From Aegilops tauschii subsp. strangulata (taxonomy: Eukaryota; Streptophyta; Magnoliopsida; Poales; Poaceae): DNA of 64,000 bases. Location: NCBI RefSeq assembly GCF_002575655.3, contig NC_053041.3, positions 374,091,054-374,155,053 of the forward strand. Direction: 5' to 3'. Every line of letters starts with the position of its first letter. The first letter of the stretch is position 1. Below are positions 1 through 64,000 of this stretch, in pieces. Under the pieces are notes generated by a model. The model was given only the letters and a program-made list of their open reading frames with translations. It was not told the DNA's origin and made no database searches. The translations under genes were made by a program, and so were the position numbers.

Positions 1-660
1 AATAGCCGGGCTGGCAGAAATAAAAACTCTGCTAGCAAGCAACCCAATCCTTGCCGCACCTAACATCGACGAACCTATGCTACTGTATATATCTGCAACT
101 CACCAGGTGGTGAGCGCGGTACTCGTCGTCGAACCACTCCAAAAACCCATATACTACGTATCGGCGGTTCTCACACCATGAAAATCCCGATACCCGCACT
201 ATCAAAAGATAGCATATGCGGTTTTCATGGCATCTTGGAAGCTGTGACACTACTTTCAAGAGTGCTCAATCACAGTGGCCTCCGAGGTACCACTCAATGA
301 TATCATAAACAATCGAGACGCCACCGGCCGCATTGCAAAATGGGCCATCGAGCTCCTACCATTTGAAATAACGTACAAACCATGCTGAGCAATTAAATCT
401 CAGGTGTTGGCCGACTTCGTCGCTGAATGGACAGAAACCGAACTCCCTAAAGAGTATGGCACATACTCCAACTGGGTGATGTACTTCGACGACTCTAAAA
501 TGTTAGCCGGATTAGGGTCTGGTGTCATCCTAACATCCCCTACAGGGGACACAGTCCGTTACATATTGCAAATCATGTATACGGACTCCAATAACGCAGC
601 CGAATATGAGGCCCTACTGCATGGTCTCCAGATGGCTGTTTCTATGGGCATACAATGCCC
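1..660 (+). pseudogene. Fatima-like Gypsy pol fragment (A1), RNase H and start of second RNase H
   Basis: This is a piece of the polyprotein of the outermost element. It begins inside the RT-RNase H connection (reads AEIKTLLASNPILAAP), runs through the native RNase H and its linker (QVLADFVAEWTE), and enters the second, archaeal-type RNase H (WVMYFDDSKMLAGLG, NNAAEYEALLHGLQMA). Two successive RNase H domains mark the Tat lineage of Ty3/gypsy. The frame has in-frame stops near 179, 247 and 385, so it is dead. It is cut at 660 by a solo LTR and resumes at 2355. The resumed frame continues the same domain, which shows a simple insertion. The family name Fatima rests on the LTRs of sister copies in the window. 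Confidence 0.85.
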
Positions 661-1738
661 TGATGTCTAATATGCAACCTTCTTGTTGTAGACGTTGTTG
701 GGCCTCCAAGTGCAGAGGTTTGCAGCACAGTAGCAAATTTCCCTCAAGTGGATGACCTAAGGTTTATCAATCCGTGGGAGGCGTAGGATGAAGATGGTCT
801 CTCTCAAGCAACCCTGCAACCAAATAACAAAGAGTCTCTTGTGTCCCCAACACACCCAATACAATGGTAAATTGTATAGGTGCACTAGTTCGGCGAAGAG
901 ATGGTGATACAAGTGCAATATGGATGGTAGATATGGGTATTTGTAATCTGAAAATATAAAAACAGCAGGGTAACTAATGATAAAAGTGAGCACAAACGGT
1001 ATTGCAATGCGTTGAAACAAAGCCTAGGGTTCATACTTTCACTAGTGCAAGTTCTCTCAACAATAATAACATAATTGGATCATATAAATATCCCTCAACA
1101 TGCAACAAAGAGTCACTCCAAATTCACTAATAGCGGAGAACAAACGAAGAGATTATTGTAGGGTACGAAACCACCTCAAAGTTATCCTTTCTGATTGATC
1201 TATTCAAGAGTCTATAGTAAAATAACATGAAGCTATTCTTTCTGTTCGATCTATCCTAGAGTTCGTACTAGAATAACACCTTAAGACACAAATCAACCAA
1301 AACCCTAATGTCACCTAGATACTCCAATGCCACCAAAGTATCCGCGGGTATGATTATACAATATGCATCACACAATCTCAGATTCATCTATTCAACCAAC
1401 ACAAAGAACTTCAAAGAGTGCCCCAAAGTTTCTACCGGAGAGTCAAGACGCAAACGTGTGCCAACCCCTATGCATAAGTTCACAAGGTCACTGAACCCGC
1501 AAGTTGATCACCAAAACATACATCAAGTAGGTCACGTGAATATCCACTGGTCACCACAGATAAGCACATGCAAAACATACATCAAGTGTTCTCAAATCCT
1601 TAAAGACTCAATTCGATAAGATAACTTCAAAGGCAAAACTCAATCAGTTACAAGAGATTAGAGGGGGAGAAACATCATAAGATCCAACTATGATAGCAAA
1701 GCTCATGATACATCAAGATCATGCCAAATCAAGAACAC

Positions 1739-1758
1739 GAGAGAGAGAGAGAGAGAGA
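1739..1758. repeat. (GA)10 microsatellite inside the solo LTR
   Basis: Ten uninterrupted GA dinucleotides lie in the solo LTR (CT on its sense strand). No gene context. Confidence 0.95.
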
Positions 1759-2022
1759 TCAAACACATAGCTACTGGTACATACCCTGAGCCCCGAGGGT
1801 GAACTACTCCCTCCTCGTCATGGAGAGCGCCGGGATGATGAAGATGGCCAAAGGTGAGGGATCCCCCCTCCGGCAGGGTGCCGGAACAGGGTCCTGATTG
1901 GTTTTTCGTGGCTACAGAGGCTTGCGGCGGCGGAACTCCTGATCTAGGTTTCTTTTCATGGGTTTCTGTATTTATAGGGATTTTTGGCGTCGGGAACAAC
2001 TCAGGGGGGGTCTCCGAGGCAT

Positions 2023-2074
2023 CCACGAGGTAGGGGGCGCGCCCATGGGGTAGGGCGCGCCCCCACCCTCGTGG
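2023..2074. repeat. GC-rich inverted repeat in the solo LTR
   Basis: Arms ACGAGGTAGGGGGCGCGCCC and GGGCGCGCCCCCACCCTCGT face each other across a short ATGGGGTA loop, giving a long hairpin centred on GGCGCGCC-like palindromes. In the element's own orientation it lies just before the TATA region. The other Athila-type LTRs in the window have a comparable box. Confidence 0.85.
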
Positions 2075-2354
2075 GTGCCTCGGGACTCTTCTGGCCCATC
2101 TTCTATACTCCGTGGGCTTCTTCTGGTGCAAAAATAATCTCCGTGAATTTTTAGGTCAATTGGACTCCATTTGGTTTTCCTTTTCTGCAATACTCAAAAA
2201 CAAGGAAAAAACAAAAACTGGCACTGGGCTCTAGGTTAATAGGTTAGTCCCAAAAATCATATAAAATAGCATATAAATGCATATAAAACATCCAAGATTG
2301 ATAATATAATAGCATGGAACAATAAAAAATTATAGATACGTTGGAGACGTATCA

Positions 2355-2776
2355 CGCCTTGAGGTGCGAGGGGATTCAAATCTCGCAATATCCCAAATAA
2401 ACAGAGAATTTGACGCAAACGATCCAAAGATGGCAGCTTACCGCAATGTCGTGCTCAAAATATCAGCTCGGTTTGAGGGGCTTGAGTTCCATCACTTGGC
2501 TCGAGACAGTAACCAAGTAGCGGACATCCTTGCTCGAATGGGCGCTAAACGCGACCCCGTTCCGCCTAACACATTTGTGGAGCGGCTCTTCAAGCCATCC
2601 GTAGTATGGCAGGACGAGACCGGAACCACCAGTCCGGCGCCGATCACGCCCCTAGATGCCGAACACGATTCAGATATCATCGGGGGCTCGGGCACAGAAC
2701 CAACGCCTTCCGCCCATGTAATCATGGTAGTAATCACCCAATGGACCGAACCCTTCCTGGCCTACTTTAATAGGCG
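2355..2776 (+). pseudogene. A1 pol fragment: end of second RNase H and linker to integrase
   Basis: This continues the frame broken at 660. It reads LEVRGDSNLAISQIN, then FEGLEFHHLARDSNQVADIL, the C-terminal half of the archaeal-type RNase H including the DSN..ISQ segment, then a linker rich in Pro, Thr and Ser ending at FNRREL. There the A2 Fatima element was inserted. The integrase half of the same polyprotein resumes at 20255. Confidence 0.85.
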
Positions 2777-2781
2777 GGAGC
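2777..2781. repeat. Target-site duplication, left copy (GGAGC)
   Basis: GGAGC precedes the left end of A2 and is repeated at 20250-20254. Removing A2 and one copy joins the A1 codons for REL to PED, the normal continuation seen in the sister copy. Confidence 0.85.
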
Positions 2782-3246
2782 TATCGGTAAAACCGGCGGA
2801 TCTCGGGTAGGGTCCCGAACTGTGCGTCTAAGATCGATGGTAATAGGAGACGAGGGACACGATGTTTACCCAGGTTCGGGCCCTCTTAATGGAGGTAATG
2901 CCCTACTTCCTGCTTGATTGATCTTGACAAATATGAGGATTACAAGAGTTGATCTACCATGAGATCGTAATGGCTAAACCCTAGATGTTTGGCCTATATG
3001 ATTGTGATTGCCTCTACGGACTAAACCCTCCGGTTTATATAGACACCGGAGGGGCCTAGGATTGTACAGAGTCGGTTTACAGAGGAAGGAATGTTCATAT
3101 CCGAATGCCAAGCTTGCCTTCCACACAAAGGAGAATCCCATCCGGACACGGGAGGAAGTCTTCTATCTTGTATCTTCATGCCCATCAGTCCGGCCCACGT
3201 CACACAGGCCGGACGCCCGAGGACCCCCTAATCCAGGACTCCCTCA
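2782..3246 (-). repeat. 3' LTR of Fatima A2
   Basis: On the minus strand it runs from TGAGGGAGTCCTGGATTAGG (3246) to a decayed TGACACCGACA-type end; the terminal bases on the + strand read TATCGGTAAAACC where the 5' LTR has TGTCGGTGTCAAAACC, a substitution plus a 3-base loss. A TATATAAACCGGAGG promoter core lies near 3035-3050 (complement). It carries about 27 bases (near 3151-3178) that are missing from the 5' LTR. Confidence 0.9.
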
Positions 3247-3571
3247 GTAGCCCCCGAACCAGGCTTCAATGATGATGTGTCCGGCGCGCTGATAGTCTTC
3301 GGCATTGCAAGGCGGGTTCTTCCTCTGAATACTTCAAAGCGTCTGATCCAAAGAGTTATACTCGGCTTTCCATTTAATGTCGTACCCATTGTCTTCTGCG
3401 CCTCCATTGCTTCGGCTTCCATGTGTCGAGCGAACACAAAAGGTCAGAGTATTTTTGCACATAACACCCTGGCCATGTAAGAAAGGCGTATATTTTAGTA
3501 GATTGGATCTCAGATGCCATCTCACACCAGGCGGAAAAATCCTTAGAGCTTGCTAGGAGAACCATTCCAGC
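3247..3571. other. A2 polypurine tract and spacer between LTR and antisense ORF
   Basis: GTAGCCCCCGAACC at 3247-3260 is the complement of GGTTCGGGGGCTAC, the polypurine tract that primes plus-strand synthesis beside the 3' LTR. The rest is noncoding. GTATATTTTAG near 3488, about 80 bases before the ATG at 3572, could be a weak TATA box for the antisense ORF. Confidence 0.7.
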
Positions 3572-4468
3572 ATGGCTAGCGTTCCCAGTTCTTCCTCCCG
3601 CCCCCATGGCTCCGAAAAAGGCGATTGGGAGAAATGTTCAGTATCCCATGACCAGCTGAGTAAGCTTCAAACGCAGGGATTCCTTCCCCCCGCAGATCTA
3701 GTCCCCATCCAGGCAGGAGTAACCTCCTTTACAGCCGAAGCCCTGGCGGAAAATTTCCCTAATCCAACCAGGGGGAGCGAGTGTGCTTCATATCCTTCTT
3801 AATAAGAGGTGTCGGGTTTCCAATCCACCCTTTCCTTCGAGGTCTCCTGGAGTACTACGGCTTTCAACTGCACAACCTCACTCCAGCCTCCATCCTGCAT
3901 ATCACGGGTTTTGTCGCTCTTTGCGAGCTATTCCTGGGCTGTGAGGCACACTTTGATTTATGGAGGAAACTTTTCTGCCTCATCCCTCGTACCCAAAAGG
4001 GATCTGTATTCGACGTGGGCGGCGCCGAGATATGGCGCATAGCCGGGACCGGATACTTATCCGGCACACTGAGGAAGGCATCCAAAGAGTGGCCCTCGGA
4101 GTGGTTTTATATTGAAGATTTCGCTCTACCCGACCCAGTCCGAATGGGCCTTCCCGAATTTTCGAGCGCTCCATTGAGGAAACGACACAGCTGGCGTCCT
4201 CGGAGCCTCAAGGAGGAAGACAGCGTAGAAGTCCAACAGTTAATGGGCAAGATAAGGACACTTGCCCAATCTGGATTATCAATAATCGAGGTAATGGTAA
4301 CTTCCATAGCAGGAGGTGTTCGGCTGCTCCAATTCAGGGGAATCCCTATGTGGCACTACAATGGGGAAGATGGCGCCTCTCGCTGCAGACGAAAGGGTTC
4401 GGATTCCCTCACCGCCCTGGCCGCAATATTGGCCGGTCTGTATAAAGGGGAGAAAGAGGAGTTCACGA
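3572..4468 (+). pseudogene. Antisense ORF of Fatima A2: 'putative gypsy type transposon' protein
   Basis: This frame is antisense to the host element and lies between the lost integrase end and the 3' LTR. The start MASVPSSSSRPHGSEKGDWE at 3572 opens a Ser-rich head. A one-base loss in the G run near 3770 shifts frame, and the protein continues as ISFLIRGVGFPIHPFLRGLL, LEYYGFQLHNLTPASILHIT and WPSEWFYIEDFALPDPVRMG. I recognise this as the plant domain called Transposase_28 or 'putative gypsy type transposon' (Pfam PF04195 from memory). Its biochemical role is unknown; despite the name no transposase chemistry is evident. The ORF is cut near 4468, where Sabrina sequence begins, so the coiled-coil tail seen in A1 (22251-23330) is missing. 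Confidence 0.8.
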
Positions 4469-7400
4469 GATTTTCTGTTAAGTTTTGTGTTGTGAAGTTT
4501 TCAAGTTTTAGGTGAAAGATTTGATGGATTATGGAACAAGGAGTGGAAAGAGCCTAAGCTTGGGGATGCCCATGGCACCCCCAAGATAATCTAAGGACAC
4601 CAAAAAGCCAAAGCTTGGGGATGCCCCAGAAGGCATCCCCTCTTTCGTCTACTTCCATCGGTAACTTTACTTGGAGCTATATTTTTATTCACCACATGAT
4701 ATGTGTTTTGCTTGGAGCGTCTTGTATGATTTGAGTCTTTGCTTTTTAGTTTACCACAATCATCCTTGCTGTACACACCTTTTGAGAGAGACACACATGA
4801 TTCGGAAATTATTAGAATACTCTATGTGCTTCACTTATATCTTTTGAGTTATATAGTTTTGCTCTAGTAGTTCACTTATATGTTTTAGAGCACGGTGGTG
4901 GATTTGTTTTATAGAAACTATTGATCTCTCATGCTTCACTTAGATTATTTTGAGAGTCTTAAATAGCATGGTAATTTGCTTAAATAATCTTAATATGCTA
5001 GGTATTCAAGATTAGTAAAAACTTTCTTATGAGTGTGTTGAATACTAAGAAAAGTTTGATGCTTGATAATTGTTTTGAGATATAAAGATGGTGATATTAT
5101 AGTCATGCTAGTTGAGTAGTTGTGAATTTGAGAGATACTTGTGTTAAAGTTTGTGATTCCCGTAGCATGCACGTATGGTGAACCGTTATGTGATGAAGTT
5201 GGAGCATAATTTATTTATTGATTGTCTTCCTTATGAGTGGCGGTCGGGGACGAGCGATGGTCTTTTCCTACCAATCTATCCCCCTAGGAGCATGCGCGTA
5301 ATACTTTGCTTTGATAACTTGTAGATTTTTGCAATAAGTATATGAGTTCTTGATGACCAATGTTGAGTCCATGGATTATACACACTTTTCTTCCTTCCAC
5401 CATTGCTAGCCTCTCTAATACCGTGCACTTTTCGCCGGTATCATACACCCACCATAAACCTTCCTCAGAACAGCCACCATACCTACCTATCATGGCATTT
5501 CCATAGCCATTCCGAGATATATTGCCATGCAACTTACCACCGTTCCGATTACTATGACACGCTCCATCATTGTCATATTGCTTTGCATGATCATGTAGTT
5601 GACATTGTATTTGTGGCAAAGCCACCGTTCATAATTCTTTCATACATGTCACTCTTGATTCATTGCATATCCCGGTACACCGCCGGAGGCATTCACATAG
5701 AGTCATATTTTGTTCTAAGTATTGAGTTGTAATTGTTGAGTTGTAAGTAAATAAAAGTGTGATGATCATCATTTTTAGAGCATTGTCCCAAGTGAGGAAA
5801 GGATGATGGAGACTATGATTCCCCCACAAGTCGGGATGAGACTCCGGACAAAAAAAAAGAGGCCATAAAAAAAGGGCCCAAAAAATTAAAAAAATTATGA
5901 GAGAAAAAGAGAGAAGGGACAATGTTACTATCCTTTTACCACACTTGTGCTTCAAAGTAGCACCATGATCTTCATGATAGAGAGTCTCTCATTTTGTCAC
6001 TTTCATATACTAGTGGGAACTTTTCATTATAGAACTTGTCTTGTATATTCCAATGATGGGCTTCCTCAAAATGCCCTAGGTCTTCGTGAGCAAGCGAGTT
6101 GGATGCACACCCACTTAGTTTCTTTTGTTGAGCTTTCATATACTTATTGATCTAGTGCATCCGTTGCATGGCAATACCTACTCACTCACATTGATATCTA
6201 TTGATGGGCATCTCCATAGCCCGTTGATACACCTAGTTGATGTGAGACTATCTTCTCCTTTTTGTCTTCTCCACAACCACCATTCTATTCCACATATAAT
6301 GCTATGTCCATGACTCACGCTCATGTATTGCATGAAGATTGAAAAAGTTTGAGAACGTCAAAAGTATGAAACAATTGCTTGGCTTGTCATCGGGGTTGTG
6401 CATGATTTAAATATTTTGTGTGGTGAAGATAGAGCATAGCCAGACTATATGATTTTGTAGGGATAACTTTCTTTGGCCATGTTATTTTGAAGACATAATT
6501 GCTTAGTTACTGTGCTTGAAGTATTATTATTTTTATGTCAATATTAAACTTTTGTCTTGAATCTTCCGGATCTGAATATTCATACCACAATTAAGAAGAA
6601 TTACATTGAAATTATGCCTAGTAGCATTCCGCATCAAAAATTCCGTTTTTATCATTTACCTACTCGAGGACGAGCATGAATTAAGCTTGGGGATGCTTGA
6701 TACGTCTCCAACGTATCTATAATTTTTGATTGCTCCATGCTATATTATCTTCTGTTTTGGACATTATTGGGCTTTATTATTCACTTTTATATTATTTTTG
6801 GGACTAACCTATTAACCGGAGGCCCAGCCCAGAATTGATTTTTTTGCCTATTTCAGAGTTTCGCAGAAAAAGAATATCAAACGGAGTCCAAACGGAATGA
6901 AACCTTCGGGAACGTGATTTTTGGAACGAACATGATCCAGGAGACATGGACCCTACGTCTAGGAAGCTTCGAGGAAGCCACGAGGTAGGGGCGCGCCTAC
7001 CCCCCCCCCCAGGCGCGCCCTCCACCCTCGTGGGCCCCCTGTTGCTCCACCGACGTACTCCTTCCTCCTATATATACCTACGTACCCCCAAACGATCAGA
7101 TACGGAGCCAAAAACCTAATTCCACCGCCGCAACCTTCGGTACCCACGAGATCCCATCTTGGGGCCTGTTCCGGAGCTCCGTCGGAGGGGGCATCGATCA
7201 CGGAGGGCTTCTACATCAACACCATAGCCCCTCCGATGAAGTGTGAGTAGTTTACCTCAGACCTTCGGGTCCATAGTTATTAGCTAGATGGCTTCTTGTC
7301 TCTTTTTGGATCTCAATACAATGTTCTCCCCCTCTCTCGTGGAGATCTATTCGATGTAATCTTCTTTTGCGGTGTGTTTGTTGAGACCGATGAATTGTGG

Positions 7401-8282
7401 GTTTATGATCAAGTTTATCTATGAACAATATTTGAATCTTCTGAATTCTTTTATGTATGATTGGTTATCTTTGCAGGTCTCTTCGAATTATCAGTTTGGT
7501 TTGGCCTACTAGATTGATCTTTCTTGCAATGGGACAAGTGCTTAGCTTTGGGTTCAATCTTGCAGTGTCCTTTCCCAGTGACAGTAGGGGCAGCAAGGCA
7601 CGTATTGTATTGTTGCCATCGAGGATAACAAGATGGTTTTTTTTATCATATTGCATGAATTTATCCCTCTACATCATGTCATCTTGCTTAAGGCGTTACT
7701 CTGTTCTTATGAACTTAATACTCTAGATGCATGCTGGATAGCGGTCGATGTGTGGAGTAATAGTAGTAGATGCAGGCAGGAGTCGGTCTACTTGTCTCGG
7801 ACGTGATGCCCATATACATGATCATACCTAGATATTCTCATAACTATGCTCAATTATGTCAATTGCTCAACAGTAATTTGTTCACCCACCGTAAAATACT
7901 TATGCTCCTGAGAGAAGCCACTAGTGAAACCTATGGCCCCCGGGTCTATCTTCATCATATTACTCTTCCAACACTTAGTTATTTCCGTTGCTTTTTACTT
8001 TGCTTTTATTTTACTTTGCATCTTTATCATAAAAATACCAAAAATATTATCCTATCATATCTATAGATCTCACTCTTGTAAGTGACCGTGTAGGGATTGA
8101 CAACCCCTTATCGCGTTGGTTGCGAGGATTTATTTGTTTTGTGTAGGTACGAGGGACTCGCGCGTAGCCTCCTACTGGATTGATACCTTGGTTCTCAAAA
8201 ACTGAGGGAAATACTTACGCTACTTTGCTGCATCACCCTCTCCTCTTCAAGGGAAAACCAATGCAGTGCTCAAGAGGTAGCA
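4469..8282 (+). mobile_element. Sabrina-like Athila Gypsy, 3' half only
   Basis: It begins abruptly after the antisense ORF of A2 with the 3' noncoding part of an Athila-type element (4469-6697: repeated AAGCTTGGGGATGCC segments, an A-rich block near 5849-5915, no convincing ORF), then the polypurine tract and a complete 3' LTR. Its 5' LTR, gag and pol are missing, although the right end joins family B sequence cleanly at 8282/8283. This fits an insertion into family B copy B1 whose left part was later deleted. Short ORFs in it do not resemble known proteins. The name Sabrina is from memory of the LTR sequence. Confidence 0.75.
6698..8282 (+). repeat. 3' LTR of the Sabrina-like element
   Basis: It runs from TGATACGTCTCCAACGTATC to CAAGAGGTAGCA, about 1.58 kb with TG..CA ends. 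The polypurine tract AAGCTTGGGGATGC lies directly before it. A GC-rich partly palindromic box with GGCGCGCC (about 6984-7030) precedes the TATA box TATATATA near 7069. Past the TATA box the sequence is AT-rich and noncoding. Confidence 0.85.
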
Positions 8283-11200
8283 CCGACAAGGTCACCTCCA
8301 GAGTTAAGGAGGCCGCACCAGCATGGAAGAAGCAGTTGTTCACTCAAGATCGAGCAGGAACCAAGCAGGTGTCGGTCGAGGAAGATGGGTCCTCTGGAGC
8401 CACCTTCACCATAGGTGCCAACCTCGACCCAGATCAGGAGGAGGCATTGGTGAAGTTCTTGCACGCAAACAAGGAAGTATTCACATGGGAACCCAAACAG
8501 CTGGTAGGGGTCCCAAGAGGGGTGATCGAGCATCACTTGAGGGTGTGCCCCAATGTGCGCCCTATGAAGCAGAAAACGCGGTGACAGTCCATGGAGAAGC
8601 AGTCCTTCATCATCTAGGAAACCCGCAAGCTGGAGGAAGCAGGTGTCATTCGCGAGGTTCGGTACCCCGAGTGGCTGGCGAACCCCGTCGTCGTGCCGAA
8701 GAAATGTGGGAAGGAGCGCATGTGTGTCGACTTCACCAACCTCAACAAGGCCTGTCCCCAAGATCCGTTCCCACTTCTATGCATCGACCATATCGTTGAC
8801 TCCACCGCCGAGTGCGACTTGCTATGCTTCCTGGATGCGTTCTCAGGCTATCATCAGATCAAGATGGCGGTAGAGGATGTGGAGAAGACGGCCTTCCTAA
8901 CCCCGTGCGGGGTGTACTGCTACACTTGCATGCCGTTCAGGCTGTGCAACGCAGGCGCGACCTTCCAACGGATGATGCACATTGCCCTGGGTCAGCAGCT
9001 CGGGAGGAACGCTGAAGCCTGCGTCGACGACATTGTTGTAAAGTCTCGGGAGGCAAGAACTTTGATTCAGGACCTGGAGGAGACCTTCGCGAGCCTGCGC
9101 CAGGTGCACTTGCGGCTCATCCCGGGGAAGTGCGTGTTTAGTGTCCCTTCCGGCAAGCTGCTGGGCTTCCTCGTGTCCCACAGGGGGATCGAGGCCAAAC
9201 CGGAGAAGGTCAAGGCGATCGAAGACATGAGCCCACTGCAAACCCTCAAGGAGATGCATAAGCTTGCCGGCTGCGTGACTTCGCTAGGGCGCTTCATCTC
9301 CAAGATGGGAGAGCGCGCCCTACCATTCTTCAAGCTAATGAGGAAGAAGGGCCCATTCGAGTGGACCCCGGAGGCTGACCAAGCGTTTCAAGACCTCAAG
9401 AGATACCTGACCAACCCTCCGGTGATAGTGGCGCCCCGCCCTCTCGAGCCCCTGGTGCTCTACCTTGCCGCCACTCCTTACTCTGCCAGCACAGCTCTGG
9501 TGGCGGTTCGGGAAGAGCGCCAGGCCAAGGATACCTCGCACCGAGCCACGCCCCCAGCCGGGGCGATGCAAGACCCGGAGGGCACCGCAAGGGCTGCAGC
9601 AACGCCAACGGATGACCAGGCCCAGCAAGACAGCGTCCTTGGGCCTGTAGAGGCCCCAATGAGCGATCGGGCTCCGGGGGTTCCATCGCTTCCGGAGGTG
9701 CCTCAACCTCTGACGGACGTAGGACCCGTCGACGCGCCCGCCCACGTCGAGCACCCAGTGTATTTCGTCAGCACGGTACTGCGGGATGCAAGGGCACGGT
9801 ACACCATGCCTCAAAATCTCTTGCTCGCGCTCTTGGTGGCCTCGCGTAAGCTATGACACTACTTTCAAGGTCATCCAATCAAGGTCGTCTCGTCCTACCC
9901 GCTGGAGAGGGTACTCATGAGCTCCAACGCTGCTGGAAGGGTCGCTGAATGGAACATCGAGCTGTAGGCATTCCAGCTGGAGTTCAGCACAACCAGGGTC
10001 ATTAAGGGAGCTGCGCTCGCTGATTTTGTGGCAGAATGGACGGATGCCCCGGGGCTTGAAGCAGGCGAGGACCGATCCCTCTCGCCGGGAAGTGAAGCGC
10101 CCGGCGGCAGGGTTATGTATTTCTATGGTGCGTTTGCACGCCAGGGCGCGGGGGCTGGAGCGGTGCTCATCTCGCCCAATCAGGACAAGCTCTACTATAC
10201 CGTGCAGCTCTGCTTCCAGCAGGGCGAGAAGGTCTCCAAGAACATCGCGGAGTACGAAGGCCTCATAGCTGGCATTAAGGCTGCGGTGGCCCTAGGGGTG
10301 AAGCGCCTCACCATCAGGGGTGACTCGCAGCTCCTCGTCAAATTCTCCAATAAGGTATACGAGCCAAGGGACGAGCACCTGGGGGCATACCTCGCGGAGG
10401 TACGCAAAATGGAAAGGCAGTTCCTGGGTCTAGAATTGCAGCACGTGCCCCGTGGCACCAACAAGGAGGCCGACGACATCGCCAAAAGAGCATCCAAGCG
10501 ACTACCCCAAGAGCCTCGCGTCTTCGAGGAGCGGCTCTTCAAGCCGTCGGCAGCACCTCCGCTTTCGAGGCCGGCGCCGCCTCGAGAGGAGCTCCCCCAA
10601 CCACCTGCCCGGGGAGCCCCGGCCTACGGCCCAACCTCAGGAGCGCGCCTACTCTTAGCGCTCGAGCCTCAGGAGGGGTGCTGGACCAAGGAGTTCAAGG
10701 AATACCTGACGCAAGGGACGCTGCTGGAGAAAGAGGAGGACGCAGAGCGCGTGGCCCGACAGGCCACGGCGTACTGCATTCAGGACGGTGAGTTATACAG
10801 AAAGCGGCCGAACGACGTTTCCTTGCGTTGTATCTCTAGGGAACAGGGGAACGAGCTGCTAGCTGACATACACGGCGGAGACTGCGGACACCACTCGTTG
10901 TCACGAACCCTCGTCGGCAAGGCATTCTGCAGCGGGTTCTACTAGCCTACGTCGCTCAACGACGCGACTGAGCTGGTGAAGTCCTGCGAGGCCTGTCAAT
11001 TCCACGCCAAGCAGATCCATCAGCCAGCTCAGGGCCTCCAAACCACCCGCTCTCGTGGCCATTTGCAGTCTGGGGGCTTGATATCTTAGGCACATTCCCT
11101 CGAGCGCCTGGGGGCTACCGCTACCTCTACGTCGCCATCGACAAGTTCACCAAATGGGCGGAGGTAGAAGCTGTCCGCACCATCCCGTCCAGATCTGCGA

Positions 11201-11925
11201 TCAAGTTCATCAAGGGTCTCGTGAGCCGGTTCGGGGTCCCTAATCGCATCATCAGCGACAACGGCTCGCAGTTCACTAGCAATCTCTTCAAAACATATTG
11301 TGCTAACCTTGGAACGCATATCTGCTATGCTTCGGTGGCACACCCTAGGAGCAATGGTCAGGCCGAACGCACCAACGCGGAGGTCCTGAGAGGCCTCAAG
11401 ACCAGGACCTTCAAGAAGAAGCTCGAGGCCTGCGGCAGGGGCTGGCACTATGAGCTCCAGTCTGTGTTGTGGTCCATCCGCACCACCGCCACCAAGCCAA
11501 CAGGCGAGACCCCGTTCTTCCTCGTCTATGGAGCAGAAGCGGTTCTCCCTCACGAGGTCAACCATCGCTCTGCACGGGTCCTGGCATTTGATGAGGCGCA
11601 ACAGGATGCCATGCAGGGGATAGACCTCGTGTTGGGGGAGGAACGCCACCGCGAAGCCACGCTTCGGGCGGCAAGATACCAGCAGGCGCTGCGACGGTAT
11701 CACTGTCGCAGCGTCCGCTCCAGGACGCTCGAGGTGGGTGACCTCGTCCTAAGGCGGGTGCTCTCCAGGGAAGGGCTGCATAAGCTTTCACCCATGTGGG
11801 AGGGCCTGTTTAGGGTCGCCCATTTCTCCAGGCCTGGCGCCGTGCGCCTGGAGACGCAGGACGGGTCCCCATCCAGAACGCCTGGAACATCCAGCACCTT
11901 CGAAAGTTCTACCCATGAAGCAAGG
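8283..11925 (+). pseudogene. Family B1 polyprotein: RT, two RNase H domains, integrase (broken)
   Basis: One frame runs from 8283 to 10945, interrupted by stops at 8582 (TGA), 8615 (TAG), 9854 (TGA), 9965 (TAG) and 10943 (TAG). Order: a pre-RT linker; RT with DFTNLNKACPQDPFP, FLDAFSGYHQIKM and the catalytic loop written CVDDIVVKSR (Cys where most relatives have Tyr); native RNase H (VLYLAATPYSASTALVAV, PVYFVSTVL), split by a Pro/Ala-rich insert; second, archaeal-type RNase H (NIAEYEGLIAGIKAAVALG, RGDSQLLVKFSNKV); a zinc finger (CEACQFHAKQ); then, after a frameshift near 11050, integrase with DKFTKWAEVEAV, SDNGSQFTSN and PRSNGQAERTNAE. A last shift near 11868 precedes the C-terminal LRKFYP. 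It copied and inserted the element; this copy is inactive. Confidence 0.88.
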
Positions 11926-12773
11926 CCCGGCGCCTGTGAAGCAAGGCCCAGTGCCTGTGAAGGTCTCCGCTTGTGACACTCTCACGTAATAATGAGTGGG
12001 GCTGTACACGCCCGAGAGTGTCAGGAGTGCCACCCTCGGGCCTCGGGGGCTCCCTCCCACGTCCTAGTGGCAGCACATAGCTCCGCGCTGGTGAGAAGAC
12101 TAGACTAGGTGCCGGATGCGGCTTTTCATTTGCTTTCCGTAGTTGGCTTGCCCCTCTTTATTGAAAATTTGCTTTCTGGTGTTCCTTGCCGGCTTGGTTC
12201 CATCGCTTTTTGCCTCCGTTTCTGCCCTCGGTTCCTTGTTTTGACCGGTACTCTCCCTCGCATGCCTCGCGAGGGGGCTGCACAGGTGCCCTCGCGAGCG
12301 TTTTTCCTGTTCTTCGCGAGGCACCCTCGCTCGATCTCACAAGCTGGCGCACCTCTCTCAATCCGTGCCCCTCGGGTACCGCGATGCGAAGCGCTGGGTT
12401 GTGGCCGGCTGCGCCTGCGACCAGGGCTCGGAAGAATAAGAGTTTCCTAACGAATTTTTGCATTTCCTAGACGCCTCCCAAGCCAAGGAGGCCTTGCCAG
12501 GTACTGGGAAATGCGCGCCTCACGAGGCAGAAACTACTTCGAGCGCGTCAAGCTAAGTTATTTCTACGCGCCTACATAAAATGCCGATGCTGCAACACGA
12601 CACAGGAATGATAAACATAGCATAGCAACTTGGAAATCATGGTTCATTGCACGCCCCTCCGGGGCCCCATACTTGTCTCTCTCTTAATGCAGGGAGAAAA
12701 GGATGAACGAAACAAAAGTGGCGCGTGCCCTCGCAGCAGTTCGCGAGGATGGTGCCATGGCGCTCTCCTGGGC
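11926..12773. other. Family B1 noncoding spacer between integrase and antisense ORF
   Basis: No coding potential is convincing here. It starts with two short imperfect repeats of GAAGCAAGGCCC and a segment (GTGACACTCTCACGTAATAA) shared with B2 and B3. It contains several copies of the palindrome CCTCGCGAGG or near variants (12265-12274, 12290-12299, 12313-12322, 12514-12523). Confidence 0.7.
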
Positions 12774-13556
12774 TCAGCCAGACCCCTCCTCGCGCTTCAC
12801 TGGGGCGCGGCGACAAGACGACCCGCTGCCACCCTCGAAGCAGGCACGGAGGCATGGCGGCTGGTCATAGCCGCCGCCGCTGGAGCTGTTGCCGAAAGAA
12901 GAGTCGCCATAGCTGTACGAGCCATGGCCGGCGCCAAGGACAAGCCCGCCTTCACCCTCGTCGCGGCCGTCGCTGAGGCTGAGCCCCTCACCGCCGTCGT
13001 TGTCCTCAGGGCAGCACCCGACGCGGCGACCATCTTCCCCGAACACTCTCACATAGTGGGTCGCGTTGACGTCGTACTTGAAGTGGAGGGTGCACCGCCG
13101 GCCCAGGCCGCGCGTGCGGGCAAACGTCTGTCAGCCGTGGGCCAGGGCTGCGTTACACGCGACGGAGACCTCGGCCGCGACCCATGAAGCCTTGCTGTAG
13201 CAGCCATCCGCCTGCAGCGAGAGACCGCCTGGACCCGTGGCTAGCAGCTCGCCGGCAAAGAAGCGCGGGAGCTGAAGCCAGGTGCCGGCCAAGTTCTCTG
13301 ACCACATGACGAACTCCGGCAGCACCTCCGCCGAGTGGAAGCATGGCCGGGGAGGCCGCGCGACCATGGCGCGCCTCCCTTCATCGACGGGGCTGCCACG
13401 ACCTGGGCAACCGCCATCGCGCGAAGAGGCGCCGCCGCGGCCGCGAGGGCCCACGGCGGGGGCCGCGGTGTGCTTGCAGGGACGGTCACGCCCCCTCTTA
13501 GGCGGCGGTGAGCCGGGCCCCTCCTGGCGGGCCTTCCCCTTTTCTGCGGTCGCCAT
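12774..13556 (-). pseudogene. Antisense ORF of family B1: AT-hook-like motif plus B3-like DNA-binding domain
   Basis: It is encoded opposite to its host retrotransposon. From ATG at 13556 it gives about 260 codons with one in-frame TGA near 13131, where copy B3 has Trp. A basic head (PKRGRDRPCKH, a decayed AT-hook) leads to a domain of roughly 100 residues whose spacing fits the plant B3 fold: FVMWSENLAGTWLQLPRFFA, then GGLSLQADGCYSKASWVAAE, QTFARTRGLGRRCTLHFKYD and NATHYVRVFGEDGRRVG. The pattern (L.LP..F, a W.V strand, GW..F, L.FKYD...F.VRVF) resembles REM-type B3 proteins. The tail is Gly/Ser-rich. A TATA box lies 85 bases upstream. I infer nuclear DNA binding; the B3 call rests on pattern recognition alone. 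Confidence 0.72.
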
Positions 13557-13640
13557 GGGTGTCGCTACTAGCAATGAAGCAAGGGAGTAGAAGCGAGCGG
13601 AGCAGGAAGAGATGAGTGACGGGGGCTCCGCCCCCTCCTC

Positions 13641-13647
13641 ATTTATA
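13641..13647 (-). promoter_or_regulatory. TATA box of the antisense ORF in B1
   Basis: The complement reads GCTATAAATGAGGAGG, followed by GGGGGCGGAGCCCCCGTC and CATCTCTTCC and then the ATG at 13556. The same arrangement is found in copy B3 (57145-57230). Conservation of TATA and leader in two copies suggests a working promoter for the antisense gene. Confidence 0.7.
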
Positions 13648-13890
13648 GCGGCAGAAGGCCAACCGGCGATCCCCACGATCACAGGTAATGATGATTTTTC
13701 TCTGCATGCAGCAGGGACTTGTCAAGTCGGACAGTTTCCGAGGCAGCATGGGAAAGTGGAGACGCCCACGTCCCATCAATCGCCACGCGTCAACCGAGGC
13801 TGCAGGCTCTTGGGGCCCGCGGCGCTCCGCACTTGCCCCTTGGCTTCACCTCGAAGCCAAGTCCGAGCGTGCCTTGGGCCCGGGGGCTAC

Positions 13891-14787
13891 TGTCGGCGTC
13901 TTGGGAACGGGGGTCCCCAGACTTGCCTGCTTGCGGCCCACGGCGCGGCTCCACCAAGTGCCCCGTACGGCCCATCTTCACCAGCAAACACTCAAGACCC
14001 TCGCGAGGGGCCGAGCCTCACGAGGTGGACGACACAAGACCTCCCTGGGGGCGCCCTCACCAGGCTGGCTCATGAGGGCCGGAGAGATCAAGGCAAGGGG
14101 CACCTCGCGAGGTTCCTGTGACGCAAGCCATGACGACCGGGGCCAGGCGGGCACAAGCGTGCGCAGTGTCCTCGTTTCCTCGTTGGTACTAAAGAGGCAA
14201 GCGCAGGCGAGGAGTCCCGAGGCATCAGACAAAGGTTTCCTTATCAGTGCAACGAGACCAAGACCAGCAGGAAGGCAGGACAGAGGTTACCGTGGAGCCC
14301 AAGACGGCGTCACCACCAGAGCCTTTGGCAGGCGAAGACCACCTTTAGTCAGGATAACTTGTACTTGTTGTCTCCCTTCAAATTTGGCCGTTGTGGCATC
14401 CCTTCCCGCCAGCATCTGGGAAGAGGACCTGGGCCCCTATAAATAGGGCTAGCCACCACAGTGGGAGGTGACTGGTCCGAGGCCATTCAGATCACCCTCA
14501 TTCAAACAAACTCACCAAGCACAAGAGCACCTCTCCTCAGGAGGCTGTTCTTTCCTTGTAACTGTTCCTCCTCAGCCAAAGAGGCAATCCACCACACCAC
14601 ACTGGAGTAGGGTATTACACCACATTGGTGGCCCGAAGCAGTATAAGTCTTGTGTCCCTTCGTTCTGCGATTTCGACGCGCTGAGCCTTGAGATCGCGGT
14701 GAGGGAGAGTGCTAGGGGGAGGAGAGATCTTCGTGTGCACCCAAGTGTTCGAACCTCAAGGGTTTTGCCAGAACCCAAAATCCGACA
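13891..14787 (+). repeat. 3' LTR of family B1
   Basis: It runs from TGTCGGCGTCTTGGGAACGG to AAAATCCGACA, 897 bases; ends TGTCGG/CCGACA are inverted repeats. The polypurine tract precedes it. TATAAATA lies at 14438-14445. CCTCGCGAGG palindromes occur at 13999-14008 and 14103-14112, with a variant near 14016. The same LTR bounds copies B2 and B3. Confidence 0.9.
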
Positions 14788-16597
14788 GGGACCCTCCCAC
14801 TTGGGCTTGAGTTTGTCCTTTTTCTTTTCTGGCAAGCGTAGAACGAGTTCACCAACATTATAAGTCTTGGCCCCCACTTCTCTGGTTTGGTATCTGCGAG
14901 CATGTTGTTGATAGAATGCAGAACGGGATTTTGCAATGTCGCGCTCCTCCTCCAGGGCATCAAGACTGTCCCGCCGATCAAGCTCGGCCTCTCTCTCTTC
15001 ATACATGCGCACTCGAGGTGAGTCATGAATGATGTCGCAGGGCAAAACAGCCTCTGCGCCATACACCATGAAGAATGGTGTGTATCCGGTAGTGCGATTG
15101 GGCATGGTCCGTAGCCCCCAGAGTACAGAGTCGAGCTCCTCGACCCAGTGCTTGTCTGATTCTCTCAAAGACCGCACTAGTCTAGGCTTAATGCCGCTAA
15201 TGATAAGACCATTAGCTCATTCGACTTGACCGTTTGTTTGTGGGTAATAGACGGAGGCGTAATCGAGCTTAATGCCCAGGTTAGCACACCAGGTTTTCAC
15301 TTCATCGGTTATAAATTGGAGCCGTTATCGGTGATGATGCTGTGTGGGACACCATAACGGTGCACGACACCGGATATAAAGTCTATCACTCTTCCGGCTT
15401 CGGCCGTTTTAACTGGTTTGGCCTCTATCCACTTGGTGAATTTATCTACCATGACCAGCATATATTTTTTCTTATGGCTTCCTCCTTTAAGGGGTCTGAC
15501 CATGTCAAGCCCCCAGACCGCGAAAGGCCAAGTAATGGGGATTGTTTGTAGAGCGGTAGGTGGCATATGGCTTTGATTGGCGAAAAGCTGGCATCCGACA
15601 CAACGTTGGACAAGGTCCTGTGCATCTGCTCGGGCCGTCGGCCAAAAGAAACCTATACGGAAGGCTTTTCTTATGAGGGCCCAAGCCGCGGCGTGGTGAC
15701 CGCCGAGACCAGCATGGATTTCGGCCAGGAGCTGCCGTCCCTCTTCTTCGGAGATACATCTTTGAAGGACTGCGGTAGAGCTTTTCTTGTAGAGCTCTCC
15801 ATCATGGACCTTGTAGGCTTTCGAGCGCCGAACAATGCAGCGAGCCTCATTATCCTCAGGGAGCTCTCGCCTATTAAGGTAGGCCAAGAAGGGTTCGGTC
15901 CATGGGGCAATTACTGCCATTATTACATGGGCCAATGGTGTTATTTTGGTGGCTGAGCCCCCGATGATATTGGTATTGTATTCGGAATCTGGGGGTATAA
16001 TCGGATCTGGACTGGTGTTGCTGCTCTCACCCTGCCACACCACTGATGGCTTGAAGAGCCTTTCCAAAAAGATGTTAGGCGGGACGGGGTCACACTTGGC
16101 GCCCATGCGAGCAAGGACATCCGCCACTTGATTACTTTCTCGAGCCACATGATGAAATTCGAGTCCCTCGAACCGAGCTGATATTTTGAGTATGGCGTTA
16201 CGATAGGCCGCCATCTTCGGTTCTTTGGCGTCGAAGTCTCCATTTATTTGGGATATTGCAAGATTCCCCGCGCACCTCCAGGCATTGTATGCCCATGGAG
16301 GCAGCCATCCGAAGACCGTGCAATAAGACCTCGTATTCGACTGCATTTTTGGAGTCTGTGTATAATATTTTGGAGTACGTACTGGACTGTGTCTCCAGTG
16401 GGGGACGTTAAGACGACGCCCGCTCCTAAGCCAGCCAGCATTTTAGAGCCATCGAAGTGCATGACCTAGTTGGAATATGTACCATAATCTTTAGGGAGTT
16501 CGGCCTCTGTCCATTCGGCGACGAAGTCGGCCAATATTTGGGATTTAATAGCTCGGCGTGGTTTGTATGTTATGTCGAATGGCAGGAGCTCAATGGC
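14788..16597 (-). pseudogene. Fatima A2 pol: second RNase H and integrase (broken, C-term cut)
   Basis: On the minus strand the archaeal-type RNase H starts near 16470 (MHFDGSKMLAGLGAGVVLTS) and continues through NLAISQINGDFDAKEPKMAA. Then comes an HHCC zinc finger (ending CVGCQLFANQSH), and the integrase core with WPFAVWGLDMVRPLKGGSHK, DKFTKWIEAKPVKT and SIITDNGSN. After a frame break near 15309 the domain continues to 14788 (VEELDSVLWGLRTMPNRTTG, KKKDKLKPKWEGP). There B1 is inserted and the C-terminal tail is not found again in the window. The intact tail can be read in A1 (up to 21446). Confidence 0.88.
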
Positions 16598-17860
16598 TCA
16601 CTTGGCAATCCGGCCCGTAGCGTCGCGGTTGATTATTATGTCATTGGGTGGTACTTCGGAAGCCACCATGATCGAGCACTCTTGGAAGTAGTGTCGTAGC
16701 TTCCGGGATGCCATGAAGACCGCATATGCTATCTTTTGGTAATGAGGGTACCGGGATTTGCATGGTGTGAGGACAGTGGATACATAGTATACCGGTTTCT
16801 GAAGTGGGAATTTGTGTCCGTCCTCCTCTCGCTCAACGACGAGCACCGTGCTCACCACTTGGTGTGTTGCAGAGATGTATAATAACATCGGTTCGCCGAC
16901 GTTCGGCGCGGGCAGGATTGGGTTGCTCGCTAAAAGAACCTTTATTTCTTCCAGTCTGGCCGTTGCCGCATCCGTGCACTTGAAGTGGTCGGTGCGTCGG
17001 AGAAGGCAATAAAGTGGCAAGGCTTTTTCTCCTAGTCCGGAGATAAAGTGACTTAAAGCTGCCACGCATCCGGCTAGTTTTTGGACCTGTTTAAGGTCTG
17101 TTGGTGTAGCCAATTGTGACAAAGCTCGGACTGGATTTGCTTCAACTCCTCTATTGGAAACGATGAAGCCCAACACTTTTCCAGTGGGAACGCCGAAAAC
17201 ACACTTTTCAGGATTGAGCTTGATGTCGTATGTATGGAGGTTATCGAATGTGAGATGGAGGTCGTCTATTAATGACTCGACGTGCCTAGTCTTGATGACG
17301 ACGTCATCCACATATGCTTCAACTGCCTTGCCGATTTGTTTCTCTAGGCATGTTACAATCATGCGTTGGTAGGTGGCGCTGGCGTTTTTAAGCCCGAAGG
17401 GCATGGTGTTGAAGCAGAAAGGCCCGTATGGGGTAATGAATGCCGTTGCAGCTTGATAGGACTCCTTCATTTTGATTTGATGGTATCCGGAGCATGCGTC
17501 GAGGAAACACAGTGAGTCATGTCCTGCAGTAGCATCAATAATACGATCGATGCGGGGGAGGGGGAAGGGATCGTTAGGGCAAGCCTTGTTGAGGTCTTTG
17601 AAATCGACACACAGGCGCCAGGATTTATCCTTATTTGGCACCATCTCCAGGTTTGCTAGCCAGTCCGGGTGTTTTGTTTCTCTGATGAATCCAGCCTCGA
17701 TTAACTTGGCTAGCTCCTCCCCCATAGCTTGTCGTTTGGGTTCGGAAAAGCGCTGCAGTGTTTGCTTGACCGGCTTATATCCCTTCAATATATGGAGGCT
17801 GTGTTCGGCCAACCTGCATGGGATTCCTGGCATATCAGAAGGGTGCCAGGCGAATATGTC
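16598..17860 (-). pseudogene. Fatima A2 pol: reverse transcriptase and native RNase H
   Basis: This is the longest open stretch in A2 (over 400 codons). It has VDFKDLNKACPNDPFPLPRI, FLDACSGYHQIKMKES, MPFGLKNASATYQRM and the catalytic loop YVDDVVIKTRH intact. The RNase H connection follows (FKCTDAATARLEEIKVLLAS), then PMLLYISATHQVVSTVLVVE, PVYYVSTVLTPCKSRYPHYQ and a tail ending at RDATGRIAK. The RT catalytic residues look normal, but the neighbouring domains are damaged, so the element is not functional by itself. Confidence 0.9.
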
Positions 17861-18928
17861 CTAGTTCTCGCGCAGGAACGCTCGTAGTGCGGCGTCAACT
17901 ATTGGGTCCAGCCGTGCCCCAATGGAAGATGTCTTCTTGGGGTCCGACGGCTGGACTTGAAATTTGACTATTTCGTCTGCTGGTTTGAAGGAGGTGGATT
18001 TGGGCCGCTTATCAAGGATTACATCGTCCCTATCCACTGTGGAGCGTAGTGCGGTTAACCCTTCGGCCGCGAGGGCCTCGAATAGCGCCTCGAGGGCCAG
18101 GGATGCAGTTTTGTTTTCGGCGCGGAGTGCTATGTCCGGATCACTGGCGAGAATGATAATACCGTTGGGCCCGGGCATCTTGAGCTTCATATACTCATAA
18201 TGAGGTATAGCTTGAAAGCGTGTGAATGCATCTTGCCCCAACAGGGCGTGATATCCACTGTTGAAAGGGGCCACTTGGAAGGTTATCTCTTTGGACCGAT
18301 AGTTCTCCGACGTGCCGAATACTATGTCGAGTGTAATTTTCCCCGCGCATCACGCCTCCCGGCTGGGAATGATTCCTCGGAAGGTCATATTACTTTGCTC
18401 GATGCGGCTCCTGTCTACTTCCGTTTTATTGAGTGTGTCCTCGTAGATGAGGTTTAGCCTGCAGCCGCCGTTCATGAGCACTTTAGTGAGCCGAAAGCCA
18501 TCCACAATTGGATTGAGGACCAAGGCGGCTAGTGCCCGGACTGACCGGAATTTTGGTTCGTCACTGGCATTGAAAGTTATGGCCGTTTCGTTCCAGGGGT
18601 TTATTGTTGCGACTTGGCAGACTTCGGCAAGGTCGCGGAGTGCCCTCTTGCGCCGATTGTTTGAAGCGAAAGTCTCGAAGACCGTCAATACTCTGAGGTC
18701 ATCGTCTTCCGGGGGGCGTTGCTCTGAGGTGTTTTTGGTGAGGATATCCTCGCCACTCTTGGCCACGTGCCGGAGTATCCAACATGCTCTAAGGCTGTGG
18801 GTTGGTACGGTATCCGGTGTCGTGTGTATTTTGCATGGCCTATCGAGCCATCCCTCCAGAATGGTTCCGCGTCCCGTAACGGGCTTAGTTTTCTTCACTA
18901 TGGGGTCGGGTGCCCCGTGTGGATGCAT
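17861..18928 (-). pseudogene. Fatima A2 protease and pre-RT region
   Basis: It reads LRDLAEVCQVATINPWNETA, RALAALVLNPIVDGFRLTKV, and then the retropepsin active-site region as LMNGGCRLNLIYEDTL; the usual D(G/T)G(S/A) motif is altered (N for D, C for S). A frame break lies near 18350. The frame continues FNSGYHALLGQDAFTRFQAI and runs to LRAFLREN before RT. Protease activity is probably lost. Confidence 0.8.
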
Positions 18929-18970
18929 CCTTTTTGCTCGCCAGAGGGGTTGAGTGGAGACCGGTGGTTC

Positions 18971-19782
18971 CTAGCGGGATGTCTGAGTTTTCCAGGCGCT
19001 TTCCATTGCGCAGTACTTTTGTACTATGGTTGCCAAGTCAGCGAAGTGTAATACGCGACGGCGGTTGATGGCATTGAGGGTTCCTTCATCCGTGCAATTA
19101 TTGCAGAATATTGAAATCGCGTCCTCGTCGCGGCAATCTTTAATCTTGTCTTTGACAAGGAGGAATCTGGCCCAAAAGTGATGGACTGTTTCCTGAGACT
19201 GCTGTCGTACGTACATGAGGTCGCATATATCCGGAGGGCCAGAATTGCTTGGCGAATATTGCTTGTGGTGGGCGTGTGGCTTTAAATCCGATCCCTGACC
19301 CAATTTGGAGTCCGGAGTTTGAAAAACTTCCGAGCTTATTAGTTCGGGCTCCGGGATGTTAAATGATTTTCCAGGCTCGACGCCCGATTCTAGGTTCGAA
19401 GGACTGGGAGTGTCAGACAGGTATCCGGCTCTTCGAGCTCGGAAATCCGAACATAGCTGGTCCTCAACATAGGGGAAGAGTTGTTGTTTTGCTCCTCTAC
19501 GACCGCTATCTGATGGGTGATCGGCGGAGATTTGGTTTCTCTCTGATCGGGTTTAAGCCCAATCTGATCGTAGTCTGTAGCGACCCCCATGGCGGCGATG
19601 CGATCCAGGAGTTTGTTTAAAGATGACAACTCCAGCTGAGAAGTCATCAGCGGCTTGACGATCGAACGGGAAGTCATGGTAAAGCCGCCTAGCCGGAGGG
19701 TTTGTCCTGAGGCGAGGGCTCCTCCGGAGGTGATACTGTCCTTGATGACAAGGCGCGCCATTAATCCTGTCTTCGACATCAC
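18971..19782 (-). pseudogene. Fatima A2 gag (shortened)
   Basis: Start MMSKTGLMARLVIKDSITSG at 19782, close behind the primer-binding site. The N-terminal region ends in a frame break near 19390. The later part reads DLMYVRQQSQETVHHFWARF and KDCRDEDAISIFCNNCTDEG, the C-terminal part of a retrotransposon capsid. Compared with A3 (36551-39493), the front of the capsid domain (GTTGPVVWIEDFLLHIHMAR in A3) is absent, and no CCHC zinc knuckle is visible. A4 has the same structure. Confidence 0.8.
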
Positions 19783-19788
19783 AGCGGA

Positions 19789-19808
19789 ACTCTCAATGAA
19801 AGCACCAA
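19789..19808 (-). other. Primer-binding site of Fatima A2
   Basis: The complement reads TTGGTGCTTTCATTGAGAGT directly after the 5' LTR end (TTTTGACACCGACA). The same sequence follows the 5' LTRs of A3 (37025) and A4 (39965). I did not identify the tRNA. Confidence 0.7.
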
Positions 19809-20249
19809 TGTCGGTGTCAAAACCGGCGGATCTCGGGTAGGGGGTCTCGAACTATGCGTCTAAGGTCGATGGTAACAGGAAACGAGGGACACAATGTTTA
19901 CCCAGTTTCGGGCCCTCCTAATGGAGGTAATACCCTACTTCCCGCTTGATTGATCTTGATGAATATGAGGATTACAAGAGTTGATCTACCACGAGATCGT
20001 AATGGCTAAACCCTAGATGTCTGGCCTGTATGATTGTGATTGCCTCTACGGACTAAACCCTCCAGTTTATATAGACACCGGAGGGGCCTAGTGTTGTATA
20101 GAGTCGGTTTACAGAGGAAGGAATCTTCATATCTGAACTCCAAGCTTGCCTTCCACGCAAAGGAGAGTCCCATCCGGACATGGCCCATCAGTCCAGCCCA
20201 CGTCACACAGGCCGGACGCCTGAGGACCCCTTAATCCAGGACTCCCTCA
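19809..20249 (-). repeat. 5' LTR of Fatima A2
   Basis: On the minus strand it runs from TGAGGGAGTCCTGGATTAAG (20249) to TTTTGACACCGACA (19809), 441 bases. It lacks about 27 bases present in the 3' LTR. The promoter core TATATAAACTGGAGG lies near 20060 (complement). Confidence 0.9.
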
Positions 20250-20254
20250 GGAGC
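20250..20254. repeat. Target-site duplication, right copy (GGAGC)
   Basis: Matches 2777-2781 exactly and closes the A2 insertion; A1 coding sequence resumes behind it. Confidence 0.85.
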
Positions 20255-21446
20255 TCCCTGAGGACTAGAATGAGTCTCGTTGCAACGTTCGACGGTCGAA
20301 AGCCTACAAGGTTCATGAAGGAGAGCTCTACAAGAAAAGTAATACCAGAGTCCTTCGAAGATGTATCTCCGAAGAAGAGGGGCGGCAGCTCTTGGCCAAA
20401 ATCCATGCTGGTCTTGGCATCCATCACGCCGTAGCTCGGGCCCTTGTAAGTAAGGCCTTCCGTACTAGTTTTTTCTGGCCTACGGCCCGAGCAGATGCAC
20501 AACACCTCGTCCAACGTTGTGTAGGATGCCAGGTTTTCGCAAATCAAAGCCATATGCCACCTACCGCCCTACGAACAATCCACATTACTTGGCCTTTTGC
20601 GGTCTGGGGGCTGGACATGGTTGGACCCCTTAAAGGGGGAAGCCATAAGAAAAAATACCTATTGGTCATGGTAGATAAATTCACTAAGTGGATAGAGGAC
20701 AAACCAGTTAAAACGGCTGAAGCCGGACTAGTGATAGACTTCATATCCGGTGTCGTTCACCGTTATGGTGTCCCACACAGCATCATCACTAACAACGGCT
20801 CTAACTTTACAGCCGACGAGGTCAAAACTTGGTGCGCTAATCTGGGCATCAAGCTCGATTACGCCACCGTATATCAGCCTCAAACAAATGGTCAAGTCGA
20901 GCGGGCCAATGGCCTGATAATGAGCGGCATTAAACCCAGACTAGTGCGATCCCTAAAGGACTCAGATAAACACTAGGTTGAGGAGCTCGACTCTGTATTC
21001 TGGGGGCTGCAGACCACATCCAATCGCACGACCGGATACACACCGTTCTTCATGGTGTACGGCGTAGAGGCCGTCTTGCCTTGCGATATTATTCATGACT
21101 CACCTCGAGTGCGCATGTACGAAGAGAGAGAAGCCGAGCTCGATTGGCAAGATGAATTAGATGGCCTGGAGGAGGAGCGCGATGTCGCAAAAGCTCGTTC
21201 CACATTCTACCAACAACAAGCTCGAAGATACCAAAGCAGAGAAGTGCGGGCCAAGACTTATAATGTCGGTGAACTCGTTCTACGCCTACCAGAGAAGAAA
21301 AAGGACAAGCTCAAGCCCAAATGGGAGGGTCCCTTCATTATAGATGAAGTTCTCACTAGAGGGGCCTATCGCCTTCGTAATGCATCGGACAATCACTTAG
21401 AGCCGAACCCATGGAACGCTGCCAGACTCCAAAGATTCTACGCCTA
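20255..21446 (+). pseudogene. A1 pol: zinc finger and integrase, complete C-terminus
   Basis: This is the second half of the A1 polyprotein. It reads SKAYKVHEGELYKKS, then an HHCC finger (RCVGCQVFANQSH), integrase core WPFAVWGLDMVGPLKGGSHK, VDKFTKWIEDKPVKT (first Asp), SIITNNGSNF (second Asp position reads N), QTNGQVERANGL (Glu), and the C-terminal domain KKKDKLKPKWEGPFIIDEVL ending WNAARLQRFYA and a stop at 21446. Stops near 20268 and 20974 and the changed DDE residue mean it is inactive. It shows the tail that A2 lost. Confidence 0.88.
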
Positions 21447-22250
21447 AGTCCGGACACATTGTGCGTTACCTTTTTCTCTTTTTTCTCTTTCTTCCTTTCG
21501 TTTGTTTTACGATTTCTAGCGTGTGTTCGGGTAAGCCGCACACTTGCGGGGAATACATCTTTAAATGTACACACCCCACTATAACTGGGGGCTTCCTTCA
21601 AATAGAAGCTCTTTATTATCTCGAGCATAAGGCTCACCATATATATGTATTGCTTACTCATATACGTCTTGTCTTGCCATTATGTGCACCTCTATGACTT
21701 AAGTTTTTGCCAAGCTGGGTTACTTGGCTCCTGTGCTTATGCCCTACGTTCCCAATTGTTCGGCTAGGGCATAAAGGGATCACCTCTGCGATTGTTACAA
21801 CCGGGTCATCCGGACATGTACCCCAGATGGGTGAAGCCGAAAGCTAGCGTTCTTAAGGGAATAACTGGTCGAAGGACAAACGACGAACTGCCTTCGTAGC
21901 ATTATAAACTCACAAGTATACAAAAGCTCCTGTGATTCTTTCACAGTCATGCATACATGCATGCCGACCCAGGTAGAGGAACCCTTAACGGAACTATTCT
22001 TCCTGGAAGATGTTTCTTACATTAAAACGTAATATAACATAGCTCCCCGAATACAGCTTGTCTGTTTAAGCATTATGGCTGGATCGCCTGGTTTCCAGAC
22101 GTACTTGGTGTTTTCCACCGGCATAGTATTCGGGAACACTCCACCCTTGGGTTTCGGTGGCTGAAGCGAAAGGTCTGCTATGACAATCTTTTACAATTCG
22201 GCCAGAGGTAAGTTCAATGATAAAGTGTATTATCACATAAAATCGCACGC
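21447..22250. other. A1 noncoding spacer after integrase
   Basis: No convincing ORF. The segment separates the pol stop from the convergent antisense ORF. Its T-rich start and GTGTTCGGGTAAGCCGCACA are what I expect for a Fatima spacer, but I see no further structure. Confidence 0.6.
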
Positions 22251-23330
22251 CTACTCCTTATCTATGCCATCCATCAGGCTGTCTATTTTACAGTCCTACT
22301 GTGAAAATTTGGTGGCTATCTTTACTTGGTCATACGCCAAGCTAACCGGAATTTCTTGCCCGTCTGGTCCCTAAGGTCCGACCCTGGTCTGGTATACCGC
22401 GTTTTCACCATGGCCTAGGCCTCTCGTGCACCCTCTCGACATGCCGATGCCTTCCACAGCTCGAAGCAAAGACGAGCTCTTTTGAATAGCTCCGCGAGCT
22501 CCCCCATTAGTCCTAGAGGATACTCGGATGGCCATAACGCCTTAGCCATACTCCTCATCGCCTTCCGAGCTCGCTCATGCACCTTGGATAACTCTGGCAG
22601 CAGGTCGCCTTGAAATCCGGACACTTCTCCTTCAGGCCGCCCCGTCAATAAACCTACAGGAACAATCTCGTAAAACAACAATTTCCATCAAGGGGCCATA
22701 TGAAAGACAAGTTAAAAGGGCATACTAAATATGCCGCCTTTCAGCTTTCTGTTTTCCTTCAAGGCATCCGTCAGTTGGGCTCTTACGTCCTTCAGTTCCT
22801 CGGCTTGCTGGATGTTGGTATCCTGTAGTTTGTTTTTCTCATTGATGGTCCGTGTCAAAACACGTTGACCAGCGGCTTCTTGCCCTTCGGCATGTTCTTT
22901 GGCCGCCTCAGCAGCCTTTAGCTTCTCCTCCAACTGATTTACCGACCCTGCCACTGTTAAACAATGCATATTTAAAGATCATTGTTGCCACAGAATCATA
23001 CTTTCCGGCAACGGTTATACTTACCATTCGATGCCTTCTGGGATTTCTTCAAATCTTCCAGTTTGGTGGTGGCAATAGCTAGCTTGGTCTGAAATTCTCC
23101 AAGTTCCTGAGACAACATGTTGTTCTTCTCCGTGAGTACCTGATTATACAACGATCCTTAAATCAGTTGCGCCAACTGCTTCAACTCTCGGGGGCTACTG
23201 GCACATGATTATTCAATCTACACAAAGCCTTTACCCGCATATCCTTTGAAAGCTGGTGTGTAGCTCCAGCAAGTCCATCCCGAGCAGCCCGAATATATGC
23301 ATTTGCAGATCTGAGGGCGTTAAACGCCTC
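22251..23330 (-). pseudogene. A1 antisense ORF, C-terminal exons with introns
   Basis: Antisense to A1. Exon pieces from right to left: SEAFNALRSANAYIRAARDG..LSKDMR; VLTEKNNMLSQELGEFQTKL..KKSQKASNG; VAGSVNQLEEKLKAAEAAKE..NRKLKGG; GLLTGRPEGEVSGFQGDLLP..ASACREGAREA; then, after a stop and a frameshift, IPVSLAYDQVKIATKFSQ and a stop at 22251. The middle pieces have heptad spacing typical of a coiled coil. Breaks coincide with splice signals: donor ATG|GTAAG at 23024 with acceptor AACAG| at 22954 (a 71-base intron), acceptor AATCAG| before VLTEKN, acceptor CCTGTAG| before GLLTG. It is the tail of the 'putative gypsy type transposon' protein; the head lies beyond the WHAM-like insertion and is not in the window. 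Confidence 0.72.
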
Positions 23331-24740
23331 TGATAACCCACAAGTATAGGGGATCACAACAGTTTTCAAGGGTAAAGTATTTAACCCAAATTTATAGATT
23401 CGACACAAGGGGAGCCAAAGAATATTTGAAGGTATTAGCAGCTGAGTTGTCAATTCAACCACACTTGGAGATTAATTATCTGCAACAAAGTGATCAGTAG
23501 CAAAGTAGTTTGATAGTTTTGATAGTAGTGACAACAGCAACGGTAACAGTAACAGTGATAGCAGTAATTTGTACAAGTGTAACCGTGATAATAGCAGTAG
23601 CAACGCAGCAAGATCAATATAAATAAATTCGTAGGCATTGGATCGGTGACTTGTTGGATGATATTCATCATGCAACAGTTATAACCTAGGGCGATATGGC
23701 ACTAGTTCCAGTTCATCGATATAATGTAGGCATGTATTCCGTAGATAGTCATACATGCTTTATTAAAAGAACTTGCATGACATCTTTTGTCCTACCCTCC
23801 CGTGGGAGCGGGGTCCATATTGGAAACTAAGGGATATTAAGGCCTCCTTTTAATAGAGAATCGGAAGAAAGCATTAACACATAGTGAATACATGAACACC
23901 TCAAACTACGGTCATCACCGAGAGTGGGCCCGGTTGTTGTCGCTCCGGGGTTGTCGGTTCATAACACGTAGTAGGTGACTATAACTTGCAAGATCGGATC
24001 TAAAACATGGATATAATGATGAATTCATAAATGATTCAGATCTGAGTTCATGGCACCCGGGCCCAAAGTGACAAGCATTAAGCATAGCAAAGTCATAGCA
24101 ACATCAATCTAGGAACATAGTGGATACTAGGGATCAAGCCCTAACAAAACTAACTCGATTACATGATGAATCTCATCCAACTCCTCGCCGACCAGCGAGC
24201 CTACGAAGGAATTACTCACTCCCGGTGGGGAGCATCATGGAATTGGCGATGAGATTGGTTGGTGATGACGAAGAACGAAGATCCCCCTCTTCGGAGCCCC
24301 AAACGGACTCTAGGTCTGCCCTCCCGAGGAAGAACAAGGCTTGGCGGCGGCTCCGTCTCGTGGATCGCGATAATTCTTTCTCCCTGATTTTTTATGGAAA
24401 TATGTGATTTTACAGTATCAGGGGGTCGTCAGCGGGGCCACCAGGTGGGTACAACCCACCTGGGTGCGCCAGGAGAGGGGGGCGCGCCCTGCTGGGTTGT
24501 GGCCACCCAGGGGGCCCCCTCTGGTGGGTCTAGGCTCCAAAAATTCTTATTATTGATATAAAAAATCCTCGCAAAGTTTCGTTCCATTCCGAGAACTTTC
24601 ATTGCTGCACAACAACAACACCATGGTAGTTCTGCTGAAAACAGCGTCAGTCTGGGGTTAGTTTCATCCAAATCATGCAAATTAGAGTCCAAAATAAGAG
24701 GAAAAGCGTGAGAAAAAGTAGATATGTTGGATACGTATCA
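23331..24740 (-). repeat. 3' LTR of the WHAM-like element
   Basis: On the minus strand it runs from TGATACGTATCC (24740) to TATACTTGTGGGTTATCA (23331), 1410 bases. A GC-rich block with GGCGCGCC (about 24436-24515) lies in the front part. The 3' quarter (23515-23610) is a degenerate trinucleotide run (GTAGCAACG-like), probably a decayed microsatellite. Confidence 0.85.
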
Positions 24741-25676
24741 ACTCCCCCAAGCTTAAACCGTTGCTTGTCCTCAAGCAATTCAGTTGATAAACGAATTTTA
24801 TGAACTCTTTTGCTCTTGTTTGCATAAATAAGCTTAAACAGCACCCGGGTTTTCAGCCTGCATTATAACTAAGCATGTCAACAATAACTCTTAAATATTA
24901 TAATGTCTCATATCAATGACATAATTAGCTAGCGAGCAATAATAAAATATCTCAAACAGCAACACATTCTCAAAACAATCATGACATAATATGACAATAG
25001 TGGTATCTCGCTAGCCCTTTCTGAGACCGCAAAACATAAATGCAGAGCACCTCCAAAATTCAAGCAGCGACTAAACATTGTCATTCATGGTAGAAAAGAT
25101 CTAGTCGTGATCCATCCAACATTAGCTACACACAATGCATAAATCATGACAGCTATGCTCTACTCAGTTTCTGGTGCTTGTTTTTAGAAGGTGGTGACAC
25201 AACATAAAAGTAAATAGAAAGTCCCTTCGCAGAGGGAAGCAGTGATTTGTAGAGGTCCCAGAGCTCGGTTTTTAAAATAGAGATAAATGATATCTTGAGA
25301 CATGCACCCTTCTTATTCACTTCACGACCATCAGTTATCAACATCTTCCATGCTAAGCACGCTAGTGGCGGTTCCCAAGCGGAAAGTAAAGGTTTTGACT
25401 CCATTGGGAGTTTTTGTTTGATTATTCAAGAGATGAACTCTTTTTCATGTTTGCAATTTGGGACCGGGCATCCCTATTACCGCCCATTTCCTCGTGCGAT
25501 GGCGAGTGAATAAACACTCGACCTGAGGATAACCCGCTTAGCACGGAAGATATCGACCACCACCAGTCGATCCATGAACGATCGAGGCACACAAAACGGA
25601 TAATTTTTAGAAGTTTTTAGAGGTGGCACATGCAAATTTACTTAGGACGGCAGGGTAATACCGTATATAGGTAGGT
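24741..25676 (-). other. Polypurine tract and noncoding 3' internal part of the WHAM-like element
   Basis: ACTCCCCCAAGCTTAAACC at 24741-24759 is the complement of GGTTTAAGCTTGGGGGAGT, the polypurine tract beside the LTR. The remainder has no convincing ORF; it is the noncoding domain typical upstream of Athila 3' LTRs. Confidence 0.7.
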
Positions 25677-28600
25677 TGTAACACCCCGGATGTAACTTTC
25701 CATATTTGTAACTCCAACTCTTGCCATTTTCGGCTATGTGTTATGACATTCCCTTCGTGGTCGGGTTTTGTTTTTCGTTTTGCATTTTTTTCATGTCATG
25801 CATCTCATATCATGTCATCATGTGCATCTCATTTGCATACGTGTTCGTCTCATGCATCCGAGCATTTTCCCCGTTGTTCGTTTTGCAATCCGGCACTCCC
25901 ACATGCACCGGCACACCCCTCTTGTTTCTTTTCGTGAGCGGGTGTTAAACGTTCTCGGAATGGACCGAGGTTTGCCAAGTGGCCTTGGTATACCACCGGT
26001 AGACCACCTGTCAAGTTTCGTTCCATTTGGAGGTCATTTGATGCTCCAACGGTTAACCGGGTAACCGCAAAGTCCTTTTGTGTGTTGCAGCAAAACCCCC
26101 CTCCAAACAACCCAAAACCCATCTAAGTCACCTCCATTTCTCGGTCGTTCGATCACGATCGTGTGGGCGAAAACTACACTCCATTTGGAGTCTCCTAGCT
26201 CCCTCTACCTATAAAAACACCTCCCCTCCGAAATTCGCGGTGCAACCCTAGTCCTCTTCCCCTCTCCGCAGCCGGACGCGTCCGCCGCCACCGGACACAT
26301 CGCCGCCGCCGCCCGCAGCCTACCAGAGGGCGCCACGTGGCGGGCCCATACGCCGCGCCGCCGCCGGCCCGCGAGCCCGCGTCTGGCCCGCGGAGCCCGA
26401 GCCGCCGCCGCCCCGCGCGCGCCTCTTCCTCCAGCGCGCCCGCGCGCCGCCGCCGTCCTCCGCCGCCATCCTCCGGCCGCCTCCGCCGGCCCCCGTGCTA
26501 CTCCAGCGACCACGCCGCCGCCTCGCACCGCTGCCCTCGCCGCCGCCCGTTGCCGCGCCCCGCACCCCGAGCTCCTCCGCCGAGCCCCGCCTCCGGCCGC
26601 TCCTCTCCCTCGCCGTCTCCCTCCTCTCCACGCCGGCCGTCGCCTCTGCTCCGGCGAGCCTCGGCCGCACCCGATCCGATCTGAGACGGTTGACTTTTTC
26701 TCCCCCCCCAAAATTCTCCAAGTCCCGTGGATTTTTACATTATATGCTCCGGTTCATCGCATCATAACTCTCTGCATACTGCTCCGTTTTGCGTGCATGA
26801 TATATCGAAATGTTCGTCTCTAGATGCTCTTCATTTTGTTCCTTTATGCCATGTTTATTTGAGTCCATATTGATGCCCAAATCTCTGGTGCAAGAGTGCT
26901 ATATGCTGTTACCTGCTGTTACTTATCAGAACGTGGTGATTTGTTATTTTTGTTGCAATTGATGTGTGCACCTTATGAGTAGGAGCTCTACATGTGTATT
27001 TATGTATGCCATGCCATCTTTACAGAGGTGTATGCCATGTATTTTTGTGATCTCTGTGGTGACTAGCACAAGCATGCAAACTAGGCTTTGTGATGTTTCT
27101 GATATCAGGGACTTAGTATTTTCAGTCTGTTACTGCTGTTATTTTATTGCTATGTATCCTTGTGGCTACAGTGAGATCCATGCTTCTTCTGGGAATGTTC
27201 AGTAAGAATGTTTTGTAGATATAGTTGTGCTCTACCATCCATTCCCCCTTTTACAATTATGGAGTGCCATAGCATGTCTTAATCTTGCTCTACTTTTGCT
27301 ACAAAATATTCCTGGCAGATTGTTAACATGATATTCAATTTTGCCAAGGTTGTTGTAGTTGTTTCATACATGCTATGAACTTGCTCTTGCCATGGTTCGC
27401 TTCATAAACATGTCATCTTGCTGTAGGTATGCTTTTTTTTGTCATGCATTGCTTTGTGGTGAGTGAATCAAGCTCACCAAGATGCCTTCATAATACTGTT
27501 TCTGCCATGCTCTGTTTTCTGCCAAGTCTGAAACCTGTTAACGAAACTTGCTATTACATGGTTGCCATCATATCTTCTGATCCTTTTTGGCTCATGTTCA
27601 GTAAGGGTCTGTTGTTCTATGCATTTTTTAGATTTATTCCATGCCTTGTTTTGCTATGTTAAGTTCATGTAGCATATTTTTAGCTTGCTCTGAACGTTGC
27701 TACCTGATGCTGTTTCAGCCATGTCCAGTAATTTCACCAAGTCTGTGAACCTGATATCTTTTGCACTTTTGCCATGCTTGTTTGAACCTGTTATGTTGTG
27801 ATCTAGCCGTAGCTCAGTGTTCATCTTTTGTCAAGCATCTCCTGTAGATTACTTCCATATGCTTTGTTGCTACGTTGGGGTGCTGTAGCATAGTTACTTG
27901 TTACATTCTAAGTGCTATCATGCTGTTAATCGCAGCATCGTGTCATTCTTGTTTTGCTTGCCATTTGCAAACCGTGCATCCGTTTCCGGTGATCTTTATA
28001 TCGATTTCGACCGAAATCATCTCATCTTTCAAGTGGCATATTTGGTTTTCCAAGTTACTACCTTGTTCACCCTTTTTCTTCCGGAGCACGCATATGCATC
28101 GCATACCACATCTCGCGTATCATACATGTTTTGCATCATGTTGCTTGTGCATTTTCCGTGATTGATTGTGGTTCCTGTGCTTGTGTTCTTGTTGTGGGTA
28201 GAGCCGGGAGACAAGTTCGTGAACGAGGAACCTGTTGAGTACGCTTACGAGGATCAAGCTTTCGACAACTCTGAGAACCTTGCAGGCAAGATGACCATAC
28301 CCTCGAAATCACTTCTATCTTTGCTTTGCTAGTTGTTCGTTCTATTGCTATGCTGCGCTACCCACCACTTGCTATATCATGCCTCCCATATTGCCATGGC
28401 AAGCCTCTAACCATCTTTCCCTAGCAAACCGTTGTTTGGCTAAGTTACCGCTTTTGCTCAGCCCTCTTATAGCGTTGCTAGTTGCAGGTGAAGTTGAAGT
28501 TGGTTCTATGTTGGAACATGGATATTTTTGGAATATCACAATATCTCTTATTTAATTAATGCATCTATATATTTTGGTAAAGGGTGGAAGGCTCGGCCTT

Positions 28601-29885
28601 ATGCCTGGTGTTTTGTTCCACTCTTGCCGCCCTAGTTTCCGTCATACCGGTATTATGTTCCTTGAGTTTGCGTTCCTTACGCGGTTGGGTGATTTATGGG
28701 ACCCCCTTGACAGTTCGCCTTGAATAAAACTCCTCCAGCAAGGCCCAACCTTGGTTTCACCATCTGACCACCTACCACCTACACTTCCCTTGGGTTTTCG
28801 CGAGCCCGAGGGTCATCTTTATTTAAACCCCCGGACCAGTGCTCCTTCGAGTGCTGGCCCAAACCGAGCGATGTCCGGCGCCCCCTCGGCAACCAGGGTC
28901 TATGCCAACCCGACGTCTGGCTCATCCGGTGTGCCCTGAGAACGAGATATGTGCAGCTCCTATCGGGATTTGTCGGCACATTCAGGCGGCTTTGCTGGTC
29001 TTGTTTTACCATTGTTGAAATGTCTTGTAAACTGGGATTCCGAGACTGATCGGGTCTTCCCGGGAGAAGGTTTATCCTTCATTGACCGTGAGAGCTTATA
29101 ATGGGCTAAGTTGGGACACCCCTGCAAGGTATTATCTTTCGAAAGTCGTGCCCGCGGTTATGAGGCATATGGGAATTTGTTAATGTCCGGTTGTAGAGAA
29201 CTTGTCACTTGACTTCATTAAAATACATCAACCGTGTGTGTAGCCGTGATGGTCTCTTCTCGGCGGAGTCCGGGAAGTGAACACGGTTTGAGTTATGCAT
29301 GAACGTAAGTAGTTTCAGGATCACTTCTTGATCATTTCTAGCTTCGCGATCGTTGCGTTGCTTCTCTTCTCGCTCTCTTTTGCGTATGTTAGCCACCATA
29401 TATGCTTAGTGCCTGCTGCAGCTCCACCTCATTACACCATCCTTTCCTATAAGCTTAAATAGTCTTGATCTCGCGGGTGTGAGATTGCTGAGTCCTCGTG
29501 ACTCACAGATTCTACCAAAACAGTTGTAGGTGCCGACGATGCCAGTGCAGATGACGCAACCGAGCTCAAGTGGGAGTTCGACGAGGAACGTGGTTGTTAC
29601 TATGTTTCTTTTCCTGATGATCAGTAGTGGAGCCCAGTTGGGATGATCGGGGATCTAGCATTTGGGGTTATCTTATTTTCATTTGGATTTGACCGTACGG
29701 ATGATGTATGAATTATTTATGTATTGTGTGAAGTGGCGATTGTAAGCCAACTCTCGTTATCCCATTCTTGTTCATTACATGGGATTGTGTGAAGATGACC
29801 CTTCTTGCGACAAAACCACAATGCGGTTATGCCTCTAAGTCGTGCCTCGACACGTGGGAGATATAGCCGCATCGTGGGCGTTACA
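25677..29885 (+). repeat. 5' LTR, 4209 bases
   Basis: Starts TGTAACACCCCGGATGTAAC and ends CATCGTGGGCGTTACA; TGTAAC/GTTACA is a perfect 6-base inverted repeat. TATAAAA is at 26210-26216. From about 26235 to 26690 the sequence is very GC-rich and consequently open in several frames on both strands; I do not regard these ORFs as genes. From 26750 to 28200 it is T-rich with many short repeats of ATGCC/TTGCT. Confidence 0.85.
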
Positions 29886-29901
29886 AGTTGGTAATCAGAG
29901 C
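29886..29901 (+). other. Primer-binding site, tRNA-Met type
   Basis: AGTTGGTAATCAGAGCC follows the LTR end. Apart from one inserted A it matches TGGTATCAGAGC, the complement of the 3' end of initiator tRNA-Met used by many plant retrotransposons. Confidence 0.8.
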
Positions 29902-32900
29902 CATCCCCGACTTAGGAGCCCCCTGCTTGATCGAATCCCTGGCGTTGTTGAGTCTAGAACAAAAATGTTTTGAGTCTTAGGATTATATATATCGGAGAGT
30001 AGGATTCTTTTTACTCCTCAGTCCCTTCGTCGCTCTGGTGAGGCCTTCTGACGTAGAAGTTTTGACTCTTCTCTCCTCAAATTTCACTAATTTTTTTTAG
30101 GATCACGCGGGTATCTTGGAATCGTTCCGATGGTTTTGTGATGAGAACATTGTTCTTGGTGCCTCCTGACATTTAGGGGTTGTGGCAGTGTCCCGGGGAG
30201 TTGAGCTCCGAGGTGTTGTCGTCACAATTTTATCGTTGCAGTTCTGGAATACCTGAGTTTCGCCGACATCGAAAGTCTCTTTTATGCAGTTGTTGGTGAC
30301 ATCACCTTGACGCCACCCAGTACTGGGGCGGGAGTTCGGGAGTATTGCCATAACTCGTATAACGGATGCTTTTCGAAGGTTGAGGTACATGATTTCCGAA
30401 GGTTTCTTGGTTATGTGTTGAAGGATGGATACAGCTGGATCTAGGTATTGTTAGTTTGGGTGAGATATATTGTGTCCCCTGTATCCCCAACACCAGATTG
30501 CATAACCAGAAAGTTTCGGGAGTTTATAAGTGGGAATGCAAGTAGCTCTTAGGATATCTTTCCGACAGATGCATGATATGAGATTGGGGTTCGACGTCTA
30601 GTGGTCCGCCTTTCCACGGTTGGTTTTACAGTGGTCTCGTAGTGTCTTAAAGAGTCCTTGGCTATGCCGACTCGGGGATGCTTCGTATGTCATGTGCACT
30701 GCCTTGTACATGATGGTGATGTACGATCGAGCCCGTGTGGGCCCCACCACAAAAACTTCGGACGAAATCTCTATCATATGTTTGTTCCGGCTTATTCTGC
30801 AAGCCAAATCCTTTGTTTTTGTTTTGTTTTGTGGTATTCGAGTTGCTTCAATGCCAAGTGTTGATTCCATACCTTATCCTAAGCGGTGTTCTCATATTCC
30901 TATGTGGATACTAATCATTCTTGACCATCGAGATTGCCATCTTAATTCTATTTCCAACTGGTGCGTTCCTCTTCAAGATGATCCCATCATTCTCCCCATC
31001 CACAAGATCAATTCTAAGTTTTCTCAATGATGTATGTTTCATTCATCCCAAGTTGCCTTTGTTTTCCCGCCCTCCCACCCTTTTCTACAAGGACTCGGAT
31101 TTCTTAATCAAGTATCCTTTTATTGATAGGAAGTTTCTTCATTCTTTTCCTTTAATGTTTTTTATCTGGTGATTTCTCATGAATATACTAAGGGAGCTTC
31201 AAGTTCATCATTCTTCGTTCTTTTTTCTTCTCATGTCGGTGCATCTCTTAATCATCCACCTCTTGCTATTCATGTTCTCTGGAGTGCTGAAGATATCTCA
31301 GAAGATTTGCATTTCCATTCCCAATCCGTTCAAGCTATCTCGAGGTTGTTATCTCTTTTGAGCCATTTAATTCAACCGGCGCAATCTTTCTTTTAATCAT
31401 TCAATGGTGTATCTTTTGAGTGGGCCCTAACCCACAGGTCTTTTCCTAGGATCTTACCTGACTCTTCTAATTTATCCAGAGCGATTCTCAAATTCTTTCA
31501 AAGTTTGACGTAAGAATGGGTTATCATCAGTCATATGTCTTTCTCCAAGATCTTTCAAATTCTTTTCATCGTTGGTTCAACCTTTCCAATTTTCATTCCG
31601 GAGTGCCTCAGCAATTCATGGTGGTGTTTCTCGTCATCATTCTCAACATTTGAAGACCGAAGAAGAGTTCCTCTTCAATCTAATCCGTTCTCTCAAAGAT
31701 GTGTGGTTCTAACTTGTTGCCGTCCTCTCATAATTGTTTTCGATTGTGAGAATTCTTTTCACCCATCCGGAGCATTTCAGGAGTCTTTTCAGTTTGATTC
31801 TCCGGAGCTCATCATCTCAGAATTATTCATGCAAGCTTTCAGCTCTCGTTCTCCAAATCATACCGGTGCATCATTCAAGTATTATCTAATCAGCTCGGGA
31901 TCTCCGTGTTCACTTGTATCTAAATTATCTCAAGTATCTTCGTTCATTTTCTAATTCTTCCCGATGTTTCTTTATCTTTTCTTCGTTCATTTTCAATTCT
32001 TACAGTGGTTCGTTCAAGATTTCTATTCATTCGTTATCATATCAATTCATTCCTTGTTTCCAAATCCTACCGGTGGTCCCATCAAGACCTTCCCAAGTTT
32101 GCGCCATATCTATCTTAATCCTTTCTACGAGAATAAGTAGTATGACAAATCCATTGCTTGTCATCAATTTAATTGCTGAAGGATGAGCATAATGTAATTC
32201 TTATTCTTGTTTCATCGAGTAAATTCAATTCCTTATTCCGGAGGTTCATCAAAATTCTTGATTTCATTTGTTCATCTTTCTTTCCGGAGTTCCAAGTTTT
32301 CTCGGGTATATCATTTCAAAGCTTCATCTTATCACTGCAAGGCTTCACCTGGTGTTTTCAACTTCTCTTTCCTTATATCATCCTTTTATTATCGGAGTTC
32401 TTCATGGAGGCTCTACATGATGGTTCATCAAGGATTTAATTCCTTCTCGAAGTGTTCTCAAGATTCTTGTTGGAAGAGCTCAAATATTTTTCTTCCTGCA
32501 TTCCAAAGTGCAATTCTTTCTCTCTTATCTTTTGAGGTGGTGTTATGTCATTCTTGATAAATTTCTTCATGTTTCATGATTCATAAGTTATCAAGAATGA
32601 GATATTTAAACCCATCGTTTCTTCATTGGAGTTATCTTGGGTTATATTTCACCTAAAGCCTTCCCTAAGGAATGTTGCTATTGTGGTGCTCATCAATGAT
32701 CCAAGTTTTCTCCTATCCTCTGGGCGAGAGAAGTTTTCATCTCTTCGTTGATCTCAAGCAAGCAATTGTTTTTGTTAGTGGCACAATTTCACCTCAAGTT
32801 TTGAGATATCTCCATAAGCCCACGAAGATCATATCCTTTCTTTGTTGATTTTTCAACAACTCCGTTCTTCTCCGTTCTTTTCATTGCATTCTTTCATTTC

Positions 32901-33150
32901 TACCGGAGGCATTGTGATATCGCTCTCTTCGACCCATCTTCTCGTTTTGTCAAGATCATCTTCTTTCCTTGCTTTTCCATTTAACCGGAGTGTGGTGTCA
33001 TCTCTTCAATTTCTTTTCATCTTATCAAGTTTCCTTCTCTTTTTCAACCGGAGTGCTGTCAAAATTATGTCATTCTTGTTCCTTGGCTATCTCGTTATAT
33101 CGGTGTGGTTTCATATTCTTTTGGTTCGTTAAGCCCTTGTTTCATGTCTT
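29902..33150 (+). other. Leader of the long-LTR Gypsy with a degenerate CCGGAG repeat
   Basis: No convincing gene. From about 31500 the strand is T/C-rich and the motif (T/A)(C)CGGAG followed by T, TTCATC or GTG recurs irregularly, for example near 31602, 31760, 31802, 32238, 32283, 32395, 32903, 32986 and 33047. Neighbouring phrases (TTCATCAA, CTTTC, TCAAG) recur too. It looks like a decayed tandem array of units of tens of bases. Open frames here are composition-driven. Confidence 0.6.
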
Positions 33151-34886
33151 TCAACCCACAAGTTTTAAACCTTAATAATTGTTATCTGGTGTCTGCATTG
33201 AGCACGAACAATATATCTGTATCCTATTTATTGCGAGACGGTTATTCATTTAAATCCAAGAATAATGGTTGTTCTATTTATACTAGTAATATCTTTTATG
33301 GTCATGCACCCAATGTGAATGGTTTATTCTTGTTGAATCTTGATAGTAGTGATACACATGTCCATAATATTGATGCAAAAAAGATGCAAAGTGAATGATG
33401 ATAGTACCGCATACTTGTGGCACTGTCGCTTAGGTCATACTGATATAAAGCACATGAAGAAACTCCATACTAATGGACTTCTAGAATCACTTTACTTCGA
33501 ATCATTTGAAACATGTGAACCATGCCTCATGGGCAAGATGACTAAAACCCCGTTTTCCGGCATAATGGAGCGGACGAGTGACTTGTTGAAAATAATACAT
33601 ACCGGTGTATGTGGTCCAATGAGTGCTAAAGCACATGGTGTATATCATTAATTCCTGACCTTCACAGATGATTTGGTTAGATATGGGTATATTACTTAAT
33701 GAAACACAAGTCTGAAACATTTGAAAAGTTCAAGGAGTTTCAGAGTGAAGTAGGGAATCATCGTAACAAGAAGATAAAATTTCAACGACTTGATCGTGGA
33801 GGTGAATATCTGAGTTACGAGTTTGGATGCATTTAAGACAATGTGGAATTGTTTCATAGCTCATGCCACCTGGAACACCACGGTGTAATGGTGTGTCCAA
33901 ACGTCATAATCGTGCTCTATTAGATATCGTCTGTTATATGATGTCTATTAAAAAAATCACTATCGTTTTGGGGTCATTGATTAGAGATAGGCGGATTCGC
34001 TTTAAACACGGCACCGTCTAAATCCGTTGAAGTGATACCGTATGAATTATGGTTTGGCAAAAACCTAAGCTATCGTTTCTTAAAGTTTGGGGGTGCGACG
34101 CTTATGTCAAGAAGCTTCAACTGATAAGTTTGAACCCAAAGCGGAGAAGTGCGTCTTCATAGGATACCCTAAAGAGACAATTGGGTATACCTTCTATCAC
34201 AGATCCAAGGGCAAGATCTTTGTTGCCAACAATGGATCCTTTCTAGAGAAGGAGTTTCTCTCGAAAGAAGTGAGTGGGAGGAAGGTCGAGTTTGATGTGG
34301 TTACCAAACCTTCTGTCAAATTGGAGAGTAGCGCAACACAAAAGGATGTTCCTTTGATGCCTACACCAACTAGACATGAAGCTAATGATGATGGTCATGA
34401 AGCTTCAAATCAAGCTACTATTGAACTTTATAGGTCGACCAGGACACGTACTACCCCTGAATGGTACAATAATCCTGTCTTGGACGTCATGTTGTTGGAC
34501 AATGATGAACCTACGAACTATGTGGAAGCAATGATGAGCCTGGATTTCGACAAATGGCTACAGGCCATGGAATACGAGATAGGATCCATGTACAAAAACC
34601 AAATATGGACTTTGCTAGACTTACTCGATGACCAAAATGCCATTGAGAACAAATGGATTTTTAATAAGAAGACCCACGCTAATGGTAATGTCACCATCAT
34701 AAAGCTCAACTTGCCGCAAAAGGTTTTCGTCGAGTTCAAGGGGTTGACTACGATGAGACTTTCTCACTTGTAGTGATGCTAAAGTCTGTTAGGATTATGT
34801 TAGAAATTGCTGCATTGTTTAATTATGAAATATGGCACATGGACATCAAAACTGCATTCCTTAATGGTTTCCTTCAGGAAGAGTTG
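33151..34886 (+). pseudogene. Ty1/copia polyprotein fragment: pre-integrase, integrase, start of RT
   Basis: Order of domains is that of copia (integrase before RT). It reads LNNCYLVSALSTNNISVSYL, the GAG-pre-integrase zinc region (STAYLWHCRLGHTDIKHMKK, FETCEPCLMGKMTKTPFSG), the integrase core with TFTDDLVRYGY and DRGGEYLSYEFG, the C-terminal part (SVEVIPYELWFGK, CVFIGYPKETIGYTFYHRSK), and the front of RT (DKWLQAMEYEIGSMYKNQIW, EIWHMDIKTAFLNGFLQEEL). Multiple stops and frameshifts break it, especially at 33650-34080. It is similar to Angela/BARE-type Pol as I remember it. No LTR of this element is visible; its left border near 33150 is approximate. It is cut at 34886 by another copia element. 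Confidence 0.82.
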
Positions 34887-36550
34887 TGTTGGTGCAATAT
34901 TTGCCCTTTTGTGTTTTGGAGATTGTTGACAAAAACAGGCATGGGCTGATTTGTTTGCTAGTGCACACAGAGAGAAATAGTCCATGCAGAACTGAAGAAA
35001 ATGTTGTCTCTGGTGTCAAGTTCGAGGAACTTCACCAAAGAACATCTGCGTTGCAGAGAAGATTGAGCTATACCTATCGGCCATGTAGGAGAGAAGTTTG
35101 ATTTTAAGGAGATAACCCCTTGAAAATTATTGCTGACGCAGAGCAATTGGTTCGGTGTTCGTCGGAAGAAAATTGACTGTAGATGAGAAGGTCGAAGGCG
35201 AAGTGAAGACGTAGCATTCATTTCGTTGTTCTTATTTCCCTTATTTGAGTCATAGGACCTCCATACTATTAAGAGGGGTATAGGTTCTCGAAGCTTAGAT
35301 CTGTTGTGATGCTTAGCCATAACCTATGCAAGACTGAGAGAAATCTCTTTATGCTTCAAATGGTTACCTATTAGCAGAAGATGTTGTTCTTCGGTGCTGC
35401 AGGAGATATCATTCGAATTGAGGAGTTAGCATTTCTTGCTCCACAAGGAATGTTACCGTTGTGCTCAACTTCCGACTGTTGGACTCGTGTCGTTCGGCCA
35501 TTGGCTGTTTCACATGTCCAATTTGGTCATTTCCCATCAGGGAAGCGTGCGGCAATAAATAGCCACACCGCTCCATTGTCTATTGGCTGCTCCGCTTAAG
35601 ATTTCTGAGAATATTGATTGAGCATCCCCTCTTCGAAAGATTTGAGTTTGAAATCAACCAGAGAAAACCAAGAGCGAAAACTTAGACAGTGGTTGAGCAT
35701 CATAGTAGTTCTGAGTTATAGTTCTTGTACCTATTACTCTTGAGAGCGGCACACTCTCTAGCCGGATAGGTGTCCGCTTGAGTGCTGAAGACTTGTTTTC
35801 TTCACTGAGCAAGATCTTCAGCAACCAAGAGTAGTTGTGGTTCGCAAAGAAGTCTAGTGAAGGTTTGAAGATCACCAACAAGTATCTACCATGAGTAAAA
35901 TCAAATGGAGTCTGATCAGCTCCTAGCTGAAGGAGAATAGGATGGAGAGAGGTTTGCTCCTGTGTTCAATCACAAGTCCCTCCAACCAGACGTAGTCCTT
36001 TGGTAGAAGGGCGAACTGGTCTACAAAAATCATTTGTCACCATCAAGTACCACTGGTTCATTTTATCACTCTGCATTTCATTCAGTAGTTATCCTTCATG
36101 CTCTGTGACGACAGTTTATCTGATCATTTACCATTTACCTTCGCTCTGCATATCAACCTCTGATTAGCTCAATTATTATTCAGTGTTACGTTTCACTCTA
36201 ATCTGTTAGCCTTCCATTCACTGTCCATCCCCTGTTTATTACCATGCTACTGTGTGTTTTCATGGTCTACATTACTATTGTCTTAGTTAAGCCTATTGTT
36301 TACTATGCCCAAACAATTATTACTTCCCCTTGAGAGATATGTTCCTCGATTAAGTGCTTGTCTAGTTTCATATCTACCGAACCTTTTCTGCTGATGTGTG
36401 TGGGCTACATCCAAAACATTCGAAAGAACTTTTGAATCTCCCATTCACCCTCCTCTGGTTGATATACTCTTGGTCCCAACAGTTGGTATCAGAGAAAGTT
36501 CTCCCTGTCTCTGTTTATTAAAGGTATAACAACCTTGGAGTTTTGAGTGT
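34887..36550 (+). mobile_element. Copia-type element: complete 5' LTR, PBS and short leader
   Basis: LTR 34887-36481 (1595 bases) from TGTTGGTGCAATATTTGCCC to CTTGGTCCCAACA; TGTTGG/CCAACA is a perfect inverted repeat at the ends. The primer-binding site GTTGGTATCAGAG (36482-36494, initiator tRNA-Met type) follows, then 56 bases of leader before the A3 insertion at 36551. It sits in the RT of the copia fragment upstream. No coding region of this element is in the window, so the copia assignment rests on LTR size, ends and PBS. Confidence 0.75.
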
Positions 36551-37024
36551 TGAGGGATTCCTGGATTAGGGGCTCCTCGGGTGTCCAGACTATTTGATAT
36601 GGGCCAGACTGATGGGCTGTGAAGATAAAAGCAGAAGACTTTCCCCCGTGTCCGGGTAGGACTCCTGTATGCGTGAATGGCAAGTTTGGTGTCCGGATAT
36701 GTTATTTCCTTCCCCCATGAACCGACTCTGTACAACCCTAGGCCTCTCCGGTGTGTTTATAAACTGGGGAGGTTTAGTCCGTAGAGGCTATCAGAATTCT
36801 CATATGCTAGAGAACTAAGGTTTAGCCATACGATCTTGAGGTAGATCAAGTCTTGTAACCCCTATACTCATTGAATACAATCAAGTAGGACGTAGGGTTT
36901 CACCTCCTTTAAGAGGGCCCGAACCTGGGTAAACATTGTGTCCCCACCGTCCCTTGTTACCATTGATCCTCAGACGCACAGTTCGGGACCCCCTACCCGA
37001 GATCTACCGGTTTTGACACCGACA
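36551..37024 (+). repeat. 5' LTR of A3
   Basis: Runs from TGAGGGATTCCTGGATTAGG to GGTTTTGACACCGACA, 474 bases. The usual TATATAAACC core is altered here (GTTTATAAACTGGGGAGG near 36757). Confidence 0.88.
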
Positions 37025-37050
37025 TTGGTGCTTTCATTGAGAGTTCCATT

Positions 37051-39493
37051 TTGTTGTCAGCAGAAGAATTGATGGCTCGCCTCGTCAATGACGACAACAT
37101 TGTTTCCGGGGAGACCTTTCTCCCTGGCCAACTCTTTGTGTTTGGCGGCTTCACGCTACATGCCAACTCGACCGGCCGCCTTGAGCAGGTCGAGAGCTAT
37201 GCCCCTGGTCGCCAGATCAGGTTTGGAAGCTTGAACTACATCGCTGACATCCGAGGAGATCTGATCTTCGAGGGGTTTACAGCCTCGGCCGCCGCTCCCC
37301 ACCCATACGAAGAGGGCCCTTCGGATCCATCATCAAATCCCGTTCAAGGGTCGACTCTCACGCCCGCCCTGGCCTTAGATCCGAGGAGACCACTTTGTCC
37401 GAAGATGGGAGGGTGAACCCCGTCGGACTCTCTCCCATCAAGGAGCTTCCAGCCGAAGACCCAGATGCGATCATGCCATCGGCGGACCCGGACACAAACA
37501 GGGCCCTCCCCGTCATCGGGAAGCCGGATTCGCTTCTGGACGTCAACTCCGATCTCTCTAGGCCTGTGTCCAACGGGCTAGGTCAAGTGGTTATTACCAA
37601 ACCTAGCTCCGCACATCCTCACACGTCTGTCCAGCTTTCGCTTTTAAACGAAACGCTAGACCTAATGCGATCTCTCGCCATCACGGAAGTATCACCTCCG
37701 CACTACGCCGAGCTTGAGCTGGGGGTTGAGAGTAGGGAATTTTACGTCCCACCCACCACCCACTTAATAGCCACTATCGAAGACTTAACCGACATTCGAG
37801 ACTACGCCTCCAAAGACATCGATGGCATGGACGATGATTTCAAGGCCGAACCAGGCTAGAACCCGCCCGTCACTGGGCATTGGACGGCCACTTCTACGTA
37901 TGACGTATACACGATGGACACACCTGAGAAGAAGGATGACGATGGCACTCAAATCCCAGACAAGGATAAGCCGTCGATGAACCACCAAAGCATCGGCGTC
38001 AGCGGTGCCGCTCACGATCGCGTCGGGCAAGGGAAAGCAATACGGACACCGGAGATAATAACACTCTAGACAACACCGAAGATTCCGATCACCCCGTTGA
38101 GCCTGCGTTTGAGCAGGATGAAAGGGGAGAAGGTCAATACAGCCCCGAACACGCCGATCACGAGGATTTGGAAGACATTAACTACTTACCTGCCTCCGAA
38201 GAGGATGTCAGCCTCGGCAACAAAGATTTCATCGTCCCAGAGGAACCCTCAAACAAGAACGCTTCAAGCGATAGCTCATCGCCACCGCGCGAAGCCTGAA
38301 AAAGAAACATCAGCAGCTTCAAGCCGAATAGGATACGCTCAACGACAGATGGACCAAGGTCCTGGCTGCCGAAGAATATGGCCTCGAGCACCCGACAAAG
38401 AGTTACCCAAAACGCAGGCTACTGCTACAATTTGACGACGAGGCCCTTCAGCCAATACCATCAAAATACAATCAGGCTGACCAACAGGACCGATCACCAC
38501 ATGGACGGGACAAATCTTCTAATTATGCCGAACACCAGCCCGTTGTAGAGGCAAGGAGATAGCGGATCTGGGCTACACATATGACTTACGTCAGGACCTG
38601 GACAATAGAGCCAGCCAGACAATATAAATCTACGGATCAAGAGGGCGTGCTCCAACACAGAATGACGGCCATCAGGCCTGGCGCGACAGGCATAACCAAA
38701 TCTCGGGTCAGCCCCGAACACAGATGTCATCCGAACTCCGTCGCAATGTCGCCCGGTATAGAGGTGCCGCACACCCCATGTGCTTTACTGATGAGGTAAT
38801 GCAGCACCAGTTTCCGAAAGGTTTTAAACCCATAAACATCAAGCCTTACGATGGCACGACAGGCCCCGTTGTATGGATTGAAGATTTTCTTCTCCACATT
38901 CACATGGCTCGCGGAGATGATCTCAATGCCATCAAATACCTCCCCCTAAAGCTAAAAGGACCAGCACGACACTGGTTGAATAGCCTCCCAGAGAACTCCA
39001 TCGGCAGTTGGGAGGACCTAGAGGACGCTTTTTGGGACAACTTTCAGGGCACTTATGTCCGGCCACCGGACGCCGATGACCTGAGTCACATAGTCCAGCA
39101 ACCCGGAGAGTCAGCCCGCAAACTATGCACTCGGTTCTTAATTAAAAAAACCAAATTGTCGATTGTCCGGATGCTGAAGCCTTAGCGGCATTTAAACACC
39201 GTGTCCGTGACGAATGGTTCGCCCGACACCTTGGTCAGGAAAAGCCGAAGACTATGCCGGCTCTTAATGCCCTTATGACCCGCTTGTGTGCGGGCGAAGA
39301 TAGTTGGTTGGCTCATAGAAGCAACAGTACCAGTGACCCTGGCACCTCTGAGGCCAGGGACGACAACGGAAGGCCACGACGTAGCAAAAATAAGCGTCAG
39401 GACAACAACAAAGAAATCGAGGATACGGCGGTAAACGTCGGATTCAGCGGCTCTAAAACCGGTCAGCGGAAGAAGCCGTTCAAAGGAAATAGG
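37051..39493 (+). pseudogene. A3 gag with capsid domain (broken)
   Basis: Starts MLSAEELMARLVNDDNIVSG at 37051. Frames change near 37395, 37860, 38100 and 39185. An acidic, Ser/Pro-rich middle (37860-38700) is followed by the capsid: HQFPKGFKPINIKPYDGTTG, VVWIEDFLLHIHMARGDDLN, KGPARHWLNSLPENSIGSWE, SARKLCTRFLIKK, and a basic C-terminal tail (NGRPRRSKNKRQDNN). This is the retrotransposon gag family with the motif H/RWL. The copy has the capsid front that A2 and A4 lack. It is interrupted by A4 after codons for FKGNR. Confidence 0.8.
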
Positions 39494-39964
39494 TGAGGGA
39501 GTCCTAGATTAAGGGGTCCTCGGGCGTCCAGGCTATGTGACGTGGGCTGGACTGATGGGCCGTGAAGATACAAGACAGAAGACTTCCTCCCGTGTCCGGA
39601 TGGGACTCTCCTTTGTGTGGATGGCAAGCTTGGCGTTCAGATATGTAGATTCCTTCCTCTGTAAACCAACTCTGTACAACCATAGGCCCCTCCGGTGTCT
39701 ATATAAACCGGAGGTTTTAGTCCATAGGGGGAATCACAATCATACAGGCTAGACAGCTAGGGTTTAGCCATTACGATCTCGTGGTAGATCAACTCTTGTG
39801 ATCCTCATATTCATCAAGATCAATCAAGCAGGAAGTAAGGTATTACCTCCATCAAGAGGGCCCGAACCTGGGTAAACATCGTGTCCCCCGTCTCCTGTTA
39901 CCATCGACCTTAGACGCACAATTCAGGACCCCCTACCCGAGATCCGCCGGTTTTGACACCGACA
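39494..39964 (+). repeat. 5' LTR of Fatima A4
   Basis: Runs from TGAGGGAGTCCTAGATTAAG to CGGTTTTGACACCGACA, 471 bases, with the promoter core TATATAAACC at 39700-39709. The primer-binding site TTGGTGCTTTCATTAAGAG follows at 39965. Confidence 0.9.
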
Positions 39965-39990
39965 TTGGTGCTTTCATTAAGAGTTCCGCT

Positions 39991-41925
39991 GTGACATCAA
40001 AGACAGGATTGATGGCTCGCCTTCTTATCAAGGACAGTATCACCTCCGGAGGAGCCCTGGCCTCAGGCCAAACCCTCCGGCTGGGCGGCTTTACCATGAC
40101 CGCCCGTACGGCCATCAAGCCGATGATGACTACTCAGATCATCGAAAATCGTCTCCGTGTCGACTCCGAATACTCCAAACGAATGGATCCGGCGGAGCTG
40201 TCGTCTTTAAAAGAACTCCTGGATCACATCGCCGCCATGGGGGTCGCTACAGACGGCGATCGTATTGGGCTTAAACCCGATCAGAGAGAAATCAAATCCC
40301 CGCCGATCGCCCATCAGATAGCGGTCGTAGAGGAGCAAAACAACGACTCTTCTTCTATGTTGAAGACGAACTATGTTCGGATTTCCGAGCTCGAAGAGCC
40401 AGATACATGTCTGCGGAACGACGCTCCCAGTCCTTTGAACCTAGAATCAGGCGTTGGGCCTGAAAAATCAGTTGACATCCTAGAGCCCGAACTATTAAGC
40501 TCGGAAGTTTTTCAAACTCTGGACTCCAAATTGGGTCAGGGTTTGGATTTAAAGCCACCCACCCACCACAAGCAGCATTTGTGAAGCAATTCCGACCCTC
40601 CGGATATATGGGACCTCATGTACGTACGACAGCAGTCTCAGGAAACAGTCCATCACTTTTGGGCCAGATTCCTCCTTGTCAAAGACAAGATTAAAGATTG
40701 CCGCGACGAGGACGCAATTTCAGTATTTTGCAATAATTGCACGGACGAAGGAATCCTCAACGCCATCAACCGCCATTGCGTATTACACTTCGCTGACTTG
40801 GCAACCATAGTACAGAAGTACTGCGCAATGGAAAGCTCCTGGAAAACTCAGACAGCTCGCTGGGAGCAACCGGTTTCCACTCAACCCCTCCGGCAGGCGA
40901 GAAGGGTGCACCCTCGCGCGGCACCCGGCCCCATATTGAAGAAAACTAAGCCCATTGTGGACGTGGAACCGTTTTGGAGGGATGGCTCGATAGGCCATGC
41001 AAAATACACACGACACCGGATACTATACCAACCCACAGCCTTAGAGCATGTTGGATACTCGGGAAAATGGCCAAGAGCGGCGAGGATATCCTCACCAAAA
41101 AAATATCTGAGTAACGCCCCCCGAAAGACGACGACCTCAAAGTATTGACGATCTTCGAGACTTTCGCTTCAAACAATCAGCGGAAGAGGGCACTCTGCGA
41201 CCTCGCCGAAGTCTGCCAAACCGCAGCAATAAACCCCTGGAACGACACGGCCATAACTTTCAATGCCAGTGACGAACCAAAATTCCGGTCAGTCCAGGCA
41301 CTAGCCGCCTTGGTCCTCAATCCAATTATGGATGGCTTTCGGCTCACTAAAGTGCTCATGGACGGCGACATCGGGCTAAACCTCATCTACGAGGATACAC
41401 TCAATAAAATGGAAATGGACAGGAGCCGCATCGAGCAAAGTAAAACGACATATCGAGGAATCATTCCCAGCCGGGAGGTGCGATGCGCGGGGAAAATTAC
41501 ACTCGACGTGGTATTCGGCACGCCAGAGAACTATCGGTCCGAAGAGATAACCTTCCAAGTGGCCCCTTTCAACAGTGGATATCACGCCCTATTGGGGCGA
41601 GATGCATTCACATGCTTTCAAGCTATACCTCATTACGGGTATATGAAGCTCAAGATGCCCGGGCCCAACGGCATTATCACTCTCGCGAGTGATCCGGACA
41701 TAGCACTCCGCGCCGAAAACAAAACTGCATCCCTGACCCTCGAGGCATTGTCCGAGGCCCTCGCGGCCGAAGAGTTAATTGCATTACGCTCCACGGTGGA
41801 TAGGGACGACATAATCCTTGATAAGCGGCCTAAATCCACCTCCTTCAAACCAGCAGACGAAATAGCCAAATTTCAAGTCCACCCGACGGACCCCAAGAAG
41901 ACAGCTTCCATCGGGGCACAGCTGC
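39991..41925 (+). pseudogene. Fatima A4 gag and protease (broken)
   Basis: Starts MTSKTGLMARLLIKDSITSG at 39991. The first open stretch ends at 40584; the next begins DLMYVRQQSQETVHHFWARF, so the front of the capsid is missing exactly as in A2. A basic linker follows. The protease region is open from 41145: LCDLAEVCQTAAINPWNDTA, then the active-site region LMDGDIGLNLIYEDTL (DGD where relatives have DGG), RGIIPSREVRCAGKITLDVV and FNSGYHALLGRDAFTCFQAI. The frame is broken at 41925 by the chromovirus and continues at 54504. Confidence 0.85.
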
Positions 41926-44900
41926 TGTCGGGACCCCGATTCTAAGTCACACCGATCTAGCATGTAACACCTCATATCACTTTGCGGCCTCACGCACGGT
42001 ATTCCCACGGGTGTCACCTTACCATGGCCCGGGACCGTTTGCGCCTTAGGCTCACGTATATGATAGTGTCGCTAGCATCCATATGACAGAGAACCCGGGG
42101 CGACATGACTAGTCATGAACCCAAAGTGGCACTAACTTACGGGGACAGGCATACATGAAACAACATCGAGCATGTCGGTCAGCAGCGTGTGAATCCGGGC
42201 TGTAGCAACTGGGCTAACAGGACTCCGGGAACCCGGGCTGTAGCAGACTACCATGGCTCGGTGGAAGCACTAGACTACATTTCCCCATAAGAGAGGCTAC
42301 CAAGGATGGACAACTAGGTTGTCAGATCCCACACATAGCAATACACGTTAGACGTACGCATAACATGCAAGTATGTGCTGTACAACATGGCATCACAACA
42401 TAACGCAAACTCATATAGATATAAGGCCCAGAAGAGCCACAAAGCATTAAGTACAAACAGGGGTCACATGACCCATCATTCAGAGCATACAAGCAACGGA
42501 AGCATTACATGTCTGAGTACAGACAACTACAAAAGAAAAGGGCGAGAAGCCTGACTATCTACAAGCCCCTCCCAAGGGTACAAGATCATAGCTGAGGTAC
42601 AAGCTACTCGTCGAAGTCCAAGCGAAACTACTAATAAGACTGAAGTCTCCGCTGCAAAAACATAAATAAAGAAACATGAGTACAAAGGTACTCAGCAAGA
42701 CTTACATCAGATCCTATCATACATGCATTTGTATCAAGAAGGTAGTGTGGGGTTTAGTTGCAGCAAGCCAGCTTTGACTCAGTGGCTATCCTGTTCTACG
42801 ACTACGAGAAACTTCTTTGAGGTAAGAAGGCACACACGAGTCCACTAATCACCACCTCAATACACCACTATGGATTCATTCCCGTCTCACTACGAGAAGC
42901 CATCCATAGCACTCACACTTATCTTGAGCATTTTAGGGTATCCACTTCAAGTTGTCTATGTACCACGTAAGCATCCAAGAAGTCCATAACCGAGGACACG
43001 GCTATTCAAATAGACCATGATAACCCTGCAGGGGTGTACTGCTTCACACACGCTCTCGCCACTTACCGCCATGTACACGTCATGTACCTCGGCAACCTTC
43101 AAGCGGAATCCTGGCGAGGTGTCGGCCACGACCTGACTAACCACACAAGACTCTAGTCCAGGTTTATCGCCTATTCGGGTTCCATCCGCAAGGAGATCCA
43201 GCCGGGGTGTCGCTCACGGCCCCAAACGATGTGTGCAGGGTTCCCGAGCCCACCATCCGGGTGCCACTCGGTACACCGGGCCACGTGTGCCTAGTCTGTC
43301 CCAAGCCCACCCTGCCGGGTGCCACTCGGTAGAAAAATAGCACTACCTACAAACACCAGAAACTAGTTGCAACTCCTGGACAGAGATCAAGTTGGTTAAT
43401 AAGTCGAGAGGGGTCGAGTTACCGGAACCCAATGTGTGGTAGTAGCTAGTCATTGGACAACATACACAGAACTCAATGCTTAAAGACGGTTCCAGTGAGA
43501 CAACCCACCATGTACTCCTACATGGCCTCTCACCGCTACCTTTACCAAATCGTGTTCACTCACTTAACTCTCAGGACCAGAACATATCGTAACACTCCAA
43601 TTCATTCCCTATGAATCAGACCTGACACAACTCTAAGCAATAGCAGGCAAGGCATGGTAGGAACACAACATGGCTCAAACAACTCCTACACATGCTAGTG
43701 GGTTTCAACTATTTACTGTGGCAATGACAGGTCATGCAGAGGAATGGGTTCAACTACCGCAGCATAAAGTAGCAGTTGAATTGTTGTTGTCCTAATGCAG
43801 TAAAAGAGAGCAGGAGCGAGAGAGTAGGATTGTATCGGAATGAACAAAGGGGGTTTGCTTGCCTGGTAGATCAACAGGGTGGCACTGCTCCTCAGACAGG
43901 TACTCTGGAACACTCTCCGGAGCAGGACCTATCGAGAAGGAACGGTTTCGACAATCAAAACACAATCATATGCAACAATATGATGCGTGAATATGGCATG
44001 AATATGTGATGTGTTTTGAGCCAATGCATTTAGCATTCAACTTGGAAGAGATCCATTTGAACCAAAGGTTCAAATGCAACTCTAATATAAGTCCCTTTAA
44101 ATGCCATAAGTGTGTTTTCATATATACAGCATGTATAGGTTCGTTTGTCATGCATGAAAATGGCACAGATGGATAGGTTGAATTTTCCTGATCATTTTTC
44201 ATATATAAATTATTTAAATCTGAGCTACGGTTGAATTTCTATGAATTTTTGAAGTTTATATCATTTTCTAGAATTTCCTGATTTAATTTAAATCCAGAAA
44301 ATGAATAACCGCGTCAGCACTGCATCATGCTTTCGTCACCAAGTCAACAGCGCTGACTGGGGTCAAACCTGACGTGTGGGGTCCACACATCAGTGTCACA
44401 GGTTAAACAGGGGGTTTAACTTATCCTAAATACAGGGTTAGTGGCGCTGGGGCCCACTGGTCAGTGTCAGGGGCTTAGGTTAGGTGGTGATTAGCACTGA
44501 GCTAATTACCTGACCAACGGGGCCCACTGTCAGACCGGCGAGGTCGTCGTCGGCGACCTCAGGACGCGGCGGCGTCCGCGTTACAGGCCACGGGGGCGGC
44601 GGCTAAGGGCACCGGGGCGTAGCCCGAGCTCTTGCGCATCTAGTGGGGCAGGAAGGAGGAGGAGGGGTGGCCGGAGCTCGCCGGAGCGGAGCTCGCGGCG
44701 GCGGCCGGAGCTCGGGCTCGAGCGGCTGCAGGGGGGCTACAGAGCACGGGGAAGCAGAAGAGAAGGGCGAACCGATGCAGGGGCTCACGGCGGATTCGGG
44801 GGCGTCGTCGGAGAGCTCGGCCAAGGGCTGGTGTGGCCGGAGGGTCGCCGTCGATCTCGGGCGGCCGGAGAGGAAGACGACGCCGCCGAGGACGAAGCGG

Positions 44901-45742
44901 AGCTCGCCCGGGTTGCTTGGCTCGGTGAGGAGGGAGAGGGGGTCGCGGCGGAGCTGTGGACCGTGTCGGGGAGGTGCGGCAGTGGCCGAGGCCACGGTGG
45001 CTGTGGACGGCGGCGACGGGCGCGTTCGGCCGCGAGAGAGAGAGAGCGAAGGGGAAGAGGGAATGGGCACGGGGGAGAGCGAGAGAGGTGCGGGGCGGCG
45101 CGTGGCGTCGCGCGGGTGTTCCAGGCGACGAGGGGGAGAAGCAGGAGGTGGCCGGACGCGTGGCCGCGCGCACCGAGCGCGTGCCCCTGTCTTCCTGGCG
45201 CGAGGAAGGGGACGACGGGCACGGCCAGCTAGCTGGGCCGGCCTGCTGGGCCGTTGGGCCAGGCCAGGCTGCACAGTGAGGTAAGTGCAGGTGGGTTTTC
45301 TTCCTTTCTTTCTATTTTTGTTTTCTGTAATTTGTTTTGATATAGTTTTAAACACTAAATCATTTTATTTACTTCTGTCAATTTTTGTAGGAACTAGTTG
45401 GATTGCTCCAAAACTCCTCACCAATTAACAGAATTTTTGGACATATATTATATATATAGCAAATATATATCCAAAGCAAATAATTATGCAATAATTCCAA
45501 ATGGCCAAAATAAATACTTATGAGCTCCTGAAAATATTGGTTTGACTTTTTATATCTGTCCAATATTTTCAGAGAGTAACATGAACATTTTCTTGGACCT
45601 TTTTGGAGCAATTTTTATCTGGGTCATTTCCAGAAATGATTTCTGAGGGTTTCACAAATTCCCATTTCAATTTTAAATTGAATTTAAACATGATGCTCAC
45701 AAGAAGGCTAGCCTAGGTCATACCAGAACTAGGGATGTGACA
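41926..45742 (-). repeat. 3' LTR of the chromovirus
   Basis: On the minus strand it runs from TGTCACATCCCTAGTTCTGG (45742) to CAGAATCGGGGTCCCGACA-type end (41926), 3817 bases; TGTC..GACA ends. The polypurine tract (complement of ACTCGCCCCCACTTGAA, 45743-45759) adjoins it. A strongly GC-rich block at 44560-45280 is open in several frames on both strands. Confidence 0.9.
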
Positions 45743-48700
45743 ACTCGCCCCCACTTGAAAGAATCTCGTCCCGAGATTCAGGGGTCGATGGAAAGAAGGT
45801 GGGGTACTCCAGTCGAAGACGATCTTCTCGCTCCCAAGTAGCTTCTCTCTCAGAATGATGAGACCACTGAACCTTGAGAAACTTGATGTTCTAACGTCGG
45901 GTGACACGCTCTGCTTGATCAAGAATGCGAATAGGGTACTCTCGATATGTGAGGTTATCTTGGAGATCAAGCGTTTCGTGGTCCACTCCGCGGATGGGAT
46001 CCGAGAAGCAACGCCTGAGTTGAGAGACGTGGAAGACATCATGGACTCGAGAAAGATGTGGGGGTAGTTCTAACTGGTAGGCAACCTCTCCTCGTTTAGC
46101 GAGAATGCGAAAAGGACCAATGTAACGAGGAGCCAACTTGCCCTTGATACCGAAGCGATGGGTACCCTTTAGAGGAGTAACCCGAAGGTAAGCCTTGTCG
46201 CCAACTTCATAAGCCACTTCCTTATGACGACAGTCATACTGGCTCTTTTGACGAGACTGGGCTGTTTTCAAATTCTCACGAATGATGCGAACTTGCTCTT
46301 CTGCTTCCTGGATCATGTCCGGTCCAAAGAATTGTCTTTCACCGGTTTCTGACCAGTTCAAAGGTGTTCGACATCTTCGTCCATACAAAATCTCGAAAGG
46401 AGCTTTCTTAAGACTGGATTGATAGCTATTGTTATAAGCAAACTCGGCGAAAGGCAGGCATTTCTCCCAATCCATACCGAATGAGATAACGCAAGCTCTA
46501 AGCATGTCTTCGAGAATTTGGTTGACCCTTTCCACCTGACCACTTGATTGCGGGTGGAAAGCGGTACTGAAGGAAAGATGGGTGCCCGTGGCAGTTTGGA
46601 AACTCTCCCAGAAATGAGAAGTGAAGAGACTACCACGGTCTGAATTGATCTCTAGTGGAACACCATGAAGTGACACTATTCGAGAAATATATAAGTCAGC
46701 GAGCTGACTAGCAGTGATACTCTCTCGAACAGGTAGGAAGTGAGCCACTTTGGAAAGAGGATCAATGACTACGAAGATAGCATTAGTCCCTTTCTTGGTC
46801 ATGGGAAAGCCGGTGATGAAGTCCATACCAACTTTATCCCATTTCCACTCAGGAATGGCTAAAGGTTGAAGGGTGCCAGCAGGCCTTTGATGCTCTGCCT
46901 TAACGCGACGACAAACGTCACAGTTAGCTATGAACTCAGCAATTTCTCTCTTCATCCTAGTCCACCAGAACCTCTGGCGTAGGTCCTGATACATCTTAGT
47001 ACTACCGGGATGAATCGTGAGAGGGGATTCATGTGCCTCCTTAACGATCAATTGTCGCGGATGTTGATTCTTGGGAACCACCAAGCGATTCTCAAAAAAA
47101 ACAGCACCTCGATCATCCATGGAGAAACATCCACCAACTCCCTTCTTAATGTTTCTCTTGATGCGGGTAACACCCCTATCAAACTTCTGGTCAGAAATGA
47201 TCTGATCCTCAAGGGTAGGTTTCGCCACCAAGGTAGAAAGGAATCCATGAGGAGCAATGTGAAGATTAAGCTTACAGAATTCCTCATGGAGAAGTGGTTG
47301 GCCCTGCTGCAACATAAGATTGTTGCAATAGGACTTACGACTTAGCGCATCAGCCATGACATTACCCTTGCCTGGGGTGTAGGTAATCCCTAAGTCGTAA
47401 TCTGAGATCAACTCCAACCAACGTCTTTGCCTAAGGTTCAAATCTGGTTGGGTGAAGATATACCTGAGACTCTGGTGATCGGTGTAAATCTCGCAACGTT
47501 TACCGAGAAGGTAATGTCGCCATGTCTTAAGTGCATAGACTACGGCTGCGAGCTCTAGATCATGTGTAGGATAATTCTCCTCATGTGGATGCAACTGTCG
47601 AGATGCATAGGCAATCACATGACGATCCTGCATAAGAATGCAGCCTAGTCCCTGTCGTGAGGCGTCGCAGTAGATAACAAAGTCTTTAGTGAAATCCGGT
47701 GGCACAAGTATGGGGGCAGAAGTCAGGCGTCTTTTCAGTTCCTGAAAACTGTATTCACACTGTGGGGACCACTCAAACTTTTTATCCTTCTTGAGAAGTT
47801 CCGTGAGGGGTTTGGCTACTTTGGAGAAGTTTTCAACGAAGCGGCGACAATAACTGGCTAGACCAAGGAAACTCCTAACTTGTTTAACTGTTTCAGGTGG
47901 AGTCCAATCAAGAACGGCCTGAACTCTCAGGATTGACAGCAATGCCCTTACTAGAGATCACGTGGCCTAGGTAGGTCACTTCTGGCAACCAAAATTCGCA
48001 CTTGGAGAACTTGGCATAAAGGCGGTGCTCTCTGAGTTTTTCTAACACAAGTCTAAGATGTTCGGCATGCTCTTCCTCGTTCTTTGAGTAAATAAGGATA
48101 TCATCGAGGTAAACCACGACGAACTTATCTAAGTACTCCATGAAGATCGAGTTCATCAAGCGGGAGAATGTGGCTGGAGCATTGGTTAGACCGAAAGACA
48201 TGACGGTGTACTCGTACTAGCCATAACGAGTGACAAAAGCCGTCTTAGGAATGTTCCCGTTTCTAATCTTGATTTGATGGTAGCCTAACCTCAAATCCAT
48301 CTTGGAAAAGACTGAGGATCCAGCAAGCTGATCATACAGGTCATTGATCCTAGGGAGCGGATACTTGTTCTTTATCGTGACCAAATTAACGGGACGATAA
48401 TCTACAACCATCCGGTCCGTACCATCCTTCTTCTTGACGAAGAGGATGGGGCAAGCCCAGGGAGAAGAACTAGGACAGATGAAACCCTTTTGCAAGGACT
48501 CATCAAGTTGTTTCTTAAGCTCAGCTAGTTCTAAAGGTGCCATCTTGTAAGGTCTCCTAGAGATTGGGGCGGTTCCTGGGGTAAGATCTATGACAAACTC
48601 TACATCTCTGTCAGGTGGAATACCTGGCAATTCCTCTGGAAAGACATCCGGAAAGTCACGGACTACCGGGATATCTTCAAGGTCTGGAAGAGGACTGGCA

Positions 48701-50238
48701 TTAAGAGAATAGAGTTGACGCTTTGCAACTCTGGTGGAGACAGTGACTAACTTGCCAGATGGGTGTGTGAGTTGAACAGACCTGGTGTAACAATCAATCT
48801 TGGCATGATGAGCTGTTATCCAGTCCATACCCAAGATGATGTTAATATCTGTAGACTTGAGGGCTATAAGTGAGGCAAGGAATACAAGTCTGTCAACAAG
48901 GATTTCATTACCATGGCTTATTCTGGTAGTTTGCCATCTAGACCCTGGAGTTTGGATTTCAAGTGGAGTTGGCATATCACAAAATGACATGTCGTGCAAA
49001 CGAGCATAGCCTTCAGAGATGAAGGAGTGAGATGCTCCAGTATCGAATAGAACCGAAGCTGGATGGCAATTGACAAGGAGTGTACCAAGAACGACATCCG
49101 GATCATCATGAGCGTCTTTAGCTGAGGCGTGATGCACACGTCCATGCTCAGTGGGAGCTGCCTTGACACTGATCATCTTGCGTGATGGCTTACCACTGCC
49201 AACAGACTTCTCAGGCAGGGGTGGGGCATAGTTGGTTTGAGAGCAGTCACGTGCATAGTGTCCTGGCTTCCCGCATGTGAAGCAAGTCCCTGAAGTTGGA
49301 TGTGGACCCGCATTGACAAGCGGTCTACCAATAGGCCTGGGTGCAGCATACTGCTGAACTGGGTGAGGCGCCACATAAGATGGCCTCGGTGCATATCCAG
49401 GTGGAAGAGCGGAGTTCGGAACCCAAATCCGGCGCTTATGAGAACTAGAACCGGAGGAAGAAACCAAATCACGGGTGTGCTTACGAGACTCCTCGTAGGT
49501 GAGCTGAGCTGTCTCCGCATTAATGGCCTTGTTCACAAGAGCCTGGAATGTATTGCAATGGTGCAAGTGGAGATCACGACGCAACTTGGGGTTGAGACCC
49601 TTCCGGAACCTAGCCTGCTTCTTAGCGTCCGTGGACACTTCTTCTGTAGCATAGCGGGCGAGGTTCTCAAACTCTCTACTGTAAGCATCAACAGCCATCT
49701 TACCCTGGGTGAAACTACAGAACTCTTCTCTCTTGCGGTCAATGAGAGCCTGAGGAATGTGATGCTCGCGAAAAGCCTCAGTGAAATCTCTCCAGGTCGG
49801 TATCTGGCCAGCTGGAAGCATAGCCTCATAGTTCTGCCACCAAAGACTAGCAGGACCTTCCAGGTGATATGCAGCATAGGTGACCTTGTCACCTTCAGCT
49901 ACGTTCGCAGAATGCAGCTTGTGTGTGATACTACGAAGCCAGTCATCTGCATCGAGTGGCTCAATGGAATGATGGAAGGTAGGTGGTTTCAGACCAATGA
50001 AATCATAGATGGTCGCTGACTCTTTGCACTGGGGTGCGGTGTTCTCCTTGATACGTGCTAACAAGCGGTTAGACTCATGCTTGTTCCTCTCCATCTCTAA
50101 CATAAACTCTGCCAACGAAGGCTGGTCGGAAGGATCCTCCTCATCCCTACCACCTCCGTGGTTCAGGCAACGGGAAACAGAACTTCGGTTAACTGACGAC
50201 ATCCTGAGAAGCGGAACTAAGGACGAGGTCAACAACAA
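45729..50238 (-). pseudogene. Chromovirus gag-pol polyprotein (two stops, one frameshift)
   Basis: The first open part (50238 to 48217, 673 codons; a later Met at 50202 may be the true start) has gag ([20 protein letters not shown] near residue 95, [20 protein letters not shown] near 130), a CCHC knuckle ([14 protein letters not shown] near 320), protease [11 protein letters not shown] near 398, and the front of RT ([13 protein letters not shown]). A TAG at 48217 interrupts RT; then [20 protein letters not shown] and [12 protein letters not shown] one-base loss near 47935 shifts frame. RNase H (FVIYCDASRQGLGCILMQ), zinc finger, and integrase (FVVIDPLSKVAHFLPV, SDRGSLFTSHFW, SSGQVERVNQ) follow. 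After a TAG at 45891 the frame goes on with a chromodomain-like segment (LKVQWSHHSEREATWERED) and stops at 45729, inside the 3' LTR. Confidence 0.92.
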
Positions 50239-50674
50239 CTATAGGATGCAACATGTAGCACAAGGAAATTTGTATCTCTCGAACTACTAGGACAATTCCG
50301 GCAGCATAACGGCAGTAAAATGCTCAAAGTGAGACATTCTGCAAAGGACGGGGTAGCACCATACTCAACATCATCACTCAAGGTTCTGAGATATTACTAA
50401 ACAGGCTACACCGGAGGTACTCAAACTGGGATATGACTCTGATCAACCAATCCTAAGAGACTACGGAGTAGTAACACGTGATCCTGATAGACAGAAGAGG
50501 CAGCCTAGTTCCTTAACCCTGTAGGAAAGATAGGATGACTTAGATCAGAAGGGCATGAGGTAAAAGAAGTAAAAAGAGCCTTACGTTCCCTTCCACAATC
50601 AATTCCCTTACATAACTAAAGAATTTCCAGACTCAACTTCGACCAGGTTGGCTTGGAAATCCTACATGCAGTCA

Positions 50675-50688
50675 GGCTCTGATACCAA
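50675..50688 (-). other. Primer-binding site of the chromovirus, tRNA-Met type
   Basis: The complement reads TGGTATCAGAGCC, four bases inside the 5' LTR. It matches the 3' end of initiator tRNA-Met. Confidence 0.88.
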
Positions 50689-50691
50689 AGC

Positions 50692-53600
50692 TGTCGGGAC
50701 CCCGATTCTAAGTCACACCGATCTAGCATGTAACACCTCATATCACTTTGCGGCCTCACGCACGGTATTCCCACGGGTGTCGCCTTACCATGGCCCGGGA
50801 CCGTTTGCGCCTTTTGGCTCATGTATATGATAGTGTCGCTAGCATCCATATGACAGAGAACCCGGGCCGACATGACTAGTCGTGAACCCAAAGTGGCACT
50901 AACTTACGGGGACAGGCATACATGAAACAACATCGAGCATGTCGGTCAGTAGCGTGTGAATCCGGGCTGTAGCAACTGGGCTAACAGGACTCCGGGAACC
51001 CGGGCTGTAGCAGACTACCATGGCTCGGTGGAAGCACTAGACTACATTTCCCCATAAGAGAGGCTACCAAGGATGGACAACTAGGTTGTCGGATCCCACA
51101 CATAGCAATACACGTTAGACGTACGCATAACATGCAAGTATGTGCTGTACAACATGGCATCACAACATAACGCAAACTCATATAGATATAAGGCCCAGAA
51201 GAGCCACAAAGCATTAAGTACAAACAGGGGTCACATGACCCATCATTCAGAGCATACAAGCAACGGAAGCATTACATGTCTGAGTACAGACAACTACAAA
51301 AGAAAAGGGCGAGAAGCCTGACTATCTACAAGCCCCTCCCAAGGGTACAAGATCGTAGCTGAGGTACAAGCTACTCGTCGAAGTCCAAGCGGAACTACTA
51401 ATAAGACTGAAGTCTCCGCTGCAAAAACATAAATAAAGCAACATGAGTACAAAGGTACTCAGCAAGACTTACATCAGATCCTATCATACATGCATTTGTA
51501 TCAAGAAGGTAGTGTGGGGTTTAGTTGTAGCAAGCCAGCTTTGACTCAGTGGCTATCCTGTTCTACGACTACGAGAAACTTCTTTGAGGTAAGAAGGCAC
51601 ACACGAGTCCACTAATCACCACCTCAATACACCACTATGGATTCATTCCCGTCTCACTACGAGAAGCCATCCATAGCACTCACACTTATCTTGAGCATTT
51701 TAGGGTATCCACTTCAAGTTGTCTATGTACCACGGAAGCATCCAAGAAGTCCATAACCGAGGACACGGCTATTCAAATAGACCATGATAACCCTGCAGGG
51801 GTGTACTGCTTCACACACGCTCTCGCCACTTACCGCCATGTACACGTCATGTACCTCGGCAACCTTCAAGCGGAATCCTGGCGAGGGTGTCGGCCACGAC
51901 CTGACTAACCACACAAGACTCTAGTCCAGGTTTATCGCCTATTCGGGTTCCATCCGCAAGGAGATCCAGCCGGGGTGTCGCTCACGGCCCCAAACGATGT
52001 GTGCAGGGTTCCCGAGCCCACCATCCGGGTGCCACTCGGTACATCGGGCCACGTGTGCCTAGTCTGTCCCAAGCCCACCCTGCCGGGTGCCACTCGGTAG
52101 AAAAATAGCACTACCTACAAACACCAGAAACTAGTTGCAACTCCTGGACAGAGATCAAGTTGGTTAATAAGTCGAGAGGGGTCGAGTTACCGGAACCCAA
52201 TGTGTGGTAGTAGCTAGTCATTGGACAACATACACAGAACTCAGTGCTTAAGGACGGTTCCAGTGAGACAACCCACCATGTACTCCTACATGGCCTCTCA
52301 CCGCTACCTTTACCAAATCGTGTTCACTCACTTAACTCTCAGCACCAGAACATATCATAACACTCCAATTCATTCCCTATGAATCAGACCTGACACAACT
52401 CTAAGCAGTAGCAGGCAAGGCATGGTAGGAACACAACATGGCTCAAACAACTCCTACACATGCTAGTGGGTTTCAACTATTTACTGTGGCAATGACAGGT
52501 CATGCAGAGGAATGGGTTCAACTACCGCAGCATAAAGTAGCAGTTGAATTGTTGTTGTCCTAATGCAGTAAAAGAGAGCAGGAGCGAGAGAGTAGGATTG
52601 TATCAGAATGAACAAAGTGGGTTTGCTTGCCTGGTAGATCAACGGGGTGGCACTGCTCCTCAGACAGGTACTCTGGAACACTCTCGGGAGCAGGACCTAT
52701 TGAGAAGGAACGGTGTCGACAATCAAAACACAATCATATGCAACAATATGATGCATGAATATGAATATGTGATGTGTTTTGAGCCAATGCATTGAGCATT
52801 CAACTTGGAAGAGATCCATTTGAACCAAAGGTTCAAATGCAACTCTAATATAAGTCCCTTTAAATGCCATAAGTGTGTTTTCATATATACAGCATGTATA
52901 GGTTCGTTTGTCATGCATGAAAATGGCACAGATGGATAGATTGAATTTTCCTGATCATTCTTCATATATAAATTATTTAAATCTGACCTACGGTTGAATT
53001 TCTATGAATTTTTGAAGTTTATATCATTTTCTGGAATTTCCTGATTTAATTTAAATCCAGAAAATGAATAACTGCGTCAGCACTGCGTCATGCTTGCGTC
53101 ACCAAGTCAACAGCGCTGACTGGGGTCAAACCTGACGTGTGGGGTCCACACATCAGTGTCACAGGTTAAACAGGGGGTTTAACTTATCCTAAATACAGGG
53201 TTAGTGGCGCTGGGGTCCACTGGTCAGTGTCAGGGGCTTAGGTTAGGTGGTGATTAGCACTGAGCTAATTACCTGACCGACGGGGCCCACTGTCAGACCG
53301 GCGAGGTCGTCGTCGGCGACCTCAGGACACGGCGGCGTCCGCGTTACAGGCCACGGGGGCGGTGGCTAAGGGCACCGGGGCGTAGCCCGGGCTCTTGCGC
53401 GTCTGGTGGGGCAGGAAGGAGGAGGAGCAGTGGCCGGAGCTCGCCGGAGCGGAGCTCGTGGCGGCGGCTGGAGCTCGGGCTCGAGCGGCTGCGGGGGGCT
53501 ACAGAGCACGGGGAAGCAGAAGAGAAGGGGGAACCGATGTAGGGGCTCACGGCGGATTCGGGGGCGTCGTCTGAGAGCTCGGCGAAGGGCTGGTGCGGCC

Positions 53601-54503
53601 GGAGGGTCGCCGTCGATCTCGGGCGGCCGGAGACGAAGACGACGACGCCGAGGATGAAGCGGAGCTCGCCCGGGTTGCTTGGCTCGGTGAGGAGGGAGAG
53701 GTGGTCGCGGCGGAGCTGTGGACCGTGTCGGGGAGGTGCGGCAGTGGCCGAGGCCACGGTGGCTGTGGACGGCGGCGACGGGCGCGTTCGGCCGCGAGAG
53801 AGAGAGCGAAGGGGAAGAGGGAATGGGCACGGGGGAGAGCGAGAGAGGTGCGGGGCGGCGCGTGGCGTCGCGCGGGTGTTCCAAGCGACGAGGGGGAGAA
53901 GCAGGAGGTGGCCGGACGCGTGGCCGCGCGCACCGAGCGCGTGCCCCTGTCCTCCTGGCGCGAGGAAGGGGACGACTGGCACGGCCAGCTGGCTGGGCCG
54001 GCCTGTTGGGCCATTGGGCCAGGCCAGGCTGCACAGTGAGGTAAGTGCAGGTGGGTTTTCTTCCTTTCTTTCTATTTTTTGTTTTCTGTAAGTTGTTTTG
54101 ATATAGTTTTAAACACTAAATCATTTTATTTACTTCTGTCAATTTTTGTAGGAACTAGTTGGATTGCTCCAAAACTCCTCACCAATTAACAGAATTTTTG
54201 GACATATATTATATATATAGCAAATATATATCCAAAGCAAATAATTATGCATTAATTCAAAATGGCCAAAATAAATATTTATGAGCTCCTGAAAATATTG
54301 GTTTGATTTTTTACATCTGTCCAATATTTTCAGAGAGTAACATGAACATTTTCTTGGACCTTTTTGGAGCAATTTTTATCTGGGTCATTTCCAGAAATGA
54401 TTTCTGAGGGTTTCACAAATCCCCATTTCAATTTTAAATTGAATTTAAACATGATGCTCACAAGAAGGCTAGCGTAGGTCATACCAGAACTAGGGATGTG
54501 ACA
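50692..54503 (-). repeat. 5' LTR of the chromovirus
   Basis: 3812 bases, from TGTCACATCCC (54503) to GGTCCCGACA (50692) on the minus strand. Nearly the same sequence as the 3' LTR including the GC-rich block (53330-54035). Small indels distinguish them, for example near 50815 and 51885. The noncoding leader between gag start and PBS (50239-50674) holds no other feature I can name. Confidence 0.9.
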
Positions 54504-56007
54504 GCTGGACCCAACGGTCGACGCTGCACTACGAGCGTTCCTGCGCGAGAACTGGGACATATTCGCCTGGCACCCTTCCGATATGCTAGGAATCCCAAGC
54601 AGGTTGGCCGAACACAGCCTCAATATACTGAAAGGATATAAGCCAGTCAAACAAACACTGCGGCGTTTTTCCGAACCCAAATGACAAGCTATGGGGGAGG
54701 AGCTAGCCAAGTTAATCGAGGCCGGATTCATCAGAGAAATAAAACACCTGGACTGGCTAGCAAACCTGGTGATGGTGCCAAAGAAGGATAAATCCTGGCG
54801 CATGTGCGTCGATTTCAAAGACCTCAACAAGGCCTACCCTAAGGATCCCTTCCCCCTCCCCCGCATCGATTAGATTATCGATTCTACCGCAGGACACGAC
54901 TCACTGTGTTTCCTCGACGCATACTCCGGATACCATCAAATCAAAATGAAGGAGTCCGATCAAGCCGCAACGGCATTCATTACCCCATACGGGCCTTTCT
55001 GCTTCAACACTATGCCCTTCGGGCTCAAAAACGCTGGGGCCACCTACCAGCACATGATTCAAACATGCCTGGAGAAACAAATCGGCCAGACAGTTGAAGC
55101 ATATGTGGATGACGTCGTCATCAAGACTAGGCATGTCGAGTCATTAATAGACGACCTGGGTCTCACATTTGACAACCTCCGTACATATGACATCAAGCTC
55201 AATCCGGAAAAGTGTGTTTTCGGCGTTCCCGCTGGAAAACTGCTAGGCTTCATCGTTTCCAATAGAGGAATTGAGGCAAATCTAGCCAAAATCCGAGCTT
55301 TGTCACATTTGGCTACACCAACAGACCTCAAACAGGTCCAAAAGCTAGCCGGATGCGTGGCAGCTCTAAGCCACTTTATCTCCAGACTAGGAGAAAAAGC
55401 ATTGCCACTTTATCTTCTTCTCCGACGCACTGATCGCTTCGAGCGGGCGGATGCAGCAACGGCTGGACTGGAAGAAATAAAGGCTCTTTTAGCGAGCAAC
55501 CCAATCATGGCCGCGCCGAGCGTCGGCAAGCCCATGTTATTAAACATCTCGGCAACACACCAGGTGTTGAGCGCGTTGCTTGTCGTTGAGCGAGAGGAGG
55601 ACGGACACAAATTCCCACTTCAGAAACCGGTATAATACGTCTCCACTGTCCTCACACCATGCAAATCCCGGTACCCTCATTACCAAAAGATAGCATATCC
55701 GGTCTTCATGGCATCCACGAAGCTACGACACTACTTCCAAGAGTGCTCAATCATGGTGGCTTCCGAAGTACCACTCAATGACATAATAAATAACCGCGAC
55801 ACTACGGGCCTGATTGCCAAGTGGGCCATTGAGCTCCTGCCATTCGACATAACGTACAAACCGCGGGGCGGCCATTAAATCCCAAGTATTGGCCGACTTC
55901 GTCACTGAATGGACAGAGGTTGAACTCCCTAAAGAGTACGGTCCATATTCCAACTGGGTCATGCACTTCGATGGATCTAAAATGCTGGCTGGCTAAGGAG
56001 CGGGCGT
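54504..56007 (+). pseudogene. Fatima A4 pol: RT, RNase H, start of second RNase H (broken)
   Basis: Continues the frame left at 41925. RT motifs VDFKDLNKAYPKDPFPLPRI, FLDAYSGYHQIKMKES, MPFGLKNAGATYQHM and YVDDVVIKTRH are readable, with a TAG at 54871. The native RNase H follows (MLLNISATHQVLSALLVVER, then a TAA at 55633, VSTVLTPCKSRYPHYQKIAY). A one-base insertion near 55862 shifts the frame into the linker, then NWVMHFDGSKMLAG begins the archaeal-type RNase H, with a stop near 55994. At 56007 the LTR of B3 cuts it. Confidence 0.88.
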
Positions 56008-56902
56008 TGTCGGATGTGGGGTTCCGGCAAAACCCTTAAGGTTCGAACTCTGGGGTGCGCGCGAAGTCTTTCCCTACTACCGATCCATGCCCTAGCTCAC
56101 TAAGATCTCGCGGACGAACTCGACGAACTCGCAACACAGAAAGACACGAGATTTATACTGGTTCGGGCCACCGTTGTGGTGTAATACCCTACTCCAGTGT
56201 GGTGGTGGTGGATTGCCTCTTGGGCTGATGATGAACAGTACAAGGGGAAGAACAACCTCCTGAGGTTGAGGTGTTCTTGTGCGCGGTGAACTGGTGGATC
56301 AGAACTCGGTCCCCCTACTGTCGTGGCTAGCTCTACTTATATAGGCCCTGGTCCTCTCCCCAAATATTGAGCGGGAAGGGAGCCAACAATGGCGGGCGAA
56401 TTTGAAAGGGGACAGCTAGTACAAGCTATCCTGACAAAGGTGGTCTTCGCCTGCTAAAGGCTCTGCTGGTGACGCCGTCTTGGAATCCATGATGACCTCC
56501 GTCCTGCCGTCCTTCTGGTCTTGGTCTCGTTGCACCGATATGGCAACCTTTGCCTGATGCCTCGGTACTCCTCACATGCTCTTGCCTCCTTACCACCAAA
56601 GAGGAAACAAGGACGCTGTGCGTGCTGACGCCCGCCTGGCGCCTGCCTGGTGCCGATCGTCATGGCTCACGTCATGAGAGGCTCGTGAGGTTTGCCCCGC
56701 CTTGATATCTCCGCTCCTCGTGAGCCTGCCTGGCTAGACCACTCCTGAGGAGGTCTTGCGTCGTCCGCCTCGCGAGGCTTGGCCCCTCGCGAGGGTCTTG
56801 AATGCTTTGTTGACGAAGATGGACCATACGGCCCGCTAACTTAGCCACGCCGCGGGCCGCAGGCAGGCAAGTCTGGGGACCCCCGTTCCCAGAACACTGA
56901 CA
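56008..56902 (-). repeat. 3' LTR of family B copy B3
   Basis: On the + strand it runs from TGTCGGATGTGGGGTTCCGG to CCCAGAACACTGACA, 895 bases. The complement of CTTATATA (56337-56344) is its TATA box. CCTCGCGAGG palindromes lie at 56768-56777 and 56785-56794. The complement of GTAGCCCCCAGGCCC (56903-56917) is the polypurine tract. Confidence 0.9.
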
Positions 56903-57144
56903 GTAGCCCCCAGGCCCAAGGTGCGCTCAGGCTTGGCTTCGCGGCGAAGCCAACGGTCAAGTACGAAGCGCCGCGGGCCCCCAAAGCCTGCGGCCTCGGT
57001 TGACGCGTAGCAGTTGATTGGACGTGGGCGTCTTCGCTTCCCCATGCTGCCTTGGCATCTGCACGACTTGACAAGTCCCTGCAACATGCAAGGAAAACCA
57101 TCATTACCTGCGATCGTGGGAGGCGTTGGTTGGCCTTCTTTTGC

Positions 57145-57151
57145 TATAAAT
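57145..57151 (+). promoter_or_regulatory. TATA box of the antisense ORF in B3
   Basis: GCTATAAATGGGGAG lies 85 bases before the ATG at 57230. It is followed by GGGCGGAGCCCCCGTCG, which can fold into a short GC hairpin, and CATCTCTTCC. The same elements in the same order precede the ORF in B1 (13647 to 13556). Confidence 0.72.
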
Positions 57152-57229
57152 GGGGAGAGGGCGGAGCCCCCGTCGCCCATCTCTTCCTTGCTTGTTTGCT
57201 TCTTCCTCCTTGCTCCACCGCCAGTTGCC

Positions 57230-58021
57230 ATGGCACCGTCGAAGAGGTTCTCTGCTGCGGAGAAGGGCAGGGCCCCTCGGGAGGGGCCCGGCTCCCCGGC
57301 GCCCAAGCGAGGACGTGGCCGTCCCCGCAAGCATGCCGCGACCCCCGCCGTGGCCCCCGGCTCCCGGGGCGGCGCCGCGATGCGTGGCAGGAGTCCCTCT
57401 GGTCGCGGCAGTTCTGTCGATGAAAGGAGGCGCGCCGTGGTTGCGCGACCCCCCCCCCCCCCCGACCGCGGTTCCATGCGTCAGAGGTGTTGCCGGAGTT
57501 TGTTGTCTGATCGGAGAATCCGGCCGGCAACTGGCTCCAGCTCCCTCAATTCTTCGCCGACGAGCTGCCGGCCTCCGGTCCCGGCGGGCTTTGGTTGCAG
57601 GCGGACGGTTGCTGCAGCCGGGCTTCTTGGGTCGCGGTCGAGGTCTGCGTCGCGAGCAACATAGCTCTGGCCCGCGGTTGGCAGACGTTTGCCCGCGCGC
57701 GCGGCCTTGGCAGGCGGTGCACCCTCCACTTAAAGTTCGACGGCGACGCGACCCTCTTCGTGAGGGTGTTCGGGGAAGACGGTCGTCGCGCCGGATGCTG
57801 CCCCGAGGTGAACGACGGTGAGCAGGTGCTCAGCCTTGGCGATGGTCGGGACAAGGAGAAGGACGAACCCGTCGGCCGCTCCTCGTTTGGCTATGGTGAC
57901 TCCTCCCTTGGCGACAGTTCTAGGAGCGGCGGCCTTGATCAGCCGCCGCGCCCGCTTCGAAGGTGGTAGCGGGTCGTCTCGTTGCCGCGCATCGGTGAAG
58001 CGCGAAGAGGGGTCCGACTAG
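57230..58021 (+). pseudogene. Antisense ORF of family B copy B3: AT-hook plus B3-like domain
   Basis: Starts MAPSKRFSAAEKGRAPREGP at 57230. A clear AT-hook motif, PKRGRGRPRKH, sits near residue 28; AT-hooks bind the minor groove of AT-rich DNA. After a frameshift at the C run 57450-57464 the B3-like domain follows: a TGA near 57511 where B1 has Trp, then SENPAGNWLQLPQFFADELP, GGLWLQADGCCSRASWVAVE, ALARGWQTFARARGLGRRCT and FDGDATLFVRVFGEDGRRAG. A second shift near 57950 precedes the basic tail ending VKREEGSD (stop at 58021). Overall length and order match B1, and the damage differs between copies, so the common ancestor was intact. Expected product: a small nuclear DNA-binding protein. No endonuclease or polymerase residues are visible. 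Confidence 0.75.
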
Positions 58022-58867
58022 ACCCGAGACGCCGACGTGACCCTGTCCCCGTCGGCTGCTGCAGGGGCGAGCGCCACTTTTATTCTGTTTCCCTTTCCCT
58101 TCGTGCATCGAAATGAAACCGGCATGGGCCCAGAGGGGCATGTATCGAACCATAACCTATCAACCATTATGCTACGCTTGTTGTTTCAGTGATGTGTGGC
58201 CATTTTGCGCAAAAATAACTTAACCTGGTGCGTTCGGGGCGCCCTCCTCCTTGCGAGGCATTTATTTCCTGGTGTCCATCTTGACTTGTTTGCTCAGGAA
58301 CTGTGAATATTCGTTAGAAGGTGCGCTAAGAGATTCGCCGTTCACCCGAGCCTTGACCTGGCGCTTTGCATCGCGGTACCCGAGGGGCACGGACTAGGAG
58401 GGATGCGCCAGTTTTTGGGTTCGCACGAGGGTGGCTCGCGAGAAGGCGGAGAGGAGAGAAATGCTCGCGAGGTAGGTAGGAGAGAAATGCTCGCGAGGGC
58501 ACCTGCCTTGCCCCCTCGCGAGGTATGCGAGAGAAAGAACACGAGCGAACCAGAGCCGGAAAATGCAGTAAGAGGCGAGGGAACCGAATTAGCAAGAAAC
58601 ACCAAAGGCGAACTTCGATTTAAGAAAAAGCGAGCCAACCACGGAAAGCAAATGAAAAGCCGTGTCCAGCACCTAGTCTAGTCTTCAAGTCTCTCACCAG
58701 CGCTGAGCTAAGTGCTGCCACTAGGCGTGGGCGGGAGCCCCAGGGCCTGAGGCTGGCACTCCTGAGACTCCGGGGCGTGTACTGCCCCACTCATTATTAC
58801 GTGAGAGTGTCACGGACGGTGATTCTTCACAGGCACCGGGCCTTCTTTACAGGCTCTGGGCCTTGCT
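58022..58867. other. Family B copy B3 noncoding spacer
   Basis: Between the convergent antisense ORF and integrase ends. It contains at least four TCGCGA-centred palindromes (58434-58443, 58463-58472, 58489-58498, 58514-58523), two of them within a short direct repeat GAGAGAAATGCTCGCGAGG. No ORF is convincing. Confidence 0.7.
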
Positions 58868-60502
58868 TCATGGGTAGAACTTCCGGAGGTGCTGGATGTT
58901 CCAGGCGTTCTGGATGGGCATCCCGTCCTGCATCTCCAGGCGCGCTGCACCAGGCCTGGAGACATGGACGACCCTGAACGGGCCCTCCCACATGGGGGAA
59001 AGCTTGTGCAACCCTTCCCTGGAGAGGACCCGCCTCAGGATGAGGTCGCCCACCTCGAGTGTCCTGGAGCGGACGTTGCGGCAGTGGTATCGCCGCAGCG
59101 CTTGTTGGTACCTTGCCGCCCTCAATGCAGCTTCGCGACGGCGTTCCTCCCCCAGCACGAGATCCATCCCCCGCGTGGCGTCCTGCTGCGTTTCATCGAA
59201 CGCCAGGACCCGTGCGGAGCGATGCTTGACCTCATGAGGAAGGACTGCTTCAGCTCCGTAGACGAGGAAGAAAGGAGTCTCGCCCGTTGGCTTGGTGGCG
59301 GTGGTGCGGATGGACCACAGCACGGACTGGAGCTCGTCGTGCCAGCCCCTGCCGCAGGCCTCGAGCTTCTTCTTGAAGGTCCTGGTCTTGAGGCCCCTCA
59401 GGACCTCCGCGTTGGCGCGTTCGGCCTGACCATTGCTCCTGGGGTGCGCCACCGAAGCGTAGCAGATCTGCGTTCCAAGGTTAGCACAGTAGATTTTGAA
59501 GAAGTTACTAGTAAACTGCGAGCCGTTATCTGTGATGATGCGGTTGGGGACCCCGAAGCGGCTCACGAGGCCCTTGATGAACTTGACAGCAGAGCCGGCC
59601 GGGATGGTACGGACGGCTTCCACTTTCACCCACTTGGTGAACTTGTCGACGGCGACATAGAGATAGCGGTAGCCCCTGGCGCCCGAGGGAACCGGCCTAA
59701 GATGTCCAGCCCCCAGACCGCGAACGGCCACGTGAGCGGGATGGTCTGGAGGCCCTGAGCTGGCTGGTGAATTTTCTTGGCGTGGAATTGGCAAGCCTCG
59801 CAGGACTTCACCAGCTCGGCTGCGTCGTTGAGTGCCGTAGGCCAGTAGAATCCACTACGGAACACCTTGCCGATGAGGGTCCGTGACGACGAATGGTTCC
59901 CACAGTCCCCACCGTGTATGTCAACCAGCAACTCCCTTCCTTGATCACTGGAGATGCACCGCAGCGTGACATCGTTCGGTCGTTTCCTATACAACTCGTC
60001 GTCTTGGATACAGTATGCCGTGGCCTGCCGGGCCACACGCTCTGTGTCCTCTTCCTTCTCCGACAGCGTCCCTTGCATCAGGTACTCCTTGAATTCCATG
60101 GTCCAACATTCCTCTTGGGGCTCAAGCGCCAAGAGCAACCGAGCTCCTGAGGTCGGGCCACAGGCTGGGGCTCCCGTGGCTGGAGGCAGTGGGAGCTCCT
60201 CCCGAGGCTGAGTCGTGCTTGAAAGTGTTGGTGTAGCTGATGGCTTGAAGAGCCGCTCCTCAAAGACACCGGGCTCTTGCGGTTGCCGCTTGGATGCTCT
60301 CCTGGCGATGTCGTCGGCTTCCTTGTTGGTGCCTCAGGGCACGTGCTGCAGCTCCAGGTCCGAGAACTGCTTTTCCATCTTGCGCACCTCCGCGAGGTAT
60401 GCCTCCATATGCTCGTCCTTTGGCTCGTATACCTTGTTGGAGAAGTTGACGAGGAGTTGCGAGTCGCCTCTGACGCTAAGGCGCTTCACCCCTAGAGCTG
60501 CC
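58868..60502 (-). pseudogene. Family B copy B3 pol: second RNase H (end), zinc finger, integrase
   Basis: From right to left: RNase H remnant (VRGDSQLLVNFSNKVYEPKD) with a stop near 60336; linker; zinc finger (ELLVDIHGGDCGNHSSSRTL, CEACQFHAKKIHQP) in one frame up to about 59700; then after a frame change integrase, open to its natural end at 58868. The integrase shows DKFTKWVKVEAV, ITDNGSQFTSNFF and PRSNGQAERANAEV, the three acidic positions in place, then KLSPMWEGPFRVVHVSRPGA and the terminal WNIQHLRKFYP. It is the best-preserved family B integrase in the window. B2 cuts the RNase H at 60504. Confidence 0.88.
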
Positions 60503-60504
60503 GT

Positions 60505-61385
60505 TGTCGGCGTTCTGGGAACGGGGGTCCCCAGACTTGCCTGCCTGCGGCCCGCGGCGTGGCTAAGCTAGCAGGCCGTACGGCCCATCTTCAGCAACAA
60601 GGCAGCCAAGACCCTCGCGAGGGGCCAAGCCTTGCGAGGCAGGCGACGCAAGACCTCCTTAGGAGTGGCCTAGCCAGGCAGGCTCACGAGGAGCAGAGAT
60701 ATCAAGGCGGGACAAACCTCACGAGGCTCTCGTGACGTGAGCCATGACGACCGGCACCAGGCGGGCGCCAGCGCGCGCAGCGTCCTTGTTTCCTGTTTGG
60801 TGCTAAGGAGGCAAGCGCAGGCGAGGAGTATCGAGGCATCAGGCAAAGGTTGCCATATCGGTGCAACGAGACCAAGACCAGAAGGACGGCAGGTCGGAGG
60901 TCATTGTGGAGCCCAAGACAGCGTCACCACCAGAGCCTTTCGCAGGCGAAGACCACTTTTGTCAGGATAGCTTGTACTAGCTGTCCCCCTTCAAATTTGC
61001 CCGCCGTTGTTGGCTCCCTTCCCGCTCAATATTTGGGGAGAGGACCAGGGCCTATATAAGTAGAGCTAGCCACCACAGTAGAGGGGGGGTTGTCATCCAC
61101 CAGTTCACCGAGCACAAGAACACCTCAACCTCAGGAGGTTGTTCTTCCCCTTGTACTGTCCATCATTAGCCCAAGAGGTAATTCACCACCACCACACTGG
61201 AGTAGGGTATTACACCACAACGGTGGCCCGAACCAGTATAAATCTCGTGTCTTTCTATGTTGCGAGTTCGTCGAGTTCGTCCGCGAGATCTTAGTGAGCT
61301 AGGGCGTGGATCGGTAGGAGGGAAAGACTTCGCGCGCACCCCAGAGTTTGAACCTTAAGGGTTTGCCGGAACCCCACATCCGACA
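60505..61385 (+). repeat. 5' LTR of family B copy B2
   Basis: Runs from TGTCGGCGTTCTGGGAACGG to CCCCACATCCGACA, 881 bases. TATATAAG is at 61053-61060. CCTCGCGAGG at 60613-60622 with a variant near 60631. Preceding host bases: GCCGT. Confidence 0.9.
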
Positions 61386-61387
61386 TT

Positions 61388-61405
61388 TGGCGCGCCAGGT
61401 AGGGG
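61388..61405 (+). other. Primer-binding site of family B
   Basis: TGGCGCGCCAGGTAGGGG follows the LTR after two bases. This PBS type is familiar from other grass Gypsy elements; I did not identify the tRNA. Confidence 0.75.
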
Positions 61406-61628
61406 GGCGCCGGAGCTTCTTCTTCGCCAATCGACTTGCCGACGCTCCGCGGCCACACTGTCCGGCGACCCAAGGGCTGACTCCGACCGCTGGGCAACCT
61501 GGCCGGCCCGGGCGGCGCCACCTGCCCACAAAGCCCTCGACCCCGCGCTCCAGGCGGCGCAAGCGCCGTCCAACGCTGCAGGGCGCGGGCGGCGCGGCCA
61601 AGCATCGTCCACCCACACCCCACGGCAG

Positions 61629-62291
61629 GTGCGAGCCGCTGCAAGGGCAGCAAGCCACGACGCAGCGACGGCGCCGCATTCACGGCGGGAGCAGGCAAAC
61701 ATGCGAGCAGCGCTCACGGTGGCGCAAGAGCTGCTGCGGTGCCGGCTGATGGAGAGCGGCCGGGACGCACTGCTAGAACGCGTTGCCGAGCTGCTGGATG
61801 CAGCGGCGTCGGGAGCACCGCCCTTCTGTCATCAGCTTCCTCCTCAGGCCACTACAGGGTCTCATGGCGGGCCCCGCCGCAACCACGCGCCATCAGGTGT
61901 GCCAGGGGGCTTCGTCAACACCAGCACGGCCGGCGGCACCGGGCGCTCTGCCGCCCCCATGCCGCCCGCGGCAAGCATGAGCACAAGCGTCGCCTCCCAT
62001 GGCCCAAGTGGGATGCCGCGCTATCATCCTCAGGACGCCACACAAGGCCGGGCAACATGGAGTGTGGGGCACTACGGCGAGGTGTTCGGGGTGACGGCCC
62101 CGGAAGCCTACGTGCCCCGCATGATGGACCAGGATTACGCACAGGAGGACGATCCTAGCTCGTTCATCGGAGAAGGTTGGGAAGAAGAGGCGCTGGGAGT
62201 TGAGGCCTTCCAGGAGCCGCCAGGGAACCACCACGACCACATGTGCAACAACAACTACAGGGTACCCCTAATCCCTCAGGAGCAAGCTTAA
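61629..62291 (+). CDS. Gag-like ORF of family B copy B2
   Basis: An open frame of 220 codons, with a second possible start at 61701 (MRAALTVAQELLRCRLMESG). The frame is also open for some distance upstream toward the PBS, so the true start is uncertain. A helical head (RDALLERVAELLDAAASG) is followed by a Pro/Ser/Gly-rich linker and an acidic tail (EDDPSSFIGEGWEEE). It sits where gag starts in Gypsy elements, but no capsid motif or CCHC knuckle is visible, so I call it gag-like by position only. It could provide an RNA-binding or packaging role; that is inference. Confidence 0.5.
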   Translation: MRAAARAASHDAATAPHSRREQANMRAALTVAQELLRCRLMESGRDALLERVAELLDAAASGAPPFCHQLPPQATTGSHGGPRRNHAPSGVPGGFVNTSTAGGTGRSAAPMPPAASMSTSVASHGPSGMPRYHPQDATQGRATWSVGHYGEVFGVTAPEAYVPRMMDQDYAQEDDPSSFIGEGWEEEALGVEAFQEPPGNHHDHMCNNNYRVPLIPQEQA

Positions 62292-63358
62292 GCTAACCAT
62301 GAGTCGCAGGAGGAACAGATCACCACAACGGCTGGCGGCCCCAGCTCGGCGGCCTCCCTGCCAGCAGGGGGATCGCATTGGGGGCTGCAGGAGAGGGGTC
62401 GGGAGACAGGCCCCTCCCCACGGCACGCGAAGCTAGGGGACACCCGGAGGTAGGCCCTCTGCCGGTGAGGTGCCGGCGAGCCTTCCCCCGGCAGAGGACC
62501 CGTCGTCACCGAGGGCACCACTGGCGTCCCCTTTTCCCCCTTTGTGTCATCCTGGTAGCCGGTCGGCTCAAAGGTGGTCGAGGGTGGCACAAGGCGGGGC
62601 CCTCATCTGGCGATATGAAGCAAGGCCGGTACCTGTGAAGAAGGCCCAGTGCCTATGAAGCTCGCCGCCCGTGACACTCTCACGTAATAATGAGTTGGGG
62701 TTGTACACGCCCCGGAGTCTCAGGGGTGCCGGCCTCAGGCCCTGGGGCTCCCTCCCACGCCTAGTGGCAGCACTTAGCTCCGCGCTGGTGAGAAGACTTG
62801 AAGACCAGAAGACTAGACTAGGTGCCGGACGCGGCCATTTGCTTTGGATCTCTCTTTCTGTAGCTTTGCTTTCTGGATCTGGATTTAAGTTGAAGCCGAG
62901 TTTTTGTCGATACGCGCGGGGGGTGCATCTTCTCGTTCGAGCAGTTTCTTGCTTTCTGGATTTTGTTTTGTCTGGGACTCATGTCCGTCGCCTTCCCCTC
63001 ACGAGCCCCTCGCGAGCGGGACTACGCGAAGCACACGCGCCGAGCGCGCGCTAACGCTGCAACTGGCGCTTGCCTCTTGCGAGGCCCCTTCTGACAGGTC
63101 GACAAGCTCCGCAGGATTGTCAGAAACTCGTAGCCTCGTGACCCAGCTCGAGGCTAGCTCTGACTAAGGTAAACCACGACAGGGAACTCGCCCCTGGACT
63201 CATGAGTCCACGAGGGCACAGATTCAATACCACATAGGAAAGTAAAGGCTGCAACCTGCTTACATGAGGGGCTCCCCCTCTCAAAATGCTCTTACAAGTT
63301 TTCCAAGGGCCACGCCCGAGTTTTTGCGTACAGGGTAAAACGACAGGGGAACATGGGA
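62292..63358. other. Family B copy B2 noncoding stretch across the pol deletion
   Basis: 62292-62612 is GC-rich without convincing ORF. From about 62613 (ATGAAGCAAGGCC) it matches the post-integrase spacer of B1 (from 11916) and B3, including GTGACACTCTCACGTAATAA; similarity to B1 fades after about 62880. CCTCGCGAGC at 63008-63017. Confidence 0.65.
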
Positions 63359-63998
63359 TCAACCGGATATGTCACTCGCTACATCGCCCTCCGACGCGTC
63401 ACTCGTGTCGTCGTCGTCTTCGCCGGCATCATCGCCGCCTACGGCGACGCCTCCATCGCTGTTGTCAACCACGTCGCCTTCGTCTGCGGCGACCACCACC
63501 GCGTCATCGTCAGAGGCAAAGGCTCTGACCAGCGCGTCCATGTTGTCCTCCACCCACCGCGCCAGATCGCCCCGGACGCCCTGCGGTACGGGGGCAATGG
63601 CGGCGTCGAAGTCGAAGTCGGGGAAGGTGTTCCTGAGGTGGCTGAAGACACGGGAGAACGGGCGCCCGAGCAGGCCCCGACTTCTCTCCTCTACGAGCCG
63701 GTGAGCCCTGTCAGACCGGGTTTCTAGGCGCGTCACCACGTCGGTGAAGAAGGTCAGGTGGCTGGCATAGTCATTCGAGTGGGGGGGTAGGAGCATTCTC
63801 GTCGCAGATGTAGCCCAGGGTGGTATTGGCCCTGTTCCGGAGATCCTGAAGCATAGGAGCATGCTCGCGCTCCAGCGTCCGATGTTGGAGCACTTCCTCC
63901 CTATTTTGCCGTGCGACGGCCTCAGCGTCATCGACCCGCTCCCGAAGAGAAAGCAGCTCGGCGCGGGCGGAGGCCAAGTCCGCCTGCGCCGTGACCAT
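63359..63998 (-). pseudogene. Antisense ORF of family B copy B2: coiled coil with acidic tail
   Basis: Antisense to B2. The first visible Met is at 63998, but the protein may start beyond the window. Residues ADLASARAELLSLRERVDDA and ARQNREEVLQHRTLEREHAP have heptad spacing of a coiled coil. A one-base indel in the G run 63781-63787 shifts the frame; it continues as HSNDYASHLTFFTDVVTRLE, RPFSRVFSHLRNTFPDFDFD and WVEDNMDALVRAFASDDDAV, ending in an Asp/Glu-rich tail and stop at 63359. It resembles in layout the coiled-coil tail of the Fatima antisense protein and not the AT-hook/B3 protein of B1 and B3. Function unknown. Confidence 0.6.
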
Positions 63999-64000
63999 GG

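Follow-up and report, generated by a model that had tools for sequence, protein, structure and literature searches.

What kind of gene is carried antisense between the integrase and the 3′ LTR of Ty3/gypsy elements in Aegilops tauschii, and what might it do for its element? Antisense ORFs of Tat/Retand elements, mostly with a TRP28 domain, have already been described, and what such genes do for plant Tat elements is posed as an open question in the available portions of both reports (PMC11963269, PMC7264820); for one of them, Grande gene23, the available text also reports an antisense transcript of its own (PMC7264820).

A 64,000-nucleotide stretch of the genome of A. tauschii subsp. strangulata (the window: contig NC_053041.3, positions 374,091,054 to 374,155,053, forward strand) poses this question afresh. 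A first-pass annotation, made from the letters alone, proposed that two independent insertions of one Tat-lineage Gypsy family, copies B1 and B3, carry the same antisense ORF, encoding an AT-hook followed by a B3-like DNA-binding domain. Here, we document the host element, the family to which its antisense frame belongs and the selection that has acted on that frame, and we hold it very probable that homology to plant B3 genes and selection both apply.

The host element and its antisense frame

Copies B1 and B3 are 78% identical over 4.6 kb in a within-window comparison, and both leave about 1.9–2.0 kb between pol and the 3′ LTR (11976 to 13891 in B1, 58868 to 56902 in copy B3). Pfam matches in B1 follow the order RT_RNaseH_2, RVT_3, rve, so that an additional RNase H stands between the native RNase H and the integrase; the available text of PMC6317226 uses this arrangement to define the Tat clade, and the lineage first proposed for the family thus holds. 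The antisense ORF lies on the strand opposite to the integrase in each copy, and the lesions that disable it differ, as had been claimed: an in-frame stop in B1 (Table 1) and, in copy B3, loss of frame within a C-run at about 57452–57464, beyond which the second half is open at 57511–57969. Because the C-run breaks the frame, the interval 57230–58021 is homologous to the ORF of B1 without being a single open frame.

Within the window, no 5′ LTR matching copy B1 was found and its left end (7770–8168) was not located. Copy B3, which is truncated, is flanked by LTRs at 56008–56902 (minus) and 60505–61385 (plus), 92% identical and facing apart, the second followed by a stretch that resembles a PBS by eye; the outward-facing pair may have arisen by an inversion, or may mark the junction of two elements. 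Among the window repeats listed, the closest are 41924–45754 and 50690–54515, with 97.9% identity over 3.8 kb.

Table 1 Features of copies B1 and B3 (window coordinates)
Feature	Copy	Position	Strand	Evidence or remark
RT, native RNase H and additional RNase H frames	B1	8618..10945	+	RVT_1, RT_RNaseH_2, RVT_3; Tat-type dual RNase H
Integrase frame	B1	10972..11976	+	Pfam rve, E 1.9e-14
Antisense type I B3-like ORF	B1	12774..13556	-	ATG 13556; 260 codons; in-frame stop at codon 142
LTR-proximal flank common to both ORF versions, lineage F1	B1	13557..13890	-	Genome copies compared
TATA-box-like GCTATAAATGAGGA, upstream of ORF	B1	13636..13649	-	-91 from ATG
3′ LTR	B1	13891..14787	+	Repeat comparison
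3′ LTR	B3	56008..56902	-	Repeat comparison
LTR-proximal flank common to both ORF versions, lineage F2	B3	56903..57229	+	Genome copies compared
TATA-box-like GCTATAAATGGGGA, upstream of ORF	B3	57143..57156	+	-85 from ATG
Antisense type I B3-like ORF (broken)	B3	57230..58021	+	ATG 57230
AT-hook-like KRGRGRPRKH	B3	57305..57334	+	Pfam AT_hook, E 0.014, 15.6 bits (below cut-off)
Open piece with B3-like domain (domain about 57530-57780)	B3	57511..57966	+	Pfam B3, E 0.0048 (below cut-off)
Integrase frame	B3	58868..59854	-	Pfam rve, E 6.5e-11

The family is large: a first look at the 4.10-Gb source genome gave 13,621 candidates for the antisense ORF, and all of the 150 that were scored matched. At the protein level, 120 relatives with E ≤ 0.001 were found among 6125 candidates (one of them, P0115, from Aegilops tauschii); these relatives, together with selection on the frame, rule out a chance ORF.

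Further copies were gathered by means of the non-coding LTR-proximal flank, and were therefore not chosen by their ORF. Two sets of 39 copies (n = 78) resulted, F1 resembling B1 and F2 resembling copy B3, taken from 40 scored of 6,334 candidates and 40 scored of 4,579, respectively, with the window copy excluded from each. A third set, F3, holds 40 type I copies (the version of the ORF carried by the window copies) taken down a list of 147 scored, a choice by protein similarity that is biased to conserved copies. Of the 78 flank-selected copies, 46 carry a type I ORF, 29 a second version (type II, described below) and 3 neither. With its antisense orientation, its place between pol and the 3′ LTR in the window copies, its presence in most copies and, in a small set, a dN/dS near that of the integrase, the gene fits the description of an antisense accessory gene (aORF-3R). 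Its start codon is conserved in 37/38 F1 copies (one left out for coverage) and 36/39 F2 copies; the frame is open for at least 230 codons from the ATG in 8/46 type I and 4/29 type II copies.

An interchangeable flank fronts two versions of the ORF

One uniform ORF across all copies was ruled out by a second group of ORFs. Flanks are 92–95% identical to those of the window copies, yet inside the ORF a large group of copies falls to about 50% DNA identity. These type II ORFs occur in both lineages: F1 comprises 23 type I copies, 14 type II and 2 with neither version, and F2 comprises 23, 15 and 1 (n = 39 each). Between a type II protein (L091) and a type I protein (P0018), identity is 33% over 222 residues. 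The copies with neither version (L079, L083 and L101) have the usual flank.

A tree of the flanks (77 rows) splits F1 from F2 with full support, and within these lineages ORF type changes 23 times against a shuffled mean of 23.6—mixed as under shuffling. As 61 of the 74 inner branches are poorly supported and left open, the mixing of types is shown by distances more than by branching: flank distances are 0.061–0.065 within a lineage and 0.152–0.156 between lineages, independently of ORF type.

The two versions have different neighbours. An integrase lies beside the ORF in all six type I copies checked; a protease-like frame lies there in seven of eight type II copies, where searches for RT, RNase H and integrase gave nothing, and the eighth (L172) has no match beside the ORF. 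This neighbouring frame resembles the presumed protease frame of another window element and, as Pfam found no family in the two such frames scanned, ‘protease-like’ is a label given by eye and backed by that similarity. In L167 and L168, a short remnant that looks RT-like by eye follows it. Between 0.6 and 2.5 kb beyond the ORF was viewed per copy, so ‘pol-less’ here means that no pol match was found in that place. The LTR-proximal flank is thus interchangeable, fronting type I ORFs with an AT-hook-like motif beside pol and type II ORFs with neither the motif nor pol beside them.

A divergent B3-like domain and a variable AT-hook-like motif

Against the curated Pfam B3 cut-off (PF02362, 30.1 bits), the best score among the proteins scanned is 27.2 bits (P0024) and that of window copy B3 is 17.3 bits; as all scores fall below the cut-off, we call the domain B3-like and do not count it as a Pfam B3 member. 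The two ORF pieces of copy B1 gave no match in the Pfam scan. Searched against the PDB, the open piece of copy B3 returned 1yel (E 0.27). A profile built from 18 of 20 fetched host B3 sequences (A3) served for comparison: hhalign scored 75.1 against host B3 genes, where 40 shuffled controls reached at most 18.4, and the type II profile scored 50.6 against host B3 domains with a best shuffle of 20.6. None of nine type II proteins matched Pfam B3, and the type II profile met no B3 chain in the PDB, its one hit being an unrelated chain at E 0.91; the B3 nature of type II therefore rests on the type I and host profiles.

A host B3 exon, L044, was picked by eye among the 20 fetched sequences, themselves chosen from 8,624 candidates of which 150 were scored; it is 38% identical to the element protein over 79 aa. 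Together with At1g16640 (1yel) and VRN1, it belongs to a group of host proteins that we take to be of the REM type. The element protein shares their predicted fold and differs in its layout, being a single short frame with a basic N-terminus, a Ser/Gly-rich tail and, in type I, an AT-hook. Judged by these profile comparisons, the element domain is related by common descent to plant B3 genes, and a host REM-type B3 gene is its likely origin.

Structure prediction agrees with this picture. The AlphaFold 2 (AF2) model of the copy B3 open piece is of low confidence (mean pLDDT 53.9), and a fold search with it returned B3 proteins in all of the top 11 places; of five models of P0049, the best reached only 64.9 and the others 43–52. 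The predicted folds show the B3 pseudobarrel, so a check that could have come out against the domain found it present. The B3-like domain claimed for both copies is accordingly upheld by profile comparison and predicted fold, while Pfam sees it in copy B3 alone, below threshold, and not in the pieces of B1. We regard a divergent B3-like core with a predicted DNA-binding fold as supported.

The AT-hook fared less evenly. No protein scanned reaches the Pfam AT_hook cut-off (PF02178, 17.4 bits), and copy B1 has no Pfam match to it. The motif RGRGRPRKH, said to occur in both copies, is present in copy B3 and degenerate in B1 (RGRDRPCKH). Among proteins that hold the N-terminus, the RGRP core occurs in 20/26 of type I and 0/35 of type II, so that an AT-hook below the Pfam cut-off is seen in copy B3 and most type I proteins, and its core is absent from type II.

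Selection on the antisense frame

Each dN/dS value, unless stated otherwise, is the median of at most 300 pairs; the three copies with neither ORF version were dropped from the selection tests and window copy B3 was left out. Between F1 and F2—a comparison independent of set F3—the antisense frame of type I gave 0.24, against 1.2–1.6 for four other frames and 0.35 for the mirror frame, and that of type II gave 0.29. Over all comparisons the antisense frame ranged over 0.21–0.53 (type I) and 0.29–0.45 (type II), and the four control frames over 0.90–1.77 and 0.92–1.27, respectively; a value near 1, which would have told against the proposed gene, was not found on the antisense frame. In a small set, dN/dS between F1 and F2 was 0.16 for the integrase (16 pairs, the only set of this comparison to include window copy B3) and 0.21 for the antisense ORF (12 pairs).

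Changes confined to single copies tell the same story. The ratio of non-synonymous to synonymous changes falls from 4.82 among singletons to 0.86 among shared changes in type I (odds ratio, OR, 0.18, p 9e-33; F3 included) and from 2.58 to 0.68 in type II (OR 0.26, p 6e-12), with p-values that take sites as independent and ignore relatedness. When F2 was tested alone with both ORF versions mixed, there was little or no contrast between singletons and shared changes. We conclude that strong purifying selection acted on the antisense frame before insertion, in both versions. The pattern is the one expected if selection operated while elements were active and decay followed insertion.

Two side observations concern synonymous divergence. 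Between F1 and F2, in few copies, dS of the antisense ORF (12774–13556) is 0.76, about twice that of the integrase (10972–11973, 0.39), and dS is nearly equal for type I and type II (0.70 and 0.65).

Could the selected gene instead lie on the sense strand, the antisense frame merely inheriting its wobble pattern? Sense frame −2, whose wobble positions coincide with those of the antisense frame, does show low dN/dS: one type I comparison gave 0.60, the other five gave 0.27–0.41, and type II gave 0.38–0.56, with singleton ORs of 0.28 and 0.29 where other frames gave 1.10–1.91. Yet the antisense frame is lower in 9/9 comparisons and in both singleton tests (0.18 and 0.26), and homologues and a predicted fold are at hand for the protein it encodes, which leaves such a mirror artefact barely credible. 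We give equally little credence to a host gene fragment passively transduced and functionless in the element: LTR elements do transduce host sequences (PMC7264820, in part) and host relatives of the domain exist, but passive cargo fits poorly with many copies in two lineages and two versions, and with dN/dS far below that of four unrelated control frames.

Slightly better placed, though still very improbable, is the reading that the antisense RNA matters, through double-stranded RNA control, with the ORF as its by-product. Such regions are reported to be transcribed antisense in Grande and Retand, and control at the RNA level is discussed in the available text of PMC7264820. Against this, purifying selection acts at the amino-acid level in both versions, and protein similarity persists at about 50% DNA identity.

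Proposed role

The explanation that we consider best, and somewhat better than even, is a Tat-type Ty3/gypsy family with an antisense accessory gene whose core would derive from a host REM-type B3 domain. For its expression, a TATA-like box 85–91 bases before the ATG could drive an antisense transcript of its own; 92% and 87% of copies retain it, and its conservation ranks 31st of 308 and 95th of 302 7-mers, only mildly above the flank background. The B3-like protein might then bind the common LTR or flank and sustain expression of its own family, by functional analogy with VANC proteins. A regulatory mechanism of this kind, whether self-regulation or anti-silencing, is to our mind slightly short of an even chance.

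The type II elements bear on how such a protein would act. Since selection persists where no pol lies beside the gene, the protein may act chiefly in cis, on its own encoding copy, or the pol-less partner may contribute something itself, as opposed to living on a freely shared product. A partner without pol beside its gene that keeps its own selected version constrains function, because a pol-less element would not need to keep a freely shared product. We sketch, tentatively and at well short of even odds, a regulatory or anti-silencing system of two proteins with a preference for acting in cis, within one retrotransposon consortium: a pol-bearing element and a pol-less partner would exchange LTR-proximal control DNA by recombination, each keeping its own diverged and selected version of a host-derived B3 DNA-binding protein.

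A rival that we judge unlikely is that the protein tethers the element to DNA or chromatin, and so directs where integration occurs or how the pre-integration complex enters the nucleus, and is not a transcription or anti-silencing factor. B3-like and AT-hook-like parts would suit chromatin binding, partners sharing one common integrase could both benefit, and nuclear import has been raised for antisense proteins (PMC7264820, available text); type II elements, however, keep a different version with no integrase beside the gene. Under the accessory-gene explanation favoured above, this is a Tat antisense gene whose probable source can be recognised, whose product is predicted to fold as a DNA-binding domain and whose frame was clearly under selection, and its target can therefore be sought directly.

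Comparison with known systems

The nearest described counterparts are the aORF-3R or eORF-3′R genes: maize Grande gene23, rice RIRE2, Silene Retand and the TRP28 (PF04195) proteins. They share with the present ORF the place between pol and the 3′ LTR, the antisense orientation, the presence in many copies and a proposed DNA-binding or regulatory role (PMC11963269, PMC7264820, both in part). They differ in their domain, which is B3-like here and not PF04195; in spacing, which is 1.9–2.0 kb from pol to LTR in the window copies and 2.9–6.6 kb in the available text of the aORF-3R survey (PMC11963269); and in that two diverged versions occur here, one next to pol and the other in elements that lack it at that place. 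PF04195 was found neither in the ORF proteins scanned nor in seven other integrase–LTR frames (five on the minus strand of B1, two on the plus strand of copy B3), which rules out a TRP28 protein. In these two features the family departs from Retand as the available text of PMC11963269 describes it, with an antisense TRP28 (PF04195) ORF and 2.9–6.6 kb from pol to the 3′ LTR. Elsewhere in the source genome, a first look gave 47,895 candidates for PF04195 (a rough count, of which only 150 were scored), and proteins of the TRP28 type may therefore be commoner there than B3-like ones.

B3 domains have been reported before in LTR-retrotransposon consensuses of Aegilops tauschii, in that species only and in at least five consensuses under the filter of that paper, and these are probably the same family (PMC9289625, in part). 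As far as its available text goes, that report gives the finding in a single sentence and does not mention orientation, an AT-hook, selection, a second version or a host source. The available text of PMC9744471 contains no passage on Fatima or antisense. Across the literature surveyed (titles and the starts of abstracts, largely of open-access papers, and the available text of those cited here), we found no account of a B3-bearing family that describes its antisense placement, the selection on it, its AT-hook or its two versions; as far as searched, orientation, selection and the two-version arrangement are new.

VANDAL transposons, elements of a different kind from the LTR retrotransposons here, offer a further parallel. 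Their VANC proteins anti-silence and sustain them (PMC5735166, available text). Homology is not claimed; the likeness that we propose is one of function, in that in both systems the element would encode a DNA-binding protein that has diverged relatives and is specific to its own family.
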